From NCBI GenBank assembly GCA_022539475.1, contig VCMS01000251.1, forward strand, positions 1-64,000: DNA of 64,000 bases, read 5' to 3'. A model generated the notes under the pieces. That model had not been told where the DNA came from. It worked only from the letters and a program-made list of their open reading frames with translations, and did no database searches. Source of the DNA: Gracilaria domingensis (taxonomy: Eukaryota; Rhodophyta; Florideophyceae; Gracilariales; Gracilariaceae). Shown piece by piece: positions 1-64,000 of the stretch; within the stretch, counting starts at the first letter, position 1, and every line of letters begins with the position of its first letter. A program made the position numbers and the translations under genes.

Positions 1-1545
1 TGCTCGTCAAGGATATGCATTCTTTGAAGCCTTCGTACCGCTTCCCCTTACCTTGAATAATTATTTTTCAACCCCGCCCCCACACGGAAGACATCGGTTC
101 GTCGCGAAAGGGCTAAGAAGTGCAGAGCCTCCATGTCTCGCATTAATCCTCCCTAACCCAGCTTTTCCAGCTCATAATCCTGACTTCGCTGCGGTTTCTT
201 TATGAACATGTGTCCTTCATTAAGCACCTCAAACCGGCCACCGCCTTCCAAGCGTGGCCCAGACCATACCAACGTCTGCCCTGCAGCAAAGTGGATATAC
301 CAAATTGCTGTCAGTCACGGTGCCCCGGCCCTAACAATTTGTTTACCGCGAACAAGCACTCATTAAGGGCGCATCCCGTTCGCAGGAACATTGGTGTCTT
401 TGCAAGCAAGTCTGTTCAAAGGCGTGAAACGGGGTTTGTTCTACTATGAACTATGGTGTATCACAAATTCTCATGCCTCGCCATAACTCAACCCCGCTTT
501 CACTGCCGGCTTTCCTCTTGCCAATCATGTATATGGCGAGAGTAGGTTCTGCTGTTTTCCTTGCAGTCGTTTTTGCGCGAATACGCCAATTCAGCATACG
601 ACTGCAGAGACCGAGAAATTCTCGCAAACGACGAATATGCGACAAAGACGCGCAACAATCGGAGGCACTGTCTATACATCGCTCCCTTACAAACCTTTGG
701 CTATTGTGCAACATCAACCATTTGATTACGACCATCTTCGGAACCATGAGAGAGCTATCAAAGCCTTCAAAGCAATGAACGAGTGAGCATTTCCAAAAGG
801 GTGACATCTTCGTAGCCAACGGTGAGTTTCAGATGCTACCTGACCATGAACGAGTCATCACCCGCCAGAGCCTAATCAAATCCTCTCCTGTCTACAGTCG
901 GGCATTCCCAAAACCTGATAACCGGCGCATGAATCGTGTGTCGCCAACTAGGCGACAAGCCGATCGATGTCTGTGACCTAGATACATCCACAATAAGATG
1001 ATGGCTACATTGCTACTTCTCAACTTAACCAATATGCTACGAAGGAGCTAGACGTTCACTCCCCGCTACCAAATTGTGATGCGCAACCCTATTCAAAACT
1101 GGCTCGCGTAGACCACAGTGCATCTACTACGGCTTTACTGCCGACGCAGTAAGAACCCCTAACGCTAGTCCAATCTACTTCTTCCCACGTTACGATGTCA
1201 TTCGAATACATGTACGCATCGTGCTGAGCATTTCCCGGACCATCAAATCCGAATACGACTACGTCGGGGGTCCTAGACGATGAGACTTGATTTAATTCAC
1301 GGAAGTACTCAAGCAAATTGGCTTGCATATCTTGCTACCATGGCATACCATCAGTCTGACATGAACCAATCTGCGTACTGTATCAAGATCTGCCACAATG
1401 AATCTATAGCTCGGCCCCGACCCTCGCTGTGCGGTTGGCTCCACGAGCGATCGGTCTTTTCCGGTGTTACTGTACCCTCGTACATGAAGTAACCACTATT
1501 GAAATCTGAGTCTAGGACCGTCTGTGGCGGTCCTGGCGACCAGGG

Positions 1546-1684
1546 ATCCCCCTAGCTCGCCGCCAGACCACGCACCGCCGGCAACCCCCTTAAAGTGAAG
1601 TAGCACTCTATTCCCAACAGCGAGGCATCCCCTAGCTCGCCGCCAGACACGCCGCCGGCAGCCCTAAAGTGAAGTAGACTCTAT
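1546..1684. repeat. Imperfect tandem duplication, two units
   Basis: Two adjacent units share the order ATCCCC-TAGCTCGCCGCCAGA, a CGCCGCCGG block, AAAGTGAAGTAG and ACTCTAT. The copies differ almost only by single-base insertions or deletions (unit 1 about 66 bp, unit 2 about 58 bp), not substitutions. Similar loosely repeated pieces (GAAAGATG followed by CTGAGTC) continue to about 1890. Confidence 0.7.
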
Positions 1685-4263
1685 GTCACGCAGAGTTCAT
1701 GTAGTTATACGAACGACAATCGAGGATGTGCTGACTTTCGCGGCATCTACGAAAAGCAGCAGAATGCCCATAAGAAAGATGTCTGAGTCGCTCGCAGCTG
1801 CCGGGCGGAGGTGCTGAGTCTACTTGTGCGATCATCTAGCTACGTTCACCATGGTGTCGTTAGAAAGATGTTGCTGAGTCTGCGGCGAAGGCGGATGGCT
1901 GACGCACTGGATAATCATGTATATCGAGGCGATGTCCACGTAAGCGCATCTAAGAAGCCTGTGCAACACCGACTGAGTTTCAGAAGTTAAACCAAGGGTT
2001 AGGAGTAGCATTTCGGCGAACTAACTAGTTTAAAACCTGGAAGCCACATCGTATGAGGAATTCCTACTACATGATTAACATCTGTAAAAAGACAAAACGG
2101 CCTCGTTCTCTTCGGGCACGCAAAAACTCGTGTACATATCACACCCGGTTGCTGACAACGATGCGGTTACCTCCCTTAAGCCTAGCCGAAGCCCATCTCC
2201 TATAAACCAAGGGCGGCAGATCTCCCTCCAACTTGTTACCTTTACTCCTTGTCGTTGAGTATGAGCGATTCCTCTCCTCATTTCCGTTTACAAACGCCTC
2301 TGATATCCCGTCCTTCCCTATTGTCCTCGCTTCCCGGCCTTGCATTGTCCGCAACGAACATGCTTCTGCCCAGCCTACCCGAAATTGTTCGCGCGAACAC
2401 CCGAATACACCGGACGTTCCGACAACTCGGGCTTCTTCTCCCACAAATATCGGACGACAAAGATTCCGCTACGACCTCTGAACTCACCTACCCGTGTTTG
2501 CGCATCATTCTTGAACATGAAGAAGGCAGAGCTACTGCGCGGGAGAGCTTTCGTCAATGATATTCATCTCGATTGCGGAGTTCGTAGCGTCACTCTACTT
2601 TCTTTACTGGATACGTGAAGAAACCGGTTCGGGGTTTACGATTATCTCAAGATTAACCGCATCGGATACCGAAATCTCGAAATGAATTTCGGCCTATAGA
2701 GGACAGCAACAAACAAATCTTGGATGAAGCTCTAAGACAAACCCCAGCATATCTCCCGACTTCTGGGTACGAAAACCTGGGAAGGCATTGAGCTTCAAAT
2801 GGCATCGAGAGCCATTACGGAATGCGCAATGTAAGGCCGCAGGAACTCCGCGCTAAATTATTGGTAAATGTTCTTGCCCTGTGTGGTAAGCCCGCATCAT
2901 TTGTACTAGTGCCCCAGCCCACGTTGCGATGCTTTCTCAACAAGAAGCATGATATGAGCAATTACGTTCCGCGATTCCTTTCGAAATGTGTCGGATTGTC
3001 GCGCCGCCAGCTAAGGGAATCGACTATTGGTGAGATGTCGGTACCCCAAGCCCCAAACCATACTCACTTTCTGCTCGATGGTTTAGAAGTACTTGCAAAC
3101 TGGAGAGGACTATGATTCCCGAGTTTCTTTGTTGAACATAGTCCTCTTCTTGAAAGGCTCCCTATCGTTCCGAATCACTAGTTTTTCAAGTGAACCGATC
3201 GCACAAAAATGCGTTCTATTCGCTTTCGATGATGAGAGAAACTCGGAAGTTAGAATGCGTATTTCTAGATGAATTTGTGCACGACCGCAATGAAGAACAA
3301 AACGTTTACTTCTCTAACGGCAGAATTGAAAATACGAAACCAAACTTACGTACCTCTCACTCCCGATATGTCTATCGCTTCCGAGATCACACAATCGGTT
3401 TTCAAAATGGGTATTCGGTGGTTCCTAAGCCAGCATGATTTCCATGCCTTTTTTTTACTTGCCTCCTTTGCTAAGAAGCAGTAATGTCACATTGTGAAAA
3501 CTCGCTAGCGGCTTACCATGGCCCCCAGTCGCTCTAGGGGCAATACAAAAAGGTCCATTAACCTGGGAGAAGCTACGAAGACTTAAAACTAAAAGCACCG
3601 AACTGGGCTCCTTTCGACATGTACTCTGCCTACATTGGACCAATGGTGACTCGCTTTGGGCAGGAATCTAGCATCGCTTGGACAGACATGGATAATTGTG
3701 GCAAGATTTTAAGATTCCAGGATTCCCCGTGCTTGGCTCCCACGAAGAAGATTCAGTCTGGTGCAGGAAGGGGTAACCGCTCTCCGACAAGGTGATCAAA
3801 AATCGTGCACGGTTGACAACTCCCAAAGGAAAAAAGCAAACCGCCGTCCCGACACTGGAGAGACTCGCTGGTTGCACATCAAAGCATTCTGGAAGCCAGC
3901 TCAAACCCCACATTGCCTGAACACGCGAGCTTATCTCTGGGATCTCAGGTGTGCTCGAGGAATTCCAACACCATTCTCTCTCTCGGTGACTCCAACGAGC
4001 AGCAGGAAACCAGCAAAACCTCTCGCCTTCGATCCGTGTAGATTTGACCTCGAAGCAGAATAAATTCCTTCTGGATGACTCAAAACAACTCGGTGGACAG
4101 TGAGATATGCTGTAAGGTGAAAACAACCAGTGGCAACAAAAGGCGTGGAGGATATGAAGTTTCGAGAAGAATAAAAAAAAGCTGAAGTCGTGGCGTTTAT
4201 GGAAGTGGCAAACGTGGGACGGGGATGAAGACTTCGCTGAGACTAAGTCACCCGGGGGCGGGC

Positions 4264-4283
4264 GGGGGGGGGGGGGGGGGGGG
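4264..4283 (+). repeat. Poly-G tract, about 20 G
   Basis: An uninterrupted run of about twenty G follows GGGGGCGGGC. Length is likely unreliable in any assembly. Confidence 0.9.
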
Positions 4284-7200
4284 TGGCTTGCTTTTTGATT
4301 GCGTTTAATGAAAGAATAGCACAATTAAGCTGAAGGAACAACATTACGTAATGCAAGTAACAAAAAACAAATCGAAGTAAGAATCCACGCGTGCCTCCTT
4401 TACTTTCTTCACTTTTTTCCCCTGTGTCATTTAAGGTTTTTTGTGCGGCTCGAACGCTTCATCGGTCCGGCACCCGGGCACCATTTCTTCACGCAAATGT
4501 AAAAAATCACCATTCCTTTATGTTTGGCCGACTCAGAATCGAGTGCTTTTAGCTTCAGTTCACCAATGTTATATCGCCAAGCTGTCCTCTTCCGGAATCA
4601 CTTATCTTTTTCAAAGCTTTTGAATCTCCGTTCCTCAGAGATCTCTTGAGCCGTATCGGTCGTAACAATTTCCGTTCGAATAAGTCGGTATAGGAAAAAA
4701 CAATGACCCAGATCCACCAACAGCATTGGAGAGTACCTGAAGAACCAACAAGCAGTTTACCCCTTTGCATCCCTCTTATCCATTCCTCGGCAAGCGGATA
4801 TTATGAAGCGCGACTTATGCGTGAGTTATTCTAGCTCTCTTGGTGACCACATTCGTAACAAACGCTCCTTTCACACTACTCGAAGACCCAACTAAGCTTT
4901 CCCGATGTGCCAATTCAATTCTCAGCAGAATATTGCAGGGTGCATAGTTTCTCCATTATATCTTTGTCCTCTGATGAGAGATTCCGTACCACAATAAGAA
5001 CCCCCTCGAGGACCGGCATGCAGCTCTAGTTTCGGCAAACATCGACCTCTTTCCTTTCCATAAACTCTCTCGCTCCAAGAAATAGTATGATTCGGTATAG
5101 GATCATGGGCCTTGCCAGACGGGATTTACCAGCACCAAAATATCAATCCTCCTGCCCTCTCGTTCTGTAACGAAAGTTAATGGTTTTGAGAGCAAGAATT
5201 TCTTGGTTGGCATCTCTCGGTACCATTTTCATCGAAGCTGAATAACAAGCAACTGTTACCTGAGCGTAACCCGCAAAGCTAGTCTGCGACACCAGCTTTC
5301 TTTGAAAGAACGTTTCCCCGGGTTAGCCTGACTCAGAGATTTATATTTCTCTGAATTTTGCAACGGACTTCCCTCAACTTGTTCCATCTCGGACCCTTGA
5401 AGACACTCAGTCCTTTCTCTGGAATCCCAGGCTTGCTGAGCCGCAGCCAAACAGCAGTATTCTTCTCCTTCTCGTATGTGAAGTCACCGATCCATTCTCA
5501 TCACTTCTTCGTCCCACCTCAAAAAGGAAGGCCAGGGCGCAACATCTTTTCTTAGATAGGTCCGTCACACAGAGAATGACCTTGGCATCCAAAGCCCACT
5601 ACATGAATCCACCATGTGTGGAAAAGGATTGCCCAATAACTCCAGTTGTTCTGAACTCCCCTACGTCAATTCAAAGACGACCTCTGGGCTGTATCGGCAT
5701 GATTATTCTGGAAGCCGGATCTCTGTAATAGAGAGAAGACGGGCACCCAAAGCAGTCGCATGATCCTTACCATCATCTGTCCATGCGTAGGATGAACTTT
5801 CACGGTTGGCAACATGTCCGAGAAGAGGATTTAGGAGAAATGCGATTGAACTCAAGACAGGCTGATGGGAAATGGGAATATGGGCAGTGCAAGGGCAGTG
5901 ACGGAATGAGGACCGAAGAAGGAAGTAACGTGCGTTTACGTTTAACGAAGGCCGCCACTTTCCCAAATTATTGCATGATCATGTTTCATGTGGATAATTT
6001 CTTCGCAAGCAAGCTACTTGGCCTCAATTTATGTGTGTTCAACTCCCCACACCTGACCCCATCCTTTCATCCACGTGTACAATGTAAGATAAACGAGCTG
6101 GTAGCTACCATTACCAGTTCTATTGCCACCCCAAACCTATACCCCGCTTTTCCCTCACTCCCTTTCAGTTCAACACACGGTCAAAAAATAGACACTCTTG
6201 ATGCGTTCCCTTACAATTCCCCTTAGGAGATCTAACGCAGGTGTGCTTTTCGAAACACTAACATACCGCGTCCAGAGCTCTCCTTTTCACCTCCACACAA
6301 CTACAATGTATCGAATTATCGGTCCCGTCATTCTGCTCTCACGCCGATGATGAAGCTGCCAGTTGCCGTATTTGAAGGATAAAATTGTCTAGCAATCAAT
6401 TTCAAGTAAGATGATGGGTCGGAGCTTTCGTAAGGATTATTCTTGGCATCTGGAAACACTTCAACACAATCAGGTAACATTTGGGCATGCCAAGAAAGGG
6501 GAGCCACGAAATACTGAACCGTTCTCCGTCTCTTTGATCGCGTTTCATCACATTTTTGGGTATTTGATTCCCAGCGGAAACTAATGAACAGGAGATGACC
6601 CTTTGTGACGGAGAGACCCACCAATTGATGCCACTCTTCAGCACTGTTATTGACAAGAGGCCATGGAATCTTCGCACACTGGTTCTCCTCGGTTCACATT
6701 TTGCGAGACCTGCCAGGGAAGAACTGCGATAGCCTTTTTCTACGCTCCGAAAATTCGCGGCAAGACTATCTCTGCATTACTACTCATGTCTGTGGATACT
6801 CTTTCATATCTTACTAAAAAAATGGCTGACGTAGTTCTCCCGAACCAAGCCGACACAGTCGTTTCGCCGCAAAGGGCTGCATAAGCCTCAAGCTTATCCT
6901 CAAAAGATGTGTTGTTCTTCCAAGACCATTTGCTGAAAGCGTGTACGAAGGAATCTAGCATGCGTTTTATGTGTGGAACATCGTCCCGGTCGCTTTATTT
7001 TCGTTCTCGGTCCTGCCACACAAGTCGGCGACGAACGGCCGAAAACTTGTTTTCCGTCTTTGACTTCTTCTTCGGACACAATAAGCTTCCGAAACAGGGT
7101 ATACAGGTCGCTCTTAGCAAAAGTCTTTCCTGCTTTCAAACGTTGAAAAGACAACCACACTCAAAACCTTTGCTTCCTTCCGCCTCTTGTATCTTCAAAG

Positions 7201-10200
7201 TACGGTCCTTTAAAAGATGGTGTGCGTGAGGAAAACTAAGTTTACTGGCACCATGAAGCAGCAGCACAGATATACCGATCGGTATCGAAGTCCTTCGCTC
7301 GAATGTAATTCTCTAGCGCTAACGCACATATATTCACATGTGACAGCCTAGATGTTTTTTTCTTATTGCCGCAAAGTATTCTTTCTGATACCAGGTAACG
7401 AACACCTGCAGTTTCCAAGAACTCGATCCCGAACCTTCCCCTCTCATTGAAGTTAAACAAAACGCCAGGTTTTGAAGGAATGAGAGACTCAGATCTAATG
7501 GCGAAAAGATCGTGATGAATCTTTGATCATGCTGCTAATGCGCTCCTCTGAGACCCCATTTGCCAAGGTCTCAGCCCATCGACTTTATCTTCACCTGATA
7601 CCCCATGTGGAAGGCTTTCAGAACTAATGCGAAGGATCCAAAAGGGAAGGCTCTCCCTTGTGTCCCGCAGGAGGTTGTTACCAAAAACTCTGCCTAATGC
7701 GACCGTCCTTCGCAACTATTCACCTATCGCTGCTTTCGTATTCTCGGAAACATGAAATCAAGCCTTTTTACATGATTAATATTGAATGTATTACAGTGCG
7801 AGCTTTCAAGGTATCGCTACGGGGTCCTGACACAAACAAAACCCTCAAAGCTACTCTTGGGAGTATACCAAGCATTTTCTTTACCGCCGTCCGTCTACGA
7901 GATCAACACTTACGATGTATCCCATCATTACTCCTCAGCTGCCTGACAGTAGCCAGAACAGCGCAAAACTTGCAATGCTCAACTTTCTCTCTAGTCGCGC
8001 ATGTTCGAAACACGAAAAGTGCGCCCATGTGGAACGCAGGCACAAGCAAATCCCGTTCCCAGAACTAAACGCAGCTAGAGATTCTCCGTCACTGTCGAAG
8101 GTCCCCAAGATGATACGAGAAGAATCGAAGAGAACATGGTGAACACCCAGGAAAACGCCGTCCCCCGTAAGAGGATAAAGGTACAGAAGCTGTGGATGCA
8201 ACTGATAAAGTGGCCGCCGAACGAAGTGCGCTGCCACCAAAGCCCAGTCGGACTCGGTAACATCAATTCACGTTGGGCCCCCATCATTACAGAGGAAAGA
8301 TTGTTCGACCCCATTTGGATCCGGCCTCCTTATTCCCTTGCTTTCTCATCTTCGGACCCCACGCATTTTGGCAAGTATTTGCGGACAATCTTTGGAGTAC
8401 AGCGACGCGAGGAGGTCCAAGCCGCCGCAGCGACTGGGTATGATGTCTCTACAAAGCGGTTAAGGGAACGGAACGGCCGACGTGCGCCTAATGATGATCT
8501 GCACGCAAAGCTTAACCTATGGGGTTTCAAATTTCCGTTTAAGGCTCGTTTTTCAACTGCATGAGTCTTCTTGAATTGAAAGTATATCCCTGGGATGACC
8601 ATTCGCAGCCTAATTTCCCACCGTAGGAAGTGTATTCAAAAACCAAACACTACATCGGATCCTCTCCTTTTGTGGATTCCAAAGAATCGAACAAGCTCAA
8701 TTGGAATACTATTTCTTGTAGTGTTCTTTCCGAGCAATACCCGCACCAATCCTGATCCCAAAAACTACCATAGATACGACTTGGACTTGCGAAACCAACG
8801 TATTTCATTTCTAAAGAATGATGGTTCTTGACCAAAAAGCTCTCACATTACGAGTTTGGCCAAGCTTTGGAAGCTCGGAAAATGCCGATCCCAATCGGAC
8901 AGAGCGTTATTCGACGGTTTTAAGGAACATGTGCTAACAGGAATGCAAGGGGTGCGTGCCATTGTCTCGGTAAAACGAATAAAGCAATGATGCAGCACTC
9001 ATACATGCGTTCCCCGAAAGTGTCGAACTCGTATAATACTCAGGGAGCCGAAATCGTTTTTCAAAGGGCCATAGGCGGAAGGTATCCCTGTATGCGAGAT
9101 TATATCACCCTTCGAACAACATCCAGCCCATTCTTTCTAGAAAATGAAGACCAGCCAATTACAATGCCCACTGCAAAGTACAGCAGTTGATGGAACGGCG
9201 GGTTTGGAACTCGGAGCGTTTCTCTCCAAAAGAAGAATTCGATATGGCTCTATGCGACGCAGGAGAACGAGTATCCACATTGTAATATCCGTGGTAGTGG
9301 CATTCGTTCGATTCCTGCGGAACTGCCAAATCGAAGAGTGAAATGGTTTTCTTCTCTTCCTTTTCACTTTTCCTTTACTCTACGTAGCCCGACTTTCCAC
9401 AGACATCTTCTATTTCCCTTTTTTCAGCCCAACGACAGTCTCTCTAGCATCTCGCGATTTCAATTCAACACGGCATGCTCTGTGACTTTTGGAAATTTCA
9501 TTGAAGAATTTCATAAGACCTGAGTGAAGCTTCGAAGCAAGGAATGTCCTTCTTTAGCACACCAAACAATGCTTTTATCATTCCGACACTCAACTCCGAA
9601 AAAGACTGCGTGACACAAAAGATATCTTTCCAGTGTGCCAAAAGTGGTGGCTTGTGAATTGTTCGTTCAATACGGAAAATTCTTATTCTCTAGAGGTAAA
9701 ATTGGCTAGAAGATTCCTTGCTCCCAGTCCCAAGCAGGATTTGTTTTGTATGCCCGCTCCGCGCGAATGGTTTCTTTTTTCGTGAGTAGCAGATGTCGAC
9801 CAGATCGAATAGCTAGAGAAAGGAAAAAAATGGAGCGCGTCCATAGGCAGCAACCTGTGCCTAGAAGACATGAAAGGTACATGTGGACTCAAGCCGATCG
9901 GCCTATCACGTGGTGAGTCTGTCTTTCGGAGTCTGTCCTGCTCGGGAGTTGAAGTATGTTCCATTTGTTGCAGAGGGATCTGGCAATTTTCTTGATGTGC
10001 TTCGGACAGATTATAGCGACGGAGAATTGCACTTTGTGGTTGGAGAGGTAAGAGTTCGCTTGGCATACTTGCGCATCTGAATCCAAAGAGCTCCTGCTTT
10101 GGCTTTGTGCAATCACCTGTTAGACGGCAGCCATACGCTCTGTCAACAACAGATTCAGAAGTTTTATTTCAGATTGGAAACATATTCCCATTGATATATT

Positions 10201-13200
10201 GTGAATACCGAGCCATTCCGGATTTGGAAAGACGAATGAATTTATGATACTGCCGGGGGGGAGTGAAATTGAATATATCGATGGAGCACCAGTTAAGAGT
10301 TCCTATTGAGTCTTCAGATGATTCCAAGACGAGACTGAACGCAAGCAGTGAAGATCACAACCAATCTCCTTTATACGGAATAGGTGCCAGATGAACTGCC
10401 GCAAGTTGTGCCTCACGAAGAAGCAAGCAGACGAGGTTTATCGCAAGCTTTTTTGGTTGAAACACAACTTTTACTGCATCCATTAGGCATCCGACTGTAA
10501 TGCAGGCTGAATTCGTTCTGCCCGCGTAATACACTAGTTTAGTGCTTAATACTGTTGCGTAGTCACCTATTTATTACTGCAATTGTCCCAAAGAAATCTG
10601 TTATCGAGGGACGCTTCTGTCTGCCTACTCTGCGAGAAACAGAAAAGGTCTAAGCTGCTTGGTGAGTGAAGGAGAGCAGTTAGACGAAATGGCCTGTGAG
10701 AGGGAACGGGGCCGCTTTCTTATGACTGAGAGCGAGGCTTTTACGAGGCGATAATATGCTCCATACAATACTACACCCAGTAATTAGGCTAGGAATTACC
10801 CTATACTCACAGAGAGAGAGAGGTACACGTGTTTTCGGTCGGGCACGTTTTTAACTCTACACGCTTTTTGTTTTGGCGCCCGGTCATGGTACATTGTTAA
10901 TCCGTTCTCCTGGCCTTCACAATGCGTATACGGCGTCTTCATCAAGTCTGCTGGGGGTCAGACGTCAAGCTCTTCATGCATTTCATGTTTTTTCCTTTGC
11001 TAAAAAAACTCAGGACAATCATGAAAGTAAGCATGGACTTCTCATCGACTACACCCCTTACTATTAGAATCAATCTCATAAGTCGCCAAATGAAGCATGC
11101 AGTCTCCGGGTTGAAACAAGTTCTAAGGAAGAAGCAGGCGTGATTTCTTTAACTTATCTATATTGACACCCAAAGTTCCGGTTGTATTTATTTGGTTCCT
11201 TGTCTCCCAAAATCGTTCAAATGAACTACAGTTTTTGCGACACAATGGGGCATGGTGTGGATTCTTGACTTTGATGAGGTGATGCAGAATAAAATGAGGT
11301 TTATATAGAAGAGCTCAAACTAAGGGCCTCCGCTTGACGGCCGTGGGGTGCCCAGCGTGCAGAGAGGAGTGTATCGGAGTGCCGAGGTCGGCGGGGTATG
11401 GAGAGAATCCTACGTTCGGTGGGGGGTGGTTACTGACGATCATGAAAGTCCGGCGGATGCGCTGTGGTGACGGGGGGGCGGAGCTGTGAAACATCAGACA
11501 CGGCCTTGGAACCCGGCCATAACCTCACACGAGCTTACCAAAGAGGGAGGAGTGATGGCTAGCTGCACACGCTGATCTTCTTGTACGAACGCTCACTGCA
11601 GCCTCGTGGGCGCCGCAGCACAATCGGCGTAGTGTTGGGTGCTTACTTGTGCGGGCAGTATCCAGTGACAGAGGAAGTTGTACAAATCTCTTTCCATTCG
11701 TTTCTACGCATCCTACTAGAGACTATTGGTTCTCACTTTTGTCTGGCTTCCATACCGTCGTCCACATTGCCTTCGTTTCCCTGGTTATTGCATCTTTTCA
11801 GTATATCAAAGACTAACACCTGCTGCTGGCTTGTCTTTTCAAGACTCTGCGACCCGAAAATGGCTGGCCTTCTAATCGATCGCAATTTCCATTACAATGA
11901 AAGAGCGGCTTTCGGGGTACAGTCCAACATTTCCCAGGACCATCTTTTCTTTCTCTCCTCATTTCAAAAGAGTGACGGAGCTACGATACAAATATCGGGA
12001 GAGACTGAGCTTCTCTAACGCCGCCTTCGTCACAAGAAATGAGCAGTTCCGTTGACTTTGAAACTTTTGAACTCCTTGTGATACATTTTGTCTTCCTCCA
12101 AGATTCCTCGTCTAATTGCGGTTTTCTCAGATTCTTGTCTGTTTCCATTTTGAGGCAAGGAGGATAAGCTCTTCGGTTTTTAAAGGTACGATATGCCGGC
12201 CGGAGTTTAAAGTAATTCTATGCGTGAAGTACTACAGGTCTTCATTGTAGAGTCAGAAAAGGAATTCTGCTCGTGTCCTTCGATTAAGACATACTGGGTG
12301 AGATAATTTCTTTCCCGAATAGATACAAACCCGAGTACAACCATTTCCTGATTTACCAGCCCTCTTTGTATTGATTCAAATCCAGTTATTGGGCGCTACA
12401 GGCGGTCCTCAGCCCAAACCGATTGCCCTCTGATTTGCAAACTCTCTGCCCCACAATGTAGATGAGGACATCAAGCGATCCCATTAATTACAACTCTTTT
12501 TCTTGTTCAATCCAAAAAGCCAAGGAGAAAGAGTTATGTCGCCGCATACATTCCTTTTTCTGGAGGTTGCAGGAGTATATGGAGACTTCTCATTGAATGT
12601 TGAGATGAATATGACAAGAACTACTGAGTATCGCTTTTATGAAATCGATGGAAAAGCACAGAGCTTGTCCGAGTTGATAGGTATCGACTTGCCCTTCTTA
12701 CTTGGGAAGCCCTGGACTCTGAATGGGATCTGGGGGCGGGAGGTCAACTGGACATTTACCTAACGCAAAAGACGAGAGACGCAAAACACTACTATGCAGA
12801 CGATTGAGTAGTGAAGCAAGCGCTTCTCGATGGTGGTCTACAGTTCTATGTTTTCTAAGGTGTGACAATTCGTTCCTTGAAGGGAACGGGAATGTTCCCT
12901 TCGAGCGATACATCACCAGTCTATAAAAGACGTCTATTGGAACCATAGATGCGGAAAACCGCACTACAGTATGTAACTTCACAAGGGTATTTTGGCGATG
13001 CGTTCCCTGATTGCTCCTGTTGTTATTCCAAATCTTCCTTCGTTACCTGGAAAGAATGATATTAAAGGTTAAATATATGAATGGTTTCACTATGCAACGG
13101 CGTAGCGACCCCGTTACACGTAAACGAACAAACGGCAGTGGCTATATGTAACGTACCATACACGTTACTAAAACGTGGCTCCGATGCAAGCCTGCTGTCA

Positions 13201-13371
13201 TTTCCCAGGTACTGCGCCATCTTGTTTCCCGAGACCGCCTCGTACAACTGTTGCGATACATCCCACACACGACCTTGCTCTTCCGAGAAAATTTTTCAAG
13301 GCTCAGGAACTCATTGAAAGAAAACGCGAACACCTCTCTCACTCGCTCCAATGCTATTTCTAATGACAAAT

Positions 13372-13389
13372 GAAGAAGAAGAAGAAGAA
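13372..13389 (+). repeat. GAA trinucleotide microsatellite
   Basis: Six consecutive GAA units; no gene is recognised around it. Confidence 0.85.
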
Positions 13390-15752
13390 CAAAATCGGTT
13401 GACAACCAGAAGACACCTCACTGAGCCTGCATTCAACAGTACATCTCTGAAGTGAAGATGTTTCTCAATCACGTTTGTTGTCCCTCATTATAGGCTACAA
13501 TGACGATGAAAAGATCTCACCAAAGTGAGGAAAAGAGTGAGGTTCACATGCTACTTCAGCAATCTTCCTGCAAGGGCCTAAGCTGAAAGAAGAAATTTCT
13601 GAGGCAGGAAGCTCAAGAAAATTTAGTCTGTTTGCCTGATGAACTGGCTCTCAGAAACGTACGCTGAAGAAAATTAAGAAGGGGCATGACCAAACGATGA
13701 GCTGAAAAACTGCACAAGTCAAGAAGAAAAGGCACGATAAACGCACATTATGTCTTCCCGACGATCTCGCATACTGCGCTAGTGCTCCTCGACCTGCGTA
13801 CAGGAGAGGACATCCAAAGAACAAAAAGGTCGACGCCAATGACAAACTATGTTCTACAGATTGAACAGCAGCAGGCCTTCTTCTCAACTACGTGACGCTT
13901 CCTTCCACCAAGACCAAAGGTTTTCCGCCTTGCGATTTCAAGACTTTCTCTTGGCTTTTTGCCAGATCTGTGAACTGAGATCGAGACCCGTTTTGGAGTT
14001 GAGAAATTACGGAAAATGGTTCTTTCATCCGCTGGAACAGGCCTTGGATTCTTTTATCTCTTTTCGCAAGAATGTCTGGAAGAAAGTGGAATTTTCAGTC
14101 ATCGCTCGATGTGCTTGATGAAAACTATGCTCGCCCTGGGGTAACACGCGAACCAATTCCGCACAACCCCCGATTATCTTCTTTGAAATTGAGCCCATCC
14201 GTATCCAAAGAACAATTTACACAGACTTACAATAAGTTTCTGAAAGCAGAAAATGAAGCCTACCCAAGAATGATGACGAGAACTAGACGTTGTTTGGACG
14301 TCCTATTGGGAAGGATTCTCATAACGCATGGACGAACATGCGGCCATCTGTCCTAGTAGCAGAACTGCGCTTTCTAAACTTTCATGTTGTTCAGCATGGC
14401 TACATAATTCATGGGCTCATGGCGACTTGCTTTACTTTTTCAGCGTTCCCCAATGCAACGTGGGCTATGACGTCATCTGAACAAAAGCTCCTCGGTGCAG
14501 CGAACTCTAACTCGCCGCCTCAGCCACAAAAGCTCGCCATCCGCTCGTCTATTTTAGATTTGCTGCCTCTTCATATGGCACCCCATGGATGGCATTGGGA
14601 AGCCCGCAACTGGATTCCTCTCCAACGTGTCAATGGGACCATAGAATTCTAAGGCCTTGGACTTTATGAGTATTTTACGAAGACAACACAAAATCACCCT
14701 AATTACCTTATCTAATGGTCTTCCGTCTAATTCAAGGCCAAGGCTTTCGTGGACATGGTCGGACATAATGACCCGCCATAACGCGTACTTTCTTATTTCC
14801 GCAATATTTCAACGATGGTCTTGTTAATACACCAACCAGATTGCTACGTTTCGGGTACCCACTTTCTTCACGTTGTGCCCCACCTCCGGGATTTTCGGAA
14901 GAATTCTCGATCCGACAACACGGTCGTAGGAGGCGTGGACAGGGCTTCTCCAGGAACACTATCCAGGCTCGAGATACTTCAAAAGTATACCATCCCGCGG
15001 CAGACAGAAATCCTAGGTATTCCCGTTGCAAATTTGAAAATCGATCAAGCTCTTTCATAAAGACATGGATCGACACCAAGACCACATTTCAGGCCAATCG
15101 AGGGAAATTTAGTGTCATAGAACTTTCTGTCTCTCGTGCCTGAACTTAGGATTCCCAAAACGAACGATAGAGATCATTTCTTGTTGCCTTTCAGTACGGC
15201 ACCTGATCGAGACACCCAGCTTGTTCGCTACTATGAATGATGCGCAAATAATCGGTCCGATTGACGCCAACTCTGTATACATGCGCGATGCAGATGGTTC
15301 CATGCTTAGAAGCACGCTTTCTACCCTCCTGGTTGCGCACGACTTGTTGCCCTTATTTCAACGATCGCTTAAGATTCGTCACCCAAATTCATTTGTCTTG
15401 GACCGAATTAACTGCTGGCTGGACGGTACAGGTGAGAACTGCAATTAGTGGTGCCGCTCACACTATTCGAAAGACCCCAAATTTGATGGCCGGTCACATA
15501 ACTTAGTGTGGCCCACACCGTTAAAGAGCCTAAAACGTTTAATTGGGCGTGCGTCTCGTCGTATCGAACCCTACCATACACGTAAGAGAAAGTATCAAAA
15601 CGAGAATAGTTTTGATATTACGAGATTCAAAATTAGTGGTGGGCACCACGTAAACTTTTTACGCACACTAATTCTATTGAACCCCACCACTAGTTAGCGG
15701 TGTTCACTTTGTACGGTGGGATATAGCGCATGGAGAGTCGCCATGACATACA

Positions 15753-15861
15753 AGTGTTTTAGGAACGGGCGTTCAAAACACGTGCTTTTAGGACGGGCGG
15801 CAGATCACACGTTGTTTGGAGGGCCCGTTCAAATACACGGTGTTTGGTACGGGCCGTCAAG
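15753..15861 (+). repeat. Minisatellite, about 29-bp unit, four copies
   Basis: Four degenerate units follow one another, each built as GTGTTT(T)-GG-ACGGGC-GTTCAAA-ACAC. The preceding 15430-15700 also holds short palindromic pieces around GGTGGGCACCAC and CCCACCACTAGTT. No coding sequence is evident. Confidence 0.65.
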
Positions 15862-16479
15862 ATTTACCATCTTGCGGAATGCACTGCGCCTACGTTTTTC
15901 TTATATCTCGGTTGTTGGGGTTGGAAGTCATTAGGCCCTTTGAGAGTTGGGTGTAGTATTGAAGTCGAAGTATAGGGCTGTTTTATCTACAGAAACTATG
16001 TAATTGATTGAGAGCCTTGTAAGAACAAGGTCGAAGACCACTCCAATGATGGTATTATGGTGCTCCAGACACAACTGAACAGCCTTCATAATCGTAACAA
16101 ATCGAACACAAAATTTGATGCCTTTCAGGGCATGAAATAAACGAGAGTCACAAACATGATACAAGAAAATTCGGTGCCCTCCCGACGAGACTTGTCGCAC
16201 GAGAGATCCACTTTGGAATGCAACATTCTAGCTTCGTTGGACTTCTAGGCAGCATGGCCAGAACCGTAGGGCATGACGTCCCTTTTAACACTCTTGTGAC
16301 ACGCTACTCTGACTCTAAGTCACATTCACATCTTTGATGCGAAATAACAAAACAAAAAAGAACTCAGCTGAACATCTCATCCAAAGAAAGAGGCTCCGTA
16401 AAAGATAACGAAAGAGTAGGGAGGTGACGGGATGCCGAGGGGCAGGGGAAGGGGTGGGCGCGAGTATTAAGACGATGCA

Positions 16480-19400
16480 ACAACTTCGATGAGATGGTCC
16501 CTAAAGATGTACACGGAAACACTCCGGACAACCGGATGAGGCCACTCCTTTCAAAACTATTTCATTTCGTCATTCTTGTGTACATCCCTGCTCAAAATTC
16601 TTTTCAACAGCCACAGCACCATGAAAGTGCGGGGACGAACATACCTACACTTTCACTACACTCTGCCACTATCAGCGACAGCCGGAAACGACAGTGAGTG
16701 GCGTCTGCGCCCAAATATGTGCACCTTTGATGACAGCATCAAAGAACAAAAAATCGCCGGTCCATCCCCAAGGCTGGTAAACGGCCCATTGAGACTGTCG
16801 CCATTCTAGTCAGGCGGTAGAAGCTGGATTCAAAAATTGTCAGAGATGCGTTCTAGACTTCTGTACAAACTCGTGAGCGCTCTATTACGACTTCCTCAGG
16901 CGTCCTTTTTCCAGACATTCTCTCTTAAATAGTCGGGCGTAAAGAACAATAGCAAACGAATCAATTTCTATACCTCCCCGGGGTGACACTCTAGACGTGG
17001 GTCAGCGAAAACCCACTGAAACGGGTGCCTGGGGATACCGATAATAGCACCTCAGGCGACAAATAGGTGGTGGACGAAGGAGGTGTGATGATGCGCGAGT
17101 CTGCAACGGCCCCGAAAGGATGCTCATTCCAGACGTCTAAGGCGACTACAGATGCTTAGAGATTAAGTGTCCGCTCTAAAATTCCTGAAAGATGTTTTTG
17201 GTAAAGACATTGCTCACAGCGAATCGCATTCCTATGCCTCTCGTTACACTGTGAGCAGCCTTGTCAGCGACAAGGTCACCAACAACCCGTCAACGCTAGT
17301 AATCTTTTGGACAAATCGGCAACTACCAGTAGACAGACTTCGACAGGACCAAAATACTTGCGATTGACACAATACATACTGCAACCGGCGAGAAAATCGT
17401 GCTCATCAAACACCCTGGAACTGCTCCCATGGCGATGAGTCAGCAGAGTGCCTTAAACGCTTCTGGACAAGTCTGATCAATTCCCTCGATCTTCCTCATT
17501 CTTCATTTTGTTATAATCCGTGACTGGGTCTCAAATAGATTTGTGTTAAACAGCGAATTAGCACTCCTGAAATTCGATTCCCATACCTCCCGCATATACT
17601 CTGCACTTGGTCAGCGAGGAGCTCAATGGAAGGACATAGGGTTCGGAAAAGTGCATCTACAATGAACAGCATCAAGAACGAAAACTCGCAGTCATCCAGG
17701 GAGCTTGTACACGGCCCAACAAACGAATCGACTCGAGGCCAGACGTCTGGATGGACCGAATCAATAATGGTCTATGACCGATCAATACTATGCGTCCAAA
17801 ATGCTTCTAGAACTGGGCCCCAGCTCTGAGGCACCCTTCCCCGACGACTTCTTTCCATTTCCTTCGTATGTTGTACATGCTGCCCGACCTGCGAACGGAT
17901 TCTTGAAACAGCGGAATAGCACTCTGACAACGGCATTCAGTCACCTCCCATTCATACTCTACACAAGTCCGAGGAAAGGCTTATAAAGACATAAGCGACT
18001 CGCGCCGCAATGCACTCAATGACAGGCATCCAAGAAACAGAAATTCGCCCATCATCCACAAGTCTGCAACGCCAGAAGAAAAAACGTCGACTGTCAGTTA
18101 ACGGCTCACAGGACAGATCCAAAAGATGCCGTCAAAAGATGCTCTTAGGACACTTCTTGGGCAACTCTGAGCACTGCTACACCGACCTCTCAACGCGTTC
18201 CTTTTCTGACATCTCGCCTCAAAAATTGATTTGCCGAAAGACATTGCACTACGGGAATCCAATTAACACTATACGACACTATCCCGGTACACTCCAGACC
18301 GTGTCAGCCAGGGGTCAGAAAACCGCACGTAGACGTATTGCAGCCCAAAGCGCCTCCATTAGTGACAGCATTTATGGCACGAAAATTGTGATTGACAATA
18401 GTCCCTGCAACCGCCCGAAACACATGCCCCTTCCAGACGTCTAGGGGACCGACGATAGATTGGTGCAGCAGCATGTCCCCCTAAATCCTTCAAAAAGTTT
18501 TTGTAAAGACATTGGCCACACCTGAATCAATTTCCTTACCTCCATTGGCACACCTCTAGAGCGTGGTCCAGCCCAGAGTCGGGAAACCGACGTGAGACGT
18601 TTGCAACAAACGCACTACGCGCTACAGCCATTATAGTAGCGGCAACGCGAACGGGGAGCTCATCAAGACACCATAGACCGCTTTCTGGCAATGGTTGCAG
18701 CAGATGCCTCTAGAACACTTTCTGGACAACTTCTAAGCCACTTCACTCGACTTCCTCATTCCGGTCATTTCTGTGTACCATCCCTCTCTCTCAAAGAGCT
18801 TTCTGTAACAGCGAAATAGCACTCTGAAATGCCCCATTCGCATCACCTGCCCACTATACTTCTGCACATGTCAGGCCGAGAGCTCAAATGCAAAGGACAT
18901 TACACGGCTTCTGGCAAAAATGCAACCCAATGACAGCATGATCAGCGAACCCACAAAGCGCAAGTCATCCACAGTTCCGTAACGCCCAAACGTCGCCTTC
19001 TAACCAGACGTGCCTAGGACCGATCATATATGGTCAAAGATCGCTTCCTATGAATACTTCTGCGGCAGCTCGCCAGTCCCTTCCCTCGACTTGCCTCATT
19101 CATCTTTCTTGCATACATCACCTACACTCAAGGAGCTCTTTAACCAAGCGACATAGCACTCCTGAACTGCATTCCATAACCTCCCAATATGCTGTACACA
19201 AGCAGACGAGAGGTCAGATTGAAGACCATTTAGCCCGTTCTGGCTAAATCCCTTCCAATGACAACCATCCACGAACAACAATGCCGGTCACCACCAGTTT
19301 GCATAGTGTCGCGAGAGAGTACCTCGCTTCATGCCAGACGTCCCAGATCCGATGGTCACAAGATGGCCAAAGGTCCTCGTAGAATCAATATATAATAGGG

Positions 19401-19900
19401 ACTCTAAGGCCACTTCCCAATCGACCCTTACTACCTATGGCGTCACCTGCATCTGCACGTCTCATGTTTCGGGTATCTATTTGTGTTCTGATAGCATGTC
19501 TGTTCATCAAACTCCTCGGTAGACTTCCATATCCGCCACGGGGAAACGATTCTCTGTCACAAAGGACATTAACCAAACTCAAAACCCAACTCCCTATTCC
19601 TTCTCGTCGCCCACTCTAGACTTGCTCAGCCAGAGTTCAACCATCGCCATGATACGTGTCTGACCGAACAAGCTGAGCTCAGGTAGAGGAGACCTTATGC
19701 ACGAACAATTCCCCGCTGAAATTGACAATCAGTCAGCAACGAACAGGACCAGGATCCTCATCCCCAGACGCGCCAAGGAACGAACCAATATATGGGTCGG
19801 CAGCAGTGCCTCTCGAACACTTCCCGGCGAGCTCTGCTGGAACGGTCCAACTACTTCCCATTTCTAACTTCCAAGCTACAACCGAAAGACCCTCAAAAAC
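16480..19900. repeat. Diverged tandem satellite, unit about 280-360 bp
   Basis: The same ordered landmarks recur about ten times: CGACTTCCTCATT, then CAGCGAAATAGCACTCCTGA, then TTCCATACCTCCC, then CTGCAC, and a CCAGACGTCTAGGACCGAT motif (seen near 17130, 17741, 18434, 19005 and 19335). Anchor copies near 17551, 17911, 18811 and 19145 are easily aligned by eye. Units differ by many single-base indels and substitutions, so the array is old or poorly sequenced. Open frames inside it are short and not conserved between units, so I treat it as non-coding. It could be pericentromeric or subtelomeric satellite. Confidence 0.75.
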
Positions 19901-19989
19901 ATTCCCTACCTTTTTGGAAATTATTTCAAATATTTTTTACGGCGATTTCGTGTATATTCTCTCACAATCTCTGCAATACTATTTGATAT

Positions 19990-20155
19990 ACTTCTTCCGA
20001 AACTTTTGAAAATCCTCCCAGAAAATCCCTCCCTCCAGAAACACCCCTCAATATAGGGAATAATCCCCCTAATCCCCTAGAATCCCCTAAGGTCCACGCT
20101 AATCCCCTCATTTCCTAATCCCCCTAATTCCTCTATTCCCCTACAATCTCTTAAT
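19990..20155 (+). repeat. Degenerate CCCCTAAT telomere-like repeats
   Basis: Several variants of AATCCCCCTA, AATCCCCTAG and AATCCCCTC are crowded here. The other strand reads ATTAGGGG, which resembles a telomere-type G-rich repeat. The same motif reappears at 29820-29852 and once at 35206, so it may mark boundaries of the mobile segment that lies between. Confidence 0.55.
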
Positions 20156-20589
20156 GCTGATAAATCTTCAGTGTATGCGCTGTCATCCATCTGGTAAAAC
20201 TTTTTATATGTGCTACTACCGCCCATTGCTTTTTTCTCTGATCTGTCATACGTATAACCAAATCGGTTCCTGCAAAATTTGCAGTTATTACCTTTTCTTT
20301 TGACACCGTTTCTACCAACCTTTACTTGTGCTTTAACTTATATTATTCACAACGACGATGCACTGCCCTTCCGTGCTTGTTGCTCGCGGGTGTTGCTCGT
20401 TTTCTCCGGCTGCCGCGGTATTGCTTCATTCTGCAGCATTTTAAAGCCATCATACTCTTCGCAAGACGTTTTCAAACAACTTCTCCACATTTTTATAACG
20501 ATTTTGACTTTGGACTCCCGTGTCCTTTATTTATAGAACGATTTGTACTTGCTCACGTGTACATGTCTTGCCCCATTTATATTGTTGCT

Positions 20590-20732
20590 NNNNNNNNNNN
20601 NNNNNNNNNNNNNNNNNNNNNNNNNNNNNNNNNNNNNNNNNNNNNNNNNNNNNNNNNNNNNNNNNNNNNNNNNNNNNNNNNNNNNNNNNNNNNNNNNNNN
20701 NNNNNNNNNNNNNNNNNNNNNNNNNNNNNNNN
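20590..20732. other. Assembly gap (143 N)
   Basis: A run of 143 unknown bases. It lies just upstream of the Ulp1-like gene, so that gene's 5' end and any upstream element terminus may be missing. Confidence 1.
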
Positions 20733-20734
20733 CG

Positions 20735-23601
20735 ATGATCAAAGTCAAGAAGCCAACGTTGTCCTCTCAGATTATGGAGCGGATTCAAATGGCACGCATT
20801 GGTCCTGTGCTATACGGTCACACTGACTTATTTCTCGGTCCTTTTATTGGGCGACATTCCTCAAAGGCCAACTTCCGTCGTGTTTGTCATGAGATCGGGG
20901 AACCCCACCGCTTCCGTCGCCACCAACCTCTCCTCGTTGTGAAATCCGATGTCAACTTTCCACAGGGGCGTCTGGTAGTCGTGGGTGGAGGTCACCGGAT
21001 ATTGACGGCTGCACATATCATGCAAATTCTACTTCTTCCTTACCAGGTTTTGAACCTGGATGGACTTACGCAGTTTGGACGACCGGTTTCGGTTCTGACG
21101 CATGACGCGCTAATATCCCACCATCTGGAGGCCACGGAACCGAGGCCTGAACCCTTCAGTCTTATGGAGCAAGTTCTGTCATTCAAGCGGCTCATGGAGT
21201 ACTGGAATTGGTGCGAGGAACAGAAGCACGTGGCCGACGGTAAACGTCCTAAACGCATGCCGGCTATGACGCAAACGAAGCTGATGGCTCTGTATGATTC
21301 ACTGAAGGAGGAATCTGGGGAGAATAGTAAATATGCTATTGAGTTCATGTCTCCCCCAAAGGAGTCAACATGCCAGGGCTATATATCCGGAGCGAGGAGG
21401 CTGCTCCAGGCGGGGGTGGTGGAATATCTTTGTGAGCTAGAGTGCGCCGGTATCGCGACGTTCCCTCGACGAACGCTAAACGTTGTGAAGACATGGAAGG
21501 TGGAGAAGATACGCGACAGGGTTGACCTTTGGATCAATCGGCGCAAGGGCGGTTTGCACTGCGACTACAAGTTCACTGACACTACTGGGAGCGAAGTTGA
21601 TGGCCGACGTCGAGGCCGCAAGAGATCGCGAAGCATTTCAAACTCTAAACAATTCAAACGCCCCCCCTTGGGATGGGAGCAGTACTTGGATTGGGCGCAG
21701 CCTGGATCGCGAGCTCTTCTTGAGGAGCTGGACACGAAAGTAGAGGCGGAAGTGAAGGAGATGGAAAGCTCGCGTGACCCTCCTGAGGCGGAGGCTTTTG
21801 CGGATCTGATGTTGAGACAGCGAATTGTTGGAAAAGTTCGAGAAGAGGTTTACATGACGACGGAACAAGGTGTTAATGGGCACGAGTTCGATTTGGCTCA
21901 GATGGTGCACGACGCGCTGGCGCGACATCGAAAGGATGAATCGAAGGCTATTTCCCTAATGGTGAGGGGGGACTTTATAACCAAGCGTTCATCTTGTATG
22001 ACAAGGACTTCCAGCCGATCCTCAACTTCCAAAATGGCACGGATACCTCTATCCACTTCACTTCGGCCTATCTCAGCAATTGGTCCTCGCGTTCGATGGA
22101 AGACGTTTTCGTTCCCGAATCACTAATTATTTCGCCGTGGTTCAAGGGGACTTTGACGGAAGGCGAGGAGCCGCTGATTTCACTTCGAAAAGATACAAAG
22201 TCGCGCACATCGAAAACGTATCTACTGCATCATCGCTGCTGGCAATCAAAGTTAACCTTTCTGCCGATTGTGGGGGCTGGTCATTGGAGTTTGGCGGTGT
22301 TGGTAAACTTTCCCAATCTCCTTGAAGACCTCGAAAAGAACAGTAATGGACTCCGTTTGGAAGACACGGCTTGTGTGTTCTGGCTGGACAGTATGCAGAC
22401 AGGTTCCCCGCACAGCGGTTTTAGTATCAATGTACTGCAGTACCTCCAAGCGGCCTATCCTGGAGATGACGCTCCTTCCATGGATGTATTGAAGAGTGCA
22501 ATTCATTTTCATCCCCTCAAGAAGAACCTCCAAACGGGTATGGAGTGTGGATTCTATGTCTCCTACTACATTTCTCTGCTTTCGAAGGACTACAGCCTAT
22601 TTCCGACTCGTGATTACCAAGCTATCGATCATCACATGGCGGTTATGCGCAAGATGTTTACTTTTCAATCTTACAAGGCGCAAGTTCTACGGCGCCTTCG
22701 CACGATCCGGAAAAAATACAAGCGGAAACCAAATGTTTACGTACAGTCACCACCATTCCTCTGGGACGGCGATGACACCAACGAGAAGGCGACCAACCCC
22801 GAGTCAGGGGAAGAAACGGTGGCTGCCGCAGATCTTCCGAAGCTTCCAATTCAGTTCCCGAGCACCACCAAGTCGCTGAAGACAACGAGTCCGAATGATT
22901 TCATGGAATCAGCACCAACGCGCCAACCTCCATCAACTTCTGGCGCTACGAATGGACGCACTCCCCCACTTTCTGAAGCGACACACCCTAAGAAGGACGC
23001 TGAAGACACACTACCGCCAAACCGGAAACAGAATACCCAGAGTGCGCAGAACGAACAGAAGAACGAACAGAACGGGAACGAGATCGAAACCCAGTTAGTT
23101 ACCCCCTGCACTGTGCTTCGTAACGCGATCGTCGGAGTGGTCCAAGGACTTATCGTCATGGAGCACAGCACATCGGATACGGTGGACATTCACAACCTGA
23201 CGTCAAAGATCCTTGATGACCGCGATATCAAAACAGAGATGAACGGAATTGGTTCGCACAACGCTATACAGGACGCTATGACCAAGATGACGCCGATGAT
23301 TCTCTCGAAATTCAGATCTCTTAGTGAGCCCTCCTCCACACAGACTTCAACGCAGCCCGTGAAGACCCAGGCGGTTCAGCGGCGTCCCGAGTCAAACACG
23401 TCAGCACCGAGGCCTTTGGATCTATCTCAAGCAACGTCAAAGGACATGGAGAAAAAGGAAGGCGTTGCGGTCGTGGCTTTGGTTGAAGAAGGTTACTCTT
23501 TGGTTCAACGAGAGGACGATGGAGATTTGAAGGCCGAATGGCACGAATGCTTCCGTAGAATGCAGAGTTTAATTAAGAGGATGAGACAGAAGAATCGTTA
23601 G
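20735..23601 (+). CDS. Ulp1/C48-like cysteine protease protein, possibly 5' partial, one frameshift
   Basis: About 955 codons with two parts. The first 410 residues match no domain I recognise and include a basic RRGRKRSRS stretch. The middle carries a Ulp1/SENP-type (C48) protease core: His in GHWSLAVL (codon at 22282), Asp in FWLDSM (22387), Gln in NLQTGMECGF (22531) and the nucleophile Cys five residues later (22546). Order and spacing (H, 35 residues, D, 48, Q, 5, C) fit the family, which cleaves SUMO or related modifiers. A Ser/Thr/Gln-rich tail of about 250 residues follows. The frame shifts once inside a GGGGGG run near 21966, which could be a homopolymer error. The first ATG after the gap is used; the true start may lie in or before the N run. 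The gene converges on the tyrosine-recombinase-like gene 175 bp downstream. Ulp1 domains are common passengers of eukaryotic DNA transposons, which supports a mobile-element role. Confidence 0.8.
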
Positions 23602-23640
23602 AGAGAGAGGTACGAGTTGCTCTCACCCAGTCTGTACGTT

Positions 23641-23671
23641 CTCACACACACACACAAACACACACACACAC
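23641..23671 (+). repeat. CA-dinucleotide microsatellite between convergent genes
   Basis: A CA run with one AAA interruption lies in the short intergenic space between the convergent protease and recombinase-like genes. Confidence 0.85.
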
Positions 23672-23776
23672 GGAATCATACAACAGTTTTTTTACTTAGT
23701 TGTGTATGGGGCGTGTGACACAGGTTGTCAGTCACCTCTACTTCTACCTTTCTAATTATGATTTTTACATGCTTGT

Positions 23777-26554
23777 TCAGTTCTTTCTTCTGCGACGGCG
23801 ACGGCGAACCGGCTGCACTTCGTCTTCTTCCTCATTGTCTTCTTCGAATTCTTCCCCTTCACACACTGCATCGCGACCGCCGCCGCCGCCGCGACCACCA
23901 TGTCCTTCATGGGTTCCCTCTCCAACCTCCTCCTCTTCCACCTCGTCCTGGAATAATGCCATTCCATTATACACCTCTTCGTCGTCGTCTTCCGAGTACT
24001 CTGCAGAGTCGCGGCCTTCCTCATCATCTTCATCTCTACAACTACTCGCGCCACTGCCCTCGTCGTACTCCTCGTTGAGGTCATCTTCGTCATCGCTCTC
24101 CTCCCCCAGCAGGCTGCAAAAGTGTCGCGTCAACAGGGCTGTGATTTCTACAAAGTCCTGACTGTGACAGGACATGTATGTCGTTCGTAGCTGCTCCACC
24201 GAAGTATTCATCTGCTTCGCCATGAGGTCCAAAAACTTGTCCTCCTCCAATTTCTTTCCTTTCCTTGTGAACTTACCGTTGCGATAGTCGTGCAGCATGA
24301 CCGTCGCGAAGCTCGTGCGAAGAGTCATGGCCGTCACGGACTTCAAACTGGAATCAATGCCGCGCATAAAAGTCTTGATCGAGCGACTGATATGCGAAGA
24401 TGTCAGATACAAGCCGGTTCGCGTATGAAACAGCAACGGGCGGTTGCGCTTAAACTCTTGCGACATTGGGATCTTCCTCCGCTTCATCACTATCGGTCGA
24501 ACGATTTCAACATGGAACGCAACAAATGGCAGGATAAACTTCGGAAAGTTGACGTTCGGCACGTCCAGCGCCCTCGCCGTCTTCTCCCGAAACGTCTTCA
24601 TCTCGAACATCCCTTTCGGAGTTCGGATCTCTGCAGACCACAAATCCTTCAGTGACTGACGGCTTGGGCACTGCAGCCTAGCGTACGCTTGCGGCCGTTG
24701 GCCGCCGCCAGTGAGCGCGATCAGTCCGACAAAGTTCACACACCACTTGTCAAGCAATCCTTTCGTTGCAGCGAATTCAGACAAAGCTTGCTTCCTCGAT
24801 TCCTTCCCTTCCGTCTCCCTAAACACTTCAAGGATATCTTCGAGTTTCGCTTTCGCTGTTCGAATACCGAGCTCAAGATGCTTCTTCGTGACGATCGTCT
24901 GCTTCAGAATACGATCATCCGCGCTCTGATTTGCGCGATACTGCTCTCGCGCTCGGCTCTTCGCAGCATTGAAGGTCGTGTTCAACATCATTTCCACACG
25001 TAAAACGCGGTTCTTCTCCTCCGGGATGACCATGCGCAGTGCAGCATACTTACATAACGTACGCAAAGCGTTGCACTTCCCGGCAACCGTTGAGAAGGAG
25101 GCCGCGCGGATGAAGTAGTTCACGAATATCCTCACAAGCTTCTCATTGGACATCAACTTGAACAGAGCCATCGGCTTCCAACCTTCGTTCTTCTTCAACG
25201 CCCCACTCGCAATGGCCCATCGCATGAACTGGCCCACAATGGAGCGGAACACATCAAAGTTTCCGGTTGAACCCCGTGCCTGCAGAAGCTGCTTCGTTTT
25301 GTACCGAATAAGATAAATCTCTTTCAAATCCTGGCAGTTCTCGGCGATCAACTTCAAACCGGGATACACAATCTTTCCCTTCGCGGCCATATTCTCCTTA
25401 TCCTTCAGCAGCGCGTTCCGGCTTGTGAAGTAGTCAGGACAACGGAGGAGCTGATCACTCAACATTTCGTTCCAGAGCTCTTTCGGCGACTTTCTTGCAA
25501 GCTCCGCCTTGCGTTCCTTCTCACGTCGAAGCCGCCTCTGCTCTGCAGTAAGCTTACAAGACCCGTTTCGGCGCCTCTTCCGACCCGATGTGGAGCGAAA
25601 TCGACCAGAGTAAATGTCCTCCCTTCGTTCGTACAGAGCGTTGTGGATGGCGCTAAGCTCCTCTTCTTGATCATTCAGCATTGCCTCCAAGTCGATAACA
25701 GGAGGATCAGCTTCGCCAACTGCATCGACCGCTTCGTCTCCTTCTGGCACTACTTCCGCCGCAACTTCTGCTGCAGCTGCTGCTGCTGATGCTGCTGCTG
25801 CTACTACTGCGCCAGCGCCAGTGCCAGCGCCAGCGCCGACGCCGATGCTAGACGACACATTAGCGTTGGGCCCTCCGTTGCTGCCCAAAACTCCTCCAGC
25901 GCTGTCCCCGTCATCTCCAACCACTCCATCCAATCCAACTCTCCCCAACTCATGTTCGTCAACCTCAGCTCGATAATCCCCTCGTCTTCCTCTATTCTCA
26001 ACCCGGTGACGATTCCTCTCACAGGCCTCAGCCGCGGAAATGTCCTTGCGGTTGTGATTGCGCACAGATCCGCTACCGCCACCCGTGCTTCGCTTGAGCG
26101 CGCCTGCTGGCGAGACATTGATACCATGCGCAAATTGCAACGTTCTCCTCACCGGGGAGGAGGGCGGCGGCGTGCTGTCGGAAGCCGCCCCATCGACTTC
26201 GTCGTCCGACTCGCCAAACATTCCGGTAATATTCCAAGGGTGGATACTCGTATACGGAGTTGTCTCTTCGCTGCGATCTTTCGCTGGCACTATCTCATCC
26301 TCAGACCCCCTGATGGTGTCAGCAACAAGCTCACCGCTCGGACCTGTATCCCCGCCACGGCGGCCGTTTCCGCACCTGCCATGAACACGTACCTCTACGC
26401 GACTGGTGCGAGCATTTCCACGCGGATCAATACGTTTCTTCCTCCCAACTTCTGCACCCCGCGTGGGGTTCTTGTTGGCCGCAATGACATCAGAGATTCG
26501 CGGCGGTGAGGACTGGGCCTCCCCCAGAAGAAAGTTGACGATATGGTCACTCAT
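23777..26554 (-). CDS. Large divergent tyrosine-recombinase-like protein (copy 1)
   Basis: An uninterrupted frame of 925 codons from the ATG of MSDHIVNF; the frame is open further upstream to 26827. Residues 1-340 are low complexity (Ala, Gly, Glu and Asp rich). The conserved core starts near KELWNEML. Motifs suggest a tyrosine-recombinase fold: Arg620 in GGGQRPQAY (first catalytic Arg region), HTRTG-LTSSHIS near 710, Arg746 in TLRTSFATVM (resembling the family's H-x-L-R-H-S-F-A-T box with the first His replaced by Thr) and Tyr793 in EQLRTTYM as the candidate nucleophile. The C-terminus is strongly acidic and ends in seven Arg plus KN. Two related copies lie at 33.4-34.5 and 36.4-38.3 kb, so it belongs to a dispersed family. 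Homology between copies is visible directly; recombinase activity is inferred from the motif order. Confidence 0.75.
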   Translation of the reverse strand: MSDHIVNFLLGEAQSSPPRISDVIAANKNPTRGAEVGRKKRIDPRGNARTSRVEVRVHGRCGNGRRGGDTGPSGELVADTIRGSEDEIVPAKDRSEETTPYTSIHPWNITGMFGESDDEVDGAASDSTPPPSSPVRRTLQFAHGINVSPAGALKRSTGGGSGSVRNHNRKDISAAEACERNRHRVENRGRRGDYRAEVDEHELGRVGLDGVVGDDGDSAGGVLGSNGGPNANVSSSIGVGAGAGTGAGAVVAAAASAAAAAAEVAAEVVPEGDEAVDAVGEADPPVIDLEAMLNDQEEELSAIHNALYERREDIYSGRFRSTSGRKRRRNGSCKLTAEQRRLRREKERKAELARKSPKELWNEMLSDQLLRCPDYFTSRNALLKDKENMAAKGKIVYPGLKLIAENCQDLKEIYLIRYKTKQLLQARGSTGNFDVFRSIVGQFMRWAIASGALKKNEGWKPMALFKLMSNEKLVRIFVNYFIRAASFSTVAGKCNALRTLCKYAALRMVIPEEKNRVLRVEMMLNTTFNAAKSRAREQYRANQSADDRILKQTIVTKKHLELGIRTAKAKLEDILEVFRETEGKESRKQALSEFAATKGLLDKWCVNFVGLIALTGGGQRPQAYARLQCPSRQSLKDLWSAEIRTPKGMFEMKTFREKTARALDVPNVNFPKFILPFVAFHVEIVRPIVMKRRKIPMSQEFKRNRPLLFHTRTGLYLTSSHISRSIKTFMRGIDSSLKSVTAMTLRTSFATVMLHDYRNGKFTRKGKKLEEDKFLDLMAKQMNTSVEQLRTTYMSCHSQDFVEITALLTRHFCSLLGEESDDEDDLNEEYDEGSGASSCRDEDDEEGRDSAEYSEDDDEEVYNGMALFQDEVEEEEVGEGTHEGHGGRGGGGGRDAVCEGEEFEEDNEEEDEVQPVRRRRRRRKN

Positions 26555-28140
26555 TGTCGCGCAGTGAGGAACACAGGGAAAAAGGTGCAACACGACGAGA
26601 AAAAGAGAGGAAAAGCAACAAGCAACAGCGGTATGACTGAAAAAGCCAAAGTGTTGGGATGCGTCAATGATGATGCGCCAACTCCTGTACGATTCGTCGC
26701 TGCGTAACGAGAGGAAACTGGATTCACGCACGACTTTTGATCCCCTTCTTATACTGGCTACCACATCTATGAGTAATAACTTTCTTTCGCGTACGTGTCC
26801 GCACCGCACAAAGGCCCACCACACCACACCGCTCTGTTGTTATCGATAGCAAGAACCGGAATTTGCACCGCTCAGCGTTTCATCTCATACACACGCAACC
26901 TATAGCCGTACTATGATCGTGTTCAGCGTTTGATCTCATACACGCAACCAACCAATCCCCCGTATCTTTTTCACTCGAAACATACAGTGTGATCATGCCG
27001 CATCTTTCACCTAGCCCTAACCCTCTGTTATTCGTTTTAACCAACCTAACTCCGTTTCAAACAAAACACGCTTGACTCATACCATATCCTATATTACTTA
27101 CACTTGCTCCCATGCTTACGCATGCTTTCCAACACAGCTTTTCTCCTTTCTCCTCCGCGTATTAAACATGCCATGACGCGACGTGACGTGACTGCGTCGT
27201 TGCACTTTGGCGTCAACAAAAGTGCCGGAAGCCCCTTCCCATACATACCGCACACACTAGGCTTTACAGTGCTTTCCTCTTGTATCATATAATAATTGTA
27301 ATTGTATGTTTATATTTTTTTCCTCGGGCCACATCAACATGACACCATTGCTGTTTGGCGTCACAATCACTTCTGTGAAGCATACGTCACAGTGACTTGC
27401 TTGGCCCTTACAGTCTTTTGCCATGCCCACACTATTTACTGTATCCCCCAATCCCGTGGCATTCTCTCCTTCTCTTGAAATTTGTGCTCTCATATTTTAT
27501 TTTATTTTATTTGGTTGCCGCTTGACTCCAAGGCAAACACCACTTGCCACACACTACTTACACAATTAACACTATTGCATACAGGCGACTGTCTAGGGCA
27601 CTCCCTTCTCAATAATGTAATCCCCATACGTCATGTACACACATTTCCCCGCAATCGGGGGACAATAATTCATCGCCCGCGTGCGTTGCAGCGCAGCACC
27701 CTTGTATGTCACTGTATAACCTAATATATATGTGTGTGTGTGTGTACAAACTAGAAGAGAAGCATGCCCAGGCCACAATGGTAACGTTCACATGTTTACC
27801 TACTTCCAGCCACTTCAATCGGCTTAAACAACCACCCCGTAGCTTCCCCTTCGCCTCCAATTGGAGTAGAGATCTCACACCGCGAGAGAAGGGATTGTTC
27901 TTTCTTTTACATTCTTTCTCACCTCACCCTCAATCTAATCTCCATTTCACACCGCCTGCCCCCCAAAACAAAAAAAAAACGCTTTCCCTTTCGTAAGGAC
28001 GCAGGATAGGAATAATGTAAGCGCAACGATCGTTGAATCTCTCCCATACTTGAAAGTAAACAACTTTTGAAAAGAAAAAGAAACAGAGAGAAAAAAGAAA
28101 AGAAAAGGGAAAAGGAGGGAAGGGGGACAAAAGGGAGATT
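26555..28140. other. Non-coding stretch upstream of recombinase copy 1
   Basis: About 1.6 kb without a credible gene. A TATATATGTGTG microsatellite lies near 27723-27746, and the T/C-rich stretch 27900-28130 includes a run of nine A. It may contain the recombinase promoter; no specific element could be assigned. Confidence 0.5.
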
Positions 28141-28146
28141 GATATC

Positions 28147-28268
28147 ATGCACACTGAGCAGCAGGCGTGACCAAGGCCAGCGGCGCAGCGTCCATGTGGG
28201 GAGTGATGAGCCCCCCCCATGCATACTGCGCAGCGTGCTTGGCCAGAGCTCGCAGCGCAGTGTGCATG
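28147..28268. repeat. Imperfect inverted repeat, arms about 55 bp
   Basis: The left arm begins ATGCACACTGAGCAGC and ends GCGTCCATGTGGGG; the right arm begins CCCCCCATGCATACTGCGC and ends GCAGCGCAGTGTGCAT. The arms align at roughly 70 percent by eye across their whole length, leaving a loop of about 10 bp. Confidence 0.7.
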
Positions 28269-28344
28269 GGTGGGATTCGAACCACGATCTCCGATGTTGT
28301 AGCACAGCCAGTATGGCCGTTACCAACTGTGCTACACCAGCGGA
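28264..28344 (-). other. tRNA-like sequence, probable tRNA relic or SINE head
   Basis: On the minus strand an A-box-like TAGCACAGTTGG is followed at normal distance by a perfect B box GGTTCGAATCC. The acceptor stem does not pair (only three of seven positions) and no proper 7-base anticodon loop is seen; instead a perfect 10-bp inverted repeat TGTAGCACAG/CTGTGCTACA encloses the middle. This fits a tRNA-derived repeat or pseudogene rather than a working tRNA. Confidence 0.55.
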
Positions 28345-28590
28345 TTTCGCTTGGCCAATCATCGCCACTCCAACATATTTAATCCTAAAATAAACCCTAT
28401 ATCCAGGACGCTTTCGACCCCCAAATGGGTACAAATTCTGTTTCCCAGGACGCTTCCAGCCCCAAAATTGGTATAACGACCGACCCCGCCACGTGTTCCA
28501 ATTGCCATGTCATACACGTTCCTGGCCCGTCATACACGTCTCCACCAACTCCCACGTGTTTGGGAGCGGCACCACACTGTCATGCTGCCC

Positions 28591-29316
28591 CGGCTTACAC
28601 TGTCAGTGTATCCAAAGGGCGAGCAGAAATGCAGGACGCTGTCCTGCATTCTGCACCGGCTTACACTGTCAGTGTATCCAACCGGCCAGCAGAATGCAGG
28701 ACGCTGTCCTGCATTCTGCACCCCGGCTTACACTGTCAGTGTATCCAACCGGCGAGCAGAATGCAGGACGCTGTCCTGCATTCTGCACCGGCTTACACTG
28801 TCAGTGTATCCAACCGGCGAGCAGAATGCAGGACGCTGTCCTGCATTCTGCACCCCGGCTTACACTGTCAGTGTATCCAACCGGCGAGCAGAATGCAGGA
28901 CGCTGTCCTGCATTCTGCACCGGTTTACACTGTCAGTGTATCCAACCGGCGAGCAGAATGCAGGACGCTGTCCTGCATTCTGCACCGGCTTACACTGTCA
29001 GTGTATCCAACCGGCCAGCTGAATGCAGGACGCTGTCCTGCATTCTGCACCCCGGCTTACACTGTCAGTGCATCCAACCGGCGAGCAGAATGCAGGACGC
29101 TGTCCTGCATTCCTGCACCCCGACTTACACTGTCAGTCTATCCAACCGGCCAGCAGAATGCAGGACGCTGTCCTGCATTCTATCCCGGCTTACACTGTCA
29201 GTCTTCCGCCGATCGGGTACAAAAATGCAGCGCACTGTGCAGCATCCTAACACCGCTTACACTACCAGCGAAGAAGCCCATTCTTAAAAGAATGCCGGAC
29301 GCTGTCCTGCATTTTG
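28591..29316 (+). repeat. Eleven tandem 65-68-bp units, each with two palindromes
   Basis: Units start at 28593, 28659, 28726, 28791, 28858, 28923, 28988, 29055, 29123, 29188 and 29255. Each carries a 13-bp palindrome ACACTGTCAGTGT and a longer one with 11-bp arms GAATGCAGGAC and GTCCTGCATTC around GCT, separated by TATCCAACCGGCGAGCA. Inner units are almost identical; the first and the last two diverge. Because unit length is not a multiple of three, all plus frames stay open, so the long ORFs here are by-products. Repeated dyads of this kind typically bind dimeric proteins; a binding site for the neighbouring recombinase-like protein is inference. Confidence 0.92.
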
Positions 29317-29375
29317 TCCAAATCCGTTACAGTATACTTAACCCCTTAAACATTCAAATTTCCTTAAATCTCGAA

Positions 29376-29700
29376 ATCCCTTGAATCCTCTGAATCCTCT
29401 GAATCTACTGAATCTCCTGAGTCCAGTGAATCCTCTAAATCCCCTAAATCTCCTGCAGCAACTGAATTCTCTAAATCCACTGAATCCTCTAAATCCTCTG
29501 AATCCACTGAATCCTCTGAATCCACTGAATCTACTGAATCATCCCCTGAATCCTCTGAAACCTCTGAAACCTCTGAATCCACGGAATCCACTGAATCTTC
29601 TAAACCCTCTAAATCCTCTAAATCATCTCAATCCTCTAAATCCTCTAAATCCTCTAAATCCTTCTTCCACCCTAAATCCTCTAAATCCTCCAAACCGTCG
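29376..29700 (+). repeat. Degenerate 9-bp repeat array (AATCCTCTR)
   Basis: About 35 head-to-tail 9-mers of the form AATCCTCTG, AATCCTCTA or AATCCACTG. Because 9 is a multiple of 3, both strands give long simple-sequence frames (LNPLNP on plus, DSEDSVDSE on minus), which I regard as artefacts. Confidence 0.85.
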
Positions 29701-29852
29701 CCCCCCCACCCCCCTCCCTTAACCCTTAAATCCCCCACCCCCTTCCTAAATCCTAAATCTCCATTTCCCCTTAATCTCCAACATCCTAAATCTCTTGAAT
29801 CCCTTAACCCTATACTATAGTCACTAGAACCCCTAATCCCCTAATCCCCTTC
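29700..29852 (+). repeat. C-rich run ending in CCCCTAAT telomere-like repeats
   Basis: The 9-bp array grades into CTTAACCC, AATCCTAAATC and finally ACCCCTAATCCCCTAATCCCCTT. The same closing motif AGAACCCCTAATCCCCTT occurs at 35206. The neighbouring ORF's stop codon lies within this motif. Confidence 0.6.
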
Positions 29853-30647
29853 TGGTGAATTGTGAGCACGGTTCATTCGGAAGTACGAAAGACGCACGAT
29901 ACCTGCGCGAGCTTCGTCCAGCGTCTCGTACTGCCTGCCGGTTCTTTTCCTGTCGAAGAGGTGTGGTGCCACCGCAATGCCAGTTCTCCACTCCCAGGAG
30001 GTCACCATATCTCGTAGCAAACCGCCTGGCAATGTGCCGTCTTCCGTATAGGAATTGATGATGTCTTCATCCTTCACCGCTTGAGGGTGGAACCAGGGAG
30101 CTCTGGAATACGCCCAACCCCCGTCTAGTCGCCGGTCTCGCACGAGAAGCGATTCGCGTGTGATCCATCCCGACGCGTGTGCCGTAACCGGCACAGCTCC
30201 AGAGGAGTTCGAAGCCGATACCGCGGCAACGTTCATAGCTGAAGCAACCGGCTGCTGACTCCCCTGTGGCAGCGGGGCTGTGGCGAAACCGCCGAAGTAT
30301 CCTGCTCCTGCGGAGGAAGGTCCGGCACCGGAGGGAGCACCAAACTGGCTGGGACCCCCTGAGGAAGGGAAAGTGCTGTCGTTAGAATTCGGATTCATCG
30401 ACAAAGCGAGTTCTCGCGTGACTTGGTCGTTCGGAATCTCGAAGTTCGCATCAGGCGTGTGTCCACTTGAGAGTGTATCGCTGTTGAGCGTTGGTTTTCT
30501 TGGTATCGGGATGTCGGAGTCACTCATGCATGAGCTTATATGTTCTCGCAACGAGGTGGTAATGTCGCTGACACGGTATTCCTCGATGTAAGGAGGGGGA
30601 TGTGTAGAGCAATCGCGATTTCGCGTTTGTGACTTGTTCCGTCTCAT
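29841..30647 (-). CDS. Unidentified 268-codon ORF next to repeat array
   Basis: Not recognised. The N-terminal 160 residues are Ser/Pro/Gly/Asn-rich and look disordered. The C-terminal 100 residues are more ordered, with a Trp-rich stretch (GWITRESL, GGWAYSRAPWF, SWEWRTGIAVAPH) and a basic DRKRTGRQ. An alternative start is the internal MSDSDIPIPRK. The last codons and stop fall inside the CCCCTAAT repeat, so the true C-terminus may have been replaced by repeat sequence. It lies on the same strand as recombinase copy 1 and may belong to the same or an adjoining element. Confidence 0.45.
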   Translation of the reverse strand: MRRNKSQTRNRDCSTHPPPYIEEYRVSDITTSLREHISSCMSDSDIPIPRKPTLNSDTLSSGHTPDANFEIPNDQVTRELALSMNPNSNDSTFPSSGGPSQFGAPSGAGPSSAGAGYFGGFATAPLPQGSQQPVASAMNVAAVSASNSSGAVPVTAHASGWITRESLLVRDRRLDGGWAYSRAPWFHPQAVKDEDIINSYTEDGTLPGGLLRDMVTSWEWRTGIAVAPHLFDRKRTGRQYETLDEARAGIVRLSYFRMNRAHNSPEGD

Positions 30648-30649
30648 AA

Positions 30650-33365
30650 CACCTTGGCTCTTCGAGATGCCTCTACAGCAAGGCTATGAATTTGGGTGGC
30701 ATTCTGACACCATATGGCATGGTGGCACCCGATGGGTTTGATGGATTGGTAACTGGTTGTGGCAGTGGATCGCGTGTACGCTTGTATGGGTTGGCTCTGT
30801 TACAGAGAAAATTGGATTGGTTTTTAGAATTAGTGGCCGCCAAGGCGGGTCTACACAAGTGCAACAAGTGTGTGGCTCTGGGGTATTTGGCACTACTTAT
30901 CTTAATTATTTAGTTTAATTTGTGGAAACCTACTTCGGTGATGGCGACCTCCTCGTCACCACCACAAAGTAAACTCAACCTTGTCCGCGGCTCTGACTTG
31001 AGCTCCTGCGCGTAGTGCACAACTCTGCGAGGAGGGTCACGTCGTACGGTTTCGCTTTTTTAATCCCCAAGGGATCACTCAGGTACTCTGATCTAACACT
31101 CCGTTTGTCTTCGGACTGTGTTCGCACATTTACTTGCAGGTGTCTGCTACTCTGGTGTTGAGATATTGTATCGACTCTGTATAGAGGTCTGCTGCGTGGG
31201 CTCAATACACATCGTCACCCTCGGCCCTGGTCTGTTGCCGCTTGTCGCACGAACCCGCCCTCGGGTTTGTCCCTTTTCCTTTTCTCTCCTTTCCAACTTT
31301 TCCCATCCTTTTTCCTATCTTTTACCCCTTTTTCGAGGCACCCCGTCGACCTTGGTTCCTTCTCTTCCGCCTTCGATCAGAGATATCAGACTCTCGAACG
31401 CTCGCTTACAAATCCTTTCTTGGCGATTCCCGCCCTCACCTCCGTGGTATTTCCGAAGTACGGGCGGTTTTACTCCCGCGTTATCCGTATACGGAGGCCT
31501 CTTCTGCTGAGTCTACCTCCCAATAGAGCAAGGACTGGAGCACTTTGAGTGTCATTTCTCCCAACTGGGATTTGCAGTACACAACCCATGCCCGGTAGGT
31601 GTGAAATCATGACCTCCAACATTTCTAACATTATATGTGCTTGCACTATTGCGGAAAGCCAGATCAACTACGTAGTCAACGCCTCACATTCTGATTTGAA
31701 GTGTTATAGATACGTCGAACTGAGCAAACCTTGAACAGAGGCTACTGACTGCGATTTCTGCACCACGCAAAACGAAGGTCCAGCGCGCTGCGTTTATTTT
31801 GCGCCTATCCGTTGAAATAACACAAATATTAAAAGAACTCTGTTTCTTGGCTGCGTTCAAGCGTTAGAGCGCATGCGCTGACAACATGAGAACGCTCATA
31901 TCAGGTCCAAAACGCTCGATGCAATCCGAGCGATATATATATGCGTGGAGATCAGTCAAAGGCGGAATTGTCAGCGCCTGCGAAGACGATCTTCGCCTCT
32001 GCTCTCCACCGTCAGGTCCGCTCACGCGCTGCCTGGAAGCCTTCTGCCAGCGCATTTCTCCCTTATTCATTTGTCTTTGCGTTGCAATAGTGATAATTGT
32101 AGTTACAAGGATCGAGGATATCGAGATCGCCTTCGTGCAAATGCCAAATCGAGAACGATTTGGCAACGGCGTTGCAAGGCGGCTTGCTCGATCTTCCCCG
32201 ACAAGGCCCCCTTTTTATCTGTTTACCCTCGAACGGGCTATGGTACTCGCGTTTCATGCATCTCGCTTCAGATCTTACAGACATTTATTGAGATACTTAG
32301 AATCATCTATTTCTCTTGCGAGTTAGGAAATCACTAGAGATGATGGTATGACACTTGAACGTGTCCGCAGTAATATGATAATGGCTTAATTAAGCGCGGA
32401 GATCTATATTTGTCAGGATAACCTGCAGTTGCAAGTAAACAGGGAATATGGACTATTTTTGACACAGATTTTACAGCGCTGAACAGGGTTGGTACCAATC
32501 ACTCCGGATGTTGATGGAACCAGCTACTATTGCGATCGCTGGGACAGGTTGCCATGAGGAAGGCTAAGATGGTGCCGGGATTTTGTTCTCTCATCGTTCA
32601 AATGAAATTCAAGAGAGCTAGAAAGGGTTTATATGTTCGGATTGGGCGTCCTGATTTTGTTGTAAGTGGCGATGAATCTAGTAGCCAATTCAGTCGTGGT
32701 GGCGGCGATGGAGTCACATCAATGAACGTGGTTGGGGAAGGGGATCCAATAGATGAGCTGTGTAACATGTTTCGCCCAATGCTACACATTTAACAAGGTG
32801 TTTGTATACGTTCTGGCTCTATGGTCGAAAACGTTGGTCTTGCGTAGGTCGGGTATGCTCGAACGAGTTCACAGGGATCGAATAGCATAGATATGTCTTA
32901 AGATGAATCGCACTGCTGAAAAACACTTGGGAGCTCTGAGTGAGTAAATAAGATATGGATGGCAGGGGAAGAGAGACACCGTAGCGATCTTCTGTGAATT
33001 TTTGAAGGCTTCTGATTGCGCGTAACACCATAGACTGATGGCTTAATATCTCTTCTGAAATGCTCTGTGCAGTTGTGAAGATTAATACGTCGCTTGTCAT
33101 GGGTCGGAGGTGGACTTGCAGATTAAATACTTCCGATACGAGCCCGTTCGTCGTTCCCCGAAGATTACCACAAAGGGGAATGCTTCGCCAGCATTAGAGA
33201 TATCGTACGTAATTGACCTCCCACACCACGTCAGCGCGCTCTATCCTACACGAAAATTAGGATATTGTACGCATAAACATAAAGAGAGAGAGAGATGTCC
33301 CCATTGAAGAATTATAAATGAAGTTGTTGGAAGTTTCTGGTGAACATTTCATTTATTCAGACATG
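30650..33365. other. No recognised gene
   Basis: Only short frames occur. A small plus frame at 30686-30913 begins MNLGGILTPYG and ends in a hydrophobic stretch but has no identity I can support. A T/C-rich tract lies at 31260-31350, and an AG dinucleotide run lies at 33281-33293. Confidence 0.45.
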
Positions 33366-33369
33366 ATGC

Positions 33370-34530
33370 CTAGAAGTTTACAAGAGCCGCCGTGTCACTC
33401 CTGAAGTGTAGGGCTATCTCTCTCATGTACGTATGTTGCAATCGTTCTGGGGATGTGTTCATTTGGAACGCAATCTTCTTGAGCAAAGCTGCTTCATTTA
33501 CATTCTCGAAAACTTGGCTTACATGATACTTTTTGTGTATCATGGAGGCGTAACTTTGCCAAAAATCGATCTTCGTCACACAGCAAGGGTTTTCATTGTG
33601 CGAACTCATAAATTTCTGGGGTGCTGGTGTAATTTGTGAAGGTGTCAGCAGTTTTGCGGTGCTTGCGTGAATCAAGAGTGGCTTCACTGGCCTACACTCA
33701 GCACTACCGAACCTCTTCATTATCGCTGGACGAAAAATTTCGATGTGAAACCTCCACTATGGTATCACTGTCGCAGGTAAAATCAACAGGACGACTGCCT
33801 GTTTCGTCTGTTTGTGTTAGGACGGCGCCTATGCCCGTCCCTGAAGCATCACATGTGCCAAATTGGTAAGGCATTAGCTTTTGATGCTATCATGTAAAGG
33901 TTCGAGTCCTTGGTCAAAAACACATTGCATTCAAACAAAACCAAAGTCCAAACACAACAGTAAGTAGTTAGCATTACTTTCAGCACCAGCGTTCTCATCA
34001 GCGAGAAGTGCTATCAAATATAGGGAACTTTCATAGAATCAAAACATTATGTACTTAGGACATTTCCGATGTGAGTAGATATAGAGGTTGTGGGTTGGCC
34101 TGAAGTTTTGTTAAAGATTTTGCAAAGATAGAAGTACTGCTCGTACTCAAATTTGCTCGGTAGTTGAAGCTGACTCCATACTTGCGGTCTTTGACCTCCG
34201 GAAGCCAGCCCAAGCAGAGCAATAATGTTCACAGACCAATTCGCTTCATATGAGCATACTACCGACGCAGAATCGCTCATGGTCTCTCCTTTGGCCAATC
34301 GCAGTTGTCAGGCAGCCCACATTTTCTTGATCTGTCTGAGAAGACCTCACGCCGCTGACTGCAGCCATCTTAAAATGTCATCATGAAAAGTTGGGAACGA
34401 GAGCGCGCACTTTCCTTGATCGCGTCTTACGGTTCCCTTCGAGCCTACTGCTTTCCCACCGTCAAAGCAATTCCTCGCCGACTTCCCTTGAGAAATGCCG
34501 CGTTCAAATAAACTGCAATGCACCAACATG
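33370..34530 (-). pseudogene. Decayed tyrosine-recombinase-like gene (copy 3)
   Basis: Broken pieces on the minus strand align in order with copy 1. Upstream is a segment like its pre-catalytic region (ISQGKSARNCFDGGK), then NIIALLGLASGGQRPQVW (34120-34260) with the first Arg retained, then PLLIHASTAKLLTPSQI (about 33640-33700), matching PLLFHTRTG-LTSSHI, and finally FWQSYASMIHKKY and MNTSPERLQHTYM near the 3' end. The box that contains Arg in copies 1 and 2 (LRTSFAT, LRSSFAT) reads FWQSYAS here, so the second Arg is lost. Stops and frame changes separate the pieces. A tRNA-like sequence lies inside the relic. Confidence 0.75.
33848..33920 (+). other. tRNA-Gln(TTG)-like relic
   Basis: A D-arm-like GCCAAATTGGTAAGGC, an anticodon arm with loop TTTTGAT (anticodon TTG) and stem with four of five pairs, and a T-arm with GGTTCGAGTCC follow in correct order. 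The acceptor stem does not pair. It is probably a decayed organelle-type or nuclear tRNA copy; a working gene is unlikely. Confidence 0.5.
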
Positions 34531-35205
34531 CCGGAGAAAGAGAATACAGGTATGAAGTTAGAGTGGCCATCTGTTTCTCCAAAGGAAAATTTTGAAGTTA
34601 GTATTGATGGGCACGATGAGATTAAAGTTATGCTCGAACTGTATTTGTGTGAATATCGAGATTGTTCACTGGAAATTCAATATCAAACAATTTACTCCAA
34701 CTCGTATTGCTTCTTATTATTTCAATATTTACCTTGAGATTTTCCGAGTTGATATTATTCATAGATGCATGTCAACCTTTCAGCGGCTTTCCTTCATTTT
34801 TAGATCGTACTAGGAATATTATTTTGCACGTCATAATTTTTCTTCATTGAACGTCTTGTACGCTCTTCTCAACAATAATGAACTATGTCCAACGAGAACT
34901 ACTCCTCAATATCTATATTAATATCTCTTGTTTATCATGTAAAGAACTATCTCCATCACTTCAATATTTCGATTTCCTTTTAAATTTTTTGCAACTTTTC
35001 TGCGAATTATATTAAATTGCTTTCTGTCTGTTTCTCTTCCGTATTCATGTGCTGTAATTATTAACCTATAGTTAGGGCATTGCGTTCTGTCCTTTTCATT
35101 CATTGTTTATCTGTCGCATAACGCGGAGCTAGCGAATTTGGGCACCTTGCCTGTCTAGCCAGTGACCTACGGCGTAGAAACGAAAACACATATATTATAG
35201 ATTAT

Positions 35206-35223
35206 AGAACCCCTAATCCCCTT
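35206..35223 (+). repeat. Single AGAACCCCTAATCCCCTT boundary motif
   Basis: Sequence composition changes abruptly here, from AT-rich to GC-rich CGCGCGGTCTGAACGGCC. The 18-mer matches the end of the repeat run at 29825-29850, allowing for one extra repeat unit there. Confidence 0.5.
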
Positions 35224-35776
35224 CGCGCGGTCTGAACGGCCGCGAGAGCTCGAAGCGAGCCAGCTCTGCTGGGGCGCGAGGAGCGCCTGAGTGTTCAGCG
35301 GCCTCGTGCTGGGCTCGCACGTGGCCAAAGTGTGCTTAGGTGCACAACACCCCCCTCCTTTGTGATGACGGGGGTAAGTTCCGGGGCAGCAACAACTCCA
35401 GAAAAGCAGTAAACTTATCTGAGTTCAGGCTCCAAGATTGCATGGCTGGCCGGTTGATTGCCTCTGGAACCCGGTTTGGTCTCGCAAAAAGCTAGATTCG
35501 TTAGTTATACATGCGCTGTGTGCTTAGTTGCAGAACGGCAGCACGCGGAACAAGCGCAATCAGTATGAGATCGCCGCCGTTAAGATTGGAAAAAGTAGAA
35601 TCCTTTTCAGCAGTACAAGGGGCCTTGGCCGCCGGCTAGTGGGCTTCGCAAACTTCTATTAGGCTGACCGCGTTTGTCCGTCTACCCATAGATAGTTGTG
35701 GGCGGGAGCGGCAGCCGTCCCCAAGCCCGTCTGTCCATAGACGGTTCTAGGACAGTGCCGGGCAAGGCCAGAAAAG

Positions 35777-36190
35777 ATGAGTCAACTAGTTACGCTGCGT
35801 CCTGCTGTTCGTAGGCACTTTAGCGGGCACGGAGAAGCACACCGTGAGCGGCATCAGAGACCAGATGATCACCTGGCGTCCATCGAAGCTCGTGTTCTAT
35901 GGAATAATGCCCGCTACATGCCGAAAAAACGATCGATATGCGGGAGAGGTAAATTGCAAATCGAGGAATCTTGGCTTACTGGAATTGTGAGGAAAAGGTT
36001 ACGAAGAGCGGCAAAAGAACAAAAGGTGCGCTATAAACCTCATCCATATCTTGAAGATCATGAAACCGCTTGGCACATTGCTGTAATCGTGAACATAGTG
36101 CGGGCGGATAATTGTGCGCGCCTGCGGTTTAGACTAAAGCACGCTAGCGGTGAGAGCAGACTTATTCGGCTTGAGAAGTTGTCTCGATAG
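35777..36190 (+). CDS. Unidentified 137-codon ORF
   Basis: Basic protein with a plausible mixed composition (MPKKRSICGRGKL, WLTGIVRKRLRRAAKEQK, HPYLEDHETAWHIAVIV). No family recognised. It lies 250 bp upstream of recombinase copy 2 on the same strand and might be a passenger of the same element or a chance frame. Confidence 0.3.
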   Translation: MSQLVTLRPAVRRHFSGHGEAHRERHQRPDDHLASIEARVLWNNARYMPKKRSICGRGKLQIEESWLTGIVRKRLRRAAKEQKVRYKPHPYLEDHETAWHIAVIVNIVRADNCARLRFRLKHASGESRLIRLEKLSR

Positions 36191-36437
36191 GGAGGCCCCG
36201 TCATCGCGAAGTGGTGCAAGTCTTGTCCTGGGCGCGTGCTTGGCTCCCATGTAGGCCGCTACATGACTCAAGAATCTCGTCCTCTTCTAAAACTTTTTGA
36301 CAAGGAAAGCTGCGGTCTCCAAGAGCTTCTGTACCGCACGTTCTTTAATAAAAGTTACCTTCGTTCTTCGTTTGTTCATGTGTTCATGCAAATCGGTTTT
36401 ATTCTGTCTGCAGAACGCTCACAAGTATACGTGGTGA

Positions 36438-38344
36438 ATGATGGACATCATCAACTTGGTGTCTGAAGATGACGACGACAATCGTTTTCAGAGTGATGCT
36501 GAACAAACTTCTGAGACTCCAAAGAACAACCGTGGTACACAAGAGTCGCAAAAACGCAGAACTACTGGGGGAATTTCGTCAACCCAAAGCGTGCGCGAGG
36601 ATCAGGAAGATGAAATAATTCCCGCTTTCGCACTACCTACTTATAACAAGAAGCGCGTTTGTCGAGCACGAGACTTGCCCGATCTGTTTACAGCTTCCGA
36701 TACGGATTCTGAGAGAGTTTTTCGCAAAAAGCGTCGCCGTTTAGTGCGTCGCAATTTATTGCCAGAACTTTCCGAACTGAAGGAAACCGACGAGTCTCTC
36801 CCCACCATTTCGCAAGATGGAGAAACTAATTCAGTTAATCTGGACCGCGTTCTGGCTGCTCAAGAAGCAAGACTTTCAGACTCTTTCAAAAAGGCAATTC
36901 CCAACATATGTCGTCCTCGTAGGGCTTCCGTCAGCCGTTCTTCGAATATTGACTCTTTGGAAGACGGTAAGAAGCTTTGGGAGCTGATGGTCAGGGTCAA
37001 AGAGCAGCTGTTTTCAGATTACTTTACCAGCGAGGAAGCCCGTCTCGTTTTACCAAGCTGTCAGTCGGAACAAAATGGTGACAGAAATCATTACGATGGA
37101 CTAGATGTCGATGAAAGGAACTGCATTGATATCAAGAAAGTTTATGAAGATAAGTATCTCGTTAAGCGTGCCATTGCCGGTGCGAAAACGACGCAGCACA
37201 GTTTGGTTAAGACTATTGCCGGTCAAGTAATGAGGTGGGCAATAGTAGCCAAGGCGATGGAAAAGAACGATGGATGGAAAGCAGGAAGTTTGTTCTGGCT
37301 TTTGCAGAACTACAAGCTCATAAAGTGTCTTGTACGACACTTTTCCATAATCTATGCAAACAACACGACTGCATCAAAATGTGCCTCTCTTCGCGTTTCA
37401 ATCGAGTATGCACTTCTAGACGCTAGTAATCAAGAGAATGAGAAGGAAATGAAGAAACTGATTCAATTCCTGAATCAGTTTAAGGCCAGTTCACGCACGG
37501 CAGCGCGAAAGGAAAAGTACGAGCAGCGATTAATTGACTTTCATGAAGACCCTCGCTGTGTGGTTAAGGATGCCGAAGTGAAAAAAGGATACCGAACTGC
37601 AATTCATGTGCTACATGACGTAAGGACGTTCCATGGCAAGTGCCAGGAGAACATGGAGATCTTTCGCAAACTGTTGTACAATGGAAAGCGAAACATGGCG
37701 CAAAAGTGGAGTATAAACCTACTTGCTGCGATTATGCTTGAAGGAGGTGGTCAGCGTCCGGAGGCGTACGCCAATCTACGGGTCCCTACGGAGTTGGAAC
37801 TGAGTCGTGTAACTAATTCCGAGTTTGGAAGCTATCTTGCTTTGCGCCCATGGTTTGAGAAGCGTCCCAGGGACTTTCTATTTCCGATCGTGATGTTACC
37901 AGCTAAGATGAAACCGATTATCAAATTGCATGTTGAAGTGGTGACACCGATCATTCTAGCGCAGGCGGAAATTGTTGAAGAAGACGTGGATGCGGAAGAC
38001 ACGATTTATTATTGCACACTCAGGATGGCAATTATCTAACATCTCGTTTGATTACTAGGTCATTCCGCGCATTCATGTGCAATCAAGACAGGAAGTTCAG
38101 TACGATCAGTTCAACGAATTTAAGAAGCAGCTTTGCTACTGCAATGGTGGATAAGTTCAAGAAGAAGAAGTTCGCCGAAGATTTGACTCAAGATGAGTTT
38201 TTGAGGCATCTTTCTCGTCGCATGAACACTTCTATTGAAATGCTGAAGGATTTGTACGTGATGAAATTACGCGAGGACTATGAGGAGGGGGTCAAAATAG
38301 CGATGAAGTACTTGTCGTTGACGGTTGGTGAAGGTGATGAGTAG
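36438..38344 (+). CDS. Divergent tyrosine-recombinase-like protein (copy 2), one frameshift
   Basis: About 635 codons in two overlapping frames that join near 37,990-38,010. Homology to copy 1 is extensive: KKLWELM-DYFTS, GQVMRWAIVAKAMEKNDGW (copy 1: GQFMRWAIASGALKKNEGW), GGGQRPEAY with the first Arg, LLLHTQDGNYLTS, LRSSFATAMV with the second Arg, and MNTSIEMLKDLYVM with the candidate Tyr. The N-terminus is shorter and acidic (SEDDDDNR) and the long acidic tail of copy 1 is absent. The frameshift lies just before the HTQDG region. No Ulp1-like gene neighbours this copy, so it is either a different subtype or a solo remnant. Confidence 0.7.
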
Positions 38345-38739
38345 TGTAGAATGGTTTAATGATATTTGTTTGATGTAGTACTGCTTGCAATGAGTAATAA
38401 AAGTCCTTGAGTAAGGGTTGCAGCTTCCCCAAAGACGGCAAAACTGCGGAAGAGGATGGACGAACGATAAACATTCCCGCAATGGCAATCAGACCGGACA
38501 GGTATGATATCAATGCCTTCTCGCTCTCCTTCTACTTTTCAAGTTTAGAAAAGTGCGGTCGCACAGCTCTTTGTATTTCTGGCTCGCCGGTCGGGCTCTT
38601 GTTAGTTGTCCCTCTGTGCAAAACGGCATTTTCATCGAGAGGCTTCATCAAAAGTCGCATGTCCTTCATTTGTGTGTGCGGGGGAATCGAGAGAATGGAG
38701 GGTGTGACAGGTGGACCATATAACTGCAAAATGTGTGCT

Positions 38740-39285
38740 TTACTTGCTAGTCAGTAGCTGGTTTGGCAGTTGCTTGTATGCGCTCGTTTTGATATAACGT
38801 AGATTGAGATGGATTCTTCTGTAATGACGAATCATATCTCTTTGGCTGAAACTCTAAACCGAAGGAAAGAAGCAAAACAAGTGAGATAAAGTCAGAGAAA
38901 GCTCAAGGTTTACGTAGAAGAGATGAGAACGTACCTTGTTGCAGCCGGGGTGGTGGCAATACACTTGCTTTCCTTGATGGGTTACCCTCCGATGGCGATT
39001 GAGCTTGCCCTTGGTGCTGAATTTAGAGCCGCAGAGCTTGCAGAAGACCGTGGCTCGATTGGTTTTGACGCGCGGCGCACGCGTATTCCTCTGCGAGAGC
39101 CCTCTAATGATGGCTTCCATGGTGTGGCCGAAATTATCGGCGTCCATCAAATGATAGTAGCGGTTGGATGCCGAAGAGACGTTCTCGGCGGTGAGCTGCA
39201 TCGTGATGAACGGGTAGTACGCGGTGCCAGGGACAGGCACATGATCGGAGGGCGCAAAATGCGCGTGGTTTGGGTGGTGGCTCAT
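38740..39285 (-). CDS. Two-finger C2H2 zinc-finger protein, two exons
   Basis: Exon 1 runs from the ATG at 39285 to 38935 and exon 2 from 38853 to the TAA at 38740-38742, giving about 154 residues. Finger 1 is CKLCGSKF-RHRRVTH (C-x2-C-x12-H-x4-H). Finger 2 is split by the intron: exon 1 ends YCHHPGCNK directly before GTACGT, and exon 2 begins SFSQRDMIRHYRRIH after TTTAG. Removing the 81-bp GT-AG intron (38854-38934, phase 0) rebuilds the finger, which is strong evidence for the splice. The N-terminus is His/Pro-rich. Likely a nuclear nucleic-acid-binding protein; its target is unknown. The longer frame upstream of the chosen ATG has no conserved feature. Confidence 0.8.
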
Positions 39286-39361
39286 TGTGCGGAAGGCACA
39301 AAGCAGACGTAGCAGTCGCAGCAGCAGCAGCGGTTGCAGCAGCAGCGACGGCATAAGTGGT

Positions 39362-40180
39362 TCACAGGTGGGCGCGACGCGGCAAAAGGCGTAGAAAAAA
39401 GGTGAAGCGTGTGCGCGGCGGCGGCGCAGTAAAGGCGCCTCGACCAATAAAGGCGTGCGAGTGCGGCGGCGTGCGCGCCGCGCACTTAAATGTAGGGCTG
39501 TACGCGCACGGTACACGTACCGTCGTAAATGTACAAAGTGCTTGTACAGGTACTCTGGTACGTATACCGTTGGCGTAAAGCGCTTCGTATGCCTCCTGTC
39601 GCACTTTCTGCCGCTGGGCAACGCAACGAAGTAAAGCGTGCTGATCATATCCAGCTGAGAGGAAAATAGCACTGAGCTGGCTCCTTGCGTCGCGCAGCAG
39701 AGAGCGGACGCGCAGGCCGCGGTACCGCACGAGAAAAATCTCCAGCTGGCGCGCAAACGTCACCGGCCGACGGTCGCTGAGGTTCATGCGCAGCGCGGCG
39801 TCGAGCTCGAACGCGGGGAAGTCGCACGCCAGCACGAACATGGAGCGCACGGGCAGGTGGTGCAGCAGCTTTGCGCACAGCGCCTGGAACGCGGCGTGCG
39901 ACGGCGACGGCAACGGCAGCGACAGCGACAGCCGCGGGGGCAGCGCGCCGTATTGCGGCCCGTGCTTGGCGCGGCGCAGCGGCGGAGCGCGTCGACGTCG
40001 GTGTCGTCGCACGCGGGCGCAGCGGTGGTTGTGGTGGCGACCAGACGCCATGGCGCCTTGCGCCACGCCGCCGCGGCCGACAGCTGTAGCGCGGTGTCCG
40101 TCTGTCCTTTTTGGCGCGCTTGCGAGCGCGGGAAAGGCACCAAAAACATTTTTGAAACTGCAAATGGCAACGGCGTGCAT
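39362..40180 (-). CDS. Unidentified GC-rich ORF, divergent with next gene
   Basis: A 272-codon frame starting MHAVAICSF. The middle reads like real protein (FQALCAKLLHHLPVRSMF, FARQLEIFLVRYRGLRV, SQLSAIFLSAGYDQH) with alternating hydrophobic and basic residues, but I recognise no family. The last 70 codons look less protein-like, and a GTATAC near 39,565 could be a donor ending an exon. The 24-bp gap to the plus-strand ATG at 40204 suggests a shared GC-rich promoter region. Competing frames across this CG-rich block are open by composition, so confidence is limited. Confidence 0.35.
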   Translation of the reverse strand: MHAVAICSFKNVFGAFPALASAPKRTDGHRATAVGRGGVAQGAMASGRHHNHRCARVRRHRRRRAPPLRRAKHGPQYGALPPRLSLSLPLPSPSHAAFQALCAKLLHHLPVRSMFVLACDFPAFELDAALRMNLSDRRPVTFARQLEIFLVRYRGLRVRSLLRDARSQLSAIFLSAGYDQHALLRCVAQRQKVRQEAYEALYANGIRTRVPVQALCTFTTVRVPCAYSPTFKCAARTPPHSHAFIGRGAFTAPPPRTRFTFFLRLLPRRAHL

Positions 40181-40203
40181 CCACTACCGGCGGCACCGAG
40201 ATA

Positions 40204-41145
40204 ATGCTTCGTCTCTCCCATCGGCCGCATCATCAACATCATCATCATCATCATGGCCGCCGCGCCGCCGCCGCCGCCGCCGCCCACGCGCCGTCGATCC
40301 CCTGTCTCTACGCGTCGCTGCCCGACGCCGCCAGCGCCGACCTGCAGGTCGTGGTGCATTTTGCGCTCGTGATCCGCGCCGTCATCCAGCTGCAGCCTGC
40401 CACGCTGCCGTACCCGCACATGGAGCTCTCCCTACTCTGCGCGCGAAGAATTCCGTACCGCCTGCTCACCTCGCACGTCGACAAGCTCTCCCATGGCGCC
40501 GCGCACCGCGTGCGCATGCGGCTGGAGCTGCTGTGTCCCGCGCAGCCGCCAGCGTGCTGCGCGAGCTCGTGGAGCAGTTGGTCGCCGACGGAAACGTTCG
40601 CCGCGAGTGTATGGCGCACAACCTGGTCGCCCCGTTTGTGCACGCGCGTGCGTCGCTGCACGACTCCACCCGCCGCACGTTTTTGTAGCTGACGGGCGCG
40701 GAGGAGCTCAGTGAGCGCTTTGTCGTGGGCCCACGCCGCGTGGTGGCCGCCGAGCGTGACTTCAAACAGCTTTTCAATGAGCTGTCCGCAACTCTGCAAC
40801 GCGCCAATGTCGTCGCTGCCTCGTGGCTCTCGTGCAGGTTTGAGCACTCAGCAGAGCAGCCAACTTGGCTGCTCTGAAGACATGATGGCGAACGCCAACT
40901 TCACCAGAGCTTACACCATCCACCACAGTTGGGACCAACATCATGAGGGAAGTGCATCTGACGCATCTGCTTCCACCGCCAGCGAGCGCGCCGACCGCTC
41001 GTTAACGTCTGAAAGCAACTGGCAACAAAATGAGCACAGCGACGACAGCGAAGGAGAACCCAGTCAACAGCAACAAACCAGTGATGAAGAATGGCTGCAG
41101 GTGGAAGCGTTTCGTCGCCGGAAAGTCAACGCGCCTCGCTCTTAG
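40204..41145 (+). pseudogene. Unidentified gene, frame broken at three places
   Basis: The frame starting MLRLSHRPHHQHHHHHHG has a His and Ala run, then a protein-like stretch (LQVVVHFALVIRAVIQLQ, LLTSHVDKLSH). Continuation needs a shift near 40,540 to SVLRELVEQLVADGNVRRE, passes a TAG at 40686, continues as LTGAEELSERFVVGPRRVV and RDFKQLFNELSATLQRANV, and shifts again near 40,850 into a Ser/Glu/Gln-rich tail ending RRRKVNAPRS. I do not recognise the family. Either a decayed gene or an indel-damaged one. Confidence 0.4.
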
Positions 41146-41485
41146 TGGCTGACACCACGTGAAGGCACAAACTATTTCGGCTCGCACGCTGCGTGCACAA
41201 AGACGTCTTAGTGCGCGAAATCAAATGTCGTCCTTATTCCACAAATCTACCAAATCTGACCGCCAGAAAAGGATGGAGAGGCGCGCTCGTAGCGCGCTAC
41301 AACCAAAGTGAACGCCCTTCATGGCCCCAAGTTATTTTTTTCTTTGTATGTTCGGCTCGAGCTCGCATGCGAGTGCCGTGTGTGCTCCAACGCATTCTTT
41401 TGTGAGCCATCGCCAAATATTATGAAGATGCCGCCCTGCCTGTGATAAAAAGATCAAAATTGATCATCGTATCTGTCTCACGTTA

Positions 41486-41993
41486 CTACTGGTCTTTACG
41501 TTGCTCAATCGCTATGAGAGCCACGCCGAGAAGACTCACTCGGAGTGTAGATTGATTTATTACCCACAGTTGAATCCCGCGCAACTTAAAGCTGGCCTCT
41601 ATGCACCATTGTGTTAATCTACTAAACGTTGTCACGACGGTGAGGTCAATGTTTACTTGTAGGCCAGACACAATGAAACGAAGGAGTTGTGGTGGCAATA
41701 AACTGATAATCTGCCGCTCGGTTCTCTGCGCGAAGCAGGTAAGGCACATCCCGACTGCCATCACTTCTTGTCCAATCTTGAACATTGTGCCTGAAACGAG
41801 TGCAGAAGCGCCAGAAGGTTCTCTTTGTCAACTTCGAATGCAGCACAGAAAAAGAAGTGAATTCCTCAATATATTTCTGAAGAGCAAGTTTGAAGTAGGG
41901 TATAATCACCATGTAGATATATCCATCCGCGATGTAGTTAGTACTCGTCACGTACATTCGTCTTTGCTTTTTTGTTTGCACGACCTGTTCCAT
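41486..41993 (-). pseudogene. Unidentified frame-shifted ORF
   Basis: Two overlapping minus frames (STNYIADGYIYMVIIPYF and, after a shift near 41,800, GTMFKIGQEVMAVGMCL through LLGVALIAIEQRKDQ) could form one hydrophobic product of about 165 residues, divergent from the coiled-coil gene. No family is recognised and coding status is weak. Confidence 0.25.
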
Positions 41994-42021
41994 CGTTTCC
42001 TGTCAATTCGCCCTCGTCACC

Positions 42022-43253
42022 ATGGCTACCGCCAGGTATTTCTCCACCAAGTCCATCAAGCTTCTTGCGGACGACATCAATTCAAATTTCGCAGAGACGA
42101 CCGTTGACAATTTTCTCAACACCCTCGCGAAGATCGACTCTCAAATTCATGAAGAATTCAGTGTCTTGAAGAACGATCTTTCCGTCGCTCATATTCAACT
42201 AGAGCAGGCGAATACTGGATGCAAAGCTTTGCAGATTGATAATGAAGCGTAGACCAAAGAAATCGCAAATTCTCAGCAAAACGTGCGACTATCACGGCTA
42301 CCAACGCCGTGCCAGCGCCTTCTACCCCACTACCCGCTTCTACTGCCGCTGTCAATTGTACTTGCTCCACTGTCAATGGTGAACATCAACCGTCTTGTGC
42401 ATTCATGCACGCTATCTTGGCAACTTCTAACCCGCAACGATTGGTACAACTGTTGTTGGCGAGGGAGAGGGCTTATCGTAATCCGCATGCACTCGTTCAA
42501 CGTCTCAAGCTAGACAACACCGAATTGCGAAGCTCCTACGACAATCTATGGTCACGCCATCCAAACCTTCATCAGAAGGACAGCCAAGGCGATAACAACA
42601 TTGAACACTTGTCAGTATGCCTTCAAAACGCCGGTCGCCAAGCTTTTGATGTGGCGACACATGTTGAAAAACGGCTTCAAATCACAGCACAGAACATCAA
42701 CAACTTCCGTCAATCTGTCAAACTCCGTTCGAAAGTCTCTCAGGATGCCAAGCAACCTATCATAGATGAATACGAACAAGACTCTGACAATGAAACGGAA
42801 CTTAACGTCACGGCGTGTGCAACGGCTGCAGATGAACTCATCGTAACTCCGGCGGCACAGAAAGTAGCCTATGACCGTCTGAAGAGTACCGTCATGGAAT
42901 TGACCAAGCATTTGGAACAAGGAGTTGAAAAGAGACAGCAGGAAACAGACGAGGTCAATAAGAAGCTCGATGACGCTGAAAACAAACTGAAGACGGCTCA
43001 GAATGATATCAAGCGCAAGGACTGTGAAGTCAGTGATTTGAAGAAGCAACTAACAAAGGTACTCGCAGAATATGAGGCCATATCTGTCGCTCACTCCTAC
43101 TCGAACGCTGAGTTATCAAGGATCAGGGCCACCAATCGAAAAAAGACAAAGGAGCGTCAATTGCTGGACAGAAACGATCGTCATGATCGACCTCACGCAC
43201 TTATGAACGCGTCAGAGAATCGCAATCATCTTCGCAAGATCCATTTTAGATGA
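42022..43253 (+). CDS. Coiled-coil protein, one frameshift
   Basis: The start ATG has strong context (CACCATGGC). The first frame (MATARYFSTKSIKLLADDIN to QIDNEA) stops at TAG 42250; the next frame is open from just before this stop (VDQRNRKFSAKRATI) and runs to 43253. One single-base shift near 42,247 joins them into about 410 codons. Heptad-rich segments occupy residues 30-70 and, most clearly, about 290-360 (VMELTKHLEQGVEKRQQ, KLDDAENKLKTAQNDIK, DLKKQLTKVLAEYEAI). The tail is basic. Likely a structural or scaffold protein; no family assigned. Confidence 0.6.
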
Positions 43254-43337
43254 CCTTGAAAAGTTATTTTATGGGTTCTTTTTGTCGTTTTGTTAATACC
43301 ACCAGGCACAAGAAGAGCGCTGCATGGCTTCTCAGCC

Positions 43338-46300
43338 TCACTTTCTGAGTAAACGTTTCTTTTGTTTGAAAGTTTCTTTTCTCTTGTTTGAACTTTGTGC
43401 AATGGCGATTGGGCCCCCGTTGTTAATATTTTCCTCTCCGTAACTGTGTACATCTTCATCCCTTGTGTCAAAAGTACAATACATCGGATCGACTCCGTTC
43501 TTAGTGCTGCCCTCAGCGACAATCCGTGCGCTGTGTGCAATTCTCCACGGCTGATACGGAGAAAGACCCTGCTCAGATTCTGTGATGAAGTAAGAATCTT
43601 GTGGTTGCAGTGCAATTTTCTTTTCTTCCGCCGTCAGATCTTCGTCAGCGAAAATAACTTGATATGAATCTTTCAACCACTCTCGGCACTGATCGCGAAA
43701 CGCCACATTGTAGCCATCAGAGTTGCTTCTGATACTTACGTACAAAACACACGGACCAGTTCCTATTCCACCTCTTGCTTCCGGCGCAAGCACAGCCACT
43801 GCAACATAGTCTCCTCGAGAAGAATCAGCTACCAACAAACAAACCTGAGAATACGTCCGCATGCGTCCGATTTGCCTAAGGCATTTGCTTCTCCTTTCTG
43901 AAGTGTTAACGAATCCGTCCACAGATTGATCCTTATCGATATGAACTTGAAAGGAGATCGAAAACCTCATCAGATCCCATCTCCTCCGAAACACATCGAC
44001 ACCTGCATTGTTTGCTGGCCTTCTCAGTAAACGAACATCTGAACTTGGGACGTAGTATGGCACGCATGGCTGTTCCGCAGCATGAGCCATGCCCGCTTCC
44101 GCTGGCCCTTCGTGACTTGTAAGTATCGAGATAAACACTTCTCCTGCAAATCCCTGATCCTTTCTTACCGCCAGGATCAGACGTTGCGTCACAGACGCCC
44201 CCGGATCTAGAGTACCAAGCGTGTAGACCGTTGGTGCATCTGGCAGCGAGATCAACGCACCAGCAGCCGAAAAGATAAGGCTGGTAGAACCCGACCTCAT
44301 CTTTGTGCGATTCAGCACTTCAACCCTTATGAGAGCTGTCCCCTTCACTGTGTCCATGGAGTGCGAGGCCAAAACACTGAAGTGGTCTGAAGAGCCATTT
44401 AGCGTTTGATGATCTCCCTCAACTGGAAGACCCTTCCCAATTGTAGAGTTTCTCAGTGACGTCTGGTTGAACGCTTTCATCTTTTTCAGAGCAAGACTCG
44501 AAACATTTAGAACAGACTCTTCGGTGTTAAGAATGGTCGACCCTCTTGAATAGTCATACAATCTTAAAGAAGCAAAAACGCAACTTTCAGTAATGTCTTC
44601 CATCCAGGCTATGGGATCACTTCGAACTTGGGAAGCATTCGATCTCAAACGCCGTCGCGCAATGTTCGTAAGGTCTCGCACTGAGACAGGCTTCGGAAAA
44701 TAGTCGTCCATGTACATCTCCAGGGAAGACACTGTATTTCGAATTGCTTCCAAGACAATGAAGTCAGAGCTTTCAGCTTCGTCCATGATGCCCATGTATT
44801 TCCGGAGCACAACAATAGCCTTCTCCGCAAGTGGCGGGTTGTGAGCTACAAGAGCAAACAGAGAAGAAAGAGCAGCATAAACATAGTCTGTCGTGAGCGT
44901 AGAACCTTCCGATGCGGCAGTAGCCAGCGCTATACTTCCGAATATGGAATTCTCTATCGCTGTTACAACAGTTCCTACCGTTTGAAGAACGGCTTTCGTT
45001 CTCTTCGATACTGCAGTAACCATGCTGACATATCCGCCTTCAACAACACGCTGAGCCGGAGTTTTGTAACCTTGCTTTGCGTCGCTCCATAGCGCCCCGG
45101 TTTGCAATTCTTTCAGGTGTATCTCATTGTCCTCAGAATCTCTTGAACATGATTCCAGATAGCTTTCAACATATGCTCGGCGTTAGCTTCGGCTTTCATG
45201 CCGCTCGTAAGCCAGTACCTAGTGAGACACACGAGAAGTGACGCTCGAATTCCAATGTCTTGTTGGTCAAGGGTCGCCCTCACCATCAGCTCTTGCAACC
45301 GCTCATACTCCTCCATGCCGACCCCTTGGGACCGCATCAAGAACGATGAATACTGCCCAAGGGCGTCAAACAACTTGAGATAGAGTTCCTTCGCAAACGC
45401 GGAAGCAGACGAATATGGCCAGTTTAGGCAACGAATGGTCTTGGTCATCAACTGCGATAGCATTACGGCCCATTTTTTTCAACGTGAGACGCAGAGCAGG
45501 ATCCGGACACTTGCAAATCTTCCGAGAAGCATCAAGCAGACTCTGTGACATGCAACACATGAGCTCCGACGCCACAGAGGAATCACCTGAATCGACGACC
45601 CCACGCCATGAGTCAGATGTTAGCAGAGCTTTCATTGTAACTCCGACTCCCGCATCCCTACCGCTCAAGTCATATTCTACAATTGCCGACGATATCACGC
45701 TGAATGCCTCCAATCTGACGCTTTTGGTAGGACATTTTGCGGCAAAGGGTAGCAAACCAACACTTATAGCTGAAATGAACTTGCTGTTCACATAATCGTT
45801 CTTACTCAACGTAGCAAGAGCGTTTGATCCATTACGCATCAAACCGGCCATCACAACGAGCGGAAGCTTGGCATCATTTTCAATCAAGATACGGGTGATT
45901 CGACGTGTGGCCTTGATTCCCCATGAAGCTACTACTTCTGTTGTTGGGTTCTCCTTGGCATAGCTGCATATGACCAGAAGTGACGTACATGCACAGGAAG
46001 AAAGTTCTGCACTAACATCGTCACAAAGGGGAACAATGACATGATCCGCAAAATAGATGCCTCATTTAGAAGCCACCTGATGTGACTGAGCAACGCTTTG
46101 ATTTTCATCATTTGACAGAGATGTTTTCGGGTCCAATACATAACTGACGAGACGAGACAGCCCTCTCAATACTTCTTTCGCGAGACGAACGTTAGCAGTA
46201 GCGCAATCATCCGCCGACTTTTTTAAATGGTTCGTAAGAAAGGCGACAAATCGATCTCCAATCTTCTCACGACTAGGAACAAAACGTCCCAAACAGTGGT

Positions 46301-46969
46301 GGCAGTGGCCCTTCTAGTAGCGTTGAGTAAGGAGGGAGCATCAGTCCAGGCCTCTAACGCATATCGTGTGAGACATTTCAAAGCATTTGTAGCAACGTGA
46401 TCGGACGGGTCAAACAAAGCTTGCAAAAGCGCAAATAGCAAACTTTCAATGGCGTTTCGAACGACGGCTAGTTGCTGCTGATCCAATTGCTCCAATCTGA
46501 CAGCCTCCATTGAAGGAGCAGTAAGCGGGCGATGTCTGAGTACAAAGGCGGCTGTTGCTTCCACAGCGGCGTTACGAATGGACGGAGAAGAGTCGTTGGA
46601 AAGAGACTCTATCAAAGAAGAAGTAGCATAAAGACAGAGATGTTGCAATGCAGCATGAGGTAAAGAAGGAATCTTAAGTAGCACTACGTGACAAACCATG
46701 GTACCATGTCTGTTTAAATTCTCTGCAATGACAGATAAAGTATCGACCCAGAACGCATGGGAAAAAGACGTAATCAAGAGATCCAAGGACAAAAAGAGAA
46801 TCTGCGGGGTGGTTCCACTCGAAGACAGCAAGCAATGGCGGACAATTCTTTCAGCGCTCTGCGAAATGTCATGGCCTTTCGCGGCGCGTTGGAGCAGCTT
46901 ATGAAGCGTCAACTCCTGCAGCTCCTTCCTCGACAGACTGAGACTGATTTCATCCACGAAATCGGACAT
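43338..46969 (-). pseudogene. TPLATE: TPLATE-like TSET subunit, frame disrupted
   Basis: TPLATE is the beta-adaptin-like large subunit of the TSET/TPLATE adaptor complex, which acts in clathrin-mediated endocytosis at the plasma membrane. From the ATG of MSDFVDEISL the alignable span is about 1,210 codons, close to the roughly 1,180 of the plant protein. The N-terminal HEAT-like region fits the family (LLQRAAKGHDIS against the plant LQQSAAGRDIS). The C-terminal appendage matches in order: ALIRVEVLNRTKM, CVPYYVPSSDVRLL, VLYVSIRSNSDGY and CREWLKDSYQVIFADEDLT. The frame is broken by shifts near 46,270, 45,430 and 45,115 and by a TGA at 46062. Since length is preserved, each lesion is tiny. It may be a recent pseudogene or a live gene with sequence errors. 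Confidence 0.8.
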
Positions 46970-47254
46970 TGCCGCACCACTTGAAGGAAGAAGAGGAGTC
47001 GAACGGCGCGTCGGCGTGCACGGGCTGCGCGTCCGAGGCTCCCATCTCCGCGCGCATGGTGGGCGACCTCGCGCGCTCGCGGCGGCGGCGCGCGCGGCGC
47101 GACACGCAGCAAAGAAGCACGGCGCCAGCAACGTCTATGGCAACGCGAGGCGCAGCCGCACGCAGCAAGCAGAGCATACGCGGCGCGTCTTTGGCGCGTC
47201 CGCGCGCAGAAGCGCCGATCGTTGGCACGACGCCATTTGTCGCGCCAGAACTGC

Positions 47255-48837
47255 TCACTCCTTTACACAGCTGGCCACGTGCCCGAGCAGACGCTGCCGC
47301 TCGCGCGCGCTGCGCAGCGCGGCGCGCGCCGCGACGTAGCCGTCGCCGGATCAGCAGTGCCGCGCCGCCGTCGACGCGCAGCTGCCTCGCGAGCGCGCCG
47401 TGCGCGTCGCGCCCGGCGCGGTCCGCCAGCGCGTCCATGCCGCCGTCGCTGTCCACCCCCACCACGGGCAGCAGCTTCTCCAGCGCCCCTCGCGCGCCGC
47501 GCACCAGCTCCGCGCACTCAACCCCCGCCGCGCGCACCAGCAGCAGCGTGAACTACGCGCCGCCGATCAGGGCGTGCAGCTGCGCGTCGCGCAGCGCCGC
47601 GTTCGGCACGCGCTGCCCATGCGCCAGCGGCGCCTTCGCGCCCGCCGCACTTGCGTCTCCGTAGTGGTAGCTCAGACCAGAGATGCTGTGCACGGCGTCG
47701 TCGTGCCAGCAGGCCTGTTGCGTCGCCTTCATGCGATCCGCAAACTGTTTGCCTTGCGCCATGAGGATGTTGTGGATCGCGTCCGTGCCGGCGATCACAT
47801 GTGCCCCGATCGGCTTTCGCTCGCTTTCACAGCTTCGCAGCACTTGCTTGGAGCCGCGTCCGCTGAGCACCATGGCCAGCTTCCAACCCACGTTGTACGC
47901 GTCTTGCATGCCGCAATTCATGCCTTGTCTGTCGGACGGCGAGTGTAAGTGTGCCGAGTCGCCCACCAGAATCACGTTCCTGTGCAAGTATTTGGTAGCC
48001 TGCTTCTTCCACACGCGCCATTTCGAAACCCATTTGGGCTGGCCCAGCTGCACGTCGTCCACCAACGACTCGGATCACGTCTTGAAACAGCTCGCGTGCC
48101 TTATCCTTGTCGTTGTCGTCAATGGTGCCCTTGAAGCTGACGATGACGCGATACAGATCGTTCGGAAGACGCGCAAGCAGCAGGAAGCGCTCCTTCGACA
48201 TGTAGTAATGAACTGCGTCTTCCGCCTACTCAAACCCACTCACGGGCGCGTCCATCAGCTGCATTATCGTGCCTTCGTACATGTCACCGTCAAACTCAAG
48301 CCCCGCCTTCCTGCGTACCACACTGCCCATGCCGTCGCATCCGATAATCTACTTGGCGGCGCTGGTCTATTGCGTACCGTCGGCGTGCCGAATGACAGGG
48401 GAGTGCGATTTCTCATCAGTGTCAGCCACAACCTGCATCAGCTCAGTATTCCACTCTATTTGAACACCATACTCATCGCTCAGATGATGCAGCAAAATAC
48501 GCTCGGTTTCCGTTTGACTCAGCGTCAAAATGAACGGGAACGGCGTATCCAGGTTGTGGAAATCGAGCTTTGGGCGCGCGCTCTGCCCCTGAAAGTTGAA
48601 CACAAAGCCATACAGTTTGTGGCCAATGCGAAGGAACTGGTCCGCTACATCCATGTCTTGAAACATTTCCATGGATCGCGCGTGGATTGTGAAGGAGCGA
48701 GATGTGTCGCTTCCATGAGGCTTTCGGTCGATGATGCGCAGCGAGACGTTTCTGCCAGCCAGTTCGATTGCGAGAAACAGTCCGGTCGGTACGGCTCCCA
48801 CAATGAGCACGTCCGTGGCATCAGATGCGCCTGACAT
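47255..48837 (-). pseudogene. FAD-dependent aromatic hydroxylase relic (phenol monooxygenase type)
   Basis: The family uses FAD and NAD(P)H to hydroxylate phenolic rings. Visible in order: the Rossmann motif VLIVGAVPTGL (usual GAGPTG, third Gly changed to Val), the DG motif IIGCDGMGSV, and the FAD-ribityl motif VILVGDSAHLHSPSD followed by GMNCGMQDAYNVGWKLA (usual GGQG changed). A thioredoxin-like C-terminus ends DGYVAARAALRSAR. At least four in-frame TAG codons (after DGTQ, after TSAAK, after SGFE and after LIGGA) and frameshifts near 48,070 and 47,340 break it. Total span of about 527 codons is near normal length. The start is the ATG at 48837. Clearly non-functional as it stands. Confidence 0.85.
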
Positions 48838-49278
48838 GGTGCACTGGAATTTTGACCTTCATTCCAGTGGAGGAGAATGGGGCATTGGCGGCCGGCTATT
48901 TACCTTTGGTACCTGGAGTCTCACAGCGCGATGCGCAGCGTTGGTGAACGTGACAGGTGAGATACAAATGCAGCACAAGCAAAGAATTGGGCCAATGGCA
49001 CGCTTGTAGACGCTACATATCTGTGATATTTTGACGGAAGGGCTTGTTCGCAAGCAATTTTATGTTGGCGGGGGACAACTTTGGCGGAGATTGGCGCGAA
49101 TGGACACAGTCGCTAGCAAGGACGGCGTGCCGGACGCTGCGAGTTTTTGTTTCGCTGCCCTGTCAACAACGTCGAGCGCCACGCCAGGCGATCAGCGCCT
49201 GTAGCTCACGTTGCACGCCACGTGTGCGCGTTTGCAACGAGTGTAAAGCGGCCGCACGTGAGTGCGCAGCCTCGTGAA

Positions 49279-49317
49279 TCACGAGTCGTGATGCCCAGTG
49301 GGCATCACGACTCGTGA
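49279..49317. repeat. Perfect palindrome, 18-bp arms
   Basis: TCACGAGTCGTGATGCCC and its exact reverse complement flank AGT. Outer GTGAATCACG and CAGTGATTCAC extend the dyad imperfectly. Confidence 0.9.
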
Positions 49318-49509
49318 CCAGTGATTCACGTCCTCCAAAAATTTTCTCGTGACCCCTACCGTGACATGTCAAAGTACAAAAACTTTGTCAGTGGCGATCG
49401 TCCGTATCGTTTTTCATCTACTTTGGAGAAAAAGTTTTAAAAAAGTTCGAGTTTTCGTCTTTTATGCATCTAAAAACGTTTCTTCGTAAGTCCGGTCAAC
49501 AATGGTATA

Positions 49510-49625
49510 TTGATGTGCTTTCTGTACCCTTGTAAGATAAGAAGCGTGACGAAAGATTTGTAGGTCGCGAAGCGGCCTAAAGTCTTCGTCACGCTTCTTA
49601 TCTTACAGGTACAGAAGCACATCAA
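49510..49625. mobile_element. Fold-back (MITE-like) hairpin element, 116 bp
   Basis: Almost the whole segment is one inverted repeat: TTGATGTGCTTTCTGTACC and GTAAGATAAGAAGCGTGACG on the left, CGTCACGCTTCTTATCTTAC and GGTACAGAAGCACATCAA on the right, with a short centre. No coding capacity. Consistent with a non-autonomous fold-back element. Confidence 0.75.
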
Positions 49626-50354
49626 TCTCACAAAGGCTAATCAAACCCAGAAAATTCACGTTTTACGTGTAAAGATCGATAAACAAACGAAATAATTGAA
49701 AGTCAGTATCATTTGCCAATCTAATTTTACCTCTCCGAATCCTGGCAATAACTGTCCTCTGCATATACAAATGTTACACGCAGACTGCCTCAGAAAGGTA
49801 CAGATCAGGGTTCATATGCCACAATCCTTTCCACGCAAATTCCGGAAACCAAATGATGTACCCTCATCTGTACCCTAATCAGCACTACGCTTAACCTTAA
49901 CAGCTAGATTTCAATTACGAGCAAGATTCCCCTAGGAAAACTTCATCATCTATACAGATATTGTTGCAGATTCTGCGTTATACATTGTCTGCAGAATTCT
50001 ACAGCAATTCAGGGAGATCAACAATAACTAAGAACAGAACTGTAACTATTGCAGTCTTTTTCAACATTACAATCATGAAGCACATTCTACTTCGACCTTT
50101 ATCACCAACCAATATAAACAAAATGTGTCCATCCGCCTAATGGCCCACAATTCTTGACGCAGAGGTTAACGTCCTGCAAACCTTAGTTCACTTTTGAGCT
50201 GGAAAACATTTTGTCCTATGCAAGCTACCATTCTTATACGAGTCACAAAACTATTGGTCTCTAAGGCAGCTGCTTCAATCTCCGTCTTATAGGCTGCGTT
50301 ATGAAACCAGCATTTTCCTGGGCTGTGCCTATGATTGGTCTCTATTCAGCCTCT

Positions 50355-50775
50355 ACGGAATATGGAGCTGCCATACAAAAAGCTGCATTCTCCGGCCGAG
50401 TTCCACTCTGCGCAGCAGCTAGGGCATATGACGATGCCATATAAAAAGTTGCATTCTCAGACCAAGTTCGAGAATGCAGCTCGAGGGACAGGTGCTGCTA
50501 TGGCGGCTCCATAGAGCGAGCACAATCATGGTCTCTACCTACGATTGTGCTCTGCAAAGCACCCACGAAATATAGCTGTGCCATATAAAAAGCTCCATTC
50601 TCGGACGGAGTTCGAGAATGCAGCTCCGGTGGTTTCTGCTGCTATGGCTGTGCAATGGAGCTGGCACAAGCATGGGCTGTGTTCATGATTGTGATCTGTG
50701 TAGCAGCAACGGATATTGCTGTCCCGTAAAAAGAGCTATATTCTCGGAGTGAGTGCAAGAATGTAGCTCTTTTGA
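50355..50775 (+). repeat. Multi-hairpin repeat family, copy A
   Basis: Successive small hairpins: GCTGCATTCTC or TTGCATTCTC paired with GAGAATGCAGC (three rounds), GAGCACAATCATGG paired with ACGATTGTGCTC, and GCTGTGCCATATAAAAAGCT blocks. The same building blocks (ATATGGCTGTGCCATA, GAGCACAATC-GGGCTGTG-GATTGTGCTC) recur in copies at 55.6 and 57.9 kb. Confidence 0.7.
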
Positions 50776-51150
50776 CTGTTTTCTATGACTTCCGGGCATT
50801 CTAGTAGTGAAATAAAAACGAGCACAACTTTGTGCCGTGTCGAAAATCATCTTTGCTCTATAGAGCAGCATCGAGGTTATGGCCCTCATATATATATATC
50901 TATAGTTTCGTTCGCTGCGCGCAATCGCTTTCTCAGCCGTATGGTGCAAGACTGGATCACGCTGATATTTATCACTGCAAGGCCTGATTCAATGCCGCTC
51001 TTATCATCACCATCGTCGCGTACTCGTACTTGTTTTCCGCGGCGTCTCTGGATGCACGCGAATTGCGCGACAGACTGCGCACTGCGCAACGTAATATTGC
51101 GCGTGCGCCCGGCCCGTACTCTCCAAATTACATGGTTTGGACGTACTGCA

Positions 51151-51249
51151 CGGCAGACTGCGCACTGCGCAGTGTGCGTTGCGGAGCTGTTCTGGCATGC
51201 CATGCATGCACAGCTCCGCACCACACACTGCGCAGTGCGCAGCCTGCCG
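51151..51249. repeat. Hairpin with about 40-bp arms
   Basis: CGGCAGACTGCGCACTGCGC and TTGCGGAGCTGT on the left pair with ACAGCTCCGCA and ACTGCGCAGTGCGCAG-CTGCCG on the right around TCTGGCATGCCATGCATGC. Related ACTGCGCACTGCGCA pieces occur at 51080 and 55900. Confidence 0.8.
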
Positions 51250-51411
51250 CAGCGGCATCCGCCATAACTCGGTGATGCGCGCGCGCAACGGAAGCGCGTT
51301 GAGCGGCGCTGCTTGTGGCGCACGGTGCGCATGATGTGATCGACTGTGTGCGACGTGCGGCGCGTTTGAAGATGGCCCGCTTTCGCTCAGGTTTGAAATT
51401 GCTCGACGTGG

Positions 51412-52090
51412 ATGCTGCCGCTGTTGGCGTTGTTGGGCGCGCTCACGGCGATGGGCGTGATGGCGGCGCAAGCGCGTCGGCGTCGAGAATGCGCGTGCCA
51501 CGCGCTGGTCCGACTGATGGCGGCGCTCCTCGCGCTATCTTTCGCGCTGTTTCTCACGCGCCGCGGGACGCAACGAGCGCGTAACGCGACGGAGGAGGAG
51601 CGGCCGATGGTGGCGGCATGGCACGTGCAGAAGCCGTGGACCACGCAACTTGGTGCAAGCGACGACGCGCGTGCGCTACTCATTATATGTGGCGTCCTGC
51701 GGCCAGTTTAACAACCATATTGTGTCGCTGGTGTTTACTTTGCGAGGTCCTTGTGGGCTACTTCGGTGCTGTCGTTCACGACGTTGGGGAAGGAGTTTTC
51801 TAGCAATGCGTTGCTGCGAGGGCCTGATGCTGATCGGGTTGTGAATGATGAGCTTATGGGCCATTACTTTAACTACTCGCGCTTGCTGGCGTTTTGTCCG
51901 GTCGTCAGATCCAGTTTGTTCCTCATTTTGGCGCCCGGGAGACGGGTTTTTGAGAGCGTGCAACATGGTTTGTGTCAAAAGCCGTTACTGTGTTGGCAGG
52001 GTTTGCTCCAGTTTATCGTGGAATGTTGCTCAGTGGAGGATGGCGCTTTGGGAACAGTGCGGTTTTCAGCTCCATCTTGTTGAATCACAG
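51412..52090 (+). pseudogene. O-fucosyltransferase-like glycosyltransferase, N-terminal relic
   Basis: The first frame encodes a probable type II membrane anchor (LLALLGALTAMGVMAAQ and LMAALLALSFALFLTRRG). A shifted frame then gives VRYSLYVASCGQFNNHIVSL, in which GQFNN resembles the N-terminal signature of GDP-fucose protein O-fucosyltransferase-like Golgi enzymes. A further shift near 51,750 leads to LSFTTLGKEFSSNALLRGPD and DRVVNDELMGHYF. After about 51,900 no frame resembles the family. At least two frameshifts and loss of the 3' part mark it as a relic. Identity rests on one motif plus topology. Confidence 0.5.
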
Positions 52091-52659
52091 TTGTAGTATG
52101 CGCTTCAACACTTCCCTACTACGGGCGTTACTAGTAACGAAGGTGGATTGTATGGAACTACCACTGCGTGTGTGCGCCGCTGGCAGGAAAGTCCGGTTCG
52201 GACCGGAACCAACTCTTGAATTAACTGCTTTAACACTTCACAACTTTTGACAATCGACAAAGACTAAGTCTTAGTCAAGAAGACTTAACAGTCTGCACTA
52301 CAGAGATCCTCTGCCTGCTGTGTGAGGCACTGACACTGTCTCGAAACGTACTGGCACAGCTTTAAGCTCGACTGTCCTTTCCAGCCACATCGCTATCCGC
52401 AGCAAACTCGGCGATTAGTGCCTGTTGAACAGCAGCGATGGTTTAAGAAGCGATGCCCAAGATTTCACCATGCTCCTTCTTGCGTCGCCCCTCGCAGAGC
52501 TCGATTCCAATCGGCGATGGCCTTTTCTGCCACTTGGTTGCTCGTCAGTCAATTCCTCCGCAGGCTCTATCCATCTGAACAAAACTGCTTCTTGCAGCCA
52601 CCCCCAAGGTGATCATTGAAGCATCGGCATGAATCTAGACAGCACAGAGACGCAAGCAT

Positions 52660-52887
52660 TGGTGTCGGAACGGAGACGGATCTGCATTTGCCCTTGTTGA
52701 TAACCTTGATGTCCACCTTTTCTCTCGCGACAACGTGCAACGCTAACATAATGACATCACTGCTTCCGCCATCGATCGTTCTCCCAAGCTCAAAATCCCC
52801 CACCCGTTCAAGGTGCTGGTTCTGCGAAAATTCGAAGTCTCGACTTCTGAAATTTGTAAGCACCACGAATTCTTCTCTGGTAAACAT
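52660..52887 (-). pseudogene. Protein kinase N-lobe fragment
   Basis: FELGRTIDGGSSDVIMLALH resembles the glycine-rich loop strand of Ser/Thr kinases (usual E-L-G-x-x-I-G-x-G-S-F-x-x-V-x-L-A), and EKVDIKVINKGKC resembles the ATP-lysine strand (V-A-I-K-V-I-N-K). The loop glycines are altered and Ala before Ile is Asp. No HRD or DFG motif follows, so only an N-lobe remnant survives. It lies directly downstream of the 316-codon ORF on the same strand. Confidence 0.5.
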
Positions 52888-52909
52888 GCCCGCAGTTACC
52901 TGCAGTTGC

Positions 52910-53860
52910 TCATCCTCCGCGCTCTTTTAGTGAAAATGAGCTCAACGGAACTGGCTCACCTCCTCTATCATACTTTTTATGATAAGACGACAGCGCTTGT
53001 GTCCACTTCTCGCTGTGTACTTCGAAAACATCTAGATCTCCATGTGCTCCTGCGACAATTATTACCAGCTTCTTAAGCTTGTAGAACGCAGCCTTTTGCC
53101 CCGATTGTCTCCATCGCAAATCCGAATACCCGTGAATCATCTTTCGGCGTTGATCAACGGTGTCGAATAGATAAATTGGATGAAATCGGCCACCATCACC
53201 CTTCCTCCACAACTGTACAACGTCCTCAATCACCTTGGGAAGGCCGGGAATAAACTGCAGGATTGGTATTTGAAGAGCAGTGACTGGTTGTGTAACCCTG
53301 TTTCCAACATAGCGCTTGTAGACTTCCTTCAACGGCTTTGCTGGTGTTCGCGGCGTATTGATATTCACGGTTTCTTGAAATCGATTATGACTTTCACGCA
53401 AGGTAGTTTGATCCACTAAGAGTTTACGACTGTTTTGGAAACTGCTTGTGATAGTTGCGGTGCGCACTATATCATCGCTCTTTCGCTGATTTAAAACAAA
53501 CATCCTCCAAAGCAAACATCCTTCAACGACTTCTAGATGTTGTAGCTTTTGTCCTAGACGAACGCGCTGGCTCTTATGTGCTTGGTCTAACAGTAATTCG
53601 GCTTGGCTCTTTGCGTTATTCATGAAACACTTTAGATCCGAAAGAATGGCGGGGAACTTCTGACGTTCTTCGATGTATATTTGAGGCGGAATCTTCAGTC
53701 CAACTCCGGTCCCACCTCCTTGTTGAGGATGAATAGGCCCCTTGCGCTCCATATGTGCGTATGCCACTGCCTTGATTGCAGTGTCAACTGGGTGGAAATG
53801 AAGCAATACGTGCACAGTCGGGAAGGCGCAGAACAAGAGAGCATGAGCTACCCAGGACAA
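52910..53860 (-). CDS. Unidentified 316-codon protein, divergent from tyrosine recombinase
   Basis: An intact frame starting MSWVAHALLF. No family recognised. Features: a hydrophobic N-terminus (ALLFCAFPTVHVLLHF) that might be a signal anchor, a Gly-rich HPQQGGGTGVGLKIPP, a helical mid-section rich in Gln and Leu, and a C-terminal half with LQIPILQFIPGLP, QLWRKGDGGRFHPIYLF and KLVIIVAGAHGDLDVF. It is divergent from the recombinase gene with about 215 bp between start codons, the arrangement expected of a two-gene element. The function is not inferable from sequence alone. Confidence 0.5.
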   Translation of the reverse strand: MSWVAHALLFCAFPTVHVLLHFHPVDTAIKAVAYAHMERKGPIHPQQGGGTGVGLKIPPQIYIEERQKFPAILSDLKCFMNNAKSQAELLLDQAHKSQRVRLGQKLQHLEVVEGCLLWRMFVLNQRKSDDIVRTATITSSFQNSRKLLVDQTTLRESHNRFQETVNINTPRTPAKPLKEVYKRYVGNRVTQPVTALQIPILQFIPGLPKVIEDVVQLWRKGDGGRFHPIYLFDTVDQRRKMIHGYSDLRWRQSGQKAAFYKLKKLVIIVAGAHGDLDVFEVHSEKWTQALSSYHKKYDRGGEPVPLSSFSLKERGG

Positions 53861-54076
53861 TACCCGTCTTTAACCTTGCCCTTGGGGTGTTGTTACCACG
53901 ATTGATTAAGTGTTTAACGCAATACAGAGAAGCCGTGATCACTCGCGCGCGAGAAATACAAGAAGGATACGAAACATTTTTCAAATTATACGTGTCCAGC
54001 TGATCACCCTTCAGCAATTACAAAGCTTGGGTTCTGCGGATCCCCGCAGGGCATCTCAGAATTTAGTGGAGGAACT

Positions 54077-55345
54077 ATGACGTCTCGAGACATGTGCCTA
54101 AATGTTACCGCGGGAAACATGAGCAAAACTCAAAGCAAACAAGGTACTAGTACAGATTGCGAGATGAACAAGTCTGATACACCTGTTAAAGAGCTTCGAT
54201 CGGTGACGGAGATTATCAACAAATCGTACACTGAATCCTCGATGGCGAACATGAAAAGAGCTGAACGACTATTTGTCCCCTTTGCCAAGAAATATAAGGC
54301 AAACGATCCGCATACCGTCTCCACAAGGAGCCCTGTCCTACTAATGAACTTCTTGGTCGAGCGTTGTAGATACAATACGGAGAATGCAATGAAATTGGAT
54401 ACATTTGGTGGATATGTTCAAGGTCTGCGACTAATGTACGCCAAATATGGGCATCGCGGAAAGTGGTATAGTGACCCATCGATGCGGATCACGAAAGGGA
54501 ACCCTTTACTTGGGAACCACGATTTTGAGGAGTTTCGGAGAGCTTACAAGGTAAACCTCGCAAAATATGGAGGAGTCAAGACACGAGCAAGGCCTCTCAC
54601 AGTCGAAATTGTCTGTGACCACGCCGAGAAATATTGGTTTGGATCGAAGGCGACCACATTGATGGATATTGTTCTTCATTCCGTATTTGTACTTGGTTTG
54701 TACCTGGGTCTTCGGTATGACGAAATTACTAAGCTCGAAATGGATCACGTCTCCATTGGAAGGCACTCAGCCACACTAACTTTGTTGTGTGCGATTAAGA
54801 ACTCAACTGTTGAAAGAGTATATGAAATTTCTGATTGGGATGGTAACACAGCCCTGTCGCACTCCGTCTACATGGATCCATTCATTGCTTTGTATTCCTG
54901 GATAGCTGTACGGGGAAACGCCGAGGGAGCACTTTTTCCTGATGTTGTTCACACACAAGCGGGAGAAAAGTTTGTGTTTGATCGTGCTTTGAGCTGTAAC
55001 AAGTTGGTTTCTTTTATGCGAGAGCGACTCCATACGATTGGAATTGGGAAAGCTGATGTTTTAGCATACACTGGACACTCGTTAAAGCGGGGATGCGTGC
55101 AACTGCACAGAACTCTTGGTTATATGGATGAGTATATAATGCGAAAGATTGGAATGGTTGGTCCAAACGCTTATGCGAATTATTGTGCCGCGTATAACAA
55201 CGATGCCGCTCGGGAGGTACCAAGGTTTAACAGTGTGTCACATATGATTGAGCACGCACGCACTATCTCGAAGAACACGAAGTGGGTGACAGATCCGGTT
55301 TCATTTGAGGAGTTTGAGAAAGAAGTGTGGGGTGGAACAGAATGA
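54077..55345 (+). CDS. Tyrosine recombinase (Crypton-like or phage-integrase-type), intact
   Basis: An uninterrupted frame of 422 codons with a complete catalytic signature: Arg213 in LGLRYDEITKL, the H-x-x-K-R box TGHSLKRGCVQLH (His334, Arg338), and a nucleophile candidate Tyr366 or Tyr369 in GPNAYANYCAAY. Residues 60-170 resemble the helical core-binding domain. Such enzymes cut and rejoin DNA through a phosphotyrosine link, and in eukaryotes they occur in Crypton, DIRS and related elements. No reverse transcriptase is seen nearby, which favours a Crypton-type DNA element. It is not clearly similar to the three GGGQRP-type proteins elsewhere in the window. It follows GGAGGAACT directly before ATG. 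Confidence 0.8.
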   Translation: MTSRDMCLNVTAGNMSKTQSKQGTSTDCEMNKSDTPVKELRSVTEIINKSYTESSMANMKRAERLFVPFAKKYKANDPHTVSTRSPVLLMNFLVERCRYNTENAMKLDTFGGYVQGLRLMYAKYGHRGKWYSDPSMRITKGNPLLGNHDFEEFRRAYKVNLAKYGGVKTRARPLTVEIVCDHAEKYWFGSKATTLMDIVLHSVFVLGLYLGLRYDEITKLEMDHVSIGRHSATLTLLCAIKNSTVERVYEISDWDGNTALSHSVYMDPFIALYSWIAVRGNAEGALFPDVVHTQAGEKFVFDRALSCNKLVSFMRERLHTIGIGKADVLAYTGHSLKRGCVQLHRTLGYMDEYIMRKIGMVGPNAYANYCAAYNNDAAREVPRFNSVSHMIEHARTISKNTKWVTDPVSFEEFEKEVWGGTE

Positions 55346-55624
55346 TTGTTAGGAATGACGGTTGCAAGCAATATTTTTTGTCTTGTACTGGAGCATGTGC
55401 AGCGAGGTTTGGTAGAATAGCTTCTTCATCTGGAACAATTTCCGGGTTATGAAAGGGAGAAGATCAACTTGATGACATTAATGCACACTCGGTTTGCAAA
55501 CAAAGTTCCGAAATCTTTCTGGGACACAGAAAAGCTTTTACATTTCCCCTCAACGAGTTCCTGGACGTCCTTCTGAGGCCCGCTAGGAATCCCATAGTAG
55601 GGATGCAGAATGCATAAAGTTAGT

Positions 55625-55925
55625 GTGCGGTATCGAACAGCGCTGTTCGGCACCGCACACAGTGCAGTGCGCCCAATATCCGTCATATGGCACATCCATT
55701 TGTGCCGAGGAGCACCTCGGCACCGATGGCTGTGCCATATAAGGCATCTGCTTTCTCCGGCTGAGCACGAGGAGGCAGCTCCGGGGCGGCTGCTGCCGCG
55801 GCTGTGCCACGGAAATGAGCACAGTCGCGGGCTGTGCTCACGATTGTGCTCTGTGCAGCTGCCCCGGATATGGCTGTGCCATACAAAGCGCGTATATTCT
55901 CTGCGCACTGCGCAGTGTCCGGCGT
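55625..55925 (+). repeat. Multi-hairpin repeat family, copy B
   Basis: Same order of blocks as copy C at 57.9 kb: CGAACAGCGCTGTTCGG, GCACCGCACACAGTGCAGTG, CATATGGCACA-CCAT, GAGGAGCACCTCGGCACCGATGGCTGTGCCATATAA, GAGCACAGTC-GGGCTGTG-GATTGTGCTC and CCCCGGATATGGCTGTGCCATA. The two copies are roughly 75 percent alike by eye. Confidence 0.8.
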
Positions 55926-56089
55926 GAAGCAGCCGGGCGCTCACTTGGCAGCGCGCTGATTATAATGCTGATAGCGCGAATGTTTTTGAAAGACAAGACG
56001 TAATATTCCCTGAGGCGTGTTTCAAACAAGTCAATTCCATGTAACTACCGGAAAATATATTTTCAAAAGTTTGGCGAAGTTGATTCGCT

Positions 56090-56110
56090 GCCGCCGCCGC
56101 CGCCGGTGGG
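56090..56110 (+). repeat. CCG trinucleotide run
   Basis: TGCCGCCGCCGCCGCCGG, a short GC microsatellite just before the minisatellite region. Confidence 0.7.
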
Positions 56111-56281
56111 CACTACCCGTTCTCATATAAGACTCTTTCGTCTTTATCGCTCTCTCTGATGTCCAGTACGGTTACGTTGGAAATGCTGCGGCGACGGGAT
56201 GTGCCGACGTACCGGAAAAGAGATCTGAAGCAGCGCAGGCTTGGCTGCGCCAAGCATGTGATGCGGAATGATTTGGTGGGT

Positions 56282-56462
56282 GGAAACTACTATGCTGGGC
56301 TGCGCCCGCTAGTAGTTGGGAAAACTAAAATGCTGGGCTGTGCCTACATTTGGTTTGGATGACTACGATGCTGGGCTGTGCCTACTGCTAGTTAGGAAAG
56401 CTACAATTCTGGGCTGTGCCTACATTTAGTGTGGATAACTACGATGCTGGGCTGCGCCAAGG
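56282..56462 (+). repeat. Minisatellite, 37-40-bp unit, five copies
   Basis: ATGCTGGGCTGTGCC (or GCGCC) recurs at about 56291, 56328, 56368, 56406 and 56444. Alternate units share flanks (CCGCTAGTAGTTGGGAAAACT versus CCTACATTTGGTTTGGATGA), so the true repeat is a 76-bp dimer. Confidence 0.8.
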
Positions 56463-57070
56463 TCTAGTTGAGGTTGATAAGCATACATCGGTTATTCAAT
56501 GTAACAACACTACTTGCAAGGCTACAATAACTCTTTCCCCCCGCCTTGCTGACTCCGTTTCTTTTTAGATCATCTGTGAGAGTGGTTCCCGCAGCAGCAA
56601 TGCCATATCGGCCTCCGGAAGCATCAGATACGATGCGAGAAGAAGGTGGAGTTCTGCATTGTTGATGAGAGCTCATTTGGATGAGAAGATTTGTGAGCAG
56701 AGGTTTTTGCAGTAATTGCAGCGTAATCTTCAAGATGTGAAGGTGAAGGAGCAGCAAGACAGGGAGACTTACGAGTTGGTGGCGTTGCGGACTGTTGCGG
56801 TTGTAAGCGACACCTCGCCCAGGTGTGAGACCAGTTTGCACCCTCCATGTGTTGCGTTGAGCACTGGGGCGTTGAGCTTTGGTAAAGTGTACGTCGTTGA
56901 CGAGCGGTGGATGGTGGGGACGTCAGAGGGCACGTTCTGAACAAGCTCCGAGATTGGCGCTACGGGGTAGCGTGGCGCAAACGGCTCCGTTTTGCAGACT
57001 AATGCTACAGTTTTACTGGAGGACTAACTCGTAGATGCGATCAACAGCTAACTTTTTGTAATGTGAATGT

Positions 57071-57391
57071 GTGTGTGAGTGGGATGGCGACTTATCTACA
57101 GACGCCGAAAGGCATACGTACAGAGCGCTGAGGATGAAGGCTGGCATCCTGACGACGTTGAATATGCCTTACTTGAAAACCGTAATAAGCAGTTTCCGCG
57201 ATGGGAACGAGCAAACATGGTCGAGAATACACACAGACGCATTCAAACAGGGTGCGGTACGTCTTGTCAATAACAACGGTGTGGTTCGAATGATTCATGC
57301 AGACGATTTTGCTGGGGTTCATGTTCCAAGAGAACGCTTAGTTGCCGAAGTTTTCAAGTTGCCCAGTAATGGGCGCCCGTCATCTTTGTAG
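57071..57391 (+). CDS. Unidentified 106-codon ORF
   Basis: Plausible protein composition throughout (AERHTYRALRMKAGILTT, DAFKQGAVRLVNNNGVVRM, HVPRERLVAEVFKLP). No family recognised. It may be one exon of a longer gene; the preceding plus frame ending DERWMVGTSEGTF at 56940 could be a neighbour. Confidence 0.3.
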   Translation: MCEWDGDLSTDAERHTYRALRMKAGILTTLNMPYLKTVISSFRDGNEQTWSRIHTDAFKQGAVRLVNNNGVVRMIHADDFAGVHVPRERLVAEVFKLPSNGRPSSL

Positions 57392-57904
57392 CTTTTATCG
57401 TCAAAAAGTGTAAATCACCTCAGGAACGTTTCAGCATTCGCACCGTGTGTTTTCTTTAATTAAAGGTTAGTAATCTTCTTCTTCCGAGTGTTACCATTGT
57501 ATCAACGCTACTTCCACACGCTGCGTTTCCGTTCGTAGAACTTTACTCACCCACCCTTAGTGGTTTCTTCGCGGTCTCCAGCCCACCTGTTCTCCGCCGA
57601 TGCAGCTCAGCTACAGTGCCCATCATTGCTGCATACCGCCTTGCGCTTCATTGTAATCATGAAGTATTGCACGATTCTTTGTCGTCCCTCGTCCGCGCTG
57701 CACGCGCTCGAGCGCTTCACCAGATCTTCCTGCTGCAACTCGTGCTTGCGCTCGCGCTCATGCTCGCGCGCCGCCGTCATTCGTGCTCACGCTCCTGCTA
57801 GCGCGCCACCCTCAGCGCCACGCGTCGCTTCACCTCGCTTTCGCACTGCGTCTGCGGCGCCGACAGCGCCTTCACGACACTCGCGGTATGAAGGTACAAA
57901 AGGT

Positions 57905-58290
57905 CGTGCGCACTGCACAGTGTGCGGTGCAGAACAGCGCTGTTCGGTATCGCACACTGTGCAGTGGTATGAAGCTACGTACAAACGTTTGTGCGCACTG
58001 CACAGTGTGCGGTGCCGAAGAGCGCTGTTCGGTACCACACACTGTGCAGTGATAACTATATACGTTATATGGCACAGCCATCTATGTCGAGGAGCACCTC
58101 GGCACCGATGGCTGTGCCATATAAGCCAACTGCCTTCTCAGGCTGAGCCCGAGAAGGCAGCAGCTGCTCCGGGGCTGCTGCTGCCATGCCTGCGCCTTGG
58201 AAGTGAGCACAATCCTGGGCTGTGCCCACGATTGCGCTCCGTGCAGCAGCCCCGGATATGGCTGTGCCATACAGCTGTGACGCAGCCGTG
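57905..58290 (+). repeat. Multi-hairpin repeat family, copy C
   Basis: Two successive hairpins GCACTGCACAGTGTGCGGTG / CACACTGTGCAGTG, each holding AGCGCTGTTCGGTA (57905-57965 and 57994-58051), then TATATGGCACAGCCAT paired with GATGGCTGTGCCATATA around GAGGAGCACCTC, then CTTCTCAGGCTGAGCCCGAGAAG, then GAGCACAATCCTGGGC paired with GCCCACGATTGCGCTC, ending CCCCGGATATGGCTGTGCCATA. Confidence 0.8.
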
Positions 58291-58446
58291 CATGCTGCGG
58301 TTGCTGTACCTGCGTTGTACGCAGGTGCAGCAGCGGCAGCATGCACGACTGCCTCACAGCTCGGCACGCACGAGACGGGGACTGTCAGAAAGCAGCATGC
58401 GACGTGCGCCGTCTGCGCAGGTCATATGCTGCTTTCTGACAGTCCC
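58282..58446. repeat. Two adjacent strong hairpins
   Basis: Hairpin 1 (58282-58347) has arms GCAGCCGTGCATGCTGC and GCAGCATGCACGACTGC. Hairpin 2 (58377-58446) has arms GGGGACTGTCAGAAAGCAGC and GCTGCTTTCTGACAGTCCCC, essentially perfect over 20 bp. Confidence 0.85.
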
Positions 58447-58481
58447 CCGCGCGCACAGGGGGCGCCTGTAGAATATCAAAA

Positions 58482-58630
58482 TAATTGCGTGCGCTGACAG
58501 CGCGCGCAATATTTTTGAATTTGGCGTTCGTGCAGACACGTGATTGTCGCGAATTTCAAAAAAATTGCGTGCGCTGCGGGCGCGCGCAATATTTTTGAAA
58601 TTGGCGCGCGTGCAGACACGTGATGTCGCG
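58482..58630 (+). repeat. Direct duplication of about 75 bp with internal hairpins
   Basis: Two units start AATTGCGTGCGCTG, contain GCGCGCGCAATATTTTTGAA, and end GTGCAGACACGTGAT-GTCGCG. Each unit's ATTGCGTGCGC can pair with its GCGCGCAAT. The second ends about 80 bp before the HACD start codon. Confidence 0.8.
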
Positions 58631-58712
58631 CAAGCTGTGGTGGAGTGCGTTCGAGAATTATGGGCGTAGTGACACGTGCGACGCAGCCTGTTCGTTATGT
58701 TCAACAGGCGAT

Positions 58713-60559
58713 ATGGTGACTCGCTATCTCCTCATTTACAACGCCCTCATGATCGTAGGCTGCTCTATCGTGCTTATTCGCCTCGTCCAGGCCCTCGTCA
58801 CACGCTCGTCTGTGTACGACTATGCTCCCAAAGTGTTACGATATGCTCCTCTTTACAACGGTACGCTCTCTAAACTGAGCTTTACACTTGTGTTTATCTA
58901 CGTCACCAACTGCACCTTCTTCGCGAAGCGCAAGCGCCGCATCGGTCGCTCCATGCCGCCGCTGCCTCTCCGAGAGCGTAATGGCAGGCCCCTCTTCCCC
59001 GTCGCGCCCCCAACCATGTGCGCGCCGCCGCCCGAGCTTACCATCCCGTCCTGTGCAACCGCTGTCACTCCAAAATCCCCTTTCAGAGGCGATGAATACA
59101 CGCGCATTTTGTTGCCCGTCTGCTTGCTCGATGCCGGCCTGTATGGCGTTAAAATGCGACCACTGCAGCTTGGCGCGCTTGCGCCTGCGCTTGAGTTTGC
59201 GTTAGAGCTCTGTCGCCACGACCGTGAGCGCGTGCGTCGCGCGTTGCGACATGACGAACCTTGTCCACTCGAGCTGGGCGCCGAACACGCCTGTCCCGCA
59301 GATGCTGACGCTGAGCCACCCAGCTTTCGCGATGTGCCTTGTCTTCGACTGAGCCGAATCGTTACTGTCGTCATGTTGTTTGGCCAGCTATGCGTCTTCA
59401 TCACGCACGTTGGGCTTGGTGACCTGTTTGAGCGCTTGCAATACGCTATGCTGTTCAAACGACCGCTCCTTCGTCGACGGGGGTGCGTGCACTTTCGTCA
59501 AGGTTTTCCACTGCTCTTGCTATGCTCTCCACCGTGCTGGTGAACAGAGCTTTGAGATGGTGCTGTAATAGCGAATGGAACGTGATTAAATGCCACCTGA
59601 AACAGCCGCGAGAGTGAGCGCCACACCTGGCTTGAAGACAGGCAGCTAATGTGAGCGCATTCGAACTGCATCAACGGAAACGCGCGATAACCACCCCTGT
59701 ACGCGCACGAACATCGACACACACTTTATGCGCCACCACTCAGCGGAGCAATTTACGGACGCCGCCGCCACCGCCAAGCGAGCAGCAGAGAGCACGTCCA
59801 ACTGACAAACAGAGCGTGGCAGTTGCCCGAAAAGGAAACGGCCCACTTCCAAACAAATGTCAACAGCGCTGATACACCGACGCCAAGACAGGATGAGGAC
59901 AAGTGAACGGACACAACAGCACTCCCCACACTGAAGTTACCGCTGAACCCTGGGTATTTTGTTGACCGCACTATGAGTAGGCAGCAGACACTTCTCACGC
60001 ACTTGGTGTACGAGGCTGTCGATCTCCCACTGAAGATTTGTCAAACGGGTGCCCCTCTCGAGATCATTCACAGCCTCGCGCGTATAATTCGCGCTCCAGT
60101 CACGACTACCATGATGCGAGTTGCTTCTCGCCTTATGCTGGTCAGGGGTATAGCTAATCCTGTTGCGGAACTTCGATCCAATATTTCTTTCACCCTAATT
60201 GTGCTTGCATGGTCTCTCACGGAAATTCCGCGATACTTGTACTTCACTGTGTCGTCTTTTGCTTCACAGGTCCCCTTTTGGCTGATATTTCTAAGGTATT
60301 CAACATTCCCTTCCCCTTCACCCGCTTGGCGCGTCGAGCGAGTAGTTCACAATGTATGCTGCTTCCGTACATCCGCGACTCTAGACTGTTCTCATTTTCG
60401 CTACCAAATTACTACAACTTTGCCTTTGAAGACTACGTGTGCTGTACCATCCTTCTCTTCTTATACATACCAGGACTTCCCCACATGTGCTCCAACATGC
60501 TTCGACAACGCAAGAAGCATGTCGTCGCTCCTGCAGCCAAAAATGTCAAGCGTAAATGA
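58713..60559 (+). pseudogene. HACD: 3-hydroxyacyl-CoA dehydratase (HACD/PHS1/PAS2), disrupted
   Basis: The family performs the third step of very-long-chain fatty acid elongation in the ER membrane. Exon 1 (from 58713) encodes the first membrane helix MVTRYLLIYNALMIVG. After about 1.1 kb, presumably an intron, homology resumes near 59985 with VYEAVDLPLKICQTGAPLEI and continues with ARIIRAPVTTTMMRVASRLM, LAWSLTEIPRYLYF and VPFWLIFLRYSTF. The frame then shifts twice: HPLGASSE, a TAG, FTMYAAS, then LPYIRDSRLFSFSLPNYYNF and YIPGLPHMCSNMLRQRKK to the stop at 60559. The order is complete and the C-terminus typical (basic, MLRQRKK). Two frameshifts and an in-frame TAG near 60,340 make it non-functional as written. 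Intron borders could not be fixed. Confidence 0.85.
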
Positions 60560-60693
60560 GTCTTCAGCACCAACTCATGGCGCTCTTTTACAGCAACATT
60601 TTATACATACAGTTATCCTCAACATCACTATCTCTCGGTCAATTCGTCTCTTCATTCGGATTTGATGGTTGCATATGTTTCTGAATGTCATCT

Positions 60694-61312
60694 TCAATAA
60701 GTATAAATCAGATTGTCATTTGCGCCTTTGTCTGGCAATCCATGTGCACGACAGTACAACTGCAGATCCGGTTTCTTCAGCTTTCTTAGAGAATGGTCGT
60801 GGAACATGTTCATGTACACTGCGTCATCGCAGGCTTGCTTCGCTTCCTCCATCACTGCCTTTTCTTTGCAGCTCGTTGGCGAGCCGCTTCTGCTTGCTCC
60901 GCAGCACGTTTGGCACTCTTCTTTCCGAAGCGTTCAGCCTTTCCATCCCCATCAAAGTCGACTCACGCGTCAAGTTTTTTCAGTTCTTCCATGTGGGACT
61001 TAGCCCTACTTTGCGTTTCCGGTACTTTTGGGTTGAGCATGTCGTCCTGCGGCTGTTAAGTGTTCTCAATTCTGGCTGCGTTCTCAAGACCTGTGTAAAA
61101 TCGTTGTAAATCTGGGTTCAGGAAGTTGTTGGGAGAGTAAGGCTCTAACTCTAACTGTTTGACCATCTTTCGGGCAACCACAACGGACACAGATTTGTCC
61201 ATCACCACATCTAGTTCTTCCTCTTTTGGTTCTAGTTTCACCTCTTTTTTCAGTCTTTTAATCTCCTTCCGCCATGCAGTGTAGACGTCGTCTTTATGTG
61301 AAAAACGTGACT
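60694..61312 (-). pseudogene. SAP-domain protein relic
   Basis: Read from 61312 down: a Lys/Glu-rich segment (RKEIKRLKKEVKLEPKEEEL), VARKMVKQLELEPYSPNNF, a stop after IENT (61056), MEELKKLDA with a second stop, KKSAKRAAEQAEAARQRAAK, a third stop or shift near 60,850, then LRKLKKPDLQLYCRAHGL and PDKGANDNLI. The last 35 residues match the SAP motif, a small helix-turn-helix that binds DNA, usually of the pattern L-x-x-L-x-V-x-x-L-K-x-x-C-x-x-x-G-L. The rest is a charged coiled coil. Three lesions make it a relic. Confidence 0.6.
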
Positions 61313-61805
61313 ATATTGAGCGTCTACGTGAACATGTAAAGCCAACCGACACTGCATTTCGTGCAGTGGCTTTGGGATGGAGTGTCAATGATTTGCTCAC
61401 CATTGTTTATAATGATGATATGCTGATTCGTCTTCCAGGCGGGAGCGACCTTGCTCATGTTAGGAGTGTTCATGTCTTCGAGCGTGACAGCGTTTATGAG
61501 GCTACTGTTTTGCACACTGTTGATGTTATTATCCGAACTGATCCAGGCGCCGTTGTAGCGCCGATGCCCTGGAAAAACACTTAACCGAATCCGTTAACAT
61601 TCGCCCGCCTAAAAAAGGAGCAGAACATATCCTGAATGCAGATAGTTCCGCAATTGCAGCGGAGCAGTCGAGCTATGAAGTGATTGAAACTGTATTCGTC
61701 GCAGAGAGTAGATTTGTGTTGGTAGCCATTTGGTGTCCTGGACCTCAGGCCACCACTGCTTATCAGACTTTAACATGCTTCAGAGTCGTCCTGAAGACGT
61801 CCTGA
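61285..61805 (+). pseudogene. Unidentified gene with one frameshift, divergent from SAP relic
   Basis: A frame open from 61285 gives CEKRDYIERLREHVKPTD, GWSVNDLLTIVYNDDM and VYEATVLHTVDVIIRTDP, stopping at 61584. A one-base shift just before this stop leads to DALEKHLTESVNIRPPKKG, SSYEVIETVFVAESRFVLV and a TGA at 61803. Together they give about 170 residues of good protein character but no family I recognise. The 5' end overlaps that of the minus-strand SAP relic, so at least one of the two starts elsewhere or the pieces were juxtaposed by rearrangement. Confidence 0.4.
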
Positions 61806-61826
61806 ACATTTCAGGTGTGCATTTAT

Positions 61827-62267
61827 TCACTCTATAATGGTAATATCGCGATTGGAAGCTTCTGCATTCTTCTCGTTCTCCCGTTTGTCCTTCTCTTCCT
61901 TTCGGAGCCGACGCTCCATACGTTTTTGGTTTCTCTTCTTGCGCCTTTCATACTCTTTTTCCGACATGTCTCCTGGCCGAGAGCGCTTCTTTCGGTTGAC
62001 ATAATCAAGCCATTGCTTCATATCCTTTGTCTCAATCGGTTTGCGGCATTGGGGACAGCAGTTGCTTGTAGGATAGTTTACCTCAAGCTCTTCCCTTCTG
62101 TTTCTTCCCCGGACCATGCGATATCTTGGTGAACGTGATTGGCCTTTTTTGGGAAACATCGGCTGAATGCAGTTGAAATGGAATACATGAAGGCAGTTTA
62201 GCTGAACGACATTCCCTTCTAACGTGTCAAGGCAAATGCAGCATTCCTCAGGATGACCGATATGCAT
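61827..62267 (-). CDS. RING-H2 zinc-finger protein, putative E3 ubiquitin ligase
   Basis: An intact frame of 146 residues from the ATG of MHIGHPEECC; a longer frame upstream to 62360 is open but hydrophobic and less likely. The RING-H2 (C3H2C3) pattern is complete: CCICLD (C1, C2), NCLHVFHFNC (C3, H4, H5, C6) and CPQC (C7, C8). The loop between C6 and C7 is long, about 45 residues, and basic. The C-terminal 55 residues form a very basic coiled coil (EYERRKKRNQKRMERRLRKE). RING proteins of this kind recruit ubiquitin-loaded E2 enzymes. It is one of the few undisrupted host-type genes here and lies 22 bp from the stop of the convergent plus-strand relic. Confidence 0.8.
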   Translation of the reverse strand: MHIGHPEECCICLDTLEGNVVQLNCLHVFHFNCIQPMFPKKGQSRSPRYRMVRGRNRREELEVNYPTSNCCPQCRKPIETKDMKQWLDYVNRKKRSRPGDMSEKEYERRKKRNQKRMERRLRKEEKDKRENEKNAEASNRDITIIE

Positions 62268-62289
62268 GATTCTTGAAGGAAGCGTGAGA

Positions 62290-64000
62290 TAATGGTGATG
62301 GATGTAGCAAAGAGGGAAAAAGATTATCGAGATATCAATCAGTGGATGGGTAGAGTACAATCGGTATTTGGCAGTACAGGAAGAAGAAAATATTCGGGAG
62401 ATGTGGGAGACACTAAAGGGGCTGGCGCGATTTCTGTGTCGCGATGGAGTAGCGTCCTATTTCTTAGTCAGCATTTCAGAAGCACTTCGAAGTATCCTCT
62501 TCGTGATATTCACTACCCGGGTGTGTCACGAACGCGAGGGCTTTCAGACGCAGCTTTTGAGTACAAACACGTGACGCGTAAGAGGTATGTAAGTGGGTTC
62601 AGGTGTGACGCAGAACCCACGAGTTTGGCCCCTTTTGGAGGGGAGGGACAAATCGGCCAGGACGTCGCGGTGAGGGGGGTACAGATTTAAGGGAATGGTG
62701 GCACCAAACTTAAAATACGCGACTAGCATGACCACGTAAGATCCACAATCATCGTCAGCTTCGCTGACCGTTGGTTAGTGCCCGAATTTCTTGTACGAAT
62801 GACACTACTGACGGGAATCTGCCATCACGCTCAGCTACACAAGCGTCGATACTTTGAGCGCATGTGTAGCTCAGCTCATTACTACTTACGTCCAACAACT
62901 CAAACGCGTGGCATCAAAGCGCTGCCAACTTTTCGTACACATCTCTTGATCATTTTATTGTCTTCGTTAGACTTATGCCATGCTTTAACCAGGCGAAGAC
63001 AAAACCATTTCAAAACGCAAACACCGATGACATTCTTCCGGTCCTGTCGGCCATAATACCCGTCTTCTATCGCCCACGAGCTCCAATGTAACCGCAAACG
63101 GTCCTCTTTACAAAAGAGGTTTTTGTGCCACCAATCGCTGCACTTGCTCTTCTCGTAGATTGTCGGTATCATGCCACAATTTTGGCGGGTGCCTAAACAA
63201 AACTACCGAAACCTTGACACCGTTTCCGAGCTCAGCTCAGAAACTTCAGCTGTGGCAGCAACAGGTAACGAACGAAACGCCGTCTACTAACAAGACGCAA
63301 AAAGTTAGCTTGCTTTCAAGCACGACATCTACTTCTTCTTTGCTGCCGAGCTTCTCGTCGTTAGTCACCGCTTCCTTCCACGCTCGAAACGGTGGGGTCG
63401 AAACGTCACATTCGAACACTAATTCACGTCAACAAGGATCTTAGCTTACGGGGCACATTTGCCGGGACTTTTGTTTTCACAGTGCGTACTCACTGCGTAC
63501 TCACTGCGTACGCATTGCGTAGTATCCTCTGTTGGCCTTCGGTTCCGTTATGGTGTGGGAAGAAGTTGTCGCAACGCAACGTGCTGGATAGTGTTGGCGA
63601 ATGCTTGGTCAAAACCCATAAAGATATCAGCTGTGGCGCAAGGCTCCTTTGCCTGTCAATGAAGAGGGCTCCGAGTGCTCCTTACGATACAGCCATGTGC
63701 ATGCAGTCTCGAGGACGATTCGTATAAAAGGAATGCTCAGCTTGATCATTGTGGACAACATTCCCTTCGCCGCAGTGACTCACATTTCAAATATTTCAAC
63801 AATGACTACTTTTAAGTCGATGCCGTCGACTTCTCAATGTTGACTCTCGAAGGGCACGTGTTTTGTGCGCGACGACGGTCCCGGATACTGGATGCATCAT
63901 TGCTGCTGCAGATGACCCCCAGCTCGTGTGTGGCGAGAAGCAACGAATTACTACGGAAGCTTACGCGCGGGAGATTGCTTGCATGCAATATGCGACCTTT
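62290..64000. other. No firmly supported gene
   Basis: Several overlapping short frames with fair composition occur on both strands (for example plus 62368-62574 with LARFLCRDGVASYFLVSISE and minus 62900-63172), but none shows a known domain. An 11-bp tandem repeat TGCGTACTCAC / TGCGTACGCAT lies at 63483-63522. Confidence 0.4.

Follow-up and report, generated by a model that had tools for sequence, protein, structure and literature searches.

A convergent pair of genes in a red alga, encoding an Ulp1-type protease and a tyrosine-recombinase-like (YR) protein, probably represents the right-hand portion of a multi-gene DNA transposon, present here as a damaged copy. The pair lies in a 64,000-nucleotide stretch of Gracilaria domingensis DNA, hereafter the window. 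The full element would comprise YR, Ulp1 and a third gene, ORF3, and span at least 15 kb. The window copy is left-incomplete, as judged from a second copy, empty host sites and a recurrent gene order from which ORF3 is missing here. The features on which this reading is based are as follows.

20590–20732, no strand: run of 143 N directly before the ATG of the Ulp1 gene, masking the left side of the element
20735–23601, plus strand: Ulp1-type protease gene, broken (overlapping frames 20735–22126 and 21940–23601)
20825–21067, plus strand: N-terminal conserved region of the Ulp1 protein (QPLLVV...GGGHRxLxAA...LPYQVLDL; alignment A4)
22204–22647, plus strand: predicted Peptidase_C48 (Ulp1) catalytic region (PF02902; residues 89–236 of P0002; alignment A4)
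23777–26554, minus strand: YR-like gene, 925 aa from the first ATG (residues 96–1020 of P0001; frame, alignment A1 and profiles)
24170–24787, minus strand: predicted YR catalytic region with Arg715 (GGGQRP), Lys753, Met838-x-x-Arg841, Asn878 and Tyr888 (P0001 numbering)
28581–29202, no strand: palindrome array of about nine 65-bp units, each with GCAGGACGCTGTCCTGC, in the right non-coding region and also in the C100 copy
29382–29662, no strand: 9-bp minisatellite (TGAATCCTC) in the right subterminal region
29802–29836, plus strand: right end of the element, CCTTAACCCTATACTATAGTCACTAGAACCCCTAA, identical in the C100 copy, beyond which the sequences diverge
29837–29849, plus strand: CCCCTAAT-type units separating the right end from the host, variable in number among copies, with a host border uncertain by about 4 bases
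29842–30683, minus strand: interrupted neighbouring open frame, present as an uninterrupted 426-aa frame on C195

The gene pair itself is genuine. As described in an initial annotation of this DNA, two long genes face each other 175 bp apart, with stops that end at 23601 (plus) and 23777 (minus). The same annotation assigned a complete H-D-Q-C Ulp1 set to one long gene; the set is present in the window frame (GHW, WLDS and LQTGMECGF), but the gene is broken into two overlapping frames. Intact Ulp1 relatives consist of a single stop-to-stop frame of 964–1094 aa, and the window gene differs by one base in length from the intact 965-aa copy on C100. The window frame matched PF02902 with an E-value of 5.9e-4, its 20.2 bits falling just below the cut-off of 20.7. 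In a genome scan with this profile, relatives on C211, C333 and C405 exceeded the cut-off and the window's own gene was not among the matches. Together, the H-D-Q-C set and the PF02902 match predict a Peptidase C48 protein. Its N-terminal conserved region, which appears ParB/Srx-like, drew no match in Pfam and PDB profile searches.

According to profile evidence, the 925-residue protein is a predicted tyrosine recombinase. The R...R...Y motifs and degenerate HxxR box reported for it were recovered on closer analysis: the R (GGGQRP), R (MTLR) and Y (MNTSVEQLRTTY) motifs are conserved among relatives in alignment A1, and the HxxR histidine is replaced in all nine readable rows, by Met in eight and Thr in one (two of the 11 rows end or slip before this position). 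Thr also occupies this position in a separate piece of the window's YR paralogue, and a decayed YR remnant at 33373 has Ile there and has lost the Arg. P0001 had no match to the Pfam integrase profiles, and seven relatives yielded one weak match, to Phage_int_M (E = 0.019). Against NCBIfam, the two best families for P0001 alone were XerD (E = 0.0011, residues 777–851) and XerA (E = 0.011). The better of two matches of the A1 profile to the PDB (E = 9e-4) was to a stretch that reads as XerC/D-like. In an hhalign comparison with a profile of seven E. coli YRs, both arginines were in register, with a score of 25.7, an E-value of 0.023 and a probability of only 2%; ten single sequences used as controls scored 12.5–20.9, and six of the seven YRs taken singly did no better than these controls. 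The AlphaFold models, built on alignments of four and five rows, were poor (mean pLDDT of 48.7 and 47.9). Foldseek searches with these low-pLDDT models returned nothing significant, and a second list contained three type IB topoisomerase chains with E-values above 2. The ordered R-K-[x]xxR-Y residues and the profile similarity to known YRs would place the protein in the YR superfamily.

The pair recurs elsewhere in the genome as part of a larger arrangement. A convergent YR gene lies within 8 kb downstream at 12 of 16 Ulp1-relative loci, the other four having no nearby YR; the chance expectation is about 0.7% per Ulp1 locus, assuming that YR matches are evenly spread. ORF3 is divergent and lies upstream at 13 of the 16 loci, and was not found in the 64-kb window. 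Whether the two genes travel as a pair, as initially proposed, depends on the gene from which one starts. The proposal holds from the Ulp1 side but not from the YR side, as about 14 of the 68 YR matches in the genome adjoin one of these Ulp1 genes and most do not. The window's YR match at 36438–38341 has no adjoining Ulp1 gene of this type. The family carries at least three genes: a divergent ORF3, an Ulp1-type (C48) gene of roughly 950–1090 aa and a converging YR gene of about 900 aa, followed by 3–5 kb of repeat-rich DNA that ends ...CTATA[C/G]TATAG...AGAACCC. No reverse transcriptase turned up when the YR, the Ulp1 protein and ORF3 were scanned with Pfam, and a pattern-based scan of prokaryote genomes found no relatives.

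The second copy, on C100, is 99.77% identical to the window copy over 9112 bp and ends at the same base within different flanking DNA. Window DNA to the left of the 143-N gap does not match the C100 copy. Both junctions have empty counterparts. C195 continues unbroken past the window junction and is 99.6% identical to the window from 29846 to 40077; the C100 junction falls in a 2.5-kb host repeat that is unbroken in all three copies read. Family B elements, whose right end is preceded by an array similar to the 9-bp minisatellite, share that end on C405, C2 and C100, where the flanks differ each time, and it also occurs on C382 and C425. The initial view of the pair as part of a mobile DNA element is thereby substantiated, through a precise common right end, different flanks and uninterrupted host copies.

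No copy yielded the element's left end. On C100, the left border of this copy was rejected as a true end because a family B right end adjoins it, no ORF3 was found beside it and a related decayed copy on C100 (57.6–69.5 kb) has ORF3. Similar repeats had been described as bracketing the pair. On the right, CCCCTAAT units directly follow the right end and vary in number between copies. The left CCCCTAAT array (20061–20143) does not bracket the pair but lies near the end of a separate repeat of about 20 kb (repeat D), and the two stretches were accordingly discarded as brackets of one element. The palindrome array noted on one side of the pair is present as listed above. A tRNA-derived part was also sought in the right region and discarded: ARAGORN found none, and Rfam returned only miRNA models below gathering scores. 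Repeat D fills window positions 1–20589, with copies on C382, C192, C455, C454 and C405; its frames in 8 kb of C382 showed no profile relation to YR or Ulp1.

We consider it unlikely that the YR, Ulp1 and ORF3 genes just form the right-hand terminus of a far larger integrated unit, for example an endogenous virus or giant mobile element. Such a unit would fit the missing left end, the existence in the genome of another repeat of about 20 kb with long frames and CCCCTAAT tails (repeat D), and the behaviour of two C405 copies, which remain 99.9% identical past ORF3 over 2.5 kb or more, as far as the compared stretch reaches. Against it, viral contigs contained no relative of P0001, A1 or A4 in pattern-based scans, and no convincing viral gene was detected, Pfam giving none. 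A PHROGs scan, for which the YR alignment was the sole query, yielded weak hits led by a virion protein (E = 0.012), through an alanine-rich stretch of P0001.

The tails that follow the right end differ between copies: CCCCTAAA precedes the host on C100, two CTAATCCC units are present in the window and about ten units occur on one copy of repeat D. CCCCTAAT tails of variable number are unexpected for simple YR integration. In the window, a search beside the element did not recover the left half of the host target; on C100, up to 52 kb, this half is present solely within a distinct, complete host-repeat copy. The consistent absence of the HxxR histidine may indicate that recombinase activity has been lost. 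The variable tails, the unpaired host halves and the replacement of the histidine by Met or Thr throughout the readable A1 rows would all suit a YR that is no longer the mover and instead binds DNA or protects ends, the right end with its CCCCTAA tail being made by telomerase-like addition, end joining or a trans-acting enzyme. We regard this as very improbable, given that the Arg, Lys, Arg and Tyr are conserved and that purifying selection acts on two YR pairs (dN/dS of 0.22 for C2 versus C405 and 0.27 for the window paralogue at 36 kb versus C242). A scan for telomere repeats found no three-unit arrays of CCCTAA or CCCTAAA in the assembly, and the opening 330 bases of C336, C71 and C676 carry no telomere array. 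The dN/dS values for the A copies (0.49 for YR, 0.67 for Ulp1) are weaker evidence of constraint, and synonymous sites are saturated in more distant pairs, including the window YR versus C405a. An ordinary cluster of host genes multiplied by segmental duplication is scarcely credible: some copies do sit in larger near-identical blocks (C405 a and b with C454; C211 and C333 with C405c) and several cluster together on C100, but the right ends are exact and common, the flanks unrelated and the host copies uninterrupted.

Among known systems, Cryptons resemble the proposed transposon in encoding a YR. Cryptons have terminal direct repeats of 4–6 bp, no TIR and no reverse transcriptase. Their YR is characterized by R, HxxR and Y; here, R/R/Y are kept but the His is replaced. 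The combination of a YR with Ulp1, initially not recognised as a named family, is not new, since PMC3212892 already names YR transposons with a C48/Ulp1 gene, namely CryptonF-2_PS and some CryptonS elements of oomycetes and a diatom. In contrast to the CryptonF and CryptonS elements, this family has an HxxR box without its histidine, converging genes, a conserved divergent third gene, a long repeat-rich right part and a red-algal host. Pfam listed no GCR1_C domain, a CryptonF feature, for P0001 or for seven of its relatives at E ≤ 10. The novelty appears to lie in how the genes are arranged, in the third gene, in an active site without histidine and in ends of the CCCCTAA type.

The fungal Starships are likewise large YR elements, with a DUF3435 captain at the 5′ end. 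Here, by contrast, the YR gene sits beyond the Ulp1 gene, on the right-end side, no variable cargo was recognised, and Pfam scans of P0001 and seven relatives at E ≤ 10 yielded no DUF3435 (PF11917). As for targets, some Starship families favour other TEs or 5S rDNA (PMC12134995). An Ulp1 protease domain also occurs in the DDE transposons Ginger1 and Mutator-like elements (PMC2836005), but the recombinase here is YR-like and not a DDE transposase. The order of box I Arg, Lys, box II Arg and Tyr, together with the profile matches, is shared with XerC/XerD and phage integrases; the protein differs from these in having Met or Thr for the HxxR His, Asn for the second His/Trp, a very long N-terminal extension and an acidic C-terminal extension.

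In the proposed transposon, the YR would bind the terminal repeats and excise the element, probably as a circle. Re-integration would proceed by strand exchange through Tyr888, the histidine-less YR being taken as catalytically active. The Ulp1 protein would strip SUMO, or a similar tag, from the recombinase or host proteins and so permit movement, and ORF3 may be an accessory factor. If correct, this reading would extend the YR transposons by a gene-rich lineage from red algae and make Ulp1 partnerships comparable between DDE and YR transposons. It would also offer natural tests of whether a YR without the HxxR histidine still cuts and joins DNA, and of why transposons repeatedly recruit SUMO-pathway proteases. 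It is quite doubtful that these elements form a separate YR transposon superfamily, perhaps centred on red algae, with an R-K-M-R-N-Y site, an Ulp1 protein bearing a ParB/Srx-like DNA-binding N-terminus, a third gene, variable CCCCTAA-type (telomere-like) right-end tails serving as landing sites, and elements stacked end to end in repeat clusters.

A literature search on red algae, transposable elements and Ulp1 found nothing, and one on the Gracilaria genome and tyrosine recombinases returned only matches that were off-topic by title. Matches for Crypton and Rhodophyta presumably reflect the algal genus name Cryptonemia. The search on Crypton, red algae and tyrosine recombinase returned, by title, a match on Sailor transposons.

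The assembly analysed comprises 77.9 Mb in 680 contigs (designated here by C and a number), and the window covers bases 1-64000 of C251. Matches to PF00427, the phycobilisome linker, were present four times on C680, which is probably plastid, and on eight other contigs, making a red alga the likely source. The layout proposed in the initial annotation, in which two long convergent genes, one of them encoding a Ulp1-type H-D-Q-C set, are accompanied by a palindrome array on one side, was recovered in the window as follows:

Directly before 20735: run of 143 N
20735-23601, + strand: Ulp1-type gene, split between overlapping frames at 20735-22126 and 21940-23601
23777-26554, − strand: tyrosine-recombinase-like (YR) gene, 925 aa
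The ∼3.3 kb right of the YR gene: palindrome-bearing 65-bp array, 9-bp minisatellite and end CTATACTATAGTCACTAGAACCCCTAA

The stop codons of the two genes, at 23601 (+) and 23777 (−), are 175 bp apart. In a copy of the element on C100, the Ulp1 gene is a single 965-aa frame, nearly identical to that of the window. The C-terminal half of the protein matched Peptidase_C48 and carries all four catalytic residues (H, D, Q, C). The N-terminal region (QPLLVV...GGGHRxLxAA) presumably resembles ParB/Srx domains, a reading that gained no support from the searches run. Frames of more than 120 aa in the region right of the YR gene either overlap the arrays or are without assignment.

Relatives of the Ulp1 gene occur at 16 loci, obtained from 27 match rows by merging pieces of one gene. 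A YR match was found within 8 kb downstream at 12 of these loci, always convergent, and a third gene, ORF3, within 8 kb upstream at 13, always divergent. The loci without YR are on C66, C301 and C275 (both places); ORF3 was not found in the window, for the copy on C100 at 38.7-40.4 kb or at one of the C275 places. Because the loci include near-identical duplicates (window/C100; C405 a, b/C454; C211/C333/C405c), they were also counted by duplicate group, which yielded YR at 7 of 11 and ORF3 at 9 of 11. The ORF3 frames of C405 (567 aa) and C2 (655 aa) share 60% identity, and the C405 protein had no Pfam match. The C2 stretch running from ORF3 to the right end measures 14.9 kb, and the full element must be at least this long. 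Viewed from the Ulp1 gene, the pair thus recurs in the genome. Viewed from the YR gene it mostly does not: the YR family exceeds the Ulp1-paired set, with about 14 of 68 matches beside these Ulp1 genes.

The window contains further members of the YR family: a second gene at 36438-38341 (+), its frame broken near 38000 and without a Ulp1 partner, for which C242 has an 86% relative whose open frame is longer, and a remnant at 33373-34307 (−). Arrays of TAATCCCC units, ∼1 kb long, lie ∼5 kb or less from YR-family matches at C2:597750-598600 and C9:71870-72870.

The C100 copy is 99.77% identical to the window copy over 9112 bp, and the two diverge after ...AGAACCCCTAA. The window copy is flanked on its right by a reading frame that continues unbroken on C195 (99.6% identical to window 29846-40077). 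On its right side, the C100 copy borders a 2.5-kb repeat present at least 40 times in the genome, and in all three copies of this host repeat that were read, the sequence at the position of the C100 junction was unbroken. Related elements on C405, C2 and C100 (family B) share a common end base, ...CCTATAGTATAGGCCCAAGAACCC, followed by three different flanks; this right end is also present on C382 and C425. A pattern search of the genome, allowing up to three mismatches, returned nine such right ends, including those of the window and C100, of which eight were read; the reversed pattern returned one. Overall, these data indicate that the YR–Ulp1 pair belongs to a mobile element. Neither the window copy nor, up to 52 kb, the C100 copy was found to adjoin the remaining half of its host target, which in that stretch of C100 occurs only within a separate complete copy of the host repeat. 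CCCCTAA(T/A) units, variable in number, lie between element end and host. The missing target halves and the variable units complicate this picture. The window element is a real but broken and left-incomplete copy of a YR–Ulp1–ORF3 transposon family, most likely of a red alga.

A right end of the type at 29836 also occurs at 35190-35225 (TATTATAGATTATAGAACCCCTAATCCCC), probably from an older element. C405 carries two inverted, practically identical family B copies (e.g. 15001-31500 and 48801-60000) and C454 a third, reflecting recent duplication or an assembly effect. The 2.5-kb repeat, which besides C100:30001-32486 occurs on many more contigs (at least 40 copies, 99% identical), is possibly subtelomeric; 13 of the 40 copies listed lie less than 8 kb from a contig start, and one strand has a frame resembling, by eye, a HAD-type phosphatase.

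The 925-aa protein was examined using A1, an alignment of 11 YR relatives, and P0001, the open frame in which it forms residues 96-1020 and whose numbering is used here. In A1, Arg715 and Lys753 are invariant, Arg841 is nearly so, and Tyr888 is present in all eight rows reaching it. Of the nine rows readable at the HxxR histidine, eight have Met there and one has Thr, and the second His/Trp position is Asn. The proposed R...R...Y motifs with a degenerate HxxR box are therefore conserved across relatives. The profile searches suggested at the outset yielded Peptidase_C48 for the Ulp1 protein; for YR and its relatives there was no Pfam integrase match, except a weak one to Phage_int_M (E = 0.019) in one relative. 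Against 18,950 NCBIfam models, P0001 alone gave XerD (0.0011) and archaeal XerA (0.011) as the top two, each matching 2 of the 11 A1 members. Against the PDB (E ≤ 10), the A1 profile had two matches, chain 9i5v_14 (E = 9e-4) and an aminotransferase (0.61). The former is labelled ribosome-associated inhibitor RaiA; judging from the matched letters, HVLRHSFATEML...LLGHDSLSTTVQYTH, we read its residues 192-305 as a probable XerC/D-type recombinase, so that the chain may be mislabelled or a fusion protein. hhalign, run against seven E. coli recombinases combined in one profile, placed both catalytic Arg in register (score 25.7, E = 0.023, probability 2%), a weak test in that ten single-sequence controls scored 12.5-20.9 and seven single YRs 11.3-25.4, six of the latter within or below the control range. 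Two AlphaFold runs on window-only alignments gave no usable model of the YR fold. The dN/dS of YR genes was 0.22 (C2 vs C405) and 0.27 (the 36438-38341 paralogue vs C242); between the window and C100 copies, it was 0.49 for YR and 0.67 for Ulp1. In more distant pairs, synonymous sites were saturated. Elsewhere in the window, a 468-aa frame at 53939-55345 (+) is recombinase-like by eye (GHSLKRG and a downstream Tyr) and had no Pfam match at E ≤ 10.

The pairing had not initially been recognised as a named family. According to Kojima and Jurka, CryptonF-2_PS and some CryptonS carry a C48 (Ulp1) peptidase beside YR (PMC3212892), so the combination is already named. The present element shares this combination with Cryptons but differs in that its YR lacks the histidine of the HxxR box, and we therefore withhold the Crypton label; the element may nevertheless work like one. 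Starships are described as YR elements with a DUF3435 captain (PMC12134995), whereas DUF3435 was not found here. In the literature searched, with subscription papers and Repbase outside its scope, nothing on red-algal elements of this type came up.

If it behaves as in Cryptons and related YR elements, YR would excise the element, join its ends and re-integrate it via tyrosine-linked strand exchange. The Ulp1 protein might strip SUMO from the recombinase or from repair proteins; in other transposons, Ulp1 has been proposed to play a part in transposition (PMC2836005). On C100, the copy resembling that of the window immediately abuts a family B copy at the latter's right end (AGAACCC|TAAAC|CGCCC), a junction that might reflect insertion at older right ends. 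ORF3 was not found next to the window-like copy, and nested insertion or deletion therefore explains the junction equally well.

To the left of the element, window 1-20589 is one ∼20-kb repeat (D) with copies on C382, C192, C455, C454 and C405. In the 8 kb analysed of the C382 copy there are three frames, 615, 483 and at least 844 aa long; two of these were scanned, and neither had a convincing Pfam match. Long matches between the window and the other copies are 77-84% identical, and the right-end stretches of those five copies are ∼99% alike where compared. The right end of D has a CCCCTAAT tail of varying length.
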